This document shows positions 1-64,000 of a stretch of 64,000 nt of DNA, one piece after another. The translations under genes and the position numbers were made by a program. The DNA is from Prosthecobacter fusiformis. Lineage in GTDB: Bacteria > Verrucomicrobiota > Verrucomicrobiia > Verrucomicrobiales > Verrucomicrobiaceae. The notes beneath the pieces are model-generated. The model ran no database searches. It worked only from the letters and a program-made list of their open reading frames with translations, and was not told where the DNA came from. How positions within the stretch are numbered: the first letter of the stretch is position 1; each line of letters starts with the position of its first letter. The stretch covers positions 62,001-126,000 of the forward strand of contig NZ_SOCA01000001.1 in the NCBI RefSeq assembly GCF_004364345.1, given 5' to 3'.

Positions 1-138
1 AGGGGATGTGGGAATGGGTGCTAAACCTCCTGCGGATGTTGTTAGCCATCTCTTTGCACCCGCATGAGCCTAAAAACCCTGCCAACTCCCGCACCTTTCT
101 GTTAACGTGCAAATTGCGCAGAGCCGACAGGCAGGCGG

Positions 139-879
139 ATGCGCGATGAACGTGAAAAAATTCTTCCCTATAAAATCATGCCGAATCCAAATTTAACAGC
201 GCCAAGCGTCGATGCAAAAGCCCTCAAGCGGGTCGCCATTGTGGATGATCATACGATGATGCGTGGTGGTATGAAGCTGTTCATTGAGAGCCTGCCTGAT
301 TTTGAATTTGCCTGGACCTCCGAAGATGCGCGGGAGGCGATGGCTGCACTAGAAGCCGACGTGCCGGATATCCTCATCATGGACATCACCCTGCCGGACC
401 GCAACGGCATCGAGCTGGTCAAGGACGTCCACGCCATCTATCCAGACCTGCCCGTGCTGATGATGTCCATGCATGATGAGTCCTATTATGCCCTTCGTGC
501 CCTCAAAGCGGGGGCCAAGGGCTATCTGATGAAAAGCATGCCGAATGAAGTCTATGAGCGCGCCCTGCGCCGGGTGGCGGAAGGCGGTACTTGGCTCAGT
601 GAAGCGATGTCCGAGCAAATGGTGCAGATGTACACCAGTGGCACAAAGCGTGAAGGCGATGATGGGCTGGAGGTGCTGACAGACCGGGAATTTGAAGTAT
701 TTCAATTGATCGGCGAAGGGCAAAGCACCCATCAGGTGGCGGCGGCGCTGCACATCAGCACGAAAACGGTGGATGTGCATCGATCCAATATCCGCACGAA
801 ATTGAAAATGGAAGACGGGTCTGCGGTGGTGCGCTTTGCGATCCGCTGGGTGGAATCCCGCCGGATGGCGGCTCAGTGA
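139..879 (+). CDS. NarL/FixJ-family two-component response regulator
   Basis: This is a cytoplasmic DNA-binding response regulator. The receiver domain spans about residues 30-150, with the acidic pair D36/D37, the phospho-acceptor D82 (in IMDITLPD), S110 and the conserved K132. A LuxR/NarL-type helix-turn-helix lies at about residues 178-225 (LTDREFEVF ... STKTVDVHRSNI). The total length of 246 residues is slightly above the usual 210-220 because of an N-terminal extension. A start at the internal ATG at 178 is equally possible, and neither start has a convincing ribosome-binding site. No partner histidine kinase lies in the window. The next gene is the giant surface protein on the same strand, so control of that locus is possible but only inferred from position. 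The family call is certain; the regulon is unknown. Bases 1-138 upstream show no recognisable gene. Confidence 0.95.
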   Translation: MRDEREKILPYKIMPNPNLTAPSVDAKALKRVAIVDDHTMMRGGMKLFIESLPDFEFAWTSEDAREAMAALEADVPDILIMDITLPDRNGIELVKDVHAIYPDLPVLMMSMHDESYYALRALKAGAKGYLMKSMPNEVYERALRRVAEGGTWLSEAMSEQMVQMYTSGTKREGDDGLEVLTDREFEVFQLIGEGQSTHQVAAALHISTKTVDVHRSNIRTKLKMEDGSAVVRFAIRWVESRRMAAQ

Positions 880-1288
880 GGAAATGCGAGGATATGACAA
901 AGGGAAGCAAAGTCAGGTTATTTGCGTCTCCCAAAGCCGATCAGCCCCAAGGGGCGAATAATGACGGCGTAAATACATTAAAATTCGAAAAAACTCCTCG
1001 AGGGTCATTTTTCGTGAATTTTTAAACGCCGTTTATTCGGTGCCCGGAAAAATCTCCGGATAGGCGTGGCCAAACAGCAAGGTCCGCGAAGCCTTGATTT
1101 TACAGAGCTGTTTAGGCCTTGGGTAAATTCACTTTATCCTGCTCTAGGGCTGAACCCTGGATGGAAGTCAAGCCATGCCCAAGGGCACTCCAAGGCAGGG
1201 AGCCAATAGCCCAAAAAAGGGCTCCAGCCAAGAATGGCGCATCTCCAAAACCCCGCTGGTCCTGACCGCATTCACCCGCACCCCCTTT
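880..1288. other. gene-free stretch between the response regulator and the surface-protein locus
   Basis: About 400 bases carry no convincing gene. An in-frame extension of the downstream gene begins at 1175, but it lacks signal-peptide character, so this part is more likely leader. The stretch contains the strong inverted repeat at 981-1021. It should hold the promoter of the surface-protein locus. I could not identify convincing -35/-10 boxes. Confidence 0.5.
981..1021. promoter_or_regulatory. long inverted repeat (terminator or operator)
   Basis: The left arm AAATTC-GAAAAA (981-992) pairs with the right arm TTTTTC-GT-GAATTT (1008-1021) apart from a two-base bulge. The loop region holds the palindrome CCTCGAGG. 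The arms are A-rich and T-rich, so on the + strand this could act as a terminator after the response regulator, about 100 bases beyond its stop codon. A large AT-rich palindrome in the leader of the next locus could also be an operator. The sequence alone does not decide between these. Confidence 0.45.
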
Positions 1289-4200
1289 ATGAATACCCAA
1301 ACGCCACTGACCACTCCTGCTCTGAAAAGAATTTCAGACAGCCGTTCAAAACGGCATCGCCATAGGCTCTCAGTCTTCGCTTGTCTGCCGATACTGGCAC
1401 TCATGCTGGGCGAGGTCAAAGGTCAGGCACCGGTGACAGGAGACTGGAACGTTAATGCTAATGGTAACTGGACGGATACGACCCGCTGGGTGGACGGGGT
1501 AGTGCCAAATGGAGTGGGATATATTGCTGATATTGTTCATAACATCAGTTCTACGCGCACCATCACGTTAGACATTGCCATCACTTTGGGAACTCTGCGG
1601 CTGGGGGATACTAATGCAGACGATGCTTTCATCCTGACAGGAGAAACCCTCACATTCGACAATGGCGGGGCAGGAGCCATCCTGGACCACGGCATAGGGA
1701 GCGTGACAGGGGGCCCGGCTCAAAATCCAAACGCCAGTGACCGTCTAAACATGATGGTGGATCTGAATGATGACCTGACGATCTACGCAGACGCAAACAT
1801 CAGTTTTTACAATACCTGGGATGCACAGGGTCACGACATCACCATCAATGGCAATGCCCGGGTTTATTTTGACGGTAACGGAACTGCTGATTTCGGTAAT
1901 GTCGTCAATGCGGGCACCATCACCGTCAATAGCGGGGAGCTGCGTATTGAAGGCCAGGTCGGTGCCAAAGAAAACTATGTCGGGGCAGATCTCATCTCAC
2001 TGGGAACAGGCACACCCATGACCGGCAACAACTCCTTCACCCGATTGTATCTGGTCAATACCGAAGCCACTCAGGACTTCGACCTGAACATGAACGGCTA
2101 CGCCTGGTTCATCAATGATATGGGAGAAAATGACCAGACTTTCACAGGGAACATCAACCTGACTGGAAACTTCAATACCAACCTGATGGATGTGAATGAT
2201 CCCAGCACCACCGCCAGCGTTCTGTATGAACAGCACATTTTCACGGGTGTCATCTCAGGCACAGGCGGCTTCACGAAGATCAATACCGGAGCCATGGTGC
2301 TCACCAATAATAACACCTTTGAAGGCGTTATGCAAATTGAGCGGGGACGCTCAGAGAACCTGGGTTCCGTGCACTTATCCGGCGCGGATGGTGCGGTCTC
2401 TGGTACGTCCGGTATTATCCTCAGCCGGGATGGCAGCCTCTACCTGGATAATAGCAGCGCGGTCAACAACAACCGTATCAACGATACTGCCAGCATCACG
2501 ATGCGGGATTACGGTCAACTGCGCATTATTGGTAACGACAGTGCCGCAGTCTCTGAAACCATGGGCGCACTGGTCATTGGGTCTGGCACCAACCGTATCT
2601 CTTTTGACCTCGCGGACTCTACTCCGCAGTCGGTCAGCCTCACCTTTGATAGCTTCCAGCGGAATGCAGGTGCCATCGCCCAGTTTCAGGTGGTGGATTC
2701 AGCCCCCGGCGCCCTTGGCACGACCGCGCAGGTGCACATCGCTGATGGTGGAGCCAGTGCTGTGCAATATGGTGGGGGCGGAGGCAATGGCAGCACGAAC
2801 CAGACAATCCTGGTCGGCGCGGTCGGCGGAAACGCCGCCATACCGGATCACTTCATGACCTTTGACGAGAATAATCCCACGCTGCTACGCCCGCTAGATT
2901 TCGATACGGAATACCTGCTGTCACAAAACTTGGTGGACAATGGAATTGCCCACACACTCAACCGCGACACCATTCAAGGCACGGATCATAACCTCATGAT
3001 CAATTACAACACGGAGGATCCGAACAATCCAGATCCGCAGGTGGACTGGTATGGAGTGCGCCCCATCCGTGTCACTGAAAGCATCGCGATTAACTCCCTT
3101 CGCTTCGGCACACGCACACCCACCGTGGGACTGAATACCAATGAACTCGGTTCTACAGTAGTGCTTGACCGGAATGCTGTCATCTACCTGGGTGACAAGG
3201 CTGCAGGCGACGGATTACCTGAAGTCACAGGTAGCGGCAGCGGCATGATCCTGTTTGGCCGGGATAGTGCGGGCAATGCGGCGGGTAGCAACCAGTTCAT
3301 CGTTGGCGGTGCCTTGGACTTTGGTTCCAGGGAGGCCATCTTTATCAATGAAAGCGGTAACAGCGCTTATATCCGCTCAGAAATACGCGGTTCTGGAGGC
3401 CTCACCAAAACGGGTGCGCAATCCGTGTTTCTTGACAATGCCAATACCTACACTGGAACCACCACGGTCGCAGAACAATACCTTGTCGTGCGTCATAGCC
3501 AGGGCCTTGGAGGCTCCAACCGGGTTGATGTGGTCGGAAATGGTGCCCTATATCTAGAGCTGGGCTCCGAAATGTCCGCAGATACGGATCTTTATATTAT
3601 GAACCGGAGTGAATCCGATGTGGCCCTGCGCAGCAACTCAAGCCACAACTCCTGGAACGGTGATATCATCATGGATAACACCAGTGCTATCGGGCAGCAG
3701 CTTTACTCTGCCCGAATCCAAATCGGCACCCACGACAGCCTGAGCCTGAACGGCAATATCTATGGCGCAAATCTTAGCAATCCATTGACGGCAGACCTCA
3801 ATCTGAACGATGCAGCCCTTATCTCCACGGAGAGCAGCGGCGCGGGGATCATCAATATCAACGGCGTCTTCCAAGACAACATCAACGGAGCGGCCAGCGA
3901 CTTGAGTGGGACCGGTGAAAACCAAGTGCTCAGATTCCAAGTCACGGGCAATAACCAACTCATCGTCAATGTCGGACAGCAGTGGAATGCGGCAGGAAGG
4001 ATTCTTCATGAGCAGGGTTATCTGCGTTACACCGGGGAAGGCAATTTCTGGACAGATGAAGCCGCCGCTGCCATCGTGCCCACCAATGCTATGAGCGGCA
4101 TGCGACTTGGGGGAAGCAGCTCTGGAGATCTTGCGGATATCAATGTGGTGCTCACCAAGGAAGGCCAGAAGCTGAATATTGACCGTATCGATTTTGGTGG

Positions 4201-7200
4201 CAGCGGCAGCTCGGATAACTACAACAACTTCGGTAACATCGTCCTGGCCGGCACCAATACCTCCGGCACGGTGACCTTTGGTAACGGCACGGGGATCATG
4301 TATTACGGATCCACCGATGCCTCACGATCCTATACCCGTGATCTGGCCGTATTCAGTGCTCTGGGAGGCACCGTCAACATGGACTTCCGCCTGGACGATA
4401 ACGATTCAGAAGTGCATACCGTCTTCACGAAGATCGGCGGCGGCATTGTCAATCTGCGCGGCGACAACACGGCCACCAACGGGGATGTGGAAAATGTGAA
4501 CCTTGCAGGGGGTCTGCTTCGCCTAACTAACTATGGGAGCTCCACGGGAACACGTTTTGATAATGGGGCCATGGTTGTCTTTGCCGGCGGCAGCCTGGAG
4601 ATGGATGGTGTCGGATCCACCACCAACATTACGGAAAACTTCACCGGCACGGCCGTGGGTGGTGCTGCCACTTTCCCTGTCAGCTCGGCAGCCACCGTTA
4701 TCGCTGCAGGCAGTTCCAATGTAGTTGTCACCTCGGATACCGGACGCACCACCACCCTGAACCTCGGTTCATCCACCATCAATTTAAACCGCGAGTCTGG
4801 AGGCACCCTCAACTTCGTCGAAAACAGCAATGGCGGCACCTCGGTCATCACCCTGAATGGTGTCGGTGCTCCGGCGGCAGATTCAGCCATCGCCTGGGCC
4901 ACGTATGGGGACAGCTTTAATTCCGCCACGCAAACCGCCAATGCGCTGGATTTCGCCATGGTGGACAGCAGCGGTGCGGTCTCCGCATTCACCGGTAGCA
5001 GCAGAGAGGACACTGACGATGCATCCGCCTGGACTGCCGGGGCAGACGTGAGTGAAGGCGCGGGTGGTTTCAGTGGCACGACTTCTGCCGGTGCCGAAGT
5101 CAATACCCTGCACTTCGACCATGATGGCAGCAGCACGCTGACACTGGATGCAGGCGGCCTTACGGTGGACAGCGGCGGCATCATGATCAGCTCCGCCGTA
5201 GCCTCAGACAGCTCTACCAAGAGCATCATGGGCGGTGATCTGCGGGCAGGCAGCGGCCAGGACCTCATCATCCATCAGTATGGTGCAGGTGCCCTGACCA
5301 TCGACTCCAACATCATTGAAAATGGCGGCACCGCCCTTGTCAAAACCGGCCGTGGAGAACTCATTCTCACCGGCACGAATACCTATACTGGCGGCACTTT
5401 CTTAAATGGCGGCATCATCACGGTGAGCAGTGATGACCAGCTCGGAGCAGTTCCAGGAGCCACGGAGGCTGGGAATCTGCGATTCAACGGAGGCACCCTC
5501 AATACTACGGCGAACATGACCCTGGACAGCGACCGGGGCATCATGATCGGCGGCAACGGCGGTGGACTGTCCGTTGCTGAGGGCACCACGCTGAGTTATG
5601 GTGGCATCATCACTTCTGAGGCCAATCTGATTGAGGAATATGTGACTGCCCAGGCAACGGGAAGTTTTGTCAAATCTGGTGCTGGCACACTGGTTCTTAC
5701 CGGCACAGATAACCATACCTTCACCGGCATCCTGGATATCCGTGAAGGTACGATTCTCTGGGAGAATACCGCTGCTGGCAGCACCACCGCAGATATATTT
5801 GGCTCTCACAATGAGTTCATGGATGGCACCATCCTGCGCAGTGGAGCCACACTTGAATTTGCAGGAGGCACCGCAAGCACCAGTTCTAACAGCACCACAA
5901 CCATCTATGAATGGTTTACCCTGGAGGCTGGCAGCACCATCAACGCTTCCCTGGTCAGCAACAGCACCACCCCACGTGACCGCACATATACCTTTAACGG
6001 TGTCATTCATCTGGATGCCATGGGCAATGCAGGCACGGCGGCAGGGACGGTGCTATTCAACACGGCACGGCGCGGTATCAATTTTAACAATGACGGGGGC
6101 TACCTCACCGGGGATGGCGGCATTCAGAAAATCGGCGATGGTGCTTTGTATTTCCGTGAGAACAGCCCCGAGTGGACAGGTCAGCTCATCATTAACGAAG
6201 GCACCGTGCAGGCCTACAGCGCCGGCAATGTCTTCGGCACAGGCACTTTGCCCATTTTGTTAGGTCACGATGGCAATGCTGTGGGTGAAACCAACGGTGG
6301 CAACAATGAAGCAGGTATCTACATGCGTAATGAATCCGGTTTCAACAACCTGCCCACCATCACGCACGACATCATTGTGCGTAATGAAAACGGCCTCGGC
6401 AGCCAGGAAAAGCGCATCGGCGGCTACTACCTTGCCCATGAAGACGTGGCGCAATACAATGGTAACCTGACCCTCAATGATGACGTTCGTTTCTTTTACC
6501 AGGATGATGTGCGCAACAGTCTGGACACCAGCAACAACTCCTCACATTTCCGCAATGACACCCGCAGCTACGGAGCCCCGGAAAACTCCGAAACCATTTT
6601 CATCAATTTTAATGGTGGCATCAATGGCGACGGTAACATCATTACCTACGTAGGCCAGGGCGGAACGGGCAATGCCACGAACGGCAGCATCACCGGAGCC
6701 AACGATGACCTGGTCATCCACACAATTTTCGGCCTGAATGGAGACAACCGTGACTGGACTGGCAAGCTGATCATCAGCAACAATGGCGGTACGACCGCTG
6801 CGGATGATGTGGACCGCTTTGCCTATATACGGTTAGGCCACGAATTCGCACTGAATGACAATCAGGTGGAATTTGCCAACCGGGGTTATCTTCAGATGGG
6901 TGGTATTGACAAGACCTTCTCCCAAAACTTCCTCTTCATCGGCGGCACCGGTCTGGCCAATACGGCAAAGATTCAAAATGCGGATGAGTCCGATGTCACG
7001 ATCACTTTCTTCTCCGGTGCGGGCACCGTCAATGAGGTGTACCAGGACATCGGCGTCGGCATGGAAGACGGTGTTGTTTATGGCGGACGGTATGAAGACC
7101 GTGGCCTGCTGAACGTGGTCAAATCAGGCGCGGGTCATACCGTCTTCGGTGCCTCCACAGGCGGCGGTGAAATTGCCGATTCCTTCAGCAGCTACAGCGG

Positions 7201-9628
7201 CACCACGACGGTTCAGGAAGGCATCCTCTATGCAGGTAGCAACAATGCTTTTTCTCCTAACTCCCGTTTCATCGTCGAAGCGGGTGCTGAACTGAGCCTC
7301 TACTGGGACCAAGCCTCCACTGGTTTTGACAACACGCTCGGCTCCCTCAGCGGCAGCAGCGGTGCCCTGGTGGACATTGACAATTCCATCCTGCGACTGG
7401 GTGGGGATGGCACTATCGGCGCTGATTATTCTGGAACCATCAGCGGCTACGGCAGTTTCTACAAGATCGGCACCGGCTCCCAGCGCCTGTCGGGAGACAA
7501 TACCTTCTTTGCCAGCAACGTGGCCATTTTGGAAGGCACTCTCATCGGCGGCAGTAACAGTGCCTTCGGCGATGATTATAATGTCATCAACCTGGGAGGT
7601 GTGCCCCTGGCTGCACCCAGCCCCATTGACGCACGCGTGGAACTGCTGCTGGATGGCAGCGCTACCGCCGTCAACAACATCGTTTCGATGAATCCTTTTG
7701 ATGGCAATACTCAAGGCATCACCCTCATCGGGACACGGGCGACTGCGGGCACTTACGGCTTTTCCAACCTGAGCAGCGTGGATGCAGGCAACAACATTTT
7801 TGCCATCGCTGAAGGGGACTCCACCTTCCAATTTGGAGGCAACGTGGTCATCTATGATTACGGCATGGGTGCCAGCCTGATCAAGCTGGGTTCCGGCACA
7901 GTGGAAATGCACGGCACTTCGAACTATTACGGCACTGGCTTTAACACTTCCGGCCAGGCCATTGATGGCGGCACAGTCCTGCGTCAGGGTACCTTGTCTG
8001 TCTTCAATTCGACTGCGCTCAGCACCACGGTCGTTGAACTGGGAGACACACGCCGGGTCTTGAGCCAGGGCGTTTACCTGGCCACCAGCGGCTCGCTCGT
8101 CACTCGTGGAGGCGAATTTGATGCGGAAAGCAATGGCGCAGGAGCCGCCGGTGCGGGAGCCTTCCTAGACGTTACCTCCCAGGTGGACGGAGTCACCCTG
8201 ACAGAGGCGGATGTGGGCAAGCGCATCCTCGTCAAAGACGAACTGGGGGATCCTGAGCGCAATGGCATCTATGAAATCCTGAGCGTCGATGAAGCGGATG
8301 GCTCAATGATCCTGGTGCGTGCGGACGACTTCGATGAAGCGGGTGAAATGCTATACGGCAGCAGCGTTGAAGTCGCTGCTGGTGAACAGGCCGGACTCAG
8401 CTACTTCATGGCCTCTGCCGATGTGGAAGCCGTCAACGCTGACGATCAGTCCAGTCCTGTTTATTGGGAAAAGGAAGATGCCAGCTCTGACCTGGCCCTC
8501 GTCGCCGGTGTGGCGGACCTGACCATCCTCAATGATGTGGATGTGAATGATACCAACAGCGGTGGCATCAGTGCCCTGGGAGGCATCTTCACCAGCGGTA
8601 ACTCCACCTTCACGGGTAACATCACCCTCCAGCATCAAGATGGAGTGGACAACATCCACGAAATCACCCTGACCTCCGCTTCCAACACAGAGTCTGGAAC
8701 CGGTGAACGCGGCACCATTTTCACCGGCGTCCTGTCTGAAGCCCAGCTTGGGGATACCCTGCATGTGCGTGTGGATGGCGGTGGCACAGTGACCCTAACC
8801 AACGATTCCCACAGCTATACTGGCAAGACCACCGTGGGTGAAGACAGCACCCTGCTGCTCCATGGCGCAGCCTCCATCTCCAACTCCAACTGGCTGGAAG
8901 TGGAAGCCGGGGGCGTCTTTGAAACCACCCAGCTCACCAGCAGCAGCGCCTATACTTGGGAAAACACCGTGAGCGGTACCGGGAGCATTCGGCCCGGCGC
9001 AGGCAATGCCTTCATCGTGGATGGTGACGGCGTCATCCGCCCTGGACTTTCTAGCAGCCCTTACAACATTGCCACTGCCGGAGACCAAATTGGCCGACTG
9101 ACCGTGGAAGGAAACCTGGTGCTGGCAGGAGACAGCAGCGGCACGGATCGCCTGCTCCTGCAAATGGGCGCTACAGGCGGGGCCGATTTCAATGACGCCA
9201 TCAATTTCTCCAATAACCAAGGAGCGGGTTTCGGAAGCTGGCTGCAAACACAAGCGACACTGTATGACAGCTTTACCGGGGGCAATCATGATAGCCTAAC
9301 CATCACTGGAAATCTTTCCCTGGATGAAGGCGGTTACATTGTCTTCAACAACAGCAACGGTGATTACGTCCCGCAGTATGGGGATGTTTTCAATCTGCTG
9401 GACTGGGACTCGCTGACGGAAAATGACTTTGATACCGGGGGCACGCAGCGTGGAGGCGGGCTGCTGGGAGACCTTTATCTACCGGATCTGAACACGGGTT
9501 TTTATGATACTTCCCTCTTCCTCAGCCACGGCATCATCGTCGTGGTGCCTGAGCCAGGTCGTGCAGGGCTGCTGCTGGGAGCAGGCTTGATTTTCATGCT
9601 GCGCCGCCGCCGTCCGGCCACCCGCTAA
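1289..9628 (+). CDS. giant autotransporter-associated beta-strand-repeat protein with PEP-CTERM sorting signal
   Basis: This is a predicted exported surface protein of about 2,779 residues. I chose the ATG at 1289 because it places a basic stretch and a hydrophobic signal segment (FACLPILALML) at the N-terminus; an upstream in-frame start at 1175 exists. The body is rich in Gly, Asn, Thr and Ser. It contains at least nine autotransporter-associated beta-strand repeats of the form LxKxGxGxLxLTGxNTYTGxTxVxxG, for example LVKTGRGELILTGTNTYTGG, FVKSGAGTLVLTG and LIKLGSGTVEM. The C-terminus has the PEP-CTERM layout: the VPEPG motif, a hydrophobic helix (GLLLGAGLIFML) and then the basic tail RRRRP. 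No autotransporter barrel is visible, so the name reflects repeat homology, not a mechanism. The protein is probably a beta-helix exported and processed by exosortase (family knowledge). Four Verru_Chthon genes follow in the same direction. Confidence 0.93.
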   Translation: MNTQTPLTTPALKRISDSRSKRHRHRLSVFACLPILALMLGEVKGQAPVTGDWNVNANGNWTDTTRWVDGVVPNGVGYIADIVHNISSTRTITLDIAITLGTLRLGDTNADDAFILTGETLTFDNGGAGAILDHGIGSVTGGPAQNPNASDRLNMMVDLNDDLTIYADANISFYNTWDAQGHDITINGNARVYFDGNGTADFGNVVNAGTITVNSGELRIEGQVGAKENYVGADLISLGTGTPMTGNNSFTRLYLVNTEATQDFDLNMNGYAWFINDMGENDQTFTGNINLTGNFNTNLMDVNDPSTTASVLYEQHIFTGVISGTGGFTKINTGAMVLTNNNTFEGVMQIERGRSENLGSVHLSGADGAVSGTSGIILSRDGSLYLDNSSAVNNNRINDTASITMRDYGQLRIIGNDSAAVSETMGALVIGSGTNRISFDLADSTPQSVSLTFDSFQRNAGAIAQFQVVDSAPGALGTTAQVHIADGGASAVQYGGGGGNGSTNQTILVGAVGGNAAIPDHFMTFDENNPTLLRPLDFDTEYLLSQNLVDNGIAHTLNRDTIQGTDHNLMINYNTEDPNNPDPQVDWYGVRPIRVTESIAINSLRFGTRTPTVGLNTNELGSTVVLDRNAVIYLGDKAAGDGLPEVTGSGSGMILFGRDSAGNAAGSNQFIVGGALDFGSREAIFINESGNSAYIRSEIRGSGGLTKTGAQSVFLDNANTYTGTTTVAEQYLVVRHSQGLGGSNRVDVVGNGALYLELGSEMSADTDLYIMNRSESDVALRSNSSHNSWNGDIIMDNTSAIGQQLYSARIQIGTHDSLSLNGNIYGANLSNPLTADLNLNDAALISTESSGAGIININGVFQDNINGAASDLSGTGENQVLRFQVTGNNQLIVNVGQQWNAAGRILHEQGYLRYTGEGNFWTDEAAAAIVPTNAMSGMRLGGSSSGDLADINVVLTKEGQKLNIDRIDFGGSGSSDNYNNFGNIVLAGTNTSGTVTFGNGTGIMYYGSTDASRSYTRDLAVFSALGGTVNMDFRLDDNDSEVHTVFTKIGGGIVNLRGDNTATNGDVENVNLAGGLLRLTNYGSSTGTRFDNGAMVVFAGGSLEMDGVGSTTNITENFTGTAVGGAATFPVSSAATVIAAGSSNVVVTSDTGRTTTLNLGSSTINLNRESGGTLNFVENSNGGTSVITLNGVGAPAADSAIAWATYGDSFNSATQTANALDFAMVDSSGAVSAFTGSSREDTDDASAWTAGADVSEGAGGFSGTTSAGAEVNTLHFDHDGSSTLTLDAGGLTVDSGGIMISSAVASDSSTKSIMGGDLRAGSGQDLIIHQYGAGALTIDSNIIENGGTALVKTGRGELILTGTNTYTGGTFLNGGIITVSSDDQLGAVPGATEAGNLRFNGGTLNTTANMTLDSDRGIMIGGNGGGLSVAEGTTLSYGGIITSEANLIEEYVTAQATGSFVKSGAGTLVLTGTDNHTFTGILDIREGTILWENTAAGSTTADIFGSHNEFMDGTILRSGATLEFAGGTASTSSNSTTTIYEWFTLEAGSTINASLVSNSTTPRDRTYTFNGVIHLDAMGNAGTAAGTVLFNTARRGINFNNDGGYLTGDGGIQKIGDGALYFRENSPEWTGQLIINEGTVQAYSAGNVFGTGTLPILLGHDGNAVGETNGGNNEAGIYMRNESGFNNLPTITHDIIVRNENGLGSQEKRIGGYYLAHEDVAQYNGNLTLNDDVRFFYQDDVRNSLDTSNNSSHFRNDTRSYGAPENSETIFINFNGGINGDGNIITYVGQGGTGNATNGSITGANDDLVIHTIFGLNGDNRDWTGKLIISNNGGTTAADDVDRFAYIRLGHEFALNDNQVEFANRGYLQMGGIDKTFSQNFLFIGGTGLANTAKIQNADESDVTITFFSGAGTVNEVYQDIGVGMEDGVVYGGRYEDRGLLNVVKSGAGHTVFGASTGGGEIADSFSSYSGTTTVQEGILYAGSNNAFSPNSRFIVEAGAELSLYWDQASTGFDNTLGSLSGSSGALVDIDNSILRLGGDGTIGADYSGTISGYGSFYKIGTGSQRLSGDNTFFASNVAILEGTLIGGSNSAFGDDYNVINLGGVPLAAPSPIDARVELLLDGSATAVNNIVSMNPFDGNTQGITLIGTRATAGTYGFSNLSSVDAGNNIFAIAEGDSTFQFGGNVVIYDYGMGASLIKLGSGTVEMHGTSNYYGTGFNTSGQAIDGGTVLRQGTLSVFNSTALSTTVVELGDTRRVLSQGVYLATSGSLVTRGGEFDAESNGAGAAGAGAFLDVTSQVDGVTLTEADVGKRILVKDELGDPERNGIYEILSVDEADGSMILVRADDFDEAGEMLYGSSVEVAAGEQAGLSYFMASADVEAVNADDQSSPVYWEKEDASSDLALVAGVADLTILNDVDVNDTNSGGISALGGIFTSGNSTFTGNITLQHQDGVDNIHEITLTSASNTESGTGERGTIFTGVLSEAQLGDTLHVRVDGGGTVTLTNDSHSYTGKTTVGEDSTLLLHGAASISNSNWLEVEAGGVFETTQLTSSSAYTWENTVSGTGSIRPGAGNAFIVDGDGVIRPGLSSSPYNIATAGDQIGRLTVEGNLVLAGDSSGTDRLLLQMGATGGADFNDAINFSNNQGAGFGSWLQTQATLYDSFTGGNHDSLTITGNLSLDEGGYIVFNNSNGDYVPQYGDVFNLLDWDSLTENDFDTGGTQRGGGLLGDLYLPDLNTGFYDTSLFLSHGIIVVVPEPGRAGLLLGAGLIFMLRRRRPATR

Positions 9629-9656
9629 CCGTCATTTTCCACACGAAAAACCTACC

Positions 9657-12600
9657 ATGAACACATCCACATTACCTGCAAAATCACCGGTTAACAGCCG
9701 GAGGAAAGGGCTGGCACTGGTGCTGGTGCTCACCTCCATTTCCCTCTGCATGATTCTCCTGGTGGCGCTGCTATCCACCAGCCAGACGGAGCTGACATCC
9801 ACCGCAGCCTCTGCCCGTGGAGCCTCAGCCCGCCTGTATGCAGATACTGCTGTGAGCCTCGTGATCGGCCAGATCCAGTCCGCCTCGCAGCCGGATGCGG
9901 CTACCGCAGGCATTGAGACCTGGACCTCACAGCCAGGCATGGTGCGTCAATACCAGGAAAATGGTCAGTTGCTCAAGGGTAACAAATTATACTCGGATCA
10001 AAAAATGGTGGCTACAACTGAGGCGGAAATCATCAATGATACGCCACCCGCAGACTGGGACACCCTCCCCGAGCGATATGTGGATATCAATGAACCCGTG
10101 GCCCGCCGGGATGCCAATCAACCGGGGGCACCTCCCCGCTGGTTTTACCCCATCATCGACCCTCGAGCCTATGCCAACGATCCATCCAAATCCGTCGAAG
10201 GTTTCACCTATTCCCAGTATGCCAACGGCATCTCCGGGCAGGCACTGAATGGAGTGACGCTGCCCAATGCCGATAATCCCGATGCGCAGAGGCTGCCCAT
10301 GCCTGTGGAGTGGCTGTATCAGTTGAAAGACGGCACGCTAGGTTTTCTGGATGAAGAAAACACCTTCGTGGGTCCAGCCGGGGCCGTGGCCAGCAATGAC
10401 AATCCCATCGTCTCCCGCATCGCCTTCTGGACGGATGATGAATCCTGCAAAATCAACATCAACACAGCCGCCGAAGGCACCGCCTGGGATACCCCGCGCC
10501 TGTATCATGAAAGGGATGGCGACTGGGCCAAATACCAGCCCATGTCCTATGAATACCAGCGCTATCCGGGGCACCCGGCCATGGTCTCGATGAGTTCCGT
10601 TCTCTTCCCTCATGAGAATATGAATCCGCCGAAGTCAGACACAGCGCAGTTTGAAAAATCCCTGGATTTCAAAGAGCAAATTTATGATCTCATCCCGAAG
10701 ATCCTGCCGGGAGGCTCCAGATCAGGCTCCGTCATCGTGCCAGCAGGCCGCAACTTTAGCCCGACCGATTTCAAAGAAGTGCAGCATGCCCTGGACGAGC
10801 GCCTGTTCGCCTCCGTGGATGAATTCCTTCTGCGGGCCAAGATCGGCGAAGACGGCCAGAGGCAGGAGGTGCAGCTCAATAACAGCGGTGCATGGAGCGG
10901 ACTGACCCAACCAGAAGTGTTGCAAAGACTGCGCCCTTTCCTCACCCCGCGCAGCCGTTCTCCAGAGATGAACCCCTTTGGCATGCCAAAGATCGCCATG
11001 TGGCCCCTGCACGTCATCAATAATGAACAGTACCGCAGCGTCTTTGACCGCACCATCGCCTACTGCTCCACCCTGGGCGGGAAGAACTATTACTTCACCC
11101 GCCAGAATAGCAACAGCCAGACGGAACTGAGCACGATCCTGCGGAACAGACAGTTGTTTGACTATTTGTTAGACCTTACCGCCCGGCCCATCCCAGGCTT
11201 TGCCATCAACACTGCCGCCAACTTTGAAAACAAGTATGGCGACAACCGTCAGCAGATCCTGATCGAGATCTTCGATTACATCCGCAGCACCAATCTGTAT
11301 GATGACACCATCGCTGAAGCCAGTGTGGGGGATACTCCCACCATCACCTCCCTGCCCACCGCCCGGCAGACGGCTTATGCAACGAATGGAGGTCTGGCTT
11401 CCAAAACCTTCACCCCGATGCGCATCAGCCAGGGCAGCGGTACTAACAGCAGCTTCCCCGGCCACGGGCAGGTCTTGCCCACCGTGCTGCCGAAAGGGCC
11501 TAGCGAGGTCTATCGTGGTATGGGCCGGTTCTTTACCATCAGTGAGGCTGGGTTACATTTCATCGCTACAGCCCAGGGGAATACACGGGCAGGAGGTGTA
11601 TCTGCTGCCAAGATCGTGCCTACATCTCCTCCTGCAGAAGCGAACTACACGCCACCTAGCTGGCGCGGCAATGAATGGGGAGATAGCAACAACTGGTACT
11701 CCAACTTCCCCCCCTTGAGCGAGGAGAACCAGGATCCAGCAAATGGCTTCTACATGACCAAATATCCCGCGAATCATCGGCTGGAAGAGCAAGATGGCAA
11801 TTCCCCTGATCATCCCGGTTATAACCCCATGAACTGGAACTGGACCCTCGACAAGGACACTCCCCTGGCGAACAACGTCAAGCGCATCCAGGCCACCTTC
11901 CTCCTCGAATGGTTTTGCCCCTCCGCAGGCTGGGCCATCATCAATCCAGACTTCGCCATTGAGGTGGATGCCAGCGCGCTGCGGATCGGAGGCAAGCCCA
12001 TGTTCCCTCTCAATGGCGGCAGGACTCTCATTCGGCCGTTTAAAAACATGAGCCAGGGAAACGGCATCCACCAGCGGGGTGGCACCACCTCCTACCGCGC
12101 CTTCCTTCAGGAGCGAAAACTCCCTGCTGTGGCGACAGGACTCAATGGTTATACCTCCGGCAGCATTCTCTTTGATGACACCAACATTCCCTCTGCCACC
12201 CAGGTGCCTTATTCGACAAATACAGGCCACATCAACTACTCCACCTATGCCTCCCAATCAGGGGTCCTGAAACAGTGCAATCAGTATAACCTTGTCAGTG
12301 ACTTCATTGATGTGCCCGGCGGAGACCTGGGCAAAATCTCCTTCACCGGCGGAGTGGTCACGGTGAAGATCCTCACCAATACAGCGACCCCGACAGTCCT
12401 CCAGACCTTCAATTTCAATTTCCCAACCTCTCAGTTTCCCAGCCCTCTTCTGACTACCCAAAGCACGGACACCACCTGGTCACAGAATGCAGACGGCTCC
12501 TGGGTGATCAACCAGCCCGTACCCGCCCCTTACTGGTGGGCCTTCCACTCAGATGGTGCCCTGGGTCGTGATAAAAACGGACGGATCACCCAGACTGCCG

Positions 12601-14210
12601 CAGTGCCCGCCTCACGCATGGGGGGCCGCTTTCGCTACATTGGCAATGAAATTGGCAATTACACCGGAGCCAATTCTTACAGGCGCGGAAACCTCGCCAT
12701 CCTGGACGACACCATCCAGTCCCTTGTCCTTCGGCATGGCGATCCCCGCCTAACCATGGGGCAGTATAATGTACCGGTCAGTGAGTTTGAGCGGCACCGC
12801 CTTTATGGACAGCAGCGCATGGCCCACAACATCGTCCTCCGCCACTGGAGTGAAGGTCCAGGCCTTGACCAGGGGCTGGACAAAAAGGGCTGGCGGCTCG
12901 TCAAAGATGCTGACTACTACGCCTCGTTCCTTCCAGACCACCCCTACTCTCCCGCATGCGGTGCTGGACTGCAAAAGTATGGCGACTTCGACCGAGGCAT
13001 CACCAACCAGACGGACGGTGCTTACATCAACAAACCCGACGAAGGCAACAGCTACAGCGTCATCAGCAGCAGCGACCAGGAACAACTCGTCCCTTACTTT
13101 TCCAATTCCTACAATTCCTGGACTGGCGGGTCATCCTACTTTTCCCCTAACCGCCAAGTAGCCTCTCCCGGCATGTTTGGCTCCCTTCCCACGGGCATTC
13201 ACAATGCCGGTGCAAGTCCCGCAGGCAAAAGGCGTGAGCCCTGGCGCACCCTCCTTTTCCGTCCACAGACTTGGAGCACCAAACGCGGCCAGCAGTTCCA
13301 CATTGGCGCACCGCAGGCGCTCAAAGGTTATGGCGTTGCCGCCGCAGGACTGCCCATCCAGGGCGTCAATCCTCCGGACTACCTTTTCATGGACTTCTTC
13401 TGGATGCCCATCGTGGAGCCTTATGCCATCAGCTCACCCGGCTCCACCGCAGGTAAGATCAACATGAACTACCAGATGGCCCCCTTCCGCCACATCCGGC
13501 GCACCACGGGGCTGCATGCGCTGATGAAAAGTGAGATCCTTACTGCTGTCTCCCATGCCGATGCCAACGTCTATCTGCGCCGCCCTACCGGAGCCCCCAA
13601 AGGTGCCGAGGAGAGTTGGTTTTGGAAAGAGGACACGAGCGCCAGCGGCAAGAAATTCTGGCATCGACAGATCGATACCGAAGCCACGCTGAAGCTTTTT
13701 GACGAACGTTTTAAGAATGGCTTCGCCTTCATCTCCCCAGCCCAGATTTGTGAAATGTATCTGCTGCCCAAGCGGACAGATCCATCGGATACCCTCGTGC
13801 CTAACCAGTGGCCGGACCAGATCGCCAACCTTCTCAAGGCCACCTCCGCAGACAGCATTCTCAAATTTTGGGAAGAGCATGCCATCACTGCTGAAAACTT
13901 GAAGGAGCGTCCTTATACCAACCTGTATCCGCGCCTCACCACACGGTCTAACACCTACCAAGTCTTCGTCCGTACCCAGGTCATCCGCAAAGCACGCTCC
14001 TCCGACCCCACCAAGTTCGAAACTGGCAAAGACCAGATTGGTGCTGAGTATCGCGGGTCCGCAGTGATCGAGCGTTACCTGGATCAAAACGACCCACAGC
14101 TCCTGCCTGCCAGCGGCTTGGACTTTGCCGTGGGAAACATGACCACCAAGCCACATCTCGATGAGCTCCACAGGTTCCGCGTCATCGCTCAAACCCGTTT
14201 TGACCCTTGA
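9657..14210 (+). CDS. Verru_Chthon cassette protein A
   Basis: This 1,517-residue protein begins with a basic segment and then GLALVLVLTS plus a long hydrophobic helix (residues about 18-41). That is a type IV pilin-like N-terminus without the usual Glu at +5, as in GspK/PulK-type pseudopilins. The rest is a large extracytoplasmic region that I can match only to the Verru_Chthon cassette protein A family, recognised from memory by length, N-terminus and gene order. It starts 28 bases after the beta-strand-repeat gene and 26 bases before cassette gene B, so co-transcription is likely. Its proposed role in assembly or export of the upstream surface protein is inference. An internal segment (residues about 260-275, WTDDESCKININTAA) resembles the N-I-N-T-A motif of GspK-like helix-hairpin domains, which supports the pseudopilin reading. 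Confidence 0.88.
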   Translation: MNTSTLPAKSPVNSRRKGLALVLVLTSISLCMILLVALLSTSQTELTSTAASARGASARLYADTAVSLVIGQIQSASQPDAATAGIETWTSQPGMVRQYQENGQLLKGNKLYSDQKMVATTEAEIINDTPPADWDTLPERYVDINEPVARRDANQPGAPPRWFYPIIDPRAYANDPSKSVEGFTYSQYANGISGQALNGVTLPNADNPDAQRLPMPVEWLYQLKDGTLGFLDEENTFVGPAGAVASNDNPIVSRIAFWTDDESCKININTAAEGTAWDTPRLYHERDGDWAKYQPMSYEYQRYPGHPAMVSMSSVLFPHENMNPPKSDTAQFEKSLDFKEQIYDLIPKILPGGSRSGSVIVPAGRNFSPTDFKEVQHALDERLFASVDEFLLRAKIGEDGQRQEVQLNNSGAWSGLTQPEVLQRLRPFLTPRSRSPEMNPFGMPKIAMWPLHVINNEQYRSVFDRTIAYCSTLGGKNYYFTRQNSNSQTELSTILRNRQLFDYLLDLTARPIPGFAINTAANFENKYGDNRQQILIEIFDYIRSTNLYDDTIAEASVGDTPTITSLPTARQTAYATNGGLASKTFTPMRISQGSGTNSSFPGHGQVLPTVLPKGPSEVYRGMGRFFTISEAGLHFIATAQGNTRAGGVSAAKIVPTSPPAEANYTPPSWRGNEWGDSNNWYSNFPPLSEENQDPANGFYMTKYPANHRLEEQDGNSPDHPGYNPMNWNWTLDKDTPLANNVKRIQATFLLEWFCPSAGWAIINPDFAIEVDASALRIGGKPMFPLNGGRTLIRPFKNMSQGNGIHQRGGTTSYRAFLQERKLPAVATGLNGYTSGSILFDDTNIPSATQVPYSTNTGHINYSTYASQSGVLKQCNQYNLVSDFIDVPGGDLGKISFTGGVVTVKILTNTATPTVLQTFNFNFPTSQFPSPLLTTQSTDTTWSQNADGSWVINQPVPAPYWWAFHSDGALGRDKNGRITQTAAVPASRMGGRFRYIGNEIGNYTGANSYRRGNLAILDDTIQSLVLRHGDPRLTMGQYNVPVSEFERHRLYGQQRMAHNIVLRHWSEGPGLDQGLDKKGWRLVKDADYYASFLPDHPYSPACGAGLQKYGDFDRGITNQTDGAYINKPDEGNSYSVISSSDQEQLVPYFSNSYNSWTGGSSYFSPNRQVASPGMFGSLPTGIHNAGASPAGKRREPWRTLLFRPQTWSTKRGQQFHIGAPQALKGYGVAAAGLPIQGVNPPDYLFMDFFWMPIVEPYAISSPGSTAGKINMNYQMAPFRHIRRTTGLHALMKSEILTAVSHADANVYLRRPTGAPKGAEESWFWKEDTSASGKKFWHRQIDTEATLKLFDERFKNGFAFISPAQICEMYLLPKRTDPSDTLVPNQWPDQIANLLKATSADSILKFWEEHAITAENLKERPYTNLYPRLTTRSNTYQVFVRTQVIRKARSSDPTKFETGKDQIGAEYRGSAVIERYLDQNDPQLLPASGLDFAVGNMTTKPHLDELHRFRVIAQTRFDP

Positions 14211-14236
14211 TCTAAAAACCTCAAAAACCACATCCC

Positions 14237-14767
14237 ATGAAAATCACCCACCCGCAGCAGCACGCGCCTTGCACCTCCCCCTTACCTCCAGGCTTTTCCC
14301 TGGTTGAGGTCATGATGTCCATGGCCATCGCCTCATTGGGCTTCATCACCATGCTCGGTCTTCTGCCCCATGGGTTGGAGCTCTCCCGCAATGCAGCCTC
14401 CATTTCAGCCGAATCCAGGATCAATCAAAAGCTCGCCGGTGAGTTGCAAACAGCCACCTGGGAAGACCTTAACTGGGAAGGCTACGGCCCCACCCGTTAC
14501 TTCAATGACCAGGGCATTGAGCTCAATGCAGACGAGGTCACTGCGGAAGGGGCCGACAGTTTCAGCCTCAGCTATGTAGCCTCCGTCCAGATGCCGGCTG
14601 AACCAATGGACCTCGTCCTGCCTGCCAACAATCCTAATCGCCCGGCGGAGACTTATCTGCGCCGCCTGCGCATCTGCATCGCTCCCACTTCCAACCCGGA
14701 CTTCGACTTCCAATCCGCACCCGATCGCCGCGTGACCAGCTACACGGCCATCATTGCCAAAAACTGA
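14237..14767 (+). CDS. Verru_Chthon cassette protein B (prepilin-like)
   Basis: This 176-residue protein has a canonical type IV prepilin leader. Cleavage is expected after G19, before FSLVEVMMSMAIA, with Glu at +5 of the mature protein and a hydrophobic helix up to about residue 45. After processing by a prepilin peptidase it would sit in the inner membrane or a pseudopilus. The short globular C-terminal part is typical of minor pseudopilins such as GspI, although the best family assignment is Verru_Chthon cassette protein B by position and size. It lies 26 bases after protein A and 29 bases before protein C. No prepilin peptidase is encoded in the window, so it must be supplied elsewhere. 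Confidence 0.88.
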   Translation: MKITHPQQHAPCTSPLPPGFSLVEVMMSMAIASLGFITMLGLLPHGLELSRNAASISAESRINQKLAGELQTATWEDLNWEGYGPTRYFNDQGIELNADEVTAEGADSFSLSYVASVQMPAEPMDLVLPANNPNRPAETYLRRLRICIAPTSNPDFDFQSAPDRRVTSYTAIIAKN

Positions 14768-14796
14768 AGCACGGGCATCGAAACCCCACCTCCCCC

Positions 14797-15876
14797 ATGA
14801 AACCTGATCCCCGCTTAATTCCCCGCATCCGCCGCATTGGCTTCTCCCTGGTGGAGCTTCTTGTCTCCATGACGGTGCTCAGCATGATCATGCTCATGTC
14901 CGCCCGTTTCATCGGCCAGATGCAGGAAACCTGGTCTGCCAGCAATGCACGCCTGGAACAGTTTCGCGAGGCACGCGGTGCCTTTGAAATCATCACTCAG
15001 TCCCTGCGCCAGGCCACGCTGAACACTTATCTCACCTATGAATACAACACCGGTGACTCCCCCACGGTGCCCACCTCCCGGGAGGAGGCTCCTCTCAAAT
15101 ACATCCGTCATTCAGAGTTGCAGTTCATCAATGGCAGTGCGGCAGAACTCCTCGGCGAGGATTCACCTGAATTCGTGAAAAACCACGCCGTCTTTTTTCA
15201 GGCCCCCATGGGGGTCAGCTCACGGACAGGATACGAAGGCCTGCAGCGCCTCCTTTGCGGACGCGGTTATTTCATCCACTATGGCAATGACGATGCTTAC
15301 CGGCCCAAGCATGTGCAGACCAGCCGCACACGTTTCCGCCTCTGGGAATACCGGCCAACTTCGGAATTCAATGAAGTCTATTCCGTCACTCCTGGAGAAT
15401 GGTTCGCCAAAGCAGCGGATCAAATCATCCAGCCAGGCGAATCGGTCAACACGCCATCCCACTCACGGCCTGTAGCTGAAAACATCGTCGCTCTCATCAT
15501 CTCCCCGCAGATCACCGATCAGTCGGCCAGAGCGCAAGAAAGAGATGCCACCTGGATCGCTCCTGCCTATGCCTATGACTCCACAGCCATCGTCGGCGCC
15601 ACGCTCAACAGCCCTCAAGGCACCCAGCATATGCTCCCGCCTGTCGTTGTTGTCACCCTCGTCGCCATCGATGAAGCCTCAGCGGCGCGTCTTCAAAGCC
15701 TCCAGCCCGAAGGCGTGCCAGACCTCCTCCCCGACGATGCTTTTACAGAGACAGGCAATTTCACTCAGGACCTCGCCGCTCTGGAGCAAAACCTGCGCGA
15801 TAGAAAATTAAACTATCGGGTCTTTTCCACAGCCGTGCCCATGCGCAATTCCAAATGGAATCAGCTCTACCAGTAA
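14797..15876 (+). CDS. Verru_Chthon cassette protein C (prepilin-like)
   Basis: This 359-residue protein has a prepilin N-terminus: basic leader, predicted cleavage after G15, then FSLVELLVSMTVLSMI with Glu at +5. The segment that follows (RFIGQMQETWSASNARLEQF) continues as an amphipathic helix, as in GspJ-type pseudopilins. The mature globular part is larger than in cassette B and D. The third place in the four-gene cassette and the size support Verru_Chthon protein C. It probably works with the other three cassette members as an inner-membrane or periplasmic assembly. That role is inferred from pseudopilin similarity and has not been shown. Confidence 0.87.
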   Translation: MKPDPRLIPRIRRIGFSLVELLVSMTVLSMIMLMSARFIGQMQETWSASNARLEQFREARGAFEIITQSLRQATLNTYLTYEYNTGDSPTVPTSREEAPLKYIRHSELQFINGSAAELLGEDSPEFVKNHAVFFQAPMGVSSRTGYEGLQRLLCGRGYFIHYGNDDAYRPKHVQTSRTRFRLWEYRPTSEFNEVYSVTPGEWFAKAADQIIQPGESVNTPSHSRPVAENIVALIISPQITDQSARAQERDATWIAPAYAYDSTAIVGATLNSPQGTQHMLPPVVVVTLVAIDEASAARLQSLQPEGVPDLLPDDAFTETGNFTQDLAALEQNLRDRKLNYRVFSTAVPMRNSKWNQLYQ

Positions 15877-15888
15877 ACCCCGAACATC

Positions 15889-16521
15889 ATGAAAAACCTT
15901 TCTCCTCATTCTTTTGGCAGGGTATTGCGCCCGGCGTTTTCATTGATTGAAATTATCGTCGTCGTCATGATCATCGCCATCCTCATGGCCCTCATGACGC
16001 CTCCTCTGCTCAGTGTTATGGAGGGCAATCGTCTCACACAAAGTGGCCAGGGCCTGCTCTTCCGTGTCTCCATGGCCCAGCAGATGGCCCTCACGGACAA
16101 CCGACCTGTCGAACTGCGCTTTTTCCACTATGCGGATGACAACGGTTTTGAAGGCTACCACGCCACGCAAATCTATTTTTATGATGAAGCCAGCAATGAC
16201 CAGGAGCCTATCGAAAGCCCCCTTTATTTCAGTCAGGGAATCATGATTCCAGACAGCCCAGTTTCACCCCTCCTCTCAGGACTCACTGAAGATGCTCCTG
16301 CTGCCGAAAAGGAACCTTTCAAATCCATGGGAGCCAAATATCAGCGCATCATCTTTTACCCCAATGGCTCCACCAGCATCAATGCACCCCTGCGCGATGC
16401 TTACCTGACCCTTTGCGCCGTGCGCACGGATACCAGTGATGCATCCGTGCCTCCTATCAATTATTACACCATTCAGATTGATCCCGTCAACGGCAGCACC
16501 AAAAGCTACCGCCCGAACTGA
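15889..16521 (+). CDS. Verru_Chthon cassette protein D (prepilin-like)
   Basis: This 210-residue protein has a pilin-like N-terminus, AFSLIEIIVVVMIIAILMAL. The residue before the cleavage point is Ala16 instead of the usual Gly, and Glu is at +5. Downstream, LLFRVSMAQQMALTDNRPVE resembles the region of GspH/FimT pseudopilins in which an alpha-helix is followed by a V-x-L-x-F beta strand. It is the last gene of the cassette, 12 bases after protein C. Its stop codon lies only 18 bases from the stop of the convergent sulfatase gene, and no clear terminator hairpin is visible between them. Confidence 0.87.
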   Translation: MKNLSPHSFGRVLRPAFSLIEIIVVVMIIAILMALMTPPLLSVMEGNRLTQSGQGLLFRVSMAQQMALTDNRPVELRFFHYADDNGFEGYHATQIYFYDEASNDQEPIESPLYFSQGIMIPDSPVSPLLSGLTEDAPAAEKEPFKSMGAKYQRIIFYPNGSTSINAPLRDAYLTLCAVRTDTSDASVPPINYYTIQIDPVNGSTKSYRPN

Positions 16522-16539
16522 ACCAAATCCTGGCGCAGT

Positions 16540-18087
16540 TCATTTCCCCTCCTTCGCCCATTGCTTCATCAGTGCGATGTTACGCTCAATTTCTGCACCG
16601 CCCTTCTTGCGATAGTCCACCATGTCGCTGTCATACATCGCTTCAGATTCTGGCCCCGCATCCTTCGTCTCCGTCATCCACTGGTCCAGCTTTGCCCGGT
16701 GGCTTTCCAACACTTCACGATAGTCTGGATTTGCCGCCAAATTTGTCACCTGCCAGCGATCATTCACATACTCATACAGCTCCTCAGCCTGCCGCTTCGG
16801 ACTAAACAACAGTTCTTCAGAGACTGATGGAAGCGTCCCCGCCTCATGCGCAGCACGCAGCACCCTCACGATGTCCTTGCCATCCTTGTAAGCATTCGGC
16901 TGTAAATGCGGCCGCTCTGGATAAAAATTACGGATGTATAAAAACTTGTCGGTGCGCACACTGCGGATGCGTTCCACCGTTTCATCACAGCGGTCTCTAG
17001 CGGCATACACCGCCTCACGCGCTTTATAATCCTTCGCCAGCACATCGCGCCCCTGCATCACCTCAGGCACTGGCAGGCCTGCCGCAGCCAAGGATAAAGG
17101 AGCCATATCAATCTGCTGGATCATATCCTCGCGCACCGTTCCTGGGACTATCCCTGGGCCACGTACCACAAAGGGAATACGGGAGCCTTCATCATAAAGA
17201 AACTGCTTCCCCCGTGCATGGCTGATGCCGTGATCCGTCATGAAAATGATCAGCGTATTCTCCAGCAGCCACTCTGCCTCCAGACGTGCTAGCACCTTCC
17301 CCACATGCTTGTCCGTCAGCTTAACCGCATCCAGATACGCCGCCCAATCTTCCAGCAGCACCGGATCACGCGGGTAGTAGGGTGGCAGGGTCACTTTTTG
17401 CGGATCGGTAGCTTCACCAAATTCTGCCTTGGCCCTTTCAGCCAGTGCACGTGCATTCCGGGAATCACCACCCCTCAGCTTTCCACCAGGTAATTGCACC
17501 TGCATGAAAAACGGCTGGTCCTTGCCACGCCCAGCCCAGTCATGGCTGTCATACATCGCGGGATCCCATTCAAAATTATAGTCCGTCTTGCCCAACCGAC
17601 TTTCAGGCGGATTCCCGGCCAACTTCGCCCGCTTTGCCGCCTTCTTGCCCTTCGGCAGGCCGAAGGGAAGCCCCCGCGCATCCAGATCCGGAAGCCCACT
17701 GCCAATGCAGGTATAGTATCCACCTTTCTGAAACAGAACAGGCACTGGCTCTACACCTTCCGGCAAGTGAATTTTCAGCTCTCCCCGCCCACTCCGGTGA
17801 TGATGCGCCCCTATCGTCGTCTGATACATCCCCGTGATCATCGCCGAGCGGCAGGTAGAGCACACCGGTGCCGTCACCTGGGCCCGAGTAAACTTCATTC
17901 CTTCTTTCACCAGCCGGTCCACATTTGGCGTATTGATCGTCGTTTCCCCATAGCTGGAAAAATGGGCCGACATGTCATCCACGACAAACCATAGAATGTT
18001 AGGCCGCTCAGCCCCCTGCATGCACGGCGTCATCATCATGGCAGCACATGCCACGATACAGTTAACGAAGGATAGGATGGATCTCAT
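16540..18087 (-). CDS. secreted sulfatase with atypical CSTCR active-site motif
   Basis: This 515-residue sulfatase is the last gene of the minus-strand operon. It has an N-terminal signal peptide, the metal-binding pair D37/D38 (VVDDMS), and an active-site segment [14 protein letters not shown] in which C76 would become formylglycine. The usual motif is C-x-P/A-x-R, but here the third position is Thr. A second metal site (FMTDHG, around residue 283) is of the Asp-His type. It hydrolyses sulfate esters, probably on a polysaccharide in the periplasm or outside the cell; the substrate is unknown. The start codon overlaps the stop of the upstream sulfatase by four bases (ATGA). The unusual motif might affect conversion by the formylglycine-generating enzyme, or may simply be a subfamily trait. 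Confidence 0.92.
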
Positions 18088-19661
18088 GGTTGTTGGACAG
18101 GTTCCTTTTCAAAATCAGTTTCATTCACCCAACCCGCATTGGGCTTCTCACCCTTCATAAATTTCTCGTAAAACCCTTCACCGTTTGTGGGCTTGTATTC
18201 GTCGAAGATCTTCCCCTGCCCCATCATGCGCGGGTCACCCTGCGCTTTCATCGCATCCTCCATCCTTGTGCGCAGGCTTTTGATCTTCTCTTCATGCACA
18301 GACTCTCCTGCCAAATTATAAACACAGTCCGCATCCACGCTCAGATCATAAAACTCTTCAGCCGCACGGATGCCAAAGTTCAGCTTCCAGTATTTGTCGT
18401 TCCGGTCCTTCCGCCCCATCTCCAAGATCAATGATTTGGTCGGACTGCCATCCGTGTCCAGATAGCCTGTCTCCGGATTACCCGCTGGCCAACGTGTCGG
18501 CTCATAGTTCTTCAGATACAGATGCGTCGCCGTGACGATGCCCCGGATGGGATATCCCCAGTCATGCGGCCTGCCCACATCCGTGCGCTCTTTGCCGATC
18601 AGCACATGATCCCGCTCCGCCAGCACCTGGCCCGCCTTTTCACTCTCCAGGATCGGCCTCCAGCTTTTTCCCGTGATCGCCAGCATCCCACTGTCTTTCT
18701 CCGCGATGCCCGCATAGTCCAGCATCGTTGCTGCGATGTCTGTGAAATCCACAAAGTCATCAATCACCCGTCCACTCTTTTTCATACCGCCAGGAAACCG
18801 GATCGCCAGCGGGATATGATTAGAGTCATGATAAGCATAACCCTTCACCCGGGGGAATGGCATACCATGGTCGCTGGTTACAATGATCAGCGTATTGTCC
18901 AGTTCCCCGCGTTTCTCCAACTCCGCAATCATCCGCGTCAAATGAGTGTCCATATGCTCCACTTCATAGGCATAGTCTAACATATCATGCCGTACGATTT
19001 CATCATCCGGCCAGTAGGCAGGCACGCGGTCGATGTCGCTTAGCTTCTTGCCACCTTTTTCCACACCCGTCTTGAATTCGTATCCGCGATGCGGCTCCGT
19101 GCTTCCATACCAGAAACACCAGGGCTTACCCTCCTCTTTCTCCTCAAGGAAATCAGTAAAATTCGCCGCATAATCATTGTTGCCCATCGCCGTCGTGGGT
19201 GGTTTCGCTTTGCGTTTGTTATAGGGTTTGCCCGTGATCTGGCGCGGTTTTCCATCCGCATCATTGGCGATCCCCGGCCCCCATCCCTTTCCTGTGATGC
19301 CCATGTGCCAGCCCTTGGCCATCAGCACCTCCGGCCAGCTTTTGAGCTTTGGGGGAAAGACCGCCATATGGTTCCCCGCCTCTTCATTCTGCCACAGATG
19401 ACGCCCCGTCAGCACGATCGCCCGGGATGGTGCGCACTTCGCCATCGGCGTATATGCATTCTTGAAAATCACCCCCTCTTTGGCGATCCGGTCAAACCCC
19501 GGCGTCTTCACCCACTTCGTGCCATAGGCCCCCGCATGCGGCCCCCAGTCATCGGCGATGGCAAATAGAATGTTAGGCCGCTTTGCCTCTGCTGCGGCTG
19601 CATTCAGCACGCCACAGGCTATGATTAAAAGAGTAAATATCCGTTTCATCAAAGTCCTCAT
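18084..19661 (-). CDS. secreted sulfatase (CAPSR type)
   Basis: This type I sulfatase of 525 residues has a signal peptide ([16 protein letters not shown]), the metal pair D37/D38 in IADDWG, and the canonical maturation motif CAPSR with C76 as the formylglycine precursor. A late TSDHG motif supplies the second metal site with His instead of Asn, as in the neighbouring genes at 16540 and 22713. The first Met overlaps the previous gene's stop by four bases; a second Met four codons in is a possible alternative. The C-terminal part contains [17 protein letters not shown], the usual late domain of arylsulfatase-like enzymes. It probably removes sulfate from a complex carbohydrate together with its neighbours. 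The exact sulfatase subfamily cannot be assigned by eye. Confidence 0.94.
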
Positions 19662-21127
19662 TCTTGGCTTTTCTTTCCCTTTTTCCCCTTCTTCCCCTCT
19701 TTGCCGCCGCTCTCAATGAAGCTCGTGTAAGCCCAATACGACGTCCACTCCTTCACGTAAGGTTTATACATTTCTGATTCAAACCAAAAGATGGATTCTG
19801 GATCTGGCGGCGTCACCTTACCTTCAGGATAATCCTGCCCCGCAAAGCTGGCATCCACACTCTCATTCCAGACTTGCCACGCTGCCTTCATCTTCGCCAT
19901 CAACTCAGGCTTTTCGGCACTCAGATCCTTTGTTTCCTGGGCATCCGATTCCAGGTCATAAAGCTCAAATGGCCCCGCCTTCAGGTCATTCGCCACCAGC
20001 TTGTATTGGTTGTCCACAAACGCTGTTTTCGCTCCATACCGGAAGAAGATCGGCTTCTCTCGGGAGCCAGTCTCTCCGTCAAACAACGGCTTCAGGCTTA
20101 CCCCGTCCACAGGTTGGATGAACGAGCTGTCCGGCAGCCCCACGATGTCCGCCACCGTCGGAAACAGGTCCACCACGCATGCTGGATGCTGAGTCACCCG
20201 CGCCTTCACCACGCCCGGCCATTCCATGATTCCCGGCACCCTCAGCCCACCTTCGTAAACTTGGCCCTTGTTGCCGCGCAGCCCGCCCGTTGTGTTCGGC
20301 TGGATGTTCGGCAACCCACCATTGTCACTGCAAAAGACCAGCAGCGTATTCTTCTCCAGCCCAAATTCACGTAGCTTCTGCCGTAGCGTGCCGATGCTCC
20401 GGTCCATAGCCACCAATTCACCATGATGATTGGCTGATTCTTCGTCCAGATCCGCAAAGGCCGACCGGTCCGCATCGCTTGCCTTGAACGGTGAATGCGG
20501 AGTGCCATACCAGATCACCGTAAACATCGGCTTGCCACTGGCACGATGCTTGTCCAAAAACTTCACTGCTTCATCCACGATCAATTCAGATGAATCCCCC
20601 GTCATCTTTTCCGGCACACCGTTACGACCCAGGTAAGGATCCATGTCAATGAAGTTGGTCGCCGACAGCCATTCATCAAAACCAAATGCCCCTGGACTGC
20701 GTGGGTCAGCCGCCAGCACCGGCGCTCCGGGCCCCTTGAATCCATTGAGGTGCCATTTGCCAAAGTGGCCCGTCACATATCCTTTCGTCTTCAGTGCCTG
20801 GGCAATGGTCTTCTCCTGAAGCCTCAGGCCATAACCATGCGTCAACACGCCCGTGCGTTCATTGGTGCGTCCCGTCATCACACAGGCTCGCGTTGGAGAG
20901 CATACCGGATTCCCGGCATAAAAGCGGTCAAAGCGCAGACCGTTCTCCTCCATCGCATCCAGATTCGGCGTCTTCAGCACCGGATGTCCCCGATACCCTG
21001 TCTGCCCCCAGCCCATGTCATCCGCCATGACAAAGATAATGTTAGGCTTCACCTCCTGCGAAAGAGCCCGCCCCGTCACCAGGGCCACGGTGCATAAAAT
21101 TCCAAAGGTTAAAAATGTTCTCATCAC
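19658..21127 (-). CDS. secreted arylsulfatase-like sulfatase (CSPTR type) with lysine-rich tail
   Basis: This 489-residue sulfatase has an N-terminal signal peptide ending near residue 23, the metal pair D36/D37 in MADDMG, and the canonical CSPTR motif with C76. It has a CSDNGG site and the downstream [18 protein letters not shown] segment of arylsulfatase A-like enzymes. The extreme C-terminus is a Gly/Lys-rich tail ([13 protein letters not shown]), a feature shared with the sulfatases at 22713 and 29043. A basic tail could bind anionic, sulfated polymer or cell-surface material; that is inference. The gene overlaps the next by four bases at its 3' end, and a 51-base gap separates it from the gene upstream. 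Confidence 0.95.
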
Positions 21128-21178
21128 TTGATATGTTTGCAGCCCCAGCCGCAGTTCTTGTTCACCCGCTTTATACTT

Positions 21179-22699
21179 TTATGGCAGCTTCGGTTTCACC
21201 CGCGTCTTGCCATCTGTATCCACAGGATACACAGCCTGATGCGCCTCCAGCTCCGCCACCAGCGTCTTCATCATCCTCCCCAGTTCTTCAGGCTTTTCTC
21301 CCGCCAGATCCTTCTGCTCAAAGGGATCATTCTTCAGATTGAATAACTGGTAATGAGATCCTTTCGAGACCTTCGTGGGGAAGTAATGGTATATCACTTT
21401 CCATTCTCCATCACGCAGGCTCGTCCAGTAATCCGTGCGATGGGGTGAATGCGGATAATGCATCAGGAAGCGCTCACCTCTTTCTGCATCGGCCTGTCCC
21501 GTCAGCAGCTTCGCCAGCGGCAGTCCATCCACCACATGCCCAGCAGGCGCAGCCACACCCGTGAGCGCCAGAACTGTCGGGAAAAGGTCCTGCACCGCTG
21601 CCTGCTGGCGCTGGATCACACCCGCCGGGATGGGCAGCATTTTCTGAAACCGGTTCTCCTCATTCCGCTTCGCCCAGGCCGCGATGAACGGCACACGCAT
21701 GCCCCCTTCATAATGCGCACCTTTTTTACCCCGCAGCGGCGCTGCACAGGCCACCTCATGCTCATTGCCCAAAGGTGCATCACTGCCATTGTCACCCAGG
21801 AAGAAGATCAGCGTATCCTCCGCCACGCCCAGCTTGTCCAGATGATCCAGCAGATCTCCCAAGGACTTGTCCATCCCCTCCACCAGCGTCGCAAAAGCCT
21901 GTGCCGGAGCTTCTTTCCCACTGTCCTTGTAATTCGCCTCAAACCGGGGATCCGATTCAAACGGTGCATGCACTGCATAATGGGCAAAGTAGAAAAAGAA
22001 TGGCTCCTTTTCTTTGGCCAGTGCATTCAGCTTATCCTTCGCTTCCAGTGTCAGTGCTTCTGTGAGGAAGATATCCTTACCGTGATACTTCTCCAGATGT
22101 GGCACTGCGTTATTTTCACGCTTGCTACCCCAGCCAAAATTCTTAGCTGCATAATAGCTGCCCGGTGCCCCCATTGCGCCGCCGCCCACATTAGTTTCGA
22201 AGCCCAGGTTCAGAGGCTCCCCACCCTCTAATGCCTTGGGGCCAAAGTGGGCCTTGCCGATGTGCAAAGTATTGTAACCAGCTCCGTGCAGCACAAAGGG
22301 CAGGGTTACATCCCCTCTTTTCAGACCTGCCCAGTTCCAGTCCGGCGGACCTTGAGGTCCCGCATTGTCCTTCTCAGGATTGATCCAGTTCGTCGCCCGG
22401 TGCCGCGCCGCATTCTGGCCCGTCATGATGGAAATGCGCGTCGGCGAGCAAACACTCATCGCGCAAAAGTTGTTAAACCGGATTCCCTGCGCCGCCAACC
22501 GCTCCATCCCCGGCGTGCGATAATGCTCATTGAGCGGATACTTCTTTGGTTTCCCTTCCGCATCCGTCAGGAACGGCACGGAGGTATCCATCACGCCCAT
22601 ATCATCCACCAGGAAGACAACAATATTAGGCCGGTCAGCAGCCACAGTCACGCCCGCCCACAACGACAGGATTGAGAAAAGAAGAAATGCTTTTTTCAT
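21179..22699 (-). CDS. secreted arylsulfatase-like sulfatase (CSPTR type)
   Basis: This is a type I sulfatase of 506 residues when started at the ATG at 22699. That start gives a clean signal peptide (MKKAFLLFSILSLWAGVTVA); an in-frame extension reaches 22816 but runs into the neighbouring gene with an implausible basic stretch. The metal pair D32/D33 is in LVDDMG. The maturation motif CSPTR contains C84. The FLGDNGSD site and the LRGKKGAHYEGGMRVP segment complete the catalytic core. About 25 extra residues between the metal pair and the C-motif form an insertion near the active site, which may affect substrate specificity. It lies 13 bases downstream of the gene at 22713. Confidence 0.94.
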   Translation of the reverse strand: MKKAFLLFSILSLWAGVTVAADRPNIVVFLVDDMGVMDTSVPFLTDAEGKPKKYPLNEHYRTPGMERLAAQGIRFNNFCAMSVCSPTRISIMTGQNAARHRATNWINPEKDNAGPQGPPDWNWAGLKRGDVTLPFVLHGAGYNTLHIGKAHFGPKALEGGEPLNLGFETNVGGGAMGAPGSYYAAKNFGWGSKRENNAVPHLEKYHGKDIFLTEALTLEAKDKLNALAKEKEPFFFYFAHYAVHAPFESDPRFEANYKDSGKEAPAQAFATLVEGMDKSLGDLLDHLDKLGVAEDTLIFFLGDNGSDAPLGNEHEVACAAPLRGKKGAHYEGGMRVPFIAAWAKRNEENRFQKMLPIPAGVIQRQQAAVQDLFPTVLALTGVAAPAGHVVDGLPLAKLLTGQADAERGERFLMHYPHSPHRTDYWTSLRDGEWKVIYHYFPTKVSKGSHYQLFNLKNDPFEQKDLAGEKPEELGRMMKTLVAELEAHQAVYPVDTDGKTRVKPKLP

Positions 22700-22712
22700 A
22701 CAGTACGAGGTC

Positions 22713-24368
22713 TCAGTCTTCCGCTTTCTTCTTGCCCTTGCCTTTGCCCTTCCCCTTGCCTTCCGGCTCGGCCAGAGGACCGGCCAGCGGAGGGTTTTCA
22801 TAATACGCACCGTCATTGACCAGCCGTGGATCCCCCGTGCGGCTCAGTTCATCCATGAGCCGTTTTTCCAGCTCAGCCTTCACCTCCGCATACGCCGGGT
22901 CTTCCGCCACATTCTTCGTCTCATGAGGATCCTTCTTCAAATCATAGAGTTCATACTTCGGCCGCTTGCCATAGATCCATTCATAATGCGCCTTCCACTC
23001 CGGTGTTTTGCGCACCCCCACCAGCCAGGCCTTGGTCGGCCCGGAATCATCGTCCGGATGCGTCGTCCGAGTGACATCGCGGATCTCCTCCATCGTCGGC
23101 TCCACCGGTCCGTCCAGCCTATAGGGATCTCCCAGCGGCCAGCGGTCCGGGCGGAAGTTGATGATGAACAGATGGTCCTTCGTCGTGATCGCCCGCTGTG
23201 GGTAGGGGCTGTAATCCGCCCGGGCACTTTCCACATGCCTTTCACGTCCGGTAAAGACCTGCGTGCGCGTCTCATCCACCTGGCCTGACTTGTCCGATTT
23301 CAACACAGGCCACAGACTGCGGCCCGTCATCACCTCAGGAGCGGACAATCCTGCTGCTTCCAGGAATGTCGGAGCCAGATCCGTCAAGTTGACAAAATCA
23401 TCCACCACACGCCCACCTTTGACTCCAGGTCCCGTGATGGAAAGACTCACACCTGTTCCAAAGCCATACAGGTTACACTTGCCGTGAGGAAAGCCCGGTG
23501 CTCCATGGTCGCCACTGATGACGATCAGCGTATTCTCCAGCTTACCTGATTTCTCAAGCTCCGCCACCAGCACCCCGATGCCGTGATCCCAGGCCTGCAC
23601 TTCGCCAAAGTAATCCGCCAGGTCCTCCCTCACCTCCGGCACATCCGGCAGATAAGGCGGCATCTTTCCCTTGAGCGAATCCGGATCAATGTCCCACAGC
23701 TTCTTGCCGCTGCCCTGGGTCCACGAGCGATGCACATTCGTCGGTCCAAACCAGTAGCAGAAAGGCTTGCCTCCATCATTCGCTTTCAGGAAGTCACTGA
23801 AATTCCCACGCACTTCCGCATACAGCTCTTCCTTCGCCGCCTCCAACGGCTTTCCTTCTCCCACCATCTTCGTCACGTTTTGTGAAAATTGGTTAAACCG
23901 TCCGCCTGCTGCCTGAAACGCATACTTCTGCCCCCCATACGGCGCATCCGAAGGCGAGCCCGGTCCCCACACCTTATAAGTCTTGCCGATGTGATACCCT
24001 GCGTCATTCAGCAGCAGCGGATACGCCGGGATCTTCTCATCCCACACCGCCCCGCGCAGAATGCCTCCACGCCCCGTCCGCCAGAAATACTGTCCTGACA
24101 GGAGCGAGCTTCGGCAAGGTGTGCATGACGGTGCATTCACATGCGCATTGCGAAACAGTACACCCTTCTTCGCCAGTTTATCAAAGTTCGGCGTTTTGAG
24201 CACATCGTTTACTCCGCCCTTGCCATTCACCTCAGCATAAATGCTGGCAAAGCGTCCCCAGTCATCGGCAAAGAAAAACAGAATGTTGGGACGCTCCTGC
24301 GCCTGAGACAAAGAAGGAGCCAGGGATAACCCCAGGCCCAATGCGAGTATGAAGAGTCGGCTGATCAT
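22713..24368 (-). CDS. secreted sulfatase (CTPCR type) with Gly-Lys repeat tail
   Basis: This 551-residue sulfatase uses the ATG at 24368, which begins a clear signal peptide (ISRLFILALGLGLSLAPSLS). An in-frame start at 24389 would only add seven residues. The metal pair D35/D36 is in FADDWG, and the maturation motif is CTPCR with C82. A late SGDHG motif makes it an Asp-His type, like the genes at 16540 and 18084. The tail EGKGKGKGKGKKKAED is a simple Gly-Lys repeat encoded by a low-complexity stretch at about 22719-22765. The gene is 90 bases downstream of the sulfatase at 24459, the largest gap in this half of the cluster, so an internal promoter is possible. The substrate is unknown. Confidence 0.94.
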   Translation of the reverse strand: MISRLFILALGLGLSLAPSLSQAQERPNILFFFADDWGRFASIYAEVNGKGGVNDVLKTPNFDKLAKKGVLFRNAHVNAPSCTPCRSSLLSGQYFWRTGRGGILRGAVWDEKIPAYPLLLNDAGYHIGKTYKVWGPGSPSDAPYGGQKYAFQAAGGRFNQFSQNVTKMVGEGKPLEAAKEELYAEVRGNFSDFLKANDGGKPFCYWFGPTNVHRSWTQGSGKKLWDIDPDSLKGKMPPYLPDVPEVREDLADYFGEVQAWDHGIGVLVAELEKSGKLENTLIVISGDHGAPGFPHGKCNLYGFGTGVSLSITGPGVKGGRVVDDFVNLTDLAPTFLEAAGLSAPEVMTGRSLWPVLKSDKSGQVDETRTQVFTGRERHVESARADYSPYPQRAITTKDHLFIINFRPDRWPLGDPYRLDGPVEPTMEEIRDVTRTTHPDDDSGPTKAWLVGVRKTPEWKAHYEWIYGKRPKYELYDLKKDPHETKNVAEDPAYAEVKAELEKRLMDELSRTGDPRLVNDGAYYENPPLAGPLAEPEGKGKGKGKGKKKAED

Positions 24369-24458
24369 CGGACCGTGTTCAACGCCCAAATCCGCCGGAG
24401 CTTTCCACAGAATTAAAAAAGCATCTCCACTTTAGACCCTCATCCTGCTCCTGGTCAT

Positions 24459-26252
24459 TCATTCCATCCGCTCAAGCCTGACATGCTTTAGATCCATCAC
24501 CTGGACACCCGGTTTAGACACAGCTTCCAAGACGAGTTTCACGGGTCCCTTCGGCAGTTCCACCCTGCCCATCTGGATACTCTTCCATTCCCGGTTCCTA
24601 TACCGCAGGCGACCCGCCTCATCCCGGTGCGGCAGCGGGATGTCCACCGCTGGTGCGAATGCCATCGTCGCCTCCAGCTTGGCATCTCCCGCCGTCAGGC
24701 GCAGCCTCGCTCCTTCATCCTCGGAGGAGCAGACGCCGGCAATCTCCACCTCATAACTTCCAGCTTCCACCACGTCCACGTCAAACCACACCCGCGCAGC
24801 AGCATCCGTCCATCCCGTCAGCCAATCATTGGCAAAGCCCGGTCCCGAGGCGAAGTGCAGGGGCTCATCAAAATAGGCCTGTGGGGCATGCAGTTCCACG
24901 GGGTTATGCTCCGCATGGCCCACGGGCAGAGGCATCCTGCGCAGACCGTCTCTCGCAGTTTCATCATACCACGTCTCATAACGTGCGCTGAGGTCCTGCA
25001 CCAATTCTGCATGCTTGTTCGCGATGTTCTTTTCCTGACCGGCATCCGCCTCCATGTCATAGAGCTGCCACGGCGTCGCCCCAGCATCATTGGCCTTGGC
25101 TTTGGATCCACCAGACGGCCCTTTGATCTCCCGCACCAGCCGATAGCGCTGCGTACGCACCGCCCCTGGATAACGGTTCGTTTCATCAATCGGATTGTGC
25201 GTAAAAAGGATCCGCTCAGGCCAGTCCTGCGCCTCTTCTTTTTCCAAAAGTGGGCGCAAGCTCACCCCATCCACCTTTGGGCCTTCGGGCATCTTCACTC
25301 CGCAAAGGTCCAGCAGGGTCGGGTATAGATCGATGTGCGATACAATCGGCTTTACCACATGCGCTTTCCATTTGGCCCCCGCCCATTGGATGAATAGCGG
25401 CACCCGGCTGCCACCTTCATGCACACTCGTCTTCCCACCGCGCATGCCTGCATTGTATGTCTTCACGCCAGCGGTACCTCCATTATCCGTCAGGAATACC
25501 ACAATCGTATTCTCCGCCATCTTCATCTCTTCCACATGCGCCATCAGCCGCCCGACATTATCATCAATGTTTTCGATCATCCCATAAAAGGCCGCCAGCG
25601 TCTCCGTCATCCCCTGAGCCTTGAACTTGTCATAATACCGGTCCGGCACCTGGTATGGCGAGTGCGGTGCATTGTAGGCCAGGTAACAAAAGAACGGCTG
25701 CTCCTTGCTCGCGCTGATGAACTTCATCGCCTCATCCGTCAGCACGTCTGAGATATAGCCCTTCGTCTTTTCCGGCTTGGCTCCACGCAGCAGCGTCGCA
25801 TCGAAGTATTGGTTCCAGTGCCCGTTGTTAAACCCCATAAATTCATCAAACCCCTGCCCCTGAGGCGTGAAGGGATACTGCTCGCCGTTGTGCCACTTGC
25901 CCAGGCAGGCTGTGCGATATCCAGCAGGTTTTAAAGCTTCCGCCAGGGTCACTTCGGTGGCGCGCATCGCCTCCCGGTTATGCGTCACCCCATGACAGCC
26001 CGTGCGCACCGGATAGCGTCCTGTCAGCAGGGCCGCACGTGTAGGTGCACAAAAGGAGTTCACATAAAATCGGTCAAACCGCACCCCATTCTCCCCCAGC
26101 CGGTCAATGTTCGGCGTGTGCAGATGCGGATTCCCGTGAATGGACAGGTCCCCATAGCCCTGGTCATCCGTGAGAATGAGCAGGACATTCGGCGCTCCCT
26201 TCAGCATCGCCTGATTGGCGATGAACAACAAAAACAGGAAAATATATTTCAT
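24459..26252 (-). CDS. secreted arylsulfatase A-like sulfatase (CAPTR type) with extra C-terminal domain
   Basis: At 597 residues this is the longest sulfatase in the cluster. It has a short signal peptide, the metal pair D29/D30 (LTDDQGYGD), the canonical CAPTR motif with C68 and LTGRYPVRTG, then the FLTDNGG and MRGGKTSVHEGGSRVP segments. After the catalytic part, roughly residues 475-597 form an additional beta-rich domain (YFDEPLHFASGPGF ... VMDLKHVRLERME) that resembles appended carbohydrate-binding-like domains of some bacterial sulfatases. It starts 85 bases downstream of the SGNH esterase stop. The leader contains GCCTAACAT close to the start, also seen before the sulfatase at 29043. 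It is probably an exo-acting enzyme on sulfated glycans (family inference). Confidence 0.95.
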   Translation of the reverse strand: MKYIFLFLLFIANQAMLKGAPNVLLILTDDQGYGDLSIHGNPHLHTPNIDRLGENGVRFDRFYVNSFCAPTRAALLTGRYPVRTGCHGVTHNREAMRATEVTLAEALKPAGYRTACLGKWHNGEQYPFTPQGQGFDEFMGFNNGHWNQYFDATLLRGAKPEKTKGYISDVLTDEAMKFISASKEQPFFCYLAYNAPHSPYQVPDRYYDKFKAQGMTETLAAFYGMIENIDDNVGRLMAHVEEMKMAENTIVVFLTDNGGTAGVKTYNAGMRGGKTSVHEGGSRVPLFIQWAGAKWKAHVVKPIVSHIDLYPTLLDLCGVKMPEGPKVDGVSLRPLLEKEEAQDWPERILFTHNPIDETNRYPGAVRTQRYRLVREIKGPSGGSKAKANDAGATPWQLYDMEADAGQEKNIANKHAELVQDLSARYETWYDETARDGLRRMPLPVGHAEHNPVELHAPQAYFDEPLHFASGPGFANDWLTGWTDAAARVWFDVDVVEAGSYEVEIAGVCSSEDEGARLRLTAGDAKLEATMAFAPAVDIPLPHRDEAGRLRYRNREWKSIQMGRVELPKGPVKLVLEAVSKPGVQVMDLKHVRLERME

Positions 26253-26337
26253 CTTATGTTAGGCCTAAGTGTTATTCAACGAATCCCTGCTGGCGGCTTT
26301 TCAGCTTATCCGGGGTAATGTTTGATAGCTCACCCTT

Positions 26338-27783
26338 TTACTTCATAGGCGGCTGAAAAACATCCACCGCGCGGATGCGTACCGGGTTGACATCCACGGT
26401 GATCAGCTCCACCGTATGAGGCCCGTTCTTTAGCATGTTTGCCAACCGAATGCGAAAAACACCTGCCTCACCACCCTCCGGAGGCACAAAGGAAACCTCC
26501 GGCACAGTCACCCTTTGTACACTGAAGGTGAATTGGTCGCCCTTGCGATTACGTTCCGCCCGCCGCCACAGTTCCGGCTCGATCTGGATCTGCGCGGATG
26601 CGCTGGTAAAGGGCTTGAAAGCATTGCCGTCACCATCTTTCCCTGTCACGCTTCCAGTCAGCGTATAATCGCCCACATCGCTGGTCATGAGGATCGTCCA
26701 TTCCTGCGGTATCTGCCTATCTCCCAGCGTCACACCATGCGGAGACATATCCCGTGGATTGTCCGTCTTCAGAGTCTTTGTATTTCTTTTGTCACCCAGG
26801 ATATAGGTGGCCAGGAAGCAAGGCGCTTCCCCCGCATCCATACCGTCAATCCTCACCTTCAACTTCCCCGCATCCGCTGCAGAAACGCCGATCAATTCCA
26901 CCCGGTTGCCCTCAAAAGTTACTTTCACCGTTGCCCCGGTACTTGATGAAACCAGATCCTCTCCCTCAAGCCTGAAGCCTTTGGCCGAACCCGCAAGCTC
27001 CTTCGCGCTCACTCGCTTCTCGCGCACAGCCGACTTTGGATAGATGGAAGGACGCCGCAAGTGGCTGAGGATATTCGCATTGATGATATGCGCCCCGTAC
27101 CCGTTCTGATGCACCGCATCCTTCAGAAGTGGCTGGATGGGCAGACCGTTCTCTTGAAGATAAGCACCCCAATCCCGGCGATTTTCCACAAATTCCGCCC
27201 CATGCTTTGCACACACCTCGCGCAACGCAGCCACCTTTTGATCCACGGCATCTTCCGACTTGCCCCAGTTCGGTTCATCCCGCATCCGCCAGTGAATGCT
27301 CGGCACCAAAATGTCAGCAGTGGTGTGTTTGCGGATATCCGCCAGCAACAGGTCCAGATCCTTCGGATCTCCTATGGTATAGGTGATGAAAAGATCCGGC
27401 TGATCTGCATACACCAGATGCCGCGCCCAGCCGCGCAGGTATAACCAAGGGCACGAATTCCCCACCATCTTTTTATACTCAATTGACGGTGCTTTTGGAA
27501 ACCGTTTGGGGATCTCTTCCTGCCACACCTCACCGTTGCCCAGCATGTGCGTATAGCTGGAGCCCAGTGCCCAAATTTTAAAGGGACGTGCCGGGATAAA
27601 TCCATTCTCCAGCTTGTCCATCGTCTGCCGCAGATACTGGCCAGCCTCCGGCGGCGGCCTCGGCACATATTCTTTTCCACCAGGCGGTGGTCCTTGATGG
27701 TCCACAAACGTGACCCCCTCCTGTGCACGGAGGGTTACAAAGGCCATCTGCAAAACACACGCACTCAGGAGCAGGCGGATCAT
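26338..27783 (-). CDS. secreted SGNH-hydrolase-like esterase with C-terminal beta-rich domain
   Basis: This 481-residue secreted protein (signal peptide to about residue 20) has an SGNH-hydrolase arrangement. Block I is ALGSSYTHML, with Gly-Ser-Ser in place of the classic Gly-Asp-Ser and S76 the likely nucleophile. The sequence YTIGDPKDL stands in the region of block III, and KDAVHQNGYG has D223 and H226 spaced as in block V. The C-terminal part (residues about 240-481) is beta-rich and may bind carbohydrate. It probably removes acetyl or other ester groups from the same polysaccharide the sulfatases attack (inference). Its start overlaps the FG-GAP gene by four bases. The altered block I makes esterase activity likely but not certain. 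Confidence 0.75.
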   Translation of the reverse strand: MIRLLLSACVLQMAFVTLRAQEGVTFVDHQGPPPGGKEYVPRPPPEAGQYLRQTMDKLENGFIPARPFKIWALGSSYTHMLGNGEVWQEEIPKRFPKAPSIEYKKMVGNSCPWLYLRGWARHLVYADQPDLFITYTIGDPKDLDLLLADIRKHTTADILVPSIHWRMRDEPNWGKSEDAVDQKVAALREVCAKHGAEFVENRRDWGAYLQENGLPIQPLLKDAVHQNGYGAHIINANILSHLRRPSIYPKSAVREKRVSAKELAGSAKGFRLEGEDLVSSSTGATVKVTFEGNRVELIGVSAADAGKLKVRIDGMDAGEAPCFLATYILGDKRNTKTLKTDNPRDMSPHGVTLGDRQIPQEWTILMTSDVGDYTLTGSVTGKDGDGNAFKPFTSASAQIQIEPELWRRAERNRKGDQFTFSVQRVTVPEVSFVPPEGGEAGVFRIRLANMLKNGPHTVELITVDVNPVRIRAVDVFQPPMK

Positions 27784-29018
27784 AGTTTGGAAGACAAGTG
27801 CGGGTTCTCATACCAGACAACGCCAAGCTGGTCGCGCTCCTCACAGGTCATCACATCCAGGTCGCCATCATTGTCGAAATCAAGTAGCTGCATCAGATCA
27901 AATTTCACTCCGACCGGCCCGCCCAGAGGATGCTGCTTCCAGGGGGCATTGGCCTGCTGCTCCAGCCAGACGATTCCCTCCAGATCCCCCTTGGCATTCT
28001 CACATGTATAGAAAAGATCCATGAGACCATCGCCATTTACATCCGCCGCTTTCACAGCTTTAGCATCCCCCAGCTTCTCCTTTTGAAGCAGGATCGTCTG
28101 CTCCAGCCAGGCACCATCTTTTTGACGCAGGTAGATCAGGATCTCCACCGGCTTCACGGCCACGATGACATCCAGCAAACCATCGCCATTCACATCCGCG
28201 ATATCGGCAAACATCACCTGCTTCCCCTGCGCCCCGATGGCATGTTCCTTCCACTCCGCCACCTTGCGCACGGCCTCTGCCCCTGGATTCTCCAGCCAAA
28301 ACACCCCGGTGCGATCCCCCTTGCGGTCAGTGAAAAGAATGTCGTCATCTCCATCCCCGTCCATGTCATGCGGAGTCAGTGACATGATCCAGCCCGCATT
28401 CCGCAGCACATGATACTTCCAGGCAGCCAGATCCGCAGGATCCTCGGGAGCTTGCAGCCAGCCGATAGTGGCCCCCGGACCTTTGGAGGACAGCACTAAA
28501 TCCGTCCCATGCTGACCATCCAAATTCGCAGCATAAGCCTGCATCCACATCTGTTTCCCGTCAGTCGCTGGAAAGGCGTCTGTGGTCCAGTTCTTCTCGT
28601 CCAGCACATCGCCCTTACCGCCGGTGAAACGATGCCAAAAGACACTCCGTGTTTTACCTTCAGTCACGCTTACCCCCTCCAGCCGGCCATCATTGTCCAG
28701 GTCCGCCAGGATGGCATCTTCCGCATCCATCACCTTGCCCACAGTCACTCGCGGCCACGGCTTCTTCGTCGCTTCATGGCCAGGGTGCAGATAAAGACGC
28801 ACCACGCCCCCCTCTTCCCAACCGGTGATGAGATCTGGCAGACCATCCCCATTCACATCCCCCGTCTTCACTCCATCCGCCCCCCGGCTGCTGTCATCCA
28901 CCGCATGCCGGTTCCAAACAGGTCCGGGTGCCATCTCCACCGTGTTTGCTCCTTGCCCTTGCACATTCATGAATGAGAACGCGCATAACAAAAAAGGGTA
29001 TAGGATCATTCGGTTCAT
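27780..29018 (-). CDS. secreted FG-GAP/VCBS-repeat protein
   Basis: This 412-residue exported protein (signal peptide ending near GQGA) contains seven repeats with the calcium-binding-like core D-x-[ND]-G-D-G-x-x-D. Examples are DVNGDGLPDL, DMDGDGDDDI, DVNGDGLLDV, DVNGDGLMDL and DFDNDGDLDV. The repeats should fold as a seven-bladed propeller that fills the protein. Such proteins bind ligands or polysaccharides, or act as lectin-like adhesins; no catalytic motif is visible. It sits between a sulfatase and the SGNH esterase, with an ATGA overlap to the latter, so a substrate-binding role in the same degradation pathway is reasonable inference. Confidence 0.88.
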   Translation of the reverse strand: MNRMILYPFLLCAFSFMNVQGQGANTVEMAPGPVWNRHAVDDSSRGADGVKTGDVNGDGLPDLITGWEEGGVVRLYLHPGHEATKKPWPRVTVGKVMDAEDAILADLDNDGRLEGVSVTEGKTRSVFWHRFTGGKGDVLDEKNWTTDAFPATDGKQMWMQAYAANLDGQHGTDLVLSSKGPGATIGWLQAPEDPADLAAWKYHVLRNAGWIMSLTPHDMDGDGDDDILFTDRKGDRTGVFWLENPGAEAVRKVAEWKEHAIGAQGKQVMFADIADVNGDGLLDVIVAVKPVEILIYLRQKDGAWLEQTILLQKEKLGDAKAVKAADVNGDGLMDLFYTCENAKGDLEGIVWLEQQANAPWKQHPLGGPVGVKFDLMQLLDFDNDGDLDVMTCEERDQLGVVWYENPHLSSKL

Positions 29019-29042
29019 AGGAACAAAACAGTGGCGGTCATG

Positions 29043-30416
29043 TCAGTGTTTCTTCTTTTTCTTCTCCTTCTTTGCCAAAGGAAACTCGGAAGATTCCATC
29101 CGTGATTCCATCATCAGCTTTTCAAGTTCGGCCACCTTCTCAGGCATGCTCGTTGCCAGATCCGTCGTCTCGCCGATGTCTTTGCTCAGATCATAAAGTT
29201 CGATGGGAGCGTTCGGTGCCCGGCGATAAATTTTCCAATCCCCTTTCCTCAGAGCCTGCTGCGGAGCCGCCTCCCAGTAAAACACCTCGCGTTTCTCCTG
29301 CTCCGCATCCTTGCCAAGCAGCGTCGGTAAAATGGAGCGGCCATCCCCCTTCACCGCTTCAGCGCCGGACACCTCGGCAAAAGTAGGCATCATATCCGCA
29401 AAGTCAGAAACCAATTTGCTCTCGGCTCCCGCTTTAATCTTGCCAGGCCAGCGCGCAATGAATGGCACACGAATGCCACCTTCATACAGCTTGAACTTCA
29501 AGTCACGCAACGGCCCATTGCTATCGAAGAACTCTGGGGCTGATCCACCGGCTGTGATCGGGCCATTGTCACTGGAGAACATGACCAGTGTATTGTCCGC
29601 AATTTTAAGTTCATCCAGCAGATCCAAGATGCGCCCGATATCGCGATCCATCCGTGTAATCATGGCGGCGCGCACGGCACGGGGCTGATCCTGCGGGCAA
29701 TAAGTCTTGCTGCCGGGGAAGGTCTTGGGTTCCGGCCACTTGCCGCGATACTCCGCCAGCGAATCCTCCGGCACGGCCATCTCCGCATGAGGAATGGTCA
29801 GGGCTGCATAGAAGAAAAAAGGTCCGTCTTTGTGACGCCGGATAAAGTCCAGCGACTGCTCTGCAAACAGATCATGCGAATACACCTTTCGCTGTCCGTC
29901 CTTGTTCTCAGGAATCTCCATTCGTTGACCATCCTTCCACAGATGATCGGGGTAATATGAATGTGCCAGAGTCTGATCCAGGTAGCCGAGAAACTCATCC
30001 ATACCCTTCACCCACGGAGCACCCGTGGTTTCCTGCTGCCCCAGCGCCCACTTGCCCACACCACCCGTGGCATACCCGGCTTTTTTCATCATCTGCGAAA
30101 TCGTAAAATCCTCCGGCAACAGCGGCAGATCACTGTTCGCGCGGATACGACCATGCCCGGCATGCTTCCCCGTGAAAAGCACACAGCGCGATGGATGACA
30201 GGAAGGTGCCCCCGCATAATGCTGAATGAAACGGATGCCCTGCGCCGCCATCTTATCCAGCCGGGGCGTATTCGTGAGCTTCTGCCCATAGCTCCCCAGG
30301 TCACCATATCCCAGGTCATCCGCCAGGATGTAAATGATGTTAGGCGGCGCAGCCTTCACAGGCGCGATAATCAGAGTCACCGCAAAAAGCATCAGGCAAT
30401 GGAGGATAGGTTTCAT
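29043..30416 (-). CDS. secreted arylsulfatase-like sulfatase (CHPSR type) with lysine tail
   Basis: This is a sulfatase of 457 residues from the ATG at 30416, chosen because it starts a good signal peptide (MKPILHCLMLFAVTLIIAPV). A longer in-frame start at 30458 would overlap the phosphatase gene by four bases but hides the signal. The metal pair D33/D34 is in LADDLGYGD, the maturation motif is CHPSR with C73, and the FSSDNGPITAGG and KLYEGGIRVPF segments follow. The C-terminus is KKEKKKKKH, a strongly basic tail like those of the sulfatases at 19658 and 22713. It is followed after 24 bases by the FG-GAP gene. The substrate is unknown. Confidence 0.95.
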   Translation of the reverse strand: MKPILHCLMLFAVTLIIAPVKAAPPNIIYILADDLGYGDLGSYGQKLTNTPRLDKMAAQGIRFIQHYAGAPSCHPSRCVLFTGKHAGHGRIRANSDLPLLPEDFTISQMMKKAGYATGGVGKWALGQQETTGAPWVKGMDEFLGYLDQTLAHSYYPDHLWKDGQRMEIPENKDGQRKVYSHDLFAEQSLDFIRRHKDGPFFFYAALTIPHAEMAVPEDSLAEYRGKWPEPKTFPGSKTYCPQDQPRAVRAAMITRMDRDIGRILDLLDELKIADNTLVMFSSDNGPITAGGSAPEFFDSNGPLRDLKFKLYEGGIRVPFIARWPGKIKAGAESKLVSDFADMMPTFAEVSGAEAVKGDGRSILPTLLGKDAEQEKREVFYWEAAPQQALRKGDWKIYRRAPNAPIELYDLSKDIGETTDLATSMPEKVAELEKLMMESRMESSEFPLAKKEKKKKKH

Positions 30417-30454
30417 GATTGGATCATTAAATGTTAGGCGTAACCGCTCTGGAT

Positions 30455-31891
30455 TCATTGCACCTTTGTCACGGTATTCATCACCTTGCCCGTATCGTCA
30501 TAATGTATGATCTCCAGCTTGGCACCGTCTCCACCATCATGCCCTGATTTGACCAGGATAAACCCACCCGTGGCCTTTGGATACGTATAGGGCTGTTTGA
30601 TCAAAGCCTCAGGATCGGTGCCTTTCTTGGAACCAGGTTCCACCCCAATGCGCGAGTTTTCATCATTCAGAGCCCCACAGGCAAACTCCTCAAAACCGCT
30701 GGGATGAATGCTATGATACTGCCAGTGACGATCCCCGCAAAAGGTCATGAAGCCAGTGATGCTCTCCTCCTTCAGCCAAGCAAAGAAGGCATCCGCCTCA
30801 TGACGAAAGCCACCCAGGTTCGCATGGTTGTCCGTTTTATAGGCATCATCAGGACCCACCATCGGCGTGGGGCTGATCAGCAGCTTCCAGGTAGCATCGC
30901 TTTCCTTGAGGGTACGCTGAAGCCATTCCCGCTGCTCCTTCCCCCACAGGCTCTTGTCCGGCCCGTCCTCCATTTTGTTAGGCGAGCGATGGTCACGTCC
31001 TTCCGTCAGCCAGATTTGCAAATGTTTGCTCACCCGGTGTGTGCGGTACGTCGGGGATGTGCGGTCACCCGCAGCATGGATGGGCATTTGCTCGCGAAAC
31101 ACCTCGATCCCCGTCTGCGGCATCGGCATCCGGTCACCGCTGTTGTCTCCGTCATTGAAACGGAAATCATGATCATCCTTGGACCAGTAGGCAGGCGTGC
31201 AGGCAAAAAAATCCACCAGCCGAGGAAAACGGAACTGCTCATGCCAGCACTCGCGGAGCTGCGGCAGGGTGCGCGCCGGACCGTTCATGATGTTATCATA
31301 ATAAACGATGTCTCCCGTGCCGATAAAGAAATCCGGCTTCAGACTGACCAGGACTTTGAAGGATGGATAACCGAGACGCTTGTCTTCCTCCGAGGCCGAG
31401 ATGACCGCACCGGTCTTGACCTTCTTCCCCTCCATGAACTTATGATAGTTCATGCAACTGCCAATGGCGAAGGTCACAGCCCGCGCAGAGTCGCCACCCG
31501 GAAGCGTCCTAAACTCGCAGGCTGGCCCGGACTTCGCACCCTTCTCATCATCACCCACCACCGCCCGGAAATAATAGAGCTCCCCGCTCTTGAGTCCCAA
31601 AAGCTGCGCACGCACAATGAAGTCACTCTCCTCCGTGGCAGACATCCATTCCGTTCGGCTGGCATCACTGAAGTCAGGCTTCACACCATATTCAAAACAG
31701 GCCACTCCACGGATACCTGGCACATCCCCTTTCTCATTCAGTTCCGGTCCCGCAATGGCCGTGAGGCGCGTTTGCAAAAGGACTGTCGAATCTGTGACTT
31801 CACCAGACATGCAACCCTGGGCCATGAACACATCCGCTCGCACCAGGGAACTCAGGCTAATCAGACAAAAGAGAGCAAAATTCAGTTTCAT
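30455..31891 (-). CDS. secreted PhoD-like metallophosphatase
   Basis: This 478-residue protein starts at the ATG at 31891, which opens a signal peptide (MKLNFALFCLISLSSLVRAD). An upstream in-frame extension to 32026 is not signal-like. An N-terminal fibronectin-like domain (residues about 20-150) precedes the PhoD-type metal-binding motifs FAIGSCMNYH, GTGDIVYYDN, WSKDDHDFRFND and FCGDRHWQY. It would hydrolyse phosphate mono- or diesters outside the cytoplasm with Fe/Ca-type cofactors (family knowledge). It is the first gene of the minus-strand run, so the 187-base gap to the divergent peroxiredoxin gene should carry the operon promoter. Its presence suggests that the target polymer also carries phosphate, or that the locus also scavenges phosphate (inference). 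Confidence 0.9.
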   Translation of the reverse strand: MKLNFALFCLISLSSLVRADVFMAQGCMSGEVTDSTVLLQTRLTAIAGPELNEKGDVPGIRGVACFEYGVKPDFSDASRTEWMSATEESDFIVRAQLLGLKSGELYYFRAVVGDDEKGAKSGPACEFRTLPGGDSARAVTFAIGSCMNYHKFMEGKKVKTGAVISASEEDKRLGYPSFKVLVSLKPDFFIGTGDIVYYDNIMNGPARTLPQLRECWHEQFRFPRLVDFFACTPAYWSKDDHDFRFNDGDNSGDRMPMPQTGIEVFREQMPIHAAGDRTSPTYRTHRVSKHLQIWLTEGRDHRSPNKMEDGPDKSLWGKEQREWLQRTLKESDATWKLLISPTPMVGPDDAYKTDNHANLGGFRHEADAFFAWLKEESITGFMTFCGDRHWQYHSIHPSGFEEFACGALNDENSRIGVEPGSKKGTDPEALIKQPYTYPKATGGFILVKSGHDGGDGAKLEIIHYDDTGKVMNTVTKVQ

Positions 31892-32078
31892 GCAGCGCCC
31901 ACTAACGTCAGGAAGTTGGTAACCTTGCGAACAGCTTTGCAGCCGCCCAGGATCCCCCACTCGCTCCCAGGGATCACTCGGAAAAATGCTCCGCTGCATA
32001 GCGTGAGGCACTCCTGGAAATTCCACGTCATCACTGATTTAGGGCATCTGATCCCTACCCATACACGTTTATTTGCCG

Positions 32079-32627
32079 ATGAATTCACAGCCCACTCCCG
32101 GAACCCTTGCTCCAGACTTTGATGCCGCCGTCGTTGGCGGGAGTTACCCCGAAGGCACCCGACTCAAGCTCAGTGATCTTAGAGGCCAAACCATCGTCCT
32201 TTATTTTTACCCGAAAGACGACACCCCCGGCTGCACCAAGCAAGCCTGCGCACTCCGCGATGGCTGGTCCGAAATCAGCAGCAAGACCACCGTCTTCGGG
32301 GTCAGCATCGACAGCATCAAGAGCCACGAAAAGTTCATCAAAAAATACTCTTTGCCCTTCCCTATCCTGAGCGATGAAGACCAGTCCATCGTCAATGCCT
32401 ACGGCGTCTGGGTGGAAAAAAGCATGTATGGCAATACCTACTTTGCCCTTTTGCCATCATGGCCTCGTGGTGAAACTGCCCTCGATATTCCAGTCCGAAC
32501 ACAGCGTACGCGGATATCCAACGAATCCGCAGACGCTTGGGGAGCATGTCAAAAAACGCCGGTTGGACCTTGGCTTGAGGCAGATCGACGCCGCTCAGAT
32601 GATCGGGATCTCGCCCTGCGTTCTTGA
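32079..32627 (+). pseudogene. 3'-truncated thiol peroxiredoxin (Bcp-like) fused to foreign sequence
   Basis: The first about 122 residues are a clear Bcp/AhpC-TSA peroxiredoxin. TIVLYFYPKDDTPGCTKQAC has peroxidatic C52 and resolving C57, followed by GVSIDS and ILSDEDQSIVNAYGVWVEKSMYGNTYF. In normal Bcp proteins the motif after the tyrosine leads into a TFLID strand and a C-terminal helix of about 30 residues. Here the similarity stops at about 32443, and none of the three frames restores it. The frame continues for 60 residues of unrelated sequence that overlaps the next gene in another frame. I chose the ATG at 32079; a TTG start at 32073 is in frame. The truncated product may be unstable although its active-site half is intact. 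The break probably marks the edge of an inserted island. Confidence 0.85.
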
Positions 32628-32907
32628 GCTCTGGGAACGGGAACGCCGCTCACCATGCGGAACCGATTGGCAACTGGTCATCAAATTTTTGGGCCATGAC
32701 GCACGACCAGTCCCCGAAACTCTCGGAGCTTGGCTCATATGGTTTCGGAACCTCATCGGATCTGATCAGCGAAAGTTTGCGGAGTTGCTGCAAGTTGATC
32801 CACGCCGCCTTCGGTCTTGGGAACACGAACGCGAGCCCATTGGTCCAAGACATCTTTCCCAGCTCCGAAGATTCGCAAATGAGTTTGGCGTACTGTTCAT
32901 CTGGTGA
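32467..32907 (+). CDS. double helix-turn-helix (XRE-like) regulator fragment at the island junction
   Basis: This reading frame encodes two similar helix-turn-helix units. The first is NPQTLGEHVKKRRLDLGLRQ ... IGISPCVLELWERE and the second is PETLGAWLIWFRNLIGSDQ ... LLQVDPRRLRSWEHE. This pattern belongs to small XRE-like proteins common in environmental bacteria. No ATG lies at a sensible place; GTG codons at 32467 and 32470 would give about 146 residues. The frame is open upstream into the truncated peroxiredoxin, so the native start may have been lost in the recombination. It could regulate the downstream CHAT-SIR2-STAND genes, from which it is separated by 209 AT-rich bases, or it could be a leftover from an earlier insertion. 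Confidence 0.6.
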   Translation: MVKLPSIFQSEHSVRGYPTNPQTLGEHVKKRRLDLGLRQIDAAQMIGISPCVLELWERERRSPCGTDWQLVIKFLGHDARPVPETLGAWLIWFRNLIGSDQRKFAELLQVDPRRLRSWEHEREPIGPRHLSQLRRFANEFGVLFIW

Positions 32908-33116
32908 CATTGCCGTTAAAAATCTGCGGCAGAGTATGGCTGACACCGACCAGAGGCCCGGCGAAGGTTAAGAAGATACGGGGCAGGCAGTGCAGGTTGG
33001 GTGAGGGGATATGCTATGGACGATTAATTTCAGATGCACGAATTTCTTGCAATATACCGAGCATTATAGGATTGAATTAGCAGTTGCCCTTTTAGGATTA
33101 TACCGATCATACTCTT

Positions 33117-33923
33117 ATGAGTTCCAGAATTCTTCCTGTCGGATCTAAAATCATGTTTGTCACTGCTGCACCGGAAGGAGAAACGCCACTGCAAACAGGA
33201 CGCGAGCAGAACGCCATTATGCGAGCTGTGGGCGGACACTTCCAACTAGAATCGATTTTTGCAGCCAATCCAGCCGATTTAGTACATCAAATTGCTATAC
33301 ACCGTCCTCAGGTGATCCACTTTGCTGGACACGGTACTGGCAAGGAGGGGCTGTTATTCGAGGGGAGAAGTGGTGAGAGCATCCTGCTCACATGGAAGGC
33401 ACTCAACCAACTGTTGGCAGCAAAGGAATTGATGGCCAGCGTCCAGCTCATAGTGCTGAACGCTTGTTGGTCCATCTCTCAGGCTAAAGAGATTTCGGCG
33501 GCGGGACCGGATGCGGTGGGCATGAAACGAGACGTACTTGATACACTAGCTGTAGCTTTCGCCGATTCATTCTATCAGACTTTACGTTCACTCTCACCTG
33601 CAGGTGCTTGTGCAGCTGCCATCGCGGCAGTTCAGGGCATGGGATTGGAGGAAGCTGATTCCCCGGTTTTCTGTCCTGGGACCGCGCCGCTGGTAGCTAG
33701 TTTGAACGCAGTTCCTTCGATCCGCGAACAGGTGGATGAGCGCTGGCCCGGCTTGGAGCTAAAAGCGTTGATTGCTGATCAATTCCCCGACTATCACCGC
33801 CAGATCGTGGACACTGATTGGAAGCGCCTCAGGCTACTTCTGGACTTCATCACCTGGGTTGGTGAGCGAAATGCTATGAAGACAAAGCTAACCCAGCTCA
33901 TTGCTTCGACCCCTCCTGCCTGA
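33117..33923 (+). CDS. CHAT-domain (caspase-fold) protease
   Basis: This 268-residue protein is a stand-alone CHAT peptidase. The catalytic His is H72 in VIHFAGHG and the catalytic Cys is C117 in LIVLNACWS. The later segment GMKRDVLDTLAVAFADSFYQTL matches the region in which CHAT proteins usually have G-M ... A-x-A-F-x-x-x-F-Y. After the protease domain, residues about 206-264 form a short helical domain (ELKALIADQFPDYHRQIV ... DFITWVGERNAM). It resembles the death-like effector-associated domains of bacterial conflict proteins; this last point is inference. It is the first gene of a three-gene unit, with the SIR2-like gene starting four bases after its stop. CHAT proteases usually cut protein targets on activation by partner sensors. 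No ribosome-binding site is obvious. Confidence 0.85.
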   Translation: MSSRILPVGSKIMFVTAAPEGETPLQTGREQNAIMRAVGGHFQLESIFAANPADLVHQIAIHRPQVIHFAGHGTGKEGLLFEGRSGESILLTWKALNQLLAAKELMASVQLIVLNACWSISQAKEISAAGPDAVGMKRDVLDTLAVAFADSFYQTLRSLSPAGACAAAIAAVQGMGLEEADSPVFCPGTAPLVASLNAVPSIREQVDERWPGLELKALIADQFPDYHRQIVDTDWKRLRLLLDFITWVGERNAMKTKLTQLIASTPPA

Positions 33924-33927
33924 AGCC

Positions 33928-35127
33928 ATGCCCAATCGTATTTTTGACACTGCAAGGATGGAGGAAATGCTCGGTAGTATCCGTGATGGGCGCTGCGTGC
34001 TGTTTCTTGGCCCGCAGGCCGCATTGTTACCTGATGGTCGCCCGGTGGAACAAGCCTTGATCAAGGTGGCGGTGGACCATCTGAAAAGGTTTGCGCCAGC
34101 GTGGGTGAACGAGAACGGAGAGGACTTTGGGAGCCTTGCCTACCTATGCCAGGCGGTGGGAACAGACCAGCGTGATGAGATTCGAGACAAGCTAGTTGGC
34201 GAACTTGCCAAGTGGAAAAAAGCCGCCACAACAGGCCCCTTCCACAACACGCTGGCGGATCTACCTTTCACCCTGATCGTTCAGGTCACGCCTGACCCCT
34301 TTATGGAGATTGCCTTGTCGGCGAAACATATCCCTCCTGGCAGACTCGCAGCGCACGCGTATGATTTTCGTGAACCCTACGAGGCAGGGAATACGGGTAC
34401 GCGGCGTAACCTGCCTCACGTGGGAAGCTCCGCTGAGCCTTTGCTGTACTATCTGGGCGGACGGGCACAGAACCCGCGCTCTATCCCCTTCGCCTCCGAG
34501 GAGGAAGTAAACCACCTCGTGGCGCTGGTCAGGGAGCAGCCGCCCTTGCCCCTGGCGCTTACTGAGGCGCTAAGGGATGGTGGCGATAATCACCGCTCGG
34601 CACTTTTCGTGGGCTTCGAGTTTGGAGCGTGGCAGACACGCTTTTTGCTGCGTGGACTCTACACGCAAGTGGCTCGTCCCTACAGGGCGGTGTCCACATC
34701 CCTTGAGCAGGCATGCAAGCGAGCACCTTCAAAAGAAGATGAGGAGTTTCTCTGGGCTGCCTACCGTGTTGTTTTCGCCGATAAGGCCCCCATCGACTTC
34801 GCCAAGGCACTGCGAGATGACTGGACAAAGTTCAATCAGACCACGCCTCCGCCTGCGCAAACTGGCAGCCCCGTTAATCAAGGTAAGGTTGTGGAGTTCA
34901 TCGTGTACCATGTACCCTCCGACGATCTGCTGCTGATCGCTCAAAGCATAACAGAATTCTGGAGGGAGCATCACCCTGCCTTCGAAAGTTACAAGACAAG
35001 CAAACGAGCACGCGAGCTTGTCACCTTCATGAGCGAATTGAAGCGGTTACCCGATTTGCTCACACGCATTCGAGAACGCGTCCCCACTGATTTCTCTGCC
35101 AGCGAACCCACCTTCTACACCTTCTGA
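33928..35127 (+). CDS. divergent SIR2-like protein
   Basis: This 399-residue cytoplasmic protein follows the SIR2_2/SIR2-like pattern of defence proteins. The elements are a beta strand plus glycine loop (RCVLFLGPQAAL, residues 22-33), HNTLADLPFTLIVQVTPDPFMEIAL (106-130) where typical members have T-N-x-D, PLLYYLGGRAQNPRSI (171-186) where the catalytic histidine (LHG) is expected, and ALFVGFEFGAWQTRFLLRGL (225-244). The key Asn and His appear to be missing, so NAD hydrolysis may be lost and the fold may act in NAD or ADP-ribose sensing instead. Residues about 300-399 form a separate helical module that may connect it to its partners. A TTG start at 33901 is in frame but would overlap the CHAT gene. 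The STAND gene begins five bases downstream. Confidence 0.72.
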   Translation: MPNRIFDTARMEEMLGSIRDGRCVLFLGPQAALLPDGRPVEQALIKVAVDHLKRFAPAWVNENGEDFGSLAYLCQAVGTDQRDEIRDKLVGELAKWKKAATTGPFHNTLADLPFTLIVQVTPDPFMEIALSAKHIPPGRLAAHAYDFREPYEAGNTGTRRNLPHVGSSAEPLLYYLGGRAQNPRSIPFASEEEVNHLVALVREQPPLPLALTEALRDGGDNHRSALFVGFEFGAWQTRFLLRGLYTQVARPYRAVSTSLEQACKRAPSKEDEEFLWAAYRVVFADKAPIDFAKALRDDWTKFNQTTPPPAQTGSPVNQGKVVEFIVYHVPSDDLLLIAQSITEFWREHHPAFESYKTSKRARELVTFMSELKRLPDLLTRIRERVPTDFSASEPTFYTF

Positions 35128-35132
35128 GCGTC

Positions 35133-38100
35133 ATGGACACCGCACTTCCAGCGCCCAAGTCTGCTGACACTCCTCTCACAGTTAAAGTGCACCGCTATCC
35201 GGGCACCCGAGCCTTTCAAGACAAGGAGCTTGACCGCCGCCTCTTCACTGGGCGGGACACAGAGATTCGAGAGCTGTGCCAACGCATCTTGAGTCATCGC
35301 ATCGTAGTCCTCTACGCAACCTCGGGCACGGGCAAATCCTCCCTATTGAAAGCGGGTGTCTTTCCCGAGCTGCGGGCTCGTGGATATCTGCCACTGGATG
35401 TGCGCTTTGACTTCTCGAAGGAGTGCACCTTGGGAACGCAGTTGGACAAGGAAGTCCGGCGTGAGTGTGCTCGTCCCGAGCAAGCTGCTACCTTGATCGA
35501 TGCGCCGTCCGACAGCCCCACCTTTGAGCATTACTTTGATCAGGCCGAGTTCTGGGGAACACGCGGCCCGATGGTTCCAGTGCTAGTACTCGACCAGTTC
35601 GAGGATGTCTTCAAGCGTCACAAGGACCCAAAAATTGCCAAGCAGATCGCCCAGGCCCAGGCGGTCCTTTTTAAGGAAATTGCTAGCCTAATCACATCGC
35701 CGCGCGACATGCGGCTAGTGCTCTCCTTGCGCGAAGATGCGATAGGCACGCTGCTTGCCATGGGTCACGAGATTCCGGGCCTCACCCATCACAATCTGCA
35801 ACTCCTGCCGCTCTCGGCAGAAAACGCCATTGAGGCGATTAAACTGCCTGCCACAAAAGATTTCGGCAAGTACAATGCTCTCTACACCCCCCCCTTTGAA
35901 TGCGATGATGATGCTGTTCGCCCACTCACGAACTGGCTCGCGGAGAAGTCACGTGCCGTGATCAAAGACACTATGCGCGGGGAGGGGGGCGGAGTGGAAA
36001 CCTTCGTTCTGCAGATCTTCTGCGAGCACATTGAGGCTCACGCGATCCGCGAGATAGCAGCAGGTCGCACTGGGACTTTCACCACAGCACTGTTTGAAGG
36101 CAAGGGAAAGAAAGAAGCCGTGCTTCGTGACTATTACCATGGCAAGCTTCTTCGCTTTCTTGTCAGTCGCACCCAGGAAGAGGCAGACAAGCTGGATCTA
36201 CAGCAGTTGGAAAACAGGTGGTTGCTCCCGCGTCTTGCGAATAGATTCATGTTCAATCCGATGAGGTCGTGGCGCGTGCTCAATCTCCTGGAACGCGACC
36301 TTCTCACCAGCGATGGTGGGCGGCGGCCCGCCCGCCGTGATGAAATCATGCGTCTCCGGGGGCTGCAGGAGTGGGAAGTGGTTTGGCTAGAAGCCCAGCG
36401 TCTTGTGCGTTCAGAACCCTTTGGCGGCCAAAATTTACTCAACCTTAGCCATGATCAACTCGCGGCGGCGATTCACGAAAGGAGCCTGTTACGCTTCGTC
36501 CGGCGTCAGCTTTACGTAGGGATCACCATCACTGTCGCCTTTGCTCTCTGCATTGTTGCTGCTTTATGGGTTCATGCTGCACAGATAGATGCTGCTAAGG
36601 AACGCATACGTGCCGATCATGAGTTTGCGCTCCGCACTGCTGCTGCGGAAGCAGCGTTGGAGCGAGCTGGAGAGCAAACCGGGATGAACGCCCTGGCAAC
36701 GCTCGCAGCGGCCGTGAAGACCCTGCCCAGTGATGATACTGCGTTCTTCCATCTCGTGGATGCAGCGATGTCCGAGGGCATCTCCATTCCTCTCGGCTAC
36801 AGGCAACTTGTTAAAGACCCGGGTGCATTCGATAACGGGAGGAAGACTGAAATTCTCCCCGACGTAGATGGAAACCACTTCGGCCATTTACGTGGTGCTA
36901 AGTTGGAAGTCATCTCCCTTTTAGGTAGCGATGAACCTCGTATGATCCATATTCCTCCAGACCTCAGCAAGGCCAGCTTTGCACTAGGTAATGGTGGTAA
37001 AGCGGTTGTAGCCATCAACAAGCGTTCTGCGACAAAGGCAGCACCCGGCATCGGGCCTTCCGAACGACCAGTGACTGGTAAAAAAATGGATCTGCACATC
37101 CATCAGAACGGTATCTTGCCCTGGCCGAAGACTGAGCTACCGCCCATCAGCGGGGATCTCCACGAGCTTATGCTCAGTCCACGAGCCCATTGGTTGATTA
37201 TGGCAGATCGCAAGAAAAAGAACCTCCTATGCTGTGATCTTCAAGGGCATCCTCTACCCCTTCCCCTGGGTAAAAAAGCTGGCGATGTCCGATGGCTGTG
37301 CTTTCCAAAGCAAGACGACATTGTAGTTGCAGCTATATATGATTCAGGAGCTGCTCCAGATTCTGAATTTCAGAGCACATCGGCCTTTGTAAAGCGAGGG
37401 GATAACTCTGAGTGGTTACCCCTAAAACTGAAAGATGTCCGCGTTGCCGAATTCAGCATGAACGGCGGCTGGCTGGCAGTTGTTCATGGCCATGAAATAA
37501 GCTTTTTTTCGCGCACAAACCTAAATCAAGACACATCACTAGCAACTACGCAGACATTCCCTCTTAGACAGATACTTCCAGTGGAAAAGGAGGAGCCGCG
37601 CACACTGAATATTCAAACGCTCACATTTTTTGAGAATGATCAGCGCATGATTGTTAGCGGAAGAATGAGATCTGAACTCGATTATACCTATACCGATGAG
37701 CTTTATTATTTTAGCTTGAGAAACGAAAAGTGGCAGGTTGATTTTAGCACCCAGACTCAGAAGAGAGACGAGGAGTCCGATCTCAGCTCAACCAAACTTA
37801 GAGACCTCCTTATACGTCGTATAGAAGAAAGCACCACTCAACTTGACCGCCCGACTCGCTGGCAGTTCGATCCCTCTGGACGTTGGGCCTCTACTCCGAC
37901 TCAAATCATCGATCTTTTGGGCGACAGAAGCCCACCATTTAGCTACCCTTGGCAAAGCATTCAGTTGGAGGAAGAAGATAGGCGCCCACGGATGCCCCCT
38001 AATCTTGGCAATTGGCTGTCCCCCACCTTAGCGCCCCCCCCATTGCTACGGTTACTGGAACCTAGCGGTGCATATGCAGATTGGCGTTTGGGCAGCGTCC

Positions 38101-40244
38101 CCATACTGCGCCCATCCCTCCGACTGTTAGGTAAACCAGAACGCAAAGCACGAATAGCTCCTGATAGAGCCTGCTTGATCGTTTGGGACGAAGACAGACG
38201 CTGGACTGGGACGGCAAACATACAAGATCAAAGTGCCCCTAGTCCAGGCATTATTCTACCCGAAGGATGGACAGTCCTAAATATTACGGCAGCCAAGTAC
38301 CTTTTAGCCTACTCGGAATCCAGTAACAGTCTACAAGTGTGGGATGTGGCAATACCGGAGGCACCACTCTTCAAAGAAGAAATTAAGCTCTCTACAGACA
38401 TAAATATCCAACCCAGTCGCGACAACGCATTGGTCAATGTCGCAGGAGACCGCATCTTCATTGCAGATACTCTATCGAGGCTTTTTTGGCAGTTCGCTTT
38501 TGCCTCAAAAACCTGGACGTCACAGCCAGCAGAGCGTGTGCTCGACCTGCCTCATGGATGGATCTTACAATCCCACACTACTGAATCTGAAGACGAGGAT
38601 AGCCTTGCCAGTTCGATGGAGTACAAAGCGAGCATTGCCAAAGCCAGCACTCCAGACAAACCACTACATGTCAATCTGCGAAGCGGTTACACTCATTTAA
38701 AGGTTACACCCGATGGTCGTGGGTTGATAATTGTTTATCCGGAAACAAGCAAGTCCACTTCTGGCCGGAGGAACTCACAACTATTACTCAGGCACTATGA
38801 ACTGACTCCTGATGAAGGACTAAAGGATCCGCAAGAATGGCTCCTTAACGGGGATGCCGAAGTAGATGACATAATGACTTCTCCGGACTTGCGCTGGTGC
38901 ACTGCACTCATAAATGGCTCCACGCCTAAAATGTGGGACCTACGACTCCCTGCCAGCAATCAAAATAATGGCCGACCAGCGCTGCCCTTGGGAGAATGGA
39001 GCATCGGCAGCGACCAATACTACTTCAACGAAAATATTACCAAGCGGAAGGTCGCCATTATCCCTGAACGGCATGAACTGGTCATCGAAGGCGAGGACAA
39101 GGTATTCCATATACCTTTCTCAGAGTGGCGTCCTGGCACGACTCCAGAAGAGCTTGCTGATCGCATAAATTTCGCTGACCTAGTCTCCACTCTCACCAGT
39201 GAACAAGAGTTTCGCACCTCTATGCGTAGAAGTGGAGCCATCAGCAAAAAAATCATACCAGGCGAAGTCTTGCTTGAGCGCTATGGCAAAGACATGAGCA
39301 ACCAAAGTCTAGCCAAAGTCACGGCTTGGCTCATGAATGGCGGTTCGGTGCGCGAGCATCCCTTCACGACTCGGCCTATTGGTGACTGGATCGCCGAACG
39401 CCTGACCGCAGAAACCATCGATGATACGATACAAGCATATAGAGCCTCGCCCAGTGATCCAAAAGTATTGCGTGCTCTAGGCAAGCTCTTGTTTAAAGAA
39501 TCAGGCCATCAGTCCAGCTTTACCTCTGAGGCTTGCTTTACTTTTGCCAGAGAAAACTCTTCAGCCAGTGAGCACGCCGAGATTGACGCGGAGTGGGCTC
39601 AAGTATCCCAACACGGGGCCCTGCTCTTACTCGATAAGATCTTTCAAGGCACCGAATACTCTTCTTTCAGGACTTACAGTAAAATGAAGGTTCTGCAGCA
39701 AGTGCAGAAGAGGCTGGGCAGTCTTGGTTACTATCAAGGTGCGCCTGACGGCCGGACAGATAGTTTGAATCATGCCGCGATTGTTCAATGGCAGGCCTCC
39801 CGAGGTCAGCCGCCCACAGGATTGTTGTCAACGAATGACATAAAACAATTAGGAATGAATAATTTACTGGAGCAACATGCACCTGCCCTCGGCGGAAAGT
39901 GGCTTGGCACTTATTATTATGGGACCGATGAATCAGCTGCACAAAAACCGGTCGAGTTTAAGCTTACTATCCAGAACAATCACGGTGACTCTTGGTTCAC
40001 AGGTATTTACACAGAGCCATACTCTGGCTTCGGATCTCGTGGGCCTGACGGGCAGATGCATGGCTTAGTGTCAGGCTCTATCATTGATGAAAATGGCAAG
40101 ATGAAAATTCAATTCAACAAGACTTACCGTTATTTTCACCAACCTCCTATAGTTTACGAGGGCACGCTCAATCCAGATACAGGCAAAGCCTATGGCAATT
40201 GGGGCGGTAAGCGAGGAACGTTTACCTTGGAACGACAGCCTTAA
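35133..40244 (+). CDS. membrane-anchored STAND-type ATPase with peptidoglycan-binding domain
   Basis: This 1,703-residue protein begins with a novel-STAND/NACHT-like NTPase. The pre-Walker segment is RYPGTRAFQD ... RLFTGRDTEI, the Walker A motif is TSGTGKSS (K68), and the Walker B motif is VLVLDQFEDVF (D154). Winged-helix-like sequence follows to about residue 450. A transmembrane helix lies at about residues 458-480 (LYVGITITVAFALCIVAALW). The long region 490-1480 is beta-rich and propeller-like, but I see no clean WD40 signature. Residues about 1517-1572 form a PG_binding_1 domain (VQKRLGSLGYYQGAPDGRTD). The last about 120 residues form a beta-barrel-like domain (GGKWLGTYYYG ... GNWGGKRGTFTLE). 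The layout suggests an NTP-driven switch inside the cell with a sensor in the periplasm (inference). The gene is co-directional with CHAT and SIR2-like genes. Confidence 0.85.
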   Translation: MDTALPAPKSADTPLTVKVHRYPGTRAFQDKELDRRLFTGRDTEIRELCQRILSHRIVVLYATSGTGKSSLLKAGVFPELRARGYLPLDVRFDFSKECTLGTQLDKEVRRECARPEQAATLIDAPSDSPTFEHYFDQAEFWGTRGPMVPVLVLDQFEDVFKRHKDPKIAKQIAQAQAVLFKEIASLITSPRDMRLVLSLREDAIGTLLAMGHEIPGLTHHNLQLLPLSAENAIEAIKLPATKDFGKYNALYTPPFECDDDAVRPLTNWLAEKSRAVIKDTMRGEGGGVETFVLQIFCEHIEAHAIREIAAGRTGTFTTALFEGKGKKEAVLRDYYHGKLLRFLVSRTQEEADKLDLQQLENRWLLPRLANRFMFNPMRSWRVLNLLERDLLTSDGGRRPARRDEIMRLRGLQEWEVVWLEAQRLVRSEPFGGQNLLNLSHDQLAAAIHERSLLRFVRRQLYVGITITVAFALCIVAALWVHAAQIDAAKERIRADHEFALRTAAAEAALERAGEQTGMNALATLAAAVKTLPSDDTAFFHLVDAAMSEGISIPLGYRQLVKDPGAFDNGRKTEILPDVDGNHFGHLRGAKLEVISLLGSDEPRMIHIPPDLSKASFALGNGGKAVVAINKRSATKAAPGIGPSERPVTGKKMDLHIHQNGILPWPKTELPPISGDLHELMLSPRAHWLIMADRKKKNLLCCDLQGHPLPLPLGKKAGDVRWLCFPKQDDIVVAAIYDSGAAPDSEFQSTSAFVKRGDNSEWLPLKLKDVRVAEFSMNGGWLAVVHGHEISFFSRTNLNQDTSLATTQTFPLRQILPVEKEEPRTLNIQTLTFFENDQRMIVSGRMRSELDYTYTDELYYFSLRNEKWQVDFSTQTQKRDEESDLSSTKLRDLLIRRIEESTTQLDRPTRWQFDPSGRWASTPTQIIDLLGDRSPPFSYPWQSIQLEEEDRRPRMPPNLGNWLSPTLAPPPLLRLLEPSGAYADWRLGSVPILRPSLRLLGKPERKARIAPDRACLIVWDEDRRWTGTANIQDQSAPSPGIILPEGWTVLNITAAKYLLAYSESSNSLQVWDVAIPEAPLFKEEIKLSTDINIQPSRDNALVNVAGDRIFIADTLSRLFWQFAFASKTWTSQPAERVLDLPHGWILQSHTTESEDEDSLASSMEYKASIAKASTPDKPLHVNLRSGYTHLKVTPDGRGLIIVYPETSKSTSGRRNSQLLLRHYELTPDEGLKDPQEWLLNGDAEVDDIMTSPDLRWCTALINGSTPKMWDLRLPASNQNNGRPALPLGEWSIGSDQYYFNENITKRKVAIIPERHELVIEGEDKVFHIPFSEWRPGTTPEELADRINFADLVSTLTSEQEFRTSMRRSGAISKKIIPGEVLLERYGKDMSNQSLAKVTAWLMNGGSVREHPFTTRPIGDWIAERLTAETIDDTIQAYRASPSDPKVLRALGKLLFKESGHQSSFTSEACFTFARENSSASEHAEIDAEWAQVSQHGALLLLDKIFQGTEYSSFRTYSKMKVLQQVQKRLGSLGYYQGAPDGRTDSLNHAAIVQWQASRGQPPTGLLSTNDIKQLGMNNLLEQHAPALGGKWLGTYYYGTDESAAQKPVEFKLTIQNNHGDSWFTGIYTEPYSGFGSRGPDGQMHGLVSGSIIDENGKMKIQFNKTYRYFHQPPIVYEGTLNPDTGKAYGNWGGKRGTFTLERQP

Positions 40245-40260
40245 CATCAGTCAGCCTGCC

Positions 40261-40974
40261 ATGAAACACATTTGGATCATCACTCTCTTCGGTCTTGTGA
40301 GCTGCCACAGACCTTCCCTGACTGAGCTTCCGCAACAAGGCAGCGCGATGCAGGGACGGATCATCGTTTCCGGTTTCGAACCTTTTGACGGAAGGAGGAG
40401 GAATGCGTCTTATCAAATAGCCCAACTAGTCGCAAAAGCCGGGACGGGGCGAGATATCACCGTTTTGGAAGTTCCCGTTCACTGGGGCGCACCAGAAAAG
40501 GCTCTGGCCTCGCAAAAGGCGAGGCCATGGACCCTGTGGCTAGCCTTCGGAGAAGGCACTAACATCTTCCAGATTGAAACTGTCGCAAACAATAGGCGTA
40601 TCAACACGGAGGATAACAACGATCAAAAGCCGTCTCAAGCGCAGATGATAAAAGGTGCGCCAGAAAAGCTAACCTCTCTCTTCCCTGCAGCTGCATTATG
40701 TGACGCCTTAGTTAAACGGGGTCTGCCCGTCCGCGTCTCCGTCGAAGCGGGAAATTACCTCTGTGAAGAAATGTTATTCAACCTCCTACACTCTCAGGCA
40801 GAGGTGCCTGGTCCGGCACCCGTAGTCCTCTTTATTCACACGCCGGTGCTCGGAGCCAAAGTCAAGATGCCTGATGGCAGCGAGCGCCTGATGAACGAAG
40901 ATCTCTTGGGGAAATTCGCTGCCGCTATTCTTCCGGCTATCGAGGAGTCGCTGCTAAACTCAGTTGAACCTTAA
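40261..40974 (+). CDS. pyroglutamyl-peptidase I-like lipoprotein
   Basis: This 237-residue member of peptidase family C15 has all three catalytic positions: E106 (FQIETVANN), C168 (VEAGNYLCEE) and H193 (VLFIHTPV). The family's N-terminal GFEPFDGRRRNAS motif is also present. Unlike ordinary cytoplasmic Pcp it begins with a lipoprotein signal, MKHIWIITLFGLVSC, with the lipobox Cys at 15, so it should be anchored at a membrane and act outside the cytoplasm. It would remove N-terminal pyroglutamate from peptides. I chose the ATG at 40261, 16 bases after the STAND gene's stop, because it starts the signal. Its position between the STAND and caspase genes suggests a role in the same system, but it could be a passenger. 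Confidence 0.85.
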   Translation: MKHIWIITLFGLVSCHRPSLTELPQQGSAMQGRIIVSGFEPFDGRRRNASYQIAQLVAKAGTGRDITVLEVPVHWGAPEKALASQKARPWTLWLAFGEGTNIFQIETVANNRRINTEDNNDQKPSQAQMIKGAPEKLTSLFPAAALCDALVKRGLPVRVSVEAGNYLCEEMLFNLLHSQAEVPGPAPVVLFIHTPVLGAKVKMPDGSERLMNEDLLGKFAAAILPAIEESLLNSVEP

Positions 40975-41072
40975 GCACGCCAAGCGAAAATCACCCTTGC
41001 TATCATGAATGATTTGCTTAACGTTACCAACTGAATGTCACGTATGTGGAGTCATAATGATTGTTTACAAAG

Positions 41073-42926
41073 ATGAAGCGGGCAGCCATCATCATCGGTG
41101 TCGACAGGACCGGAGGCATGCCCCCCCTGAGAGACGCTGCCAAAGGTGCCCGACGTTTTGAAGACTGGGCACTGAGCCAAAAATTTGATTCTATACATGT
41201 TTTCACCGACGAGGACGACAGCGTCGTGGAAGTGGGGGCAATTAAGAGGGCCATCAAAAAGATGGTTGATACTGGCACCTTTGAGCAACTTGTGATCTAT
41301 TTCGCGGGCCATGGCGTGAACATCGGCTATGGCGAGTATTGGTTGCTATCTGACGCGCCTGGAGACCCACAGGCGGCAGTCAATATCCGCAGCAGTACAT
41401 GGCAGGCCGAATACTCCGGCATTCCACACACCATCTTCATTTCCGATGCCTGCCGTACAGCTGCTGAAGGAGGAACAACCCAGAGGGTGACTGGCAGTGA
41501 AATTTTTCCTAACGACGGAGTCGGTGGGTTAGCAAAGCCAGTAGATATTTTTTATGCCTGTACGTTGGGACGTCCGGCACTTGAGATCCGGGATCGGAAT
41601 GTGGCGGCAGGCGCATTTACAGCTTTGTATACCAGTGCATTTCTTGATGTATTGCAGGGCAAGCACGCTGAACTCCTGGAATGGAAAAAGGAGGCAGGCA
41701 AGTCCGTTGCCTACGTACGACCAAGGCCGCTGAAACCTCATCTAACCGCAGAGGTACCACGTCGTATCACCCAACTCAAATTGCAGGCAACCGCGATCCA
41801 GGAGCCGGACGCGCGGATCGTTTCGGATGACACCGCCTGGATCGCACGACTTACCGAAGAGGAAGGGTTTACACCGCCTAGGCCAACAGCATTTTCAATA
41901 CCCATACGGAGAAGCAATGCATATCGCGCAGGGGTGAAGCCCGCATTAGCTCCTGTCACAGCAGCTTCAGCGGCATGCATTCTGTTGCGGTCAGTGCTGA
42001 AAGACGGCATCCAAGGTATCATGACAGCCTCGGAGCCCCCGGAACTGATCACTCGACGCCGCACCCGTAGCCCGAAACTCACCACTCTCGATAAGGACTC
42101 GGTGGCATGCGTCGCTACATTGAACTCCCTAGCGAGGAAAGCTGCGATCCCATTCGGGCCACCCCATCAAGAGACCCATTGCGGCTTCAAAATTCGGGGT
42201 GCCAAATTTGTCAAAGCTTGGTGCAACGGATCAATCGCAGAGGTCATAGACCAGCCTGGTGATTTGATTCGTATGCACAATGTTCCAACCCCAAGCACTA
42301 GCGTTCTACTGGAGTTGGAGAATGGAACAGGCATGTTGCTGCCAGCCATTCCCGGATTCCTCGCCGGTCTCACGGTAGAGGATGGGGAATTGATAGACGT
42401 AGCCTATGAACCCTCCGATAACACCTCACGTTGGGATACTTACCGCCAACACGCTGCAGATCTGCGGGCACTTCGTGCGGTAGCTTCATCTGCTACCCGG
42501 AGCGGTGTGTTTCGGCTGGAGAATGAAGACGCACTGGAAATCATGCATCGGATGCAGCATTTCAAAAGTGTTGATCCCTCGCTAGCCATCTATGCCACCT
42601 ATGCCTATCATGACATTCGTCTCCGCGAGCTCATCCAGCAAATAAGCAATTCTATGAGGGACGATCTTGGAGCCCGCTTGTTCGATATTGCCTTGCTTGC
42701 TGGTGAACTTCACAAAGTCCAAATCGGCGCATCCAAAGATCAGGCTCTCATCTCCCCATTCCCTCTGCTCGCTCAAGGTTGGGCACTCCTCGCCGCCCAG
42801 GCAGTTACCTTGCCGGACGCCCTCAAGGACATTCAATGCTCCCTCCTGCCTTCGGTCTGGACGCTGTTTAACCCCGAAGGAGTGAGAAAAATCCAAACTG
42901 CCATAGAACAACGAGAAATTATATGA
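41073..42926 (+). CDS. caspase-like (C14 family) protease with long C-terminal region
   Basis: This 617-residue protein has an N-terminal caspase-fold domain. AAIIIGVDRTGGMPPL forms the first strand, the catalytic His is H80 (LVIYFAGHG), and the catalytic Cys is C127 (IFISDACRTA). A substrate-loop region (IFYACTLGRPALEI) follows. Residues about 270-617 are an all-cytoplasmic C-terminal region with no domain I recognise; its end contains DPSLAIYATYAYHDIRLREL, which may be a helical regulatory module. A TTG codon at 41061 would be an alternative start. The stop overlaps the next gene by four bases (ATGA), so the two are translationally coupled. Such proteases act as executioners in bacterial suicide systems (family knowledge); the target and trigger here are unknown. 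Confidence 0.85.
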   Translation: MKRAAIIIGVDRTGGMPPLRDAAKGARRFEDWALSQKFDSIHVFTDEDDSVVEVGAIKRAIKKMVDTGTFEQLVIYFAGHGVNIGYGEYWLLSDAPGDPQAAVNIRSSTWQAEYSGIPHTIFISDACRTAAEGGTTQRVTGSEIFPNDGVGGLAKPVDIFYACTLGRPALEIRDRNVAAGAFTALYTSAFLDVLQGKHAELLEWKKEAGKSVAYVRPRPLKPHLTAEVPRRITQLKLQATAIQEPDARIVSDDTAWIARLTEEEGFTPPRPTAFSIPIRRSNAYRAGVKPALAPVTAASAACILLRSVLKDGIQGIMTASEPPELITRRRTRSPKLTTLDKDSVACVATLNSLARKAAIPFGPPHQETHCGFKIRGAKFVKAWCNGSIAEVIDQPGDLIRMHNVPTPSTSVLLELENGTGMLLPAIPGFLAGLTVEDGELIDVAYEPSDNTSRWDTYRQHAADLRALRAVASSATRSGVFRLENEDALEIMHRMQHFKSVDPSLAIYATYAYHDIRLRELIQQISNSMRDDLGARLFDIALLAGELHKVQIGASKDQALISPFPLLAQGWALLAAQAVTLPDALKDIQCSLLPSVWTLFNPEGVRKIQTAIEQREII

Positions 42927-43801
42927 AACGTAAGCTCATTTTCATCCACGGTCGGTCACAGCAATTCAAAGACTCCATCCAGCTGAAAGCCGAATGGATT
43001 TCTGCATGGAAAAAAGGCCTCAAATTGAATGGCCTGGAATTGCCCATGGAGGAAACAGATATCGCCTTCCCCTATTATGGTCAGACTCTCCATGACCTAG
43101 TAGAAAGATCCCCAGAAGTCGCTGAAATTATCATACGAGGTGCCGAAGAAGATGCCGCCAAGAAAGCGTTCGTCCGATCCGTCATCGAAGAGATCAAAAA
43201 GGCCAAGATCACCGATGAGCAGCTCGAAACGATCGTCGGCAGCGACGTAGTTGAGCGCGGCCCCCTCAATTGGCCCTGGGTCCGTGGCGTCCTACAAGCT
43301 GTCGATAAATACATCCCAGGCGGCAGTGGCAGCAGTATTGCGCTTGCCACCAACGACGTATACCAATACCTCAATAGCTCTGGCATTCGCGACTCTATTG
43401 AATCCGGCGTGCTCAAGGCCATTAGTCCCGGTATTGAGACAGTGGTCGTCAGCCACTCCCTTGGCACGGTCGTGGCCTACAACCTCTTGCGCCGTGAGGG
43501 AGAGTCCCGCGAATGGAAGGTACCACTCTTTGTAACCTTGGGATCCCCTCTCGCTGTGACTGCAATTAAAAAGGCCCTGCGTCCCATAGGCCATCCATCC
43601 TGCGTCTCTAAATGGTACAATGCTATGGACCCACGCGACATCGTGTCCCTGCGACCACTGGACGAAGATCATTTCGACATCTCCCCCTCCATCGAGAACC
43701 ACCTCGAGGTCAACAATCACACCGATAATCGCCACGGCATCGCTGGCTATCTGGACGATAAACAAGTGGCCAAACGCATCTACGATGCATTGGTCGCATG
43801 A
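42923..43801 (+). CDS. alpha/beta-hydrolase (lipase/esterase-like) coupled to the caspase
   Basis: This 292-residue cytoplasmic hydrolase starts with KLIFIHGRSQ (oxyanion-hole strand). The nucleophile elbow is VVVSHSLGTVVAYNLL with S179; the first glycine of G-x-S-x-G is Ser here. An acid residue is likely in NAMDPRDIVSLRPLD, and a His lies in NRHGIAGYLDD. The first 150 residues include an insertion rich in charged helices (AEEDAAKKAFVRSVIEEIKK) that may form a lid or a binding surface. The gene overlaps the caspase gene by four bases, so the hydrolase is probably a partner or second effector. Membrane lipids or an ester signal are possible substrates (inference). A 181-base convergent gap follows, with no clear terminator. 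Confidence 0.82.
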   Translation: MKRKLIFIHGRSQQFKDSIQLKAEWISAWKKGLKLNGLELPMEETDIAFPYYGQTLHDLVERSPEVAEIIIRGAEEDAAKKAFVRSVIEEIKKAKITDEQLETIVGSDVVERGPLNWPWVRGVLQAVDKYIPGGSGSSIALATNDVYQYLNSSGIRDSIESGVLKAISPGIETVVVSHSLGTVVAYNLLRREGESREWKVPLFVTLGSPLAVTAIKKALRPIGHPSCVSKWYNAMDPRDIVSLRPLDEDHFDISPSIENHLEVNNHTDNRHGIAGYLDDKQVAKRIYDALVA

Positions 43802-43982
43802 CTTAAGTTGACAACTCTTCTGGGTTTTATATTTTACGGTTCATGATGTCTGTGCTGTGTTTCAGCGCACTTCGGACTTATAACTCTTGGTGCAGTTCTC
43901 AAATGCAGGCCTCCTCTCAAAGTTTCTTTTATTATTTGCAAAGAAGGAGCTCTGGCAGGAGGCCGCAGCTTATACGATCTAG

Positions 43983-46900
43983 TTACCGCAGAACAAATCG
44001 TGGAGCCCATACTGACGCTTTCCAGAAAGAATCTACCGATTTTGTGAAGTCGCAATCAAAGCACTTCCAGAACCATCCAGAAGTAATAGCCTGAATAGTC
44101 CAACTTTCTTGAACCAAAAGGCACTCGGAAACTAACCTTGATGAATATATGTCGCTCGGTTCTGAATAAAATTGTTGCCCAAGATTAAGCGGATCCATGA
44201 TAGGTAAGGCATCTGCATATGTTTTTTTCTCTTTCGTGAAACGCAACTCCACCCGGCAAACCCTGAACCCACCCAGCCACAAAGGAAATACAACACAAGA
44301 TCTAGATTTACTCACCATCACACCAGCAGAGTTGGCATGATTTTCCTTTGTATCCCAAGTCGAAGCCCAAGCCTCCCACGAATCATTAGTGGTGTTGATG
44401 ACTTGACTAAAATTGTGAAGCGCAGTTCCTGAGCCATCAATTAGAGAAATATAAGGAACATTTGGAAACATTTGCTGAAGCCATTCTTCCAAAGAACGCA
44501 TTATCTGAATAGTATGCTTAGCATTCCGTGCAGAGACGCCAAAAATAGCAAGGCTAAGACTTGAAAACCACAAAGACTTAACCATATCCTTTGTTATTAC
44601 TCCGTTTGCAAAATCCAGTGAAATACAGCCCCGCGTTTTCCCATGCCTTCCAACCCAGACAACGGGGACAGTAATCCCGGAGGCAACTTCCTCTAGAGCG
44701 TGGACAGGACAAAGATAATGCGGAGGATTATCTTTAGCATCAAAAGAGATAACCCCCGGAGAATGATCCCCCAGTCCGATTCCAGTCATTCCATCTATGC
44801 AAAACCACCCCATGCAGCGTTGAGTTCTTGCAATCTCGTGGTCATCCCATCCCTGCCTGCGGTTCGCAATAGCATGATAAGCAAGTAATTTAAGGAACAG
44901 ACTTCCATGCCCTCTTTCCACGACAATTCTTAGGCTGACATGGACAGGTTTTTGACATTCAAGCTGACTTGGTCTCCTTGCTTCAAACACCGCCACAATG
45001 TCTTGTAAGCACGAATCAAGCCACTTTCTGTTTACTGCACTTGCTCCAAGCCTTGCGGTAAGCCTCTTAAAAGCTCCTAGTTGTTGGCTATCATTCTCTA
45101 ACTGGGTAGGCGGGTAATTTTCAACGATTTTATCAATTGATTGCTCTAACAACTTCCCGACTGCTCTATTTCTAGAGTTAGAAATCTGAGGCTGTTCACG
45201 ATGTCGGGTGTGGCGGTCAAAAATATTGGCAACAGATTGCACTAATAAGTGAAGCATTGTCTCATCTGCTTCGACAAATGGCCTTTGGCTGTCTCCACGG
45301 ACGAGTCGAACAACACCGACGACTCGACCCTTTCTAGTTACAGACGCTGCCAATATTCTTCGATGAGCAGTCCTAGTAGGAGCACCAGCCTCACGAAGGC
45401 GATTTTGAGGAATGATCCGAATCTTCCTTTCCAATCCATTCACTATACATTTAACAATCTCGCGAGCGTCGGGCACGTTGTGCTTCCGAAGACTGCATCC
45501 AATATTAGCTCCAACAAACGGAGTTATCGCTTGATACAGTGGAATACGTTTATGGTCATAAACAATCGGTTGAGGTTCCTCTAAATCATAAGCTTTGTCC
45601 CCTGGGTTTCCAATGAGACCGGAAGTCGAAACGCAGACCAATTTATTTTGAACTTTCATGAAGACCGAACACCACTCAGAATTGAGGCATTCAGAACAAA
45701 CCTGCCTAATTTGCTCAAACTCATCAAAATTTTTAACACTACTTTCTTGTAGGCGCGAATAAAGAGTAGCCAATGCTATTCGAGCCTGAATTTTACGGAT
45801 TGAATCAATAAATCCGCCAATTAAGGTGGCAAGTCCCGTAACGACTGCGTTTGAAAATACGTGATCAAGCGCGAAGTCACCCTGTCCCTGCTCGTGTTTA
45901 AAAGAGTACACAGTCAATACTCCTTCAACAACTTGCTCACTCGCATTAGGGGATGCTATCTCGTAGATGGGCGTTGCAATTATACGGCTAACCTCCATTC
46001 TGCCCGCTTTATTAGGGCGTCGAAACTCTTGGAAATCATCGACTGAGCCACGTAATACTCGACCATGCGCCGTATCACGAGCTATTCGTCCGACTAAGCT
46101 TTCTACGGGAAGAGTTGATTCGGCGATATATTCATAATCGAACTTGGATGTCCCTTTGACATACAAACACTCTTTTATCTGATCAAAGTGCCAGATAGTG
46201 CAACTCGCACTAGTTCCAAAACTACCAGTCTGTGCAGCAGAAGCTATCTGAGCGCATAGCTTGTTTAATAGCTCAGTTCTATCCCATTTGTGGCATTCGG
46301 GATTCCAGCCATACATTGAATGAACCCCCTCAGAGCTCCGAAGAACCTGGATCCCTGGTGCTAATGCAGCAGCGGCAGATTCAACCTCACTTACCTGAAC
46401 TGCAGCAAAAGCTCCTGGGTATCTAGCCTCCAGATTCAAGACGCCAATCAACTCGAACTCCATTTCGACCGGACAGGAAGCCCCATTTGAAGCAGCGGGA
46501 CTTGGGCAGTATATTGGCACCACGACCTCGGACTTTGTGGAAGGTATAGTTTTACGATAAATATAATTTGAAAGATGTGTCTCCGGCTGCACCAATTTAC
46601 GGTCCTTGTCTGTAATATCACGAACGTTGTTGATCAAGTACGATTGCCCGGTTGCAGCGACGTGACCTACAATACCCTCTCCAGTCACAGCTATCTTCCT
46701 CTCGATTTTAGGATATGGTACATTAAAGGCAATATCACAAACTAATCTACGTGAACCCTCATCACTGTAGCCGTGAATTGATGGAGGATCTTTCACAATG
46801 AATAACATTCCTGCAGTTGCTCCAAACCGTTCGGTTATTGCCGCCACTTGCGCTTTCAGCCGGTCCTTGGCACTCTGAATAGCCTCCAGCTTCATTGATT

Positions 46901-48530
46901 CAATAAAGTTATGAGCAGATTCCAGCGGAGATAATGGAACACGACCTTGCAAATTGGCTTTGAGCTTCGCCCTCACATTGAGAAGCGCAGTATTTTTAGT
47001 TCGATCTGATTTATATGTATCCTCTTCGATAAGAAGTCTACATTTTAAGTAACAGGCTAGTGAGAGTTCTCTTTCGAGTTCTTTTAACGATACTGTAGGC
47101 TGTGGGATACCTCTTTCTTTTCTAATTCTATGAGTATTTGAAACATTTTGAACGGTCTTTCTAAATACCCTCTCAGCATGCTCAATCGCGTCCCTTCCAA
47201 TTTTTACTGAATCTGATAAAGCCTTCCATTCTTGGACACTTGCGTGATCGTTTTTCGCAAGATTTAACAATCGAGAAATGCATGCCCGGTGGACTTCAGT
47301 GCAGTCATTTCGATCTAAAATATTGGAAAGAATGCGCTTAACATTCTCAGTATCAACCGGTTGATTTAATTCGCTTTGACTAGTTACCTCGTCTCTAAAT
47401 TGATCGAGTAATTGAGCTATTTGATAACTTTGCGAATCAGCACTTACTGGTATAATCGGTGTTAATTTCAGCAGCGTATGATTCTGCTCTGGGTCAAAAA
47501 CCCCGACTTGCGTTGCATTCGAACCAGTGCGCACTTTCATAATTAAAACTGCATCTCCTTGAGGCAGGGTTCCATGGCTTGCAGCACTCGTGAACCACCA
47601 AGGTTCTGGCCGCGCATCTGTCTTGATGGCAATTCCGCTCCCCCCAAAACGACCATCATTACAGTAGATCGTAGGGATCTGATTGGATGCCAAGTGGTCC
47701 TGGAGGGCACGAAAGTTTGCATGCTTCGAATCGTAGCTAGAAATTACTACAACGTCCGCTTCATTCATAGCCTTTGAACCCAGATATTGTAATGCTTCAG
47801 AGCAAATGAGGGGGAGAACTGTAACTTGTGATACATTTTCTCCATCTGACACACGAAGCTCGTATGTAGGTAAGTCTGGCGGGAAGTTATCAAAATGCTG
47901 GCCTATAAGTGGTGCTTCATGCGGAGAATAAACAAATTTTGGACGCAAATTCACGGAAAGTTTGAACAGATTTTTCCCCTTTCTCTTTTTTGAAGTACCG
48001 TGAATGTCTTGTATTGGGTTTAAAATATGAGGGTCAAGGCTGGTCTCTCCAAGAACCGGCATGACAGTAGTTCTTGATGAGCTGCGAGCTCGAACGCCAT
48101 CAAGGACCTCGCTTGATACCCCGAGATTTTCATACTCTTCCCATGCCAGAATGCTGTCATCGAGTGCATGAGTTCCTGCGAACACCAAACAATTAAAATT
48201 TAGTCTTTTCCTCAAGCATTTTAAAAATTGCCTGGGCACCGCACCTTCAGAAAAGACTACGACATGAGGTTTAACGCTCACGTCCAAATTATTCAACCAA
48301 TCCACAACTGCAGTAAGTCGTGCGCAGTGCCAGAGAAGGTATTTATTGAAGCATAGTTGCTGAAGGTCATTCACCTCCACACCAAGATTTGCGAGCGACT
48401 GTAAAATTGGCTCTTCACTCGAGAAAGGCTCTTTAAGATAGTTTACTGCACCTAAAGTAAAACACGGATGGCACTCGAGTTGTACGACTGCAATTCTTAC
48501 ATCGGCAATTGTTTTTGTTGTGGCATTCAC
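43983..48530 (-). CDS. nitrilase-superfamily domain fused to multiple GAF-like domains
   Basis: This 1,515-residue protein starts with a carbon-nitrogen hydrolase (nitrilase) domain, residues about 10-340. It has the catalytic Glu in VVFSEG (E95), a Lys in FKLSVNLRPKF (K190 or K198) and the nucleophile Cys in LPLICSEAL (C243). A charged helical linker follows (350-560). Three GAF-like domains come next: about 565-730 (AGMLFIVKD ... VTGEGIVGHVAATGQ), 755-905 (SCTIWHFDQ ... VGRIARDTAHG) and 935-1105 (WCSVFMKVQ). The last 400 residues are unrecognised but GAF-like in places (LCPVHALEEVASGITVPVVW). It starts at a GTG. The gene is clearly more AT-rich than its neighbours, a sign of transfer. It faces the caspase pair tail to tail. 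A ligand-sensing amidase is the simplest reading; no exact family is known to me. Confidence 0.75.
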   Translation of the reverse strand: MNATTKTIADVRIAVVQLECHPCFTLGAVNYLKEPFSSEEPILQSLANLGVEVNDLQQLCFNKYLLWHCARLTAVVDWLNNLDVSVKPHVVVFSEGAVPRQFLKCLRKRLNFNCLVFAGTHALDDSILAWEEYENLGVSSEVLDGVRARSSSRTTVMPVLGETSLDPHILNPIQDIHGTSKKRKGKNLFKLSVNLRPKFVYSPHEAPLIGQHFDNFPPDLPTYELRVSDGENVSQVTVLPLICSEALQYLGSKAMNEADVVVISSYDSKHANFRALQDHLASNQIPTIYCNDGRFGGSGIAIKTDARPEPWWFTSAASHGTLPQGDAVLIMKVRTGSNATQVGVFDPEQNHTLLKLTPIIPVSADSQSYQIAQLLDQFRDEVTSQSELNQPVDTENVKRILSNILDRNDCTEVHRACISRLLNLAKNDHASVQEWKALSDSVKIGRDAIEHAERVFRKTVQNVSNTHRIRKERGIPQPTVSLKELERELSLACYLKCRLLIEEDTYKSDRTKNTALLNVRAKLKANLQGRVPLSPLESAHNFIESMKLEAIQSAKDRLKAQVAAITERFGATAGMLFIVKDPPSIHGYSDEGSRRLVCDIAFNVPYPKIERKIAVTGEGIVGHVAATGQSYLINNVRDITDKDRKLVQPETHLSNYIYRKTIPSTKSEVVVPIYCPSPAASNGASCPVEMEFELIGVLNLEARYPGAFAAVQVSEVESAAAALAPGIQVLRSSEGVHSMYGWNPECHKWDRTELLNKLCAQIASAAQTGSFGTSASCTIWHFDQIKECLYVKGTSKFDYEYIAESTLPVESLVGRIARDTAHGRVLRGSVDDFQEFRRPNKAGRMEVSRIIATPIYEIASPNASEQVVEGVLTVYSFKHEQGQGDFALDHVFSNAVVTGLATLIGGFIDSIRKIQARIALATLYSRLQESSVKNFDEFEQIRQVCSECLNSEWCSVFMKVQNKLVCVSTSGLIGNPGDKAYDLEEPQPIVYDHKRIPLYQAITPFVGANIGCSLRKHNVPDAREIVKCIVNGLERKIRIIPQNRLREAGAPTRTAHRRILAASVTRKGRVVGVVRLVRGDSQRPFVEADETMLHLLVQSVANIFDRHTRHREQPQISNSRNRAVGKLLEQSIDKIVENYPPTQLENDSQQLGAFKRLTARLGASAVNRKWLDSCLQDIVAVFEARRPSQLECQKPVHVSLRIVVERGHGSLFLKLLAYHAIANRRQGWDDHEIARTQRCMGWFCIDGMTGIGLGDHSPGVISFDAKDNPPHYLCPVHALEEVASGITVPVVWVGRHGKTRGCISLDFANGVITKDMVKSLWFSSLSLAIFGVSARNAKHTIQIMRSLEEWLQQMFPNVPYISLIDGSGTALHNFSQVINTTNDSWEAWASTWDTKENHANSAGVMVSKSRSCVVFPLWLGGFRVCRVELRFTKEKKTYADALPIMDPLNLGQQFYSEPSDIYSSRLVSECLLVQESWTIQAITSGWFWKCFDCDFTKSVDSFWKASVWAPRFVLR

Positions 48531-48708
48531 TCGGCTAAAAAAACATTTTAACGCTCAGCTTACGAGACATTTTTTTATCCTCATTACATTATAAATATTT
48601 AATAATTATCACCATTATCAAATTCGGTTCGCTTTGCACTATTTAAATAGTCGCGGAAACTACAAGAAATCATAGGCACTGGCCATGATTATGTCTATAA
48701 GTCGCCAG
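48531..48708. promoter_or_regulatory. AT-rich gap with the likely promoter of the nitrilase-GAF gene
   Basis: The gap between the nitrilase-GAF start and the broken end of the IS66 remnant is very AT-rich, especially 48571-48650. It should hold the promoter of the minus-strand gene. I could not identify individual boxes with confidence. Confidence 0.35.
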
Positions 48709-49977
48709 TCAATTCACAAGAACAACCTCCACACGCCCGTCTTTCACATACACCTCCAGCATGGGCCAGAGGCTCAGCGCATAATCGACGGCCCAAGGCG
48801 CTTTTGGGCAGGTGACGGCTGCTGAGTTTGACCTGCTAAGGGCTTTGTGCAGGCATTGCAGGATGAGACGGCTTTCGGCGCTGCGGACGGCCTGCCGCTA
48901 ACTTGGCTCGGCCCGGCTTTCCCGCTGCCGCGCTTCAATTCGGTAAAGATGGCCGATCTGCAAAAGCACCCAGCCTGCCTGCTGGGGGGCGCTGGTCTTG
49001 GCCTCAATGTACTTGCGCCGGGCATGCGCCTAGCAGCCCGCTAGAACGAGTCCTGTGCGACTGCGGGCTGTAGGCTGGATAGGCGGCGTAGCCTTCGCAC
49101 TGCACGGTGCCGCCGAAGTCCCCTGGCAAGATGTTGCCCAGGCAGGCGGAGCTGCGGCTGGTGGCCCAGGTGAAGCACACGTCGGCTCCGGGTCGCTTGC
49201 AGGTCCACAGGTAGCCTTGTTTGGTCTGGCCGTGGCCGGGGCTTAAATACTCCACCGGTGTCTCATCCACTTGCACGTAACCTCCGGCCATCACGCTGCT
49301 GCGGTTCTGCTCATAAACGGGGGTGAGCCAGTCGGCTGCCAGGGCCAGCCAACGGGCCATGCTTTGGCGCGGGATGTCCACTCCATGACGGGTGGAGTAA
49401 ATCTGCTCCTGGCGATACAGCGGCAGGTGGTCACAGTATTTGCCCACGATGATGGCGGCCAGCAGGCCGGGGGCGGCGAGGCTGCGCTCTTGCAAAGTGT
49501 TCAAAGGGGCGATGATGGGCGTCAGGTGGGGCTCTTCACGCTTCACATACTTGCGCCGGATGAGGCGGCGGCGCAGGAACCGGGCCGGTTCATAGTCGAG
49601 CTGTTCGGTGACTTCTTCGCCCATGCAGCGCCATGATTCAGGAGCGGCTTTGACCTCCTGAGGCTCGATGATTTCTTCCACTGCGGGCAGGTGCTCAGGG
49701 ACACGGTCTTCACGCGGTTTGCGTGGTTTTTTGGGTTTTGCCGCGGCTGCCTGCTTTTCGATCTCAGCCTCCAAGACGCCGGGGTTTGCGCTGGAAGCCG
49801 GGTCTTTTTTGACCCGTCATCCCCCTGCAAAAGCAGCATCAGCTGGCCTTCATCCATCACCTCGCTGCTGCGCCCGAAGATGCGTCGCACCAGCAGGTCG
49901 ATCTTTTCCCTCAAAAGCTTGATCTCCTGCCGCGGCGCCTCGTTCTCGGCAGTCAGTCTGGCTTCAAGAGGCGTCAT
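48709..49977 (-). pseudogene. tnpC: IS66 transposase tnpC, disrupted
   Basis: The reading begins at the ATG at 49977 (LTAENEAPRQEIKLLREKID ... RIFGRSSE), the normal IS66 transposase N-terminus. It then shifts frame in the T-run at 49805-49810 (one base too few). The middle part (49044-49774) retains the zinc-finger-like and DDE regions, including KYCDHLPLYRQEQ and VQVDETPVEY. A second shift near 49045-49055, an in-frame TAG at 49030-49032 where LAGCWAHARRK should read, and a TAG at 48898-48900 destroy the rest. The frame ends at VEVVLVN, before the usual C-terminal segment. No functional transposase can be made. Confidence 0.88.
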
Positions 49978-50052
49978 TGGAGGGCGGGCTTGGATGGCGT
50001 TTAAAACGCAGGCCGTTGACCCTCTTCTATCAAGTTTTGTTTCTACCCCTTT

Positions 50053-50404
50053 CAATCCCGCTGATACCACGGCCGCATGGAAGCCCCCTTCAAATCAATG
50101 CCATCGGTGAGCATCGCCAAGGCCTCCGGGGCCAGGCGCATCTTGGCTCCTTGCACCTCCCCAGGTTTGGGCCAGGAGAACGTGCCCGCCTCCAGACGCT
50201 TGGTCATCAGCCACAGGCCGCTGCCGTCAAATAAATCACCTTCAGCCGCGTGTGCCGTTTGTTGCTGAAGACAAAAAGAGCGCCGCTTTTGATGTCCTCC
50301 TTGAGCCGCTCGCCGACCAGCCCGCTGAGCCCTTCAAAACCCTTGCGCATATCGCAAGGCTCCAGCGCCACAAAAACCTTCAAACTGCCGGTAAAGCTCA
50401 GCAT
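50053..50404 (-). pseudogene. tnpB: IS66 accessory gene tnpB (Orf2), frameshifted
   Basis: The frame from 50404 reads SLKVFVALEPCDMRKGFEGL and continues to LKVIY, the hallmark of IS66 TnpB. A single missing base in the A-run at 50229-50231 then throws the expected FDGSGLWLMTKRLEAG out of frame. The correct continuation is readable in the other frame down to RPWYQRD at 50053. The start overlaps tnpA by seven bases, as is usual for IS66. A sequencing error in a short homopolymer is possible for this one lesion, but tnpC is damaged several times independently. Confidence 0.88.
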
Positions 50405-50799
50405 GGCCGCGACTCCTGCAAAGCGTTGAGAAGTTGCACCGCCAGGGTGATGTGAGCCGAACATTGAATGTGCAGTTTCACGCCACAGGACAGCTCAAGG
50501 ACCAGATCCGCCGTGGAGCGGGTTCCCGCCGCTTCACCCGCTCCTGCGGAGAAGACAGCCTCCACAAAAGACACTGGCCTGACCCGCTGCTGCTGCCGTA
50601 CTGAGCTGGACAGGCCATCCTTACGCCGCCAGCTCACGAAAGTTTGATATTTGACTCCGGCCATCGCCGCAAAGCGCGGCCGCGACAAGCCGCTGCGCTC
50701 ATACTCCAGCACCAGGGCAATCTGTCGCTCCACAGGCGTCTGCACGCGCCCCACTCGATCATTCTTCAATACAATGGCCTCTTTGTTCATACAGGTCAT
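50398..50799 (-). CDS. tnpA: IS66 accessory protein TnpA
   Basis: This 133-residue protein contains the IS66 TnpA-type helix-turn-helix. The pattern is ERQIALVLEYERSGLSRPRFAAMAGVKYQTFVSWRRK, residues about 24-60, followed by a C-terminal segment (LELSCGVKLHI). It probably binds the element ends. The frame appears intact. The next gene, tnpB, overlaps its 3' end. Because tnpB and tnpC are broken, this gene is a relic. Confidence 0.85.
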   Translation of the reverse strand: MTCMNKEAIVLKNDRVGRVQTPVERQIALVLEYERSGLSRPRFAAMAGVKYQTFVSWRRKDGLSSSVRQQQRVRPVSFVEAVFSAGAGEAAGTRSTADLVLELSCGVKLHIQCSAHITLAVQLLNALQESRPC

Positions 50800-50840
50800 A
50801 GCTGACCACCTATGACCTCAATGAATCCAGCAACTTCATA

Positions 50841-50862
50841 CGGCACTTCGCGTGACGCTTAC
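50841..50862 (-). repeat. IS66 terminal inverted repeat (single end)
   Basis: On the minus strand the end begins GTAAGCGTCACGCGAAGTGC, which has the GTAAGCG start typical of IS66 termini. Its partner at the tnpC side is not present, so the element was truncated after insertion. A target duplication cannot be read because of the missing end. Confidence 0.75.
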
Positions 50863-50904
50863 ACTCTGTTGCTTTCCTCTATCTTCAAATGTTAATAACA
50901 GGCT

Positions 50905-51258
50905 CTAACGGCAATCAACTATAATGGGCCGCAGATCAGAGATCAGTACATCTTTTGCCAACTCCAGAGTATTGCAATTATCAATTGCTGAAACTTTCAA
51001 CCACGAAATAATACAACCTTGTACCTTGTCAGGAACTGCCACGTATTCCATATACTTCGCAACGCTTCTTGTTAGGCCCATCGTTACTTCCCCATTTCTA
51101 GCCAAATACTCCACCGCATACGAAAGCATCTTGACTCTAGCATCACTAACAACATGGTCATCAAATACAAGATAATATAGCGCGATCAATTCTTCTTCAC
51201 CCGCCTCCGAAAGCATCTCTAAGACCTGCGCGGCTAAATTTGCTGTGGCATTACTCAT
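50905..51258 (-). CDS. small helical protein in the immunity-gene position after the RHS/Hint gene
   Basis: This 117-residue acidic, helical protein has no family I recognise. Its N-terminus (ANLAAQVLEMLSEAGEEELI) and middle (VKMLSYAVEYLARNGEVTMG) look like paired helices of a small globular protein, without signal peptide or transmembrane segment. It starts six bases after the stop of the RHS/Hint gene on the same strand, which is the usual place for a cognate immunity gene of a polymorphic toxin. That role is inferred from position and size only. The IS66 end lies 42 bases beyond its stop, so a further downstream gene may have been lost to the insertion. Confidence 0.6.
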   Translation of the reverse strand: MSNATANLAAQVLEMLSEAGEEELIALYYLVFDDHVVSDARVKMLSYAVEYLARNGEVTMGLTRSVAKYMEYVAVPDKVQGCIISWLKVSAIDNCNTLELAKDVLISDLRPIIVDCR

Positions 51259-51264
51259 ATGGAT

Positions 51265-54200
51265 TTAAAAAACAGATTTTCCGTTATGAACAAGAATTTT
51301 TTCACTGGAAATAAAATAATTATGAAACTCGTCAACTTCAAAGTTATAAACCTGAACCAAACCATCTCTGGTGTCTTTACTAACAGTAGCATCCACTCTT
51401 GATAGTGCTTTATCAACACCTTTGGCATTCCAAAGAACGTTTTGTGGTTTTAATTGAAGTGCTGCAATCCATTTGCTGTCCCCTTGATAAAATCTATGAT
51501 TAGAGCTGCATGATATAAATACATTATCACCTACTTTAAATTTAAATAGATCACTTCGAGAGGTCGTGAATGTTTTCGTTACTTTTCGAGTGACTATTTG
51601 ACCGCTCCTCTCATCATAGCAAAACACGTAGGAGTTTGTGCCTATAGTCTCAATTGGAAGCATCCCTTCAGGCGTCCAGACTAATGTTCCCGCCACAAAA
51701 CACCCGCCAGATGAAGGAGGGAATATCAAAGATGGAATATCTGAATTAGGAATGGATTTGTGTGGTTGCCAAGCACCGTTTTTGGGCTTGAATCGGCAAT
51801 ATTGATCAGACTCATACTTCGCTGCAGGAGCACTCCGGGGCCGCGCTGTTGGCTTTGGCATTATGCGAATCTGATCTCCAGAAGGGTGTTCATACATCCT
51901 TCCCCCGCCCGACTTAGTTGGCCCTTTATACACGAATCCTGAATCGTGAAGATGTTTAATCGTTCGATTAATTCCAATTTTGGGGGATACAGGGCATGTA
52001 CCAGGAGTATATGGAGCAACAGATGGCGGAACTACACGTGGAGCTATTGGCCGAATGGGCCCACGTCCGCCAAAACCTCCGCCACCTCCACCTCCCCCCC
52101 CGGCCATACCTCCTCCTCTTGGCCCACCCTGTAGACCAAGTGGATCCACCAGAACTATTGGAGAATTCGATACATATTCATAGAGATTAACGCCTCCATC
52201 TTCTTCAATTGGATCCTCACTGATCCACACTCCAGCCCTAGCATCATATGCTCTGTAAGGTGCCAAATGAAGATCACTTTTCTCATGGTACCAATGTCCA
52301 GTGAAACGGAAATCCGCCAAACGGCTTCCTCCTGGGCCTCCCGCTGCACTCACTGTCTGCACTCCGTAGGCGTCATATGCGTAGCTTTCGACCACCTCTT
52401 CCGCTTCATCCATCACTTGTCGCACGCTACCCAGATGATCATGTGTGAAGTAGTAGTTTAAATTATTCGACAGCGCCGTTCCCAAACTGGCATACCTCCT
52501 CACCACCACCCCCTCGGGTGTTCGTTCCTGCACGATTTCAGCTCCCTCCCACAGCAACAGTTTTTCTCCGATTACATCCCCGGCCTCATCTATTTCCACT
52601 TCTTTTACTCGTCGGTTCAGCGCGTCATAGGTAAATTCACTGCGACTGCTATCCCCGTAGTTGATCGCCACCAACTGGTTCAAGGCATCCCATTCATAGT
52701 CCTGCCCCCGGCCATTGTTCAGCATGTTGCCACGCAGGTCATAGCTGGGCTCGGTTTGTCCTGTTAGGCCGCTGACCTCCACCTCATAATCCTGCGAGGT
52801 TGCATTGCCGCTGCCATCCAAACCCGCCACGGTCACGACATTGGACCCCTCATCCAAGGACAGGTCCAGACTGAACCGGAACTGAGGCTCTTCCGACTCA
52901 TCCGACACCGTCCGCATCTTGGCCGTCTGGCTATTGACACTCACTGTCCCAGGCTCGTTAACGGTGCCCTCAAACCTCACCAGTCCGCCAGCAGGACGGG
53001 CATTCATCTGGTTCATGTTATTATGACCAAACTTCATCACACTATTCCCGTCTTGATAGCTAACCCGGTTTCCCCCTGCGTCGTAATTATAGTATTGTTG
53101 CCGCACGATCGAGCTGCCTTCTGTCACCACCACCGATCTCAGTTGATCCGAATCATCATGCTCCAAGGTCCAATCCTGCTGTGGCGCAGCTCCCACCTTT
53201 TGCGACCAGCGACGCAAATCACCTCCAAATCCGAAACCGTATCCATATTCCGAAATTAACTCATTAGCCGAGGTCCGGTGAGTGATTTTTTCCAAACGAT
53301 GATGCTGCGTCGCTGCAAGATACGTATAAGTGGTCTCCTGGCCATTGGGATAGTTCACCTTGGACAGACGAGACAAACCTTTGGATGACTGGTCGTACTC
53401 AAAACCAAAAGTGCCGAGAACATCGGTCATCTCGGTCATTCGTCCCATAGCATCATACTCCATGGCAACACGATGGTTGTCATCCACCAATTCATCATCC
53501 ACCACCGACCAGATTGAACGTTCCTGCACCCGTCCTAGTTCATCATAGGTGTAAATAATAGCTGCATTCAGATCGTGCTCATTCACACGGCTGATTGATC
53601 CCGCGCCCAGTAATGGTGCAGCCTGAGGGCCTGTCCGAAATGGAAAATATTCGTAGCTGATGCTTGCCTCAGTTGAAGATTTTTTTATCGTTTTTAATCG
53701 CGGATGAACGGGATCGTAATCAAGCCACACAGGAGGTGTTTTTACATCAAGGACGAACTTCGGCAACCCGTTTTCGCTCACCGGATTACCGCTTACATCA
53801 CGTTCACGGATGTAATATTTGATCTGCGAAATGGAATCGTCGTCGTTGTAGATAAACGCTTTTCTTGTATCGTCTGCAGTGGTGACATACTGGAGTCGGT
53901 TTTCATTGAGCATGTAGGTATATTCTTCCACCCGGCCGTTGGCCCGGATCTTTTTCACCTGCCGCCCAAGTTCATCATATTCCCAACGGGTGATATTGCC
54001 GTTGCCATCTATCAATTTTGCAAGAGATCCGCAGGTGCACCAGTCTAGTTCAATAGTGCGCCCTTCAGAATCCGTCTCAGAAACAAGCCACCCCATCTCA
54101 TTATATTTGCGATGAGTGAGGCGTCCCTTCCTGTCGCGGATAAGGACCGGGTCAAGACGATCCCAGACGACCTCTTCATATTCCGCATTTGCGAGAGAGA

Positions 54201-57114
54201 CGCCTTGCGGCTGATGGGTGGTTCTGATAATGCGATTCAGATCATCATACTCGTAACTTGTCCTATACCCCTCAGAGTCGGTCATCGACTCTATTCTCTG
54301 GCCATTATCATAAGTGAATGTAATAACGTCCTCATTACCAGGGAGCGGGCCATCTATCGTTTGTAGAAGGCTATCATGAGCGTCTGAGTTCGTACTGCCG
54401 ACGGGTTTCACATACGTATAGGTTGTTATATGTCCTAGAGGGTCTTTGACCGTTAGCACCTGTCCATACTCGTTATAAGTGAACTCATTGGCCTGTCCTG
54501 CTGCATCAAAAATTTTCTTGGGGAGATGGTTTTTTTCATAAATGATCTTTGCCAACAAATCTTCATTGGAACCATTCACCTGACGTATTTCTAAAAGGTC
54601 AACGCCATTCCCGTCGTAGTAGTGTTTTGTGACTCGGTTAACGGGATCAGTAAACGAGGTCAAATTGCCTAATATATTGTAAGCCGCTGAAAATGTCTGA
54701 TCATTTGAGATTGATTCGGTCGGTAGGTTACTGCCCCCCGCGTAATGATGGGTAACCTCTTCCGCGCTTCCCTCTTCGCCTATTGTGACCGTTTGAGAAG
54801 AGGAACCTTCATAATCAAAGTAAACAATCCCCAAAAGTGGTTTTTTTACAGATCGCAAAACTGAACTCATCTCATTGCTGCCAGAGCTGAGCCGCCATTC
54901 ATAGATTTCGCAGTTCGAATATTTGGTTGGGTCCCCCAGCAATGGCTCATTGGGGTATTTATTCATTAATGTCTGGTTCCAATGAAAGCTGGATTGAGCG
55001 TGTCCGAGCCAGCTTTCAACTACTGAAGAACTGCCGTTGGGATAGGTGACTTTCAATCCGCGCATCATGTCAATGAGCGTCAGTTCAACCGGATTTTTCG
55101 GGTCGTTAAAATCCACCATTTCAAAGGTCCCTGCTTTGTTATAACGGTGAAAGAGGGTCTTTCCGTAGGGAGTATTCATCACTTCGATAAATCCGTCTGC
55201 GGCATAGCTAAAGGTGGAAACCATGCCGACAACGTCCTTGATACTGTTGATTTTGCCAGGCTGACTGACAGTTCCGTCATAGGTAAACTCTACAATCCGG
55301 CCATAAGGATCAATGATCTGCTTGATTTTTCGGAAACCTGTCGCGCTGGTCTTGTTGGAGAGGTACCTAATGAAGGTTACACCTCCCGCAGCATCGACAA
55401 TTTCATTGATACGGCCCGACCATTTTGGATTTGAGATATTGGGATCAGTATGCTGGCCAGGCACGGGAGGCTCTGAATAGGTGATCGTGCTCAAGTTTCC
55501 AGGATAGACCTCATAGTTGATCGTCACCTTATTGCCTTGGGGATCGACGATATTTTTCAGGTAAAACCTTCCGGTTGTTCCTGGCTGTCCAGGCTGACTG
55601 TAGATTTCTGCGCTGCCATCCGCCATTTCACGTCGATAGCTGTCGCGGCCAGCCTCATCAGTGGTCCATTTTAAAACAGCCTGGGAATAAACATTTGGAG
55701 CATAAGCGCTGGTGACATTGTTGAATAGGCTAAAGTGATAGCGTTCCGTCCCCCCATCGCGCAAACGAACACTGACAGAATAAGAAGGATCAACCTCAAG
55801 ATAACCAACCCAATTAAAATCCCAATTCGCCCCAAGGTGGCTATGGGTGTTAATTTCTGGGGTCCCTGTCTCGTTGTGATTGTAATTGGCAAGGAAAGTG
55901 ATGGCTGGGCCTACAGGAGGCTGGTAATAAAGTGGTATGTCCTGAATATTTGATGTAGCTTGCATCAGATAGTAATTGGCAACGGGCATCCCTGCTTGTT
56001 TGCATGCAGGATTACCTTTTGGGCAAGTTTTGGTGTCTTCCTCTCTTGTCGATGCACCGCCCTTACCCCACACATGTTGGGCCTCTTCATCAGACACTGT
56101 GCGCCAGCCGGGAGGCAGTGGCTCGTTTGGGACCAGAAAATAGCCGTCAGTTTCGGCATCCAGGGCAGCTGCGGTAATCCACATTTCCGTTCCGCCAAAG
56201 GTTGCATCCTGAACCAGAAACCGGTTGTCTCTTTGCTCAAGAAGGGCGGCAAAGTGATCAAGTTTCCAATGCATCACTGCTGGATAGATGAACTGCCCCG
56301 AAGGCTCCCGCTTGGCGATCTGGTAATCCAGGCCCACTGAGGCAGCCCAATCCCTGACCATGACCAGATTTGTTCCTTGGGGAGTTGAGCGGGCGGCTTC
56401 CAATTCTGCTGTGCGGCGATGGGGGGTTTTGTCGCGAAAGTTCAATATGCTGTTGAGTGCAAATGGTCCGCATTTGAAAGCCACTCCAGGGTCCACTTTC
56501 ATTCGGAGCATGCCTTCTTTGGCCGCGTCAACGTTTGCAGCCACCGATCCCTCGACTGGACGCTCACCGAGCTCCGCCAGATAATGTTCCATCATTGAGA
56601 CTCGGCCCAATCGCGCATTCAGCAGCAGGGCTTCTCCTATCGCCCGATCGGCGATGGCGCGCCGTGTAAGGTCCGTTTCGTTTTTGGAGAGATTCCAGGC
56701 CCCTTCCCAATACTGAAGCGCTTGCGAGAGATGTCCTGTGTCATAGCACATCAGACCCAGGTTGAGAAGTAGCGACGCATTCCACCGGGATGAGGGATGC
56801 TGCTGGAGGAATGTTTCCAGCATGGTGAAGTCCTCGTAGCTAGTCCGTGCCGCAAACAGCTTGAGTGTAGCTCCAAGATCAGCATTTTCATTTTCAACTT
56901 CTGTTGTGCCCATGGGAACAAGACGATCCGGGAACATCGTGGCCAGTTGCAGTTCTGAGTCCTGAGGTGCCGCGCTGAAAATAATTTGAATAGGGAAAGC
57001 AGGCTGAGGCTTGCCAATGGTGGGCGGACGCAGGTCCTTTGCCAACGTCTGTTCTGCCAGAATAAGTGGCAACACAGAAACCAGTATCACCGGAAACAGA
57101 GGGAGGATTTTCAT
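51265..57114 (-). CDS. secreted RHS/YD-repeat protein with C39-like domain and C-terminal Hint domain
   Basis: This 1,949-residue protein has a Sec signal peptide (ILPLFPVILVSVLPLILA) and a TPR-like region (residues about 75-180). A C39-peptidase-like domain follows, with C in KCGPFALNSIL, H in HWKLDHFAAL and D in LVQDATFGG (about 220-305). A long array of RHS/YD repeats (about 470-1690) ends in the core motif FRFTGHWYHEKSDLHLAPYR ... YEYVSNSPIVLVDPLGL. A glycine-rich linker (about 1700-1720) leads to a short unrecognised domain (HLHDSGFVYKG ... YEHPSGDQIRIM). Last comes a Hint/intein-like domain starting at CFVAGTLVWTPEG (about 1803) and ending with VHN five residues before the stop. It probably delivers or releases a toxic C-terminus. 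No toxin follows the Hint domain, which is odd. Confidence 0.88.
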   Translation of the reverse strand: MKILPLFPVILVSVLPLILAEQTLAKDLRPPTIGKPQPAFPIQIIFSAAPQDSELQLATMFPDRLVPMGTTEVENENADLGATLKLFAARTSYEDFTMLETFLQQHPSSRWNASLLLNLGLMCYDTGHLSQALQYWEGAWNLSKNETDLTRRAIADRAIGEALLLNARLGRVSMMEHYLAELGERPVEGSVAANVDAAKEGMLRMKVDPGVAFKCGPFALNSILNFRDKTPHRRTAELEAARSTPQGTNLVMVRDWAASVGLDYQIAKREPSGQFIYPAVMHWKLDHFAALLEQRDNRFLVQDATFGGTEMWITAAALDAETDGYFLVPNEPLPPGWRTVSDEEAQHVWGKGGASTREEDTKTCPKGNPACKQAGMPVANYYLMQATSNIQDIPLYYQPPVGPAITFLANYNHNETGTPEINTHSHLGANWDFNWVGYLEVDPSYSVSVRLRDGGTERYHFSLFNNVTSAYAPNVYSQAVLKWTTDEAGRDSYRREMADGSAEIYSQPGQPGTTGRFYLKNIVDPQGNKVTINYEVYPGNLSTITYSEPPVPGQHTDPNISNPKWSGRINEIVDAAGGVTFIRYLSNKTSATGFRKIKQIIDPYGRIVEFTYDGTVSQPGKINSIKDVVGMVSTFSYAADGFIEVMNTPYGKTLFHRYNKAGTFEMVDFNDPKNPVELTLIDMMRGLKVTYPNGSSSVVESWLGHAQSSFHWNQTLMNKYPNEPLLGDPTKYSNCEIYEWRLSSGSNEMSSVLRSVKKPLLGIVYFDYEGSSSQTVTIGEEGSAEEVTHHYAGGSNLPTESISNDQTFSAAYNILGNLTSFTDPVNRVTKHYYDGNGVDLLEIRQVNGSNEDLLAKIIYEKNHLPKKIFDAAGQANEFTYNEYGQVLTVKDPLGHITTYTYVKPVGSTNSDAHDSLLQTIDGPLPGNEDVITFTYDNGQRIESMTDSEGYRTSYEYDDLNRIIRTTHQPQGVSLANAEYEEVVWDRLDPVLIRDRKGRLTHRKYNEMGWLVSETDSEGRTIELDWCTCGSLAKLIDGNGNITRWEYDELGRQVKKIRANGRVEEYTYMLNENRLQYVTTADDTRKAFIYNDDDSISQIKYYIRERDVSGNPVSENGLPKFVLDVKTPPVWLDYDPVHPRLKTIKKSSTEASISYEYFPFRTGPQAAPLLGAGSISRVNEHDLNAAIIYTYDELGRVQERSIWSVVDDELVDDNHRVAMEYDAMGRMTEMTDVLGTFGFEYDQSSKGLSRLSKVNYPNGQETTYTYLAATQHHRLEKITHRTSANELISEYGYGFGFGGDLRRWSQKVGAAPQQDWTLEHDDSDQLRSVVVTEGSSIVRQQYYNYDAGGNRVSYQDGNSVMKFGHNNMNQMNARPAGGLVRFEGTVNEPGTVSVNSQTAKMRTVSDESEEPQFRFSLDLSLDEGSNVVTVAGLDGSGNATSQDYEVEVSGLTGQTEPSYDLRGNMLNNGRGQDYEWDALNQLVAINYGDSSRSEFTYDALNRRVKEVEIDEAGDVIGEKLLLWEGAEIVQERTPEGVVVRRYASLGTALSNNLNYYFTHDHLGSVRQVMDEAEEVVESYAYDAYGVQTVSAAGGPGGSRLADFRFTGHWYHEKSDLHLAPYRAYDARAGVWISEDPIEEDGGVNLYEYVSNSPIVLVDPLGLQGGPRGGGMAGGGGGGGGGFGGRGPIRPIAPRVVPPSVAPYTPGTCPVSPKIGINRTIKHLHDSGFVYKGPTKSGGGRMYEHPSGDQIRIMPKPTARPRSAPAAKYESDQYCRFKPKNGAWQPHKSIPNSDIPSLIFPPSSGGCFVAGTLVWTPEGMLPIETIGTNSYVFCYDERSGQIVTRKVTKTFTTSRSDLFKFKVGDNVFISCSSNHRFYQGDSKWIAALQLKPQNVLWNAKGVDKALSRVDATVSKDTRDGLVQVYNFEVDEFHNYFISSEKILVHNGKSVF

Positions 57115-57158
57115 CGAGATTGTGTGATCAGAGAGGTTTTCAATTTCCTGCGCTACGG

Positions 57159-60100
57159 TTAGTCGGTGACATCAATTGCATTGGTAGGTTTCTCCAGAGT
57201 GATGACCGGAGGAGTTTCATCATCCTCATCGAAGTGCGGAGCTGGAAACTTGACCTCATCGAGCTCAAATGTCGCAGTGGTGGTGTCGCTGTTGACTGGT
57301 GCCAGCCCCTCTTTGCGGCTGAATGCCCAAATTGTCGTTGTGAATCCCACATGAATCGGCTGCGAATAAAGAGTCCAGGTAGTAGTGGAAGGCATACCGC
57401 CCAGCAGAGGATCCGTGGTGTAATAGATGGCGTTGTCCGAAGTGCCGATAATGGCCACTTCACCGGGGGCGGCCAACTCCAAGGTGCCTCCCGCAACGCC
57501 AGGGACAATTCGTGGTTTCTCGACAGTCAGTGCGGGAGCGTTGTAGATACCATACTCTGCACTCAAGTAACGTTCCATTTGTTGACGCTCCGCCTCAGAA
57601 AGACCCGTATTGTAGATCAGCATTTCGGCAATCTCACCTTGCAGGTTGTCGTTATTGTCAACGGTTCTGAATGAACCGATGTAGATTGGTTTGGTGTCCT
57701 GAGCAATCGCGGCTGTTCCTGTTGCTGATTTTAAGCTGTCTCCTGTGGATATCCTGCGCGTGATGCGGTCATAGGTACCTGCTATCGTTTCAAAAACATT
57801 CTGCCTGATTGGAACGGCAATCGCGGCGGGTGTTCCGATTTTCAAGGAGGCTGTAGGGGCGGTCGCACTTCCCGCAAGATTTAGTTGATAGCCGCCCTTC
57901 TTGACGACCACACCGATGTTAGTTCCAAGCTTCCGCATTACGGCGACAACGCTCATAGTTTCAAAGTGAGCTCTCTCGTCTGGAAATCTTAAGGGGTGGG
58001 GAACCTGTAAAGTCAGCGGGGCTTTCAGGCCTGCCTGATTAAAACGTATGACCGGGAGGCCAACGGCCTCAAGTGGATCTGTCACATAAAGAGGCCTCAC
58101 TGTCTCGTTCGGTGCTGCGGCATCATTGCCCATGCCAGACTGATCGATCCAATGCGTGACTTTAAAGTTTGAGTCCGTGGCCACCCCACGATCTCCTTTG
58201 TACCATGCAACCAAACCACGACGGACAATAGATTTGTCAGGCTGGATACGGTAGACCCAGGTTTGTATTGCACTGTCAACTAACCCAGCCTTGCTGGCGA
58301 CCACCTTTAAGACCCGGTAGGCCCCGTTTATTGATACTTGCCCCGTCAGGTCATCTTGGTCCAGTTCTGGCGAGGTTTCAGACGGGTCGTCCACCTCGGT
58401 TTCACCGTCATCGCCAAGCTCATAACGGATGGTAACATCATCCATTAAGCAGGACACCTTAACTTTCAGCCCTGTGGAATAAGTTCCACCTTCATAATCA
58501 GCCACAGGCGCTGGCACCTGCTTATTGGATTGCGTGCCATATCTCCTATGTGCGTAAATGCTCAGCAGGTTTATATCTTCTTGACTAAGTTCCCCGTCAT
58601 ATACCCAGAGTTCTGCGATTTCACCATCAAAGTTATTCACAGCCTTGCGACCGCCAACATAAAAAGGTGTTGTGGTTGAAGGAATAATCTTACTGTTACT
58701 ACTAAAGACTTTGGAGCTCACGTTATTGCCCTGATAGCTGACATTCATGCCATAGTCTCCATGCGTGCCTCCCACCAGGACGACAGGATGCCCCGTATCA
58801 CTGGATGTGTATGCAAGAGTGGTCTCTCTCGTTCTGAAATTGAATTTTGGCACAGCACCGTTTATCAGTTGAAGGCTGTAGCCTTTGTCCGTTGCAGTTC
58901 CAGTGACTGGCAAGTGTTTCTCTGCAATAACGGTTGTAGCGTTCTCAGTTTCGACGGTTCGCAAGATGGCAAACACACTTATGTTTTCTCCGTCAAGGCC
59001 TGGATAGTTGCCCTCAAGGCAATGGTGGTCTTCTTTAGTGAACTTTATAACAGGATGTCCATTGAACCCCGCTACCTCTGGGGTTGTCTTGACAGGACTA
59101 TTAACGGCAACAGGAGCCGGTTTGGTGAGATGATGTCCATAACCTGAGAGATCAATCCATCGGGCAACGGTGTTGGACTCAGGCGAAGTTGTAGCCGCAG
59201 AATCACCTCGCACCCAGAGCTTGAGCTTGCTTCTCGGGACATAGTCCGCGTCAGGATCAATGATCACCATCGCATGGGCTTCCGTGCTGGGTGAATATCC
59301 GGTTTTGGAGCAAATGGCGGAAATCGAGATCACTTTTCTAGTTTCGCCGGTGCCCACTGTTAAGACCACCCTGCCAACTGCTGTCTGCGGATCTCCGCCG
59401 TCTACACGATATTCTATTGTCGAATTATTTTCAGACGTGATTGTGACCGTGCGGGATTCGGTAAACACCCCCCCTATTGAATTCGCTGAAGGAGTTACCT
59501 GAATAGTTGGCGCGGATAGCGCCGGTTTTACCTGGAAGTGATATTTGTCCATCAGGTAGGTGTGCACCGCCTTGGTTGCTTCCTCGTCGAGGTGGTTCGA
59601 ATAAATAATTATTTCCGCAATCTCACCATTCATGTAGCTTGTGGCTATCAGCTGCTTATTGCCGCTGGATGAAGTATTGTTGTTGTTCACTCTTATCGAA
59701 GTTGTGCTCAGCTTTTCGCTGATCTTGTATCCCCCGACTGCATTTCCTGAAAGAGTCATTTCGACTCCAAGCCGTTGCATATATTGAGGAAGTATGTTCG
59801 TGACGATGGCTGAACCAATAGTCGTAGTCGCCGAGAAGTGAACGCCGAATGATCCCCCAATAATCAAGTCATCTCCCACATTCCCACCAGACCAGGAGGC
59901 AGTCTTGGTTTCGTTGGTGGTGCCAAGAAGCCGAAGTCCGGATCCCACGTGTCCTGTGATCAATTCGGCCGTTCCTGTCTTGGTGCCTGCTATCAGTGGT
60001 GGTGTTTCAAAGGGGGTTAAAGGTCCAAATCCAACTTTTCCCGCCCAATCTTGGTAAGATAGATTCCACCCTCCATTTACGCCTCCGGCAGCAGAATCAA

Positions 60101-63100
60101 TTTTCTGCATGATGACACGGTCATATGGATCTTCAGGAGAGTTAGACCTCGCTACGACAAAGATCGTCCCATTGTCCGCCAGATCTTGAACATTATCTAT
60201 TTTCATCCTTCGGTTAGCACCGGGAAATTTAAGTGCCGGAACCTTTTTACGAACTCCTGGTGAGATTGTCTGATTGTACTCTATAGAGTTAACGTTGAAT
60301 TCCGTTTGAATATCTGGCCCGGAGCCTGAGGTTACGGGCACCGCGTCGTGACCATTTCCTGAAATATCTTTCCAGCGGGTGACACGCTCTACAGTGCCGA
60401 CCGTCGTTTTCTCTACATCCTTGTCGGCCGCCAGCCATAGAACCATATTGTGGCGGGGAACGCCAGTAATCTGCGGATCGACTAAAATGCGGAACTGTTT
60501 GGTAGCGGATGCATATCCAGGTTTGGTGGCCTTCACTTCCACGACGCAAGGACCCACGCCTTGTAGAATGAAACCATCAACATATGAGATCCAAGCCGTT
60601 TCGCTAGGCATCGTTTCCCCCCAGGCAATCCGGTACGTCAAAGTCACCGCAGCCCCCTCGATATGAGTTGCTGTGATCGAGGTTCCTGAAGGCCACATGC
60701 CCCTGTCCGGCGTGGCCTCAGGCATTGTGAGTTCTGGCAGCGGAACGTGGGAATCGCTGTTCAGCAGATAGCGACTGATCAGATAAGCCTCAATTCGCGA
60801 AAGCTCTAGATCTGAGATGGCCGCATCAAGGACGATCAGTTCTGCAATCTCGCCCTTTAGACCATCTGCGGGCATTGAGAGCGGAACAGATGGATTTTGA
60901 ACAGCGGCTCTGCGCCGTGCCCCCAATGAAAACAGTCTCGGCACATTATTAGAATCTATAGCGTAACCGCTCTGGCTAGCAGTAGCCGTCCTGTTCACGC
61001 TCAACACATGCCTGGTCGGTGACGCTGGAAAAGCCCTCTGCACAAACAAGTTAAATTTAGCGGGCAATGCATAAGGCGAGCCCGAATGTGCCGCAGTGAT
61101 GACCGAAGTGTTAAAACGGCCTTCTGCAACCATACCCCCGCCTTGCTGCCTTAAGCGAAGGGAAAAACCAGCAGAGTCATTTTCTGTTTCCTGCTCGAGG
61201 ATTATTGCGTTGTCGGGAGATCCATTGTCTTTCACCACAGCAAGGATAGTCACATCATCATTTGGTATGTTCCCCAGGCGCAGGCCTTGATTGTTTGCTG
61301 CTGAAGCAACCATCTGCGACAATCCGTCATACCCAAATGAAATGGATGGTTGCCCCCCAAGGGCATTGAGAACCTTCTTTGGCTTTACGACACCTGTTGC
61401 AGGAGCCACTAGATGGTTTCCGTTCCCAGATTGGTCGTTCCAATTGGTGATCAACCGTTCTGGGGCGGTCGCGGGTGTTGCCGCAATATCGGCACGCAGC
61501 CAGAGTTTCATGTGCTCTTTAGGCACCTCATGTGTGGCAGGGTCTACAAAATAGACTAGTGTCCGGTCTGTCACCGGGCTGAAGCCAGGTTTTGATGCAG
61601 AGATTTTGACCTCGTATCGAAGCACATTGCCAGCCACAAGAACGCCTTCCTCTTCAGCTAAATTAATACCTCCGCCATACGGTTGGGCTTCTCCTCCATT
61701 GACCTTATAGGTGACGGATGCGCTGTCCTGGCTGGTGCAAAGGACTGTGGGCGCTACGGCATACAATCCGGCGGCGGGGCTTGTTTCAAGGTGCACCGCA
61801 GCAAAGAGACCCGTGGCCTCAATCTGATAACGTAAATGCAGGTAGGCATTCAAACTCCGTAGCTCTTGCGCTTCCAGTTCGCGGTCGTAAACTATGACTT
61901 CAGCAATATCTCCTCTGAACGGATTAACCAGCGTTGTTGCGCTGGCTGACTGGGCTCCGATGAACAAGTCCGTTCCGGAATCACCAACGCTGGCCGTGCG
62001 CCCCTTCCTTACTAGTTCGGTACCGTTGGACTGTAAAACATTGTCTTGGAGATTAAATAGGCCGGTCAGTACCTTCCACTGATCCGTGCCCAGCGGTTGC
62101 GTTAAGGGGGTCAGCGTGTCAGCTCCTGTCGTACCGGAATTGAGAACCAGCCGCGAGCGAAGCTGCAACAGCGGCGTGCTTCCTGGTGTAGCCCTGAATC
62201 CATACCAGTAGCCGTTGGTTGCTGATAGCCGTGACAGCAACGACGACATGCTGCCAGTTGACGAAGTCGGAGTGGATGAAGAGGGGCGGGCAACAACGCA
62301 AATGGTATGTTTATTCAGCGCAAGCGGACTCCCTGCGGGGGCGGAAACCTTCAGCCAGTCCGCATCGAATACCAATGCTGGCTTGTTGTTGAGTCCCGCT
62401 GCAGTTCCAGGAAGAAATGCCGGGCGACCAGTCCCAGCCGCTTGGGCAGTCAGCGAGGAAACTTGACTACGCCATGCCACAACTTCGTCCCCTTCTGTCT
62501 TCACTCCGGCATCTGATCTCAGCCAGAGCTTCAGCCCGTCCCTGGATACCTCTCTGCTTTGTTCTTCGATGATGAACGGAACAACCACGGCATTGCTGTC
62601 GGCGTATCCTGGCCGTGAGGCCCAGGCCGTCAGTGCTGTTGTTCCTTCGGCCAACAGAATCGGCCCTGTGTACAACTGTGCCTCCCCTCCATTGATCTGG
62701 TAATAGACAAAAGAGCCTGGTGATGTGATTGTGACTGCTTGGCCTGGCAGATAGATGCCTGTGGCGATATCAAACTGTGGATCAGGCAGTTTTGGCGCAG
62801 GCAGGCCTATGATCTGATATTTGCTTTTGAAATAGGCCTCAACCTGTAGCCTCTGTGCCTCGGTCACCGAGCCGTTGTAGATGATAATTTCGGCAATCTC
62901 CCCTGTAAAAGGGTATGCCTGGGTGGCTGTTGGATTCACCGCAGCTGGGGCGGTCAAGTATTGCCCGATGAATAAGGGAGAGCCTGTGCTTGCAGCAATA
63001 TTTGCGGTCCTTTGGGTCAGAGGCAAAGGAGACATCTGCCCGTTTGCATAAAAGCTTACTCCTTTGAGGGGGTCGGCTTTCCTGAAGACTCCCTCCAGCA

Positions 63101-64000
63101 GATATGAAGTGTCTACCGCCAGTGCTGCTCCAAACGTCTCAAAGTTCGTGGGTATGTGCAACCTTGGGATTCCAGCGTTAAAGCCCATGGTATATCCTTT
63201 GCTGGAGCCACCCTTGGATAAAAAGCCCGCCATTCCAACCGGGGCACTTGGCCACTTTGACACCACAAAAATACTAACTGTCAGCGGATTTAGCGAAGCA
63301 TGGTCGGCGACCTTCAAGAATTTGCGCTCGGCCAGGGTCCCCAGGCTGCCGTTGTCAAATTGCACGGCGGGCTTTGTCCCAATAACGTCATTAGCAATCA
63401 GTGGACGGTTGTCGGTCGGCAGAGAGCCGCCGCCTGTTCCGACAGCGTCGTTGGCGAAGCCGGAAAAATCCTCCCACTTTGACACCCGCCCCCCTTCGTC
63501 ATAGGTGACGTTCCAGTCTGCTCGGAGCCACAAAATCGGAACGGCTGGCTGGGCGGGACCAGGAGACGAGATGCGCTGAGGAATATTTTCAACAACCAGC
63601 ACATGGTCATATTCTGCTTCTACAAGCTCGGATGGGATGCCGCTCGTTACTGCAAGGCCTGCTTTAAGCAGGTTTGACATCGAGACAATCGCCGTTCCCA
63701 CAGTCTCCCAATTAATACCGTTCAGAGAATAATAACCGGCGACAATATTGCCGCTTCGCACAAGTCTAAACCAGACCGCCTGTCCTTCCGGCACGAACGT
63801 TCCCAATGATAAAGCCACGTCCGCCCCGTCTTCGGATCGCCACTTGAAACGAAGTTCACCTTCGGAATCGACGCCTATAAACGCAAATGCCGCATCGGTA
63901 GCTGTTGATTGCCTGATCATCACTCCGGTTTCAGCTCCTAAAATTGCGTCCAATGACGCCAGCCGGGCATCTACTTCCAGATTGCCCGTTGTTTCTTGGC
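57159..64000 (-). CDS. giant LamG/chitobiase-type repeat surface protein (5' end outside the window)
   Basis: The gene is open from the window edge to 57159, so at least 2,280 residues are encoded and the start lies beyond 64000. After a DUF1349-like first domain there are six LamG/concanavalin-type units. Each is introduced by a motif like LKLWLRADxG ... W.DxSGNGN and contains AEIIVYD-like strands. They alternate with chitobiase C-terminal-like beta domains (for example YYQINGGEAQLYTGPILLAE and YRVDGGDPQTAVGRVVL). The arrangement fits a large carbohydrate-binding or adhesive surface protein. The RHS/Hint gene begins 44 bases downstream on the same strand, so the two may be co-transcribed. 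No C-terminal sorting signal is evident: the protein ends in an acidic segment (FDEDDETPPVITLE). Confidence 0.85.
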   Translation of the reverse strand, partial: QETTGNLEVDARLASLDAILGAETGVMIRQSTATDAAFAFIGVDSEGELRFKWRSEDGADVALSLGTFVPEGQAVWFRLVRSGNIVAGYYSLNGINWETVGTAIVSMSNLLKAGLAVTSGIPSELVEAEYDHVLVVENIPQRISSPGPAQPAVPILWLRADWNVTYDEGGRVSKWEDFSGFANDAVGTGGGSLPTDNRPLIANDVIGTKPAVQFDNGSLGTLAERKFLKVADHASLNPLTVSIFVVSKWPSAPVGMAGFLSKGGSSKGYTMGFNAGIPRLHIPTNFETFGAALAVDTSYLLEGVFRKADPLKGVSFYANGQMSPLPLTQRTANIAASTGSPLFIGQYLTAPAAVNPTATQAYPFTGEIAEIIIYNGSVTEAQRLQVEAYFKSKYQIIGLPAPKLPDPQFDIATGIYLPGQAVTITSPGSFVYYQINGGEAQLYTGPILLAEGTTALTAWASRPGYADSNAVVVPFIIEEQSREVSRDGLKLWLRSDAGVKTEGDEVVAWRSQVSSLTAQAAGTGRPAFLPGTAAGLNNKPALVFDADWLKVSAPAGSPLALNKHTICVVARPSSSTPTSSTGSMSSLLSRLSATNGYWYGFRATPGSTPLLQLRSRLVLNSGTTGADTLTPLTQPLGTDQWKVLTGLFNLQDNVLQSNGTELVRKGRTASVGDSGTDLFIGAQSASATTLVNPFRGDIAEVIVYDRELEAQELRSLNAYLHLRYQIEATGLFAAVHLETSPAAGLYAVAPTVLCTSQDSASVTYKVNGGEAQPYGGGINLAEEEGVLVAGNVLRYEVKISASKPGFSPVTDRTLVYFVDPATHEVPKEHMKLWLRADIAATPATAPERLITNWNDQSGNGNHLVAPATGVVKPKKVLNALGGQPSISFGYDGLSQMVASAANNQGLRLGNIPNDDVTILAVVKDNGSPDNAIILEQETENDSAGFSLRLRQQGGGMVAEGRFNTSVITAAHSGSPYALPAKFNLFVQRAFPASPTRHVLSVNRTATASQSGYAIDSNNVPRLFSLGARRRAAVQNPSVPLSMPADGLKGEIAELIVLDAAISDLELSRIEAYLISRYLLNSDSHVPLPELTMPEATPDRGMWPSGTSITATHIEGAAVTLTYRIAWGETMPSETAWISYVDGFILQGVGPCVVEVKATKPGYASATKQFRILVDPQITGVPRHNMVLWLAADKDVEKTTVGTVERVTRWKDISGNGHDAVPVTSGSGPDIQTEFNVNSIEYNQTISPGVRKKVPALKFPGANRRMKIDNVQDLADNGTIFVVARSNSPEDPYDRVIMQKIDSAAGGVNGGWNLSYQDWAGKVGFGPLTPFETPPLIAGTKTGTAELITGHVGSGLRLLGTTNETKTASWSGGNVGDDLIIGGSFGVHFSATTTIGSAIVTNILPQYMQRLGVEMTLSGNAVGGYKISEKLSTTSIRVNNNNTSSSGNKQLIATSYMNGEIAEIIIYSNHLDEEATKAVHTYLMDKYHFQVKPALSAPTIQVTPSANSIGGVFTESRTVTITSENNSTIEYRVDGGDPQTAVGRVVLTVGTGETRKVISISAICSKTGYSPSTEAHAMVIIDPDADYVPRSKLKLWVRGDSAATTSPESNTVARWIDLSGYGHHLTKPAPVAVNSPVKTTPEVAGFNGHPVIKFTKEDHHCLEGNYPGLDGENISVFAILRTVETENATTVIAEKHLPVTGTATDKGYSLQLINGAVPKFNFRTRETTLAYTSSDTGHPVVLVGGTHGDYGMNVSYQGNNVSSKVFSSNSKIIPSTTTPFYVGGRKAVNNFDGEIAELWVYDGELSQEDINLLSIYAHRRYGTQSNKQVPAPVADYEGGTYSTGLKVKVSCLMDDVTIRYELGDDGETEVDDPSETSPELDQDDLTGQVSINGAYRVLKVVASKAGLVDSAIQTWVYRIQPDKSIVRRGLVAWYKGDRGVATDSNFKVTHWIDQSGMGNDAAAPNETVRPLYVTDPLEAVGLPVIRFNQAGLKAPLTLQVPHPLRFPDERAHFETMSVVAVMRKLGTNIGVVVKKGGYQLNLAGSATAPTASLKIGTPAAIAVPIRQNVFETIAGTYDRITRRISTGDSLKSATGTAAIAQDTKPIYIGSFRTVDNNDNLQGEIAEMLIYNTGLSEAERQQMERYLSAEYGIYNAPALTVEKPRIVPGVAGGTLELAAPGEVAIIGTSDNAIYYTTDPLLGGMPSTTTWTLYSQPIHVGFTTTIWAFSRKEGLAPVNSDTTTATFELDEVKFPAPHFDEDDETPPVITLEKPTNAIDVTD

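Follow-up and report, generated by a model that had tools for sequence, protein, structure and literature searches.

C-terminal nitrilases are found on the reverse transcriptases (RTs) of the UG1 and UG5 groups (PMC8934634). In P4-like satellites, a UG5 RT-nitrilase with a one-helix membrane partner is one of the systems whose antiphage activity was validated (PMC9122126). DRT1, which contains the UG1 RT-nitrilase, works by abortive infection; its immunity is lost when the nitrilase cysteine is replaced (C1116A), and the substrate of its nitrilase is not yet known (PMC13275509). Nitrilases are also listed among the effectors of type III CRISPR systems (PMC8157118). In another layout, that of STAND/NLR-like immune receptors such as Avs, an effector is followed by a STAND domain and tetratricopeptide repeats (TPRs). 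The literature covered, which is incomplete, yielded no description of a nitrilase fused to GAF or STAND domains.

A stretch of 64,000 nucleotides from Prosthecobacter fusiformis (contig positions 62,001 to 126,000), here called the window, encodes a protein of 1515 residues that combines a nitrilase with GAF domains. An earlier note on this DNA had recognized the enzyme-sensor fusion and knew of no named family with this architecture. The fusion is borne out, and its nitrilase domain (residues 1-345) is covered by none of the models in Pfam, NCBIfam, PADLOC or PHROGs. That domain nevertheless falls with the known defence branch of RT-nitrilases.

The closest match is the UG5 RT-nitrilase (PADLOC RT_UG5-nitrilase and RTasNitrilase), which lies on the same branch with a probability of 97-98% in profile comparison and shares the E, K-x6-E and CSE motifs. 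However, the window protein has no RT, and its nitrilase stands at the N-terminus, ahead of the GAF domains, instead of at the C-terminus. DRT1 likewise places a nitrilase effector under an attached sensor or regulatory part, a role that is putative for the window protein; in this comparison, made by description and not by sequence, DRT1 differs in being controlled by DNA adducts and filaments and in having an RT. The CARF-nitrilase (PADLOC CARF_m7--CARF_nitrilase, a model that weakly matches RT-nitrilases too) also joins a nitrilase to a small-molecule sensor. Its CARF domain senses CRISPR cyclic oligoadenylates, whereas the window protein carries GAFs and has no PADLOC match.

Gene and domain architecture

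The gene is a single intact frame of 1515 codons with a GTG start and no internal stop. Its N-terminus is complete, because an in-frame stop lies within a few codons upstream of the GTG, no alternative start intervenes, and the first nitrilase strand already begins at residue 10. This holds despite the presence of an IS66 remnant 0.5 kb upstream. As the earlier note stated, the gene is AT-rich: its GC content of 44.3% compares with 54.0% over the remainder of the window, and its GC3 of 37.9% with 49-64% for those other genes of the window that were measured. It looks like a recent acquisition. The gene of its homologue, described below, has a GC content of 55.2% and is not AT-rich, so AT-richness is no property of the family. 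An Rfam search of the window gave no match.

Features of the nitrilase-GAF gene and of its convergent caspase neighbour (positions in the window)
Feature	Position	Strand or orientation	Basis
Whole gene, 1515-aa protein	43983..48530	-	Frame reading, GTG start
Divergent nitrilase domain, residues 1-345	47496..48530	-	AlphaFold2 and VIA-align; profile kinship to RT-nitrilases
Catalytic E95 (VVFSE95GAVP)	48246..48248	-	Alignment
Catalytic K198 (PK198FVYSPHE)	47937..47939	-	Ungapped K-x6-E motif
Second tetrad glutamate E205	47916..47918	-	K-x6-E motif
Catalytic C243 (PLIC243SEAL)	47802..47804	-	Aligned with active-site Cys of ordinary and RT-nitrilases
Linker, residues 346-562	46845..47495	-	Pfam and hhalign: no assignment
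GAF1, residues 563-727, shortened in homologue	46350..46844	-	Pfam GAF_2; hhalign, 0/100 shuffles
Probable GAF2, about residues 755-905	45816..46268	-	Sub-threshold matches; 34% conserved in homologue
GAF3, residues 938-1102	45225..45719	-	Pfam GAF in window protein and homologue; hhalign 90.8%, 0/100 shuffles
C-terminal region, residues 1105-1515	43986..45218	-	Pfam none; 21% identity to homologue
Caspase gene, Peptidase_C14	41061-42926	Tail-to-tail with nitrilase-GAF gene	Pfam

Above its cut-offs, Pfam finds two GAF domains, GAF_2 at 563-727 and GAF at 938-1102, close to the bounds first proposed (565-730 and 935-1105). It finds no match in the first 560 or the last 400 residues, in keeping with the large unrecognized C-terminus noted earlier, and no STAND NTPase domain. 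Segments of the protein were also aligned by hhalign to 17 further GAFs that this genome encodes, with 100 shuffles each. GAF1 and GAF3 outscore all 100 shuffles and can be assigned from sequence with certainty. The middle segment covers most of the GAF profile but is matched by one of the 100 shuffles; the corresponding segment of the homologue gives a sub-threshold Pfam match, and the two are 34% conserved. A third GAF is therefore likely, and of the "at least three" first claimed, two are certain. GAF identity was also considered for two C-terminal segments and for the linker, and was rejected as these fail the shuffle test. An AlphaFold2 model of the C-terminus has a pLDDT of 31, with mixed structural matches of Z no higher than 6.2.

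The nitrilase domain and its kinship

Residues 1 to about 345 are almost certainly a very divergent nitrilase domain. Its fold and active site are supported, though sequence families miss it. The Pfam CN_hydrolase model (PF00795) does not match the window protein, but the same model also misses RT-fused nitrilases, and it serves as a diagnostic aid and not as the definition of the superfamily. Sequence searches of the PDB returned nothing usable, and HMM and profile tests run directly against 6 and 35 ordinary nitrilases were not significant.

For the domain, AlphaFold2 was given an alignment of two rows and produced a low-confidence model (pLDDT 42, pTM 0.47). In VIA-align, all 50 listed rows belong to the nitrilase superfamily (Z 7.8-9.1, residues 4-340), these rows being re-ranked Foldseek candidates whose own E-values are not significant. 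In Foldseek itself the best nitrilase (E 0.046) comes behind an RNase H2 (E 0.03). The assignment of the fold is therefore not rested on VIA-align alone; the alpha-beta-beta-alpha nitrilase fold seen in this low-confidence model is backed by a chain of profiles that runs through the RT-nitrilases.

The catalytic tetrad occurs in the order E95, K198, E205 and C243. It is shared with ordinary nitrilases, as is the order of the fold, but significant direct sequence similarity to them is lacking, and CSEAL surrounds the cysteine of the window protein. C243 lies inside the nitrilase active site: it aligns with the active-site cysteine of ordinary nitrilases, which is weak evidence alone, and with that of the RT-nitrilases. 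The lysine was assigned by an ungapped K-x6-E motif; MAFFT alignments misplaced it. This motif is common to the window protein (PKFVYSPHE), its homologue (KKHLSPPE), a viral relative (AKQLPSPYETF) and all RT-nitrilases listed (for instance, PKRQPAWHE and LKRHYSPYETF). Thus, the triad first proposed stands for E95 and C243, and of the two lysines then considered it is K198, not K190, that belongs to it.

A profile of the nitrilases of the window protein, its homologue and the viral relative was used to search 96 relatives together with 388 genomes from the phylum, sets that partly overlap and total about 480 genomes. Besides the two known genes, nine weak matches were recovered. Seven are RT-associated: four are fused to an RT (L091, L092, L093 and L098) and three are encoded adjacent to one (L094, L099 and L100). 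The remaining two are an unrelated sequence (L101) and one left out of the classification (L102). Ordinary CN_hydrolases are present in all 113 class genomes searched, yet the profile did not recover them. PADLOC identifies L091, L092 and L093 as RT_UG5-nitrilase (E 1e-266 to 1e-273); for the L094 pair it gives RT_UG5_small with RT_UG5-nitrilase/RTasNitrilase. The RTs of L098, L099 and L100 were recognized by eye from a YVDD or YIDD motif.

In hhalign, the three nitrilases match four RT-nitrilases at 97.1% with a score of 80.6; the highest score among 199 column shuffles is 28.2, and the reversed profile scores 15.6. With seven RT-nitrilases the value is 97.8%. A match of 95.6% between the RT-nitrilases and 35 ordinary nitrilases closes the chain from the window domain to the nitrilase superfamily. 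A tree also groups the nitrilases of the window protein, homologue and viral relative with the RT-nitrilases, but it is given little weight because its support is weak and unsettled (83/55) and its branches are long. With high confidence, the window domain can be placed on the RT-nitrilase branch. Neither the window protein nor its scanned neighbours give an RVT match, and in the absence of an RT domain the system is not classed as a DRT; no defence library names the window protein.

Relatives with other sensors

One homologue with the same architecture was found (L011:8277-12221); it is encoded in a MAG that belongs to the same genus of Verrucomicrobiaceae. At 27% identity it keeps the tetrad, and FPE, K-x6-E and PLVCSEAL are common to both proteins. 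No further nitrilase-GAF protein turned up in scans that covered plasmids, phages, contigs of viruses and of genomes, and in a single search as many as 388 genomes, these scans being pattern-seeded and liable to miss distant relatives. The fusion is present in 2 of the 68 genomes of the family, and a gene with a single homologue of its kind is not a housekeeping gene. Both proteins known to have this architecture come from one genus.

The viral relative was found by scanning viral contigs with the cysteine region. In contig IMGVR_UViG_3300047160_036269 (L067), an ORF of 1185 residues starts with the same nitrilase domain, which scores 81.5 bits to the homologue against 3.5 for the best of 4000 shuffles, and the protein matches PADLOC RTasNitrilase at 1e-3. 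After the nitrilase come an NB-ARC-like domain with a P-loop, which Pfam scores at 17.8 bits and so below cut-off, and then TPRs. Neighbouring genes encode a phage integrase, a YaaC-like protein and a GmrSD_N protein, followed by an endolysin-like gene. Judging by the order of its domains, the protein has a known immune-receptor layout with a nitrilase as the predicted effector. In the window protein there is no NTPase and no TPR, and GAFs stand in their place.

Proposed function and its alternatives

The window protein is probably best read as a nitrilase effector of the abortive-infection type, gated by GAF sensors instead of an RT. The nitrilase fold, the tetrad, the kinship to RT-nitrilases, the occurrence of the domain on a STAND-TPR receptor in a viral contig, the rarity of the fusion and the unusual base composition of the gene are observations; we infer the protein's antiphage role, its gating by GAF ligands, its control by assembly and its substrate. 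Given the kinship to DRT1, such an effector would be likelier than an enzyme that makes or breaks a signal molecule. In this single-protein sensor-effector, the N-terminal thiol amidase or nitrilase (Cys-Glu-Lys-Glu) would be held inactive until the GAF array senses a changed small molecule or partner. The GAFs, and perhaps the C-terminus, may bind a small molecule or partner altered in infected or stressed cells, and binding would govern whether the nitrilase active site is assembled or can be reached. The released enzyme would then hydrolyse an essential amide-containing metabolite or yield a toxic product, arresting growth of the cell and stopping the spread of phage.

A broader proposal, offered tentatively, is that this nitrilase branch serves as a portable immune effector that has been combined with three or more types of sensor: RTs, STAND-TPR receptors and GAF arrays. 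With GAFs it would form a suicide amidase gated directly by a ligand and dispensing with both nucleic-acid synthesis and an NTPase, so that identifying this ligand would reveal a cell-state signal altered by infection. If the branch is wired to other sensors without an RT, it would be an effector module of general use, and its substrate could be sought with the simpler GAF or STAND versions, free of interfering DNA-adduct filaments.

The strongest alternative, though unlikely, is a metabolic amidase under GAF sensors, that is, a nitrogen or xenobiotic enzyme switched on by a metabolite. Metabolite sensing is common for GAF domains, the majority of nitrilases are metabolic, and the genome encodes six ordinary CN_hydrolases. 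Yet the fusion is rare in the family, it is most closely related to RT-nitrilases and to the STAND fusion of the viral contig, and no pathway is common to the neighbours in both genomes.

Somewhat less probable still is that the gene serves a mobile element as a module for conflict or maintenance, aimed at competitors instead of phages. At a distance of about 10-14 kb from the homologue (genome G045) are an integrase, a TrwB/HerA-like protein and Replic_Relax, the IS66 remnant adjoins the window gene, and Rhs genes are found upstream of both. A large sensor array, however, better suits control within the protein's own cell than delivery elsewhere, and immunity genes are carried by the same elements, so mobile context cannot separate an antiphage from an anti-competitor reading.

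The earlier note had linked the gene to its neighbours, as a ligand-gated amidase making or breaking a signal for the STAND, CHAT and caspase genes within 11 kb. Such a joint system is very improbable and was rejected: the CHAT, SIR2-like, nSTAND1, C15 peptidase, caspase and hydrolase-like genes run on the other strand, pointing toward the nitrilase-GAF gene; base composition differs; and the arrangement is not conserved. The 76-kb contig of the homologue carries DUF3800, HTH and several unassigned genes, with none of the window's partners and no recognized defence island among the genes scanned, so the fusion is independent of the caspase locus. The "caspase pair" that the gene was said to face is a loose description. 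The Peptidase_C14 gene is indeed tail-to-tail with it, but its partner, a 292-aa ORF in the same orientation, has no Pfam match and carries a serine-hydrolase-like SHSLG motif.

Genes flanking the nitrilase gene in the window

The six tightly spaced, codirectional genes that run from CHAT to the unassigned protein after caspase look like a single conflict system. Their nSTAND1 protein (1703 aa) carries a peptidoglycan-binding domain at its C-terminus, and the final protein has a motif like that of serine hydrolases. The IS66 remnant and small ORF lie immediately upstream of the nitrilase gene; on the same side, the Rhs protein contains Peptidase_C39 and ends in a pretoxin HINT domain.

Neighbours of related nitrilase genes

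Upstream of the one homologue found with the same architecture (contig L011), none of the four genes has a Pfam match, though one resembles, by eye, a histidine-kinase-like ATPase. On the viral contig L067, two genes adjoin the nitrilase-STAND-TPR gene, so this locus next to the integrase may be a site that holds defence cargo. The HNH nuclease-like gene is a possible partner of the L096 UG5 RT-nitrilase.

Coordinates of genes in the window and on related contigs
Location	Strand	Feature
Window 1175-9628	+	Autotransporter-like protein with PATR repeats, 2817 aa
Window 16540-32026	-	Series of similarly sized genes, sulfatase first, PhoD-like last
Window 33117-43801	+	CHAT, SIR2_2-like, nSTAND1, pyroglutamyl-peptidase C15, caspase C14, unassigned protein with SHSLG motif
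Window 49004-50799	-	Remnant of an IS66 transposase (partial DDE_Tnp_IS66), small IS66-like ORF
Window 51265-57114	-	Rhs protein, 1949 aa
L011:14378-17407	-	Four genes
L067:6679-9614	+	YaaC-like gene, GmrSD_N gene
L096:4483-8276	+	UG5 RT-nitrilase gene, overlapping a downstream HNH nuclease-like gene
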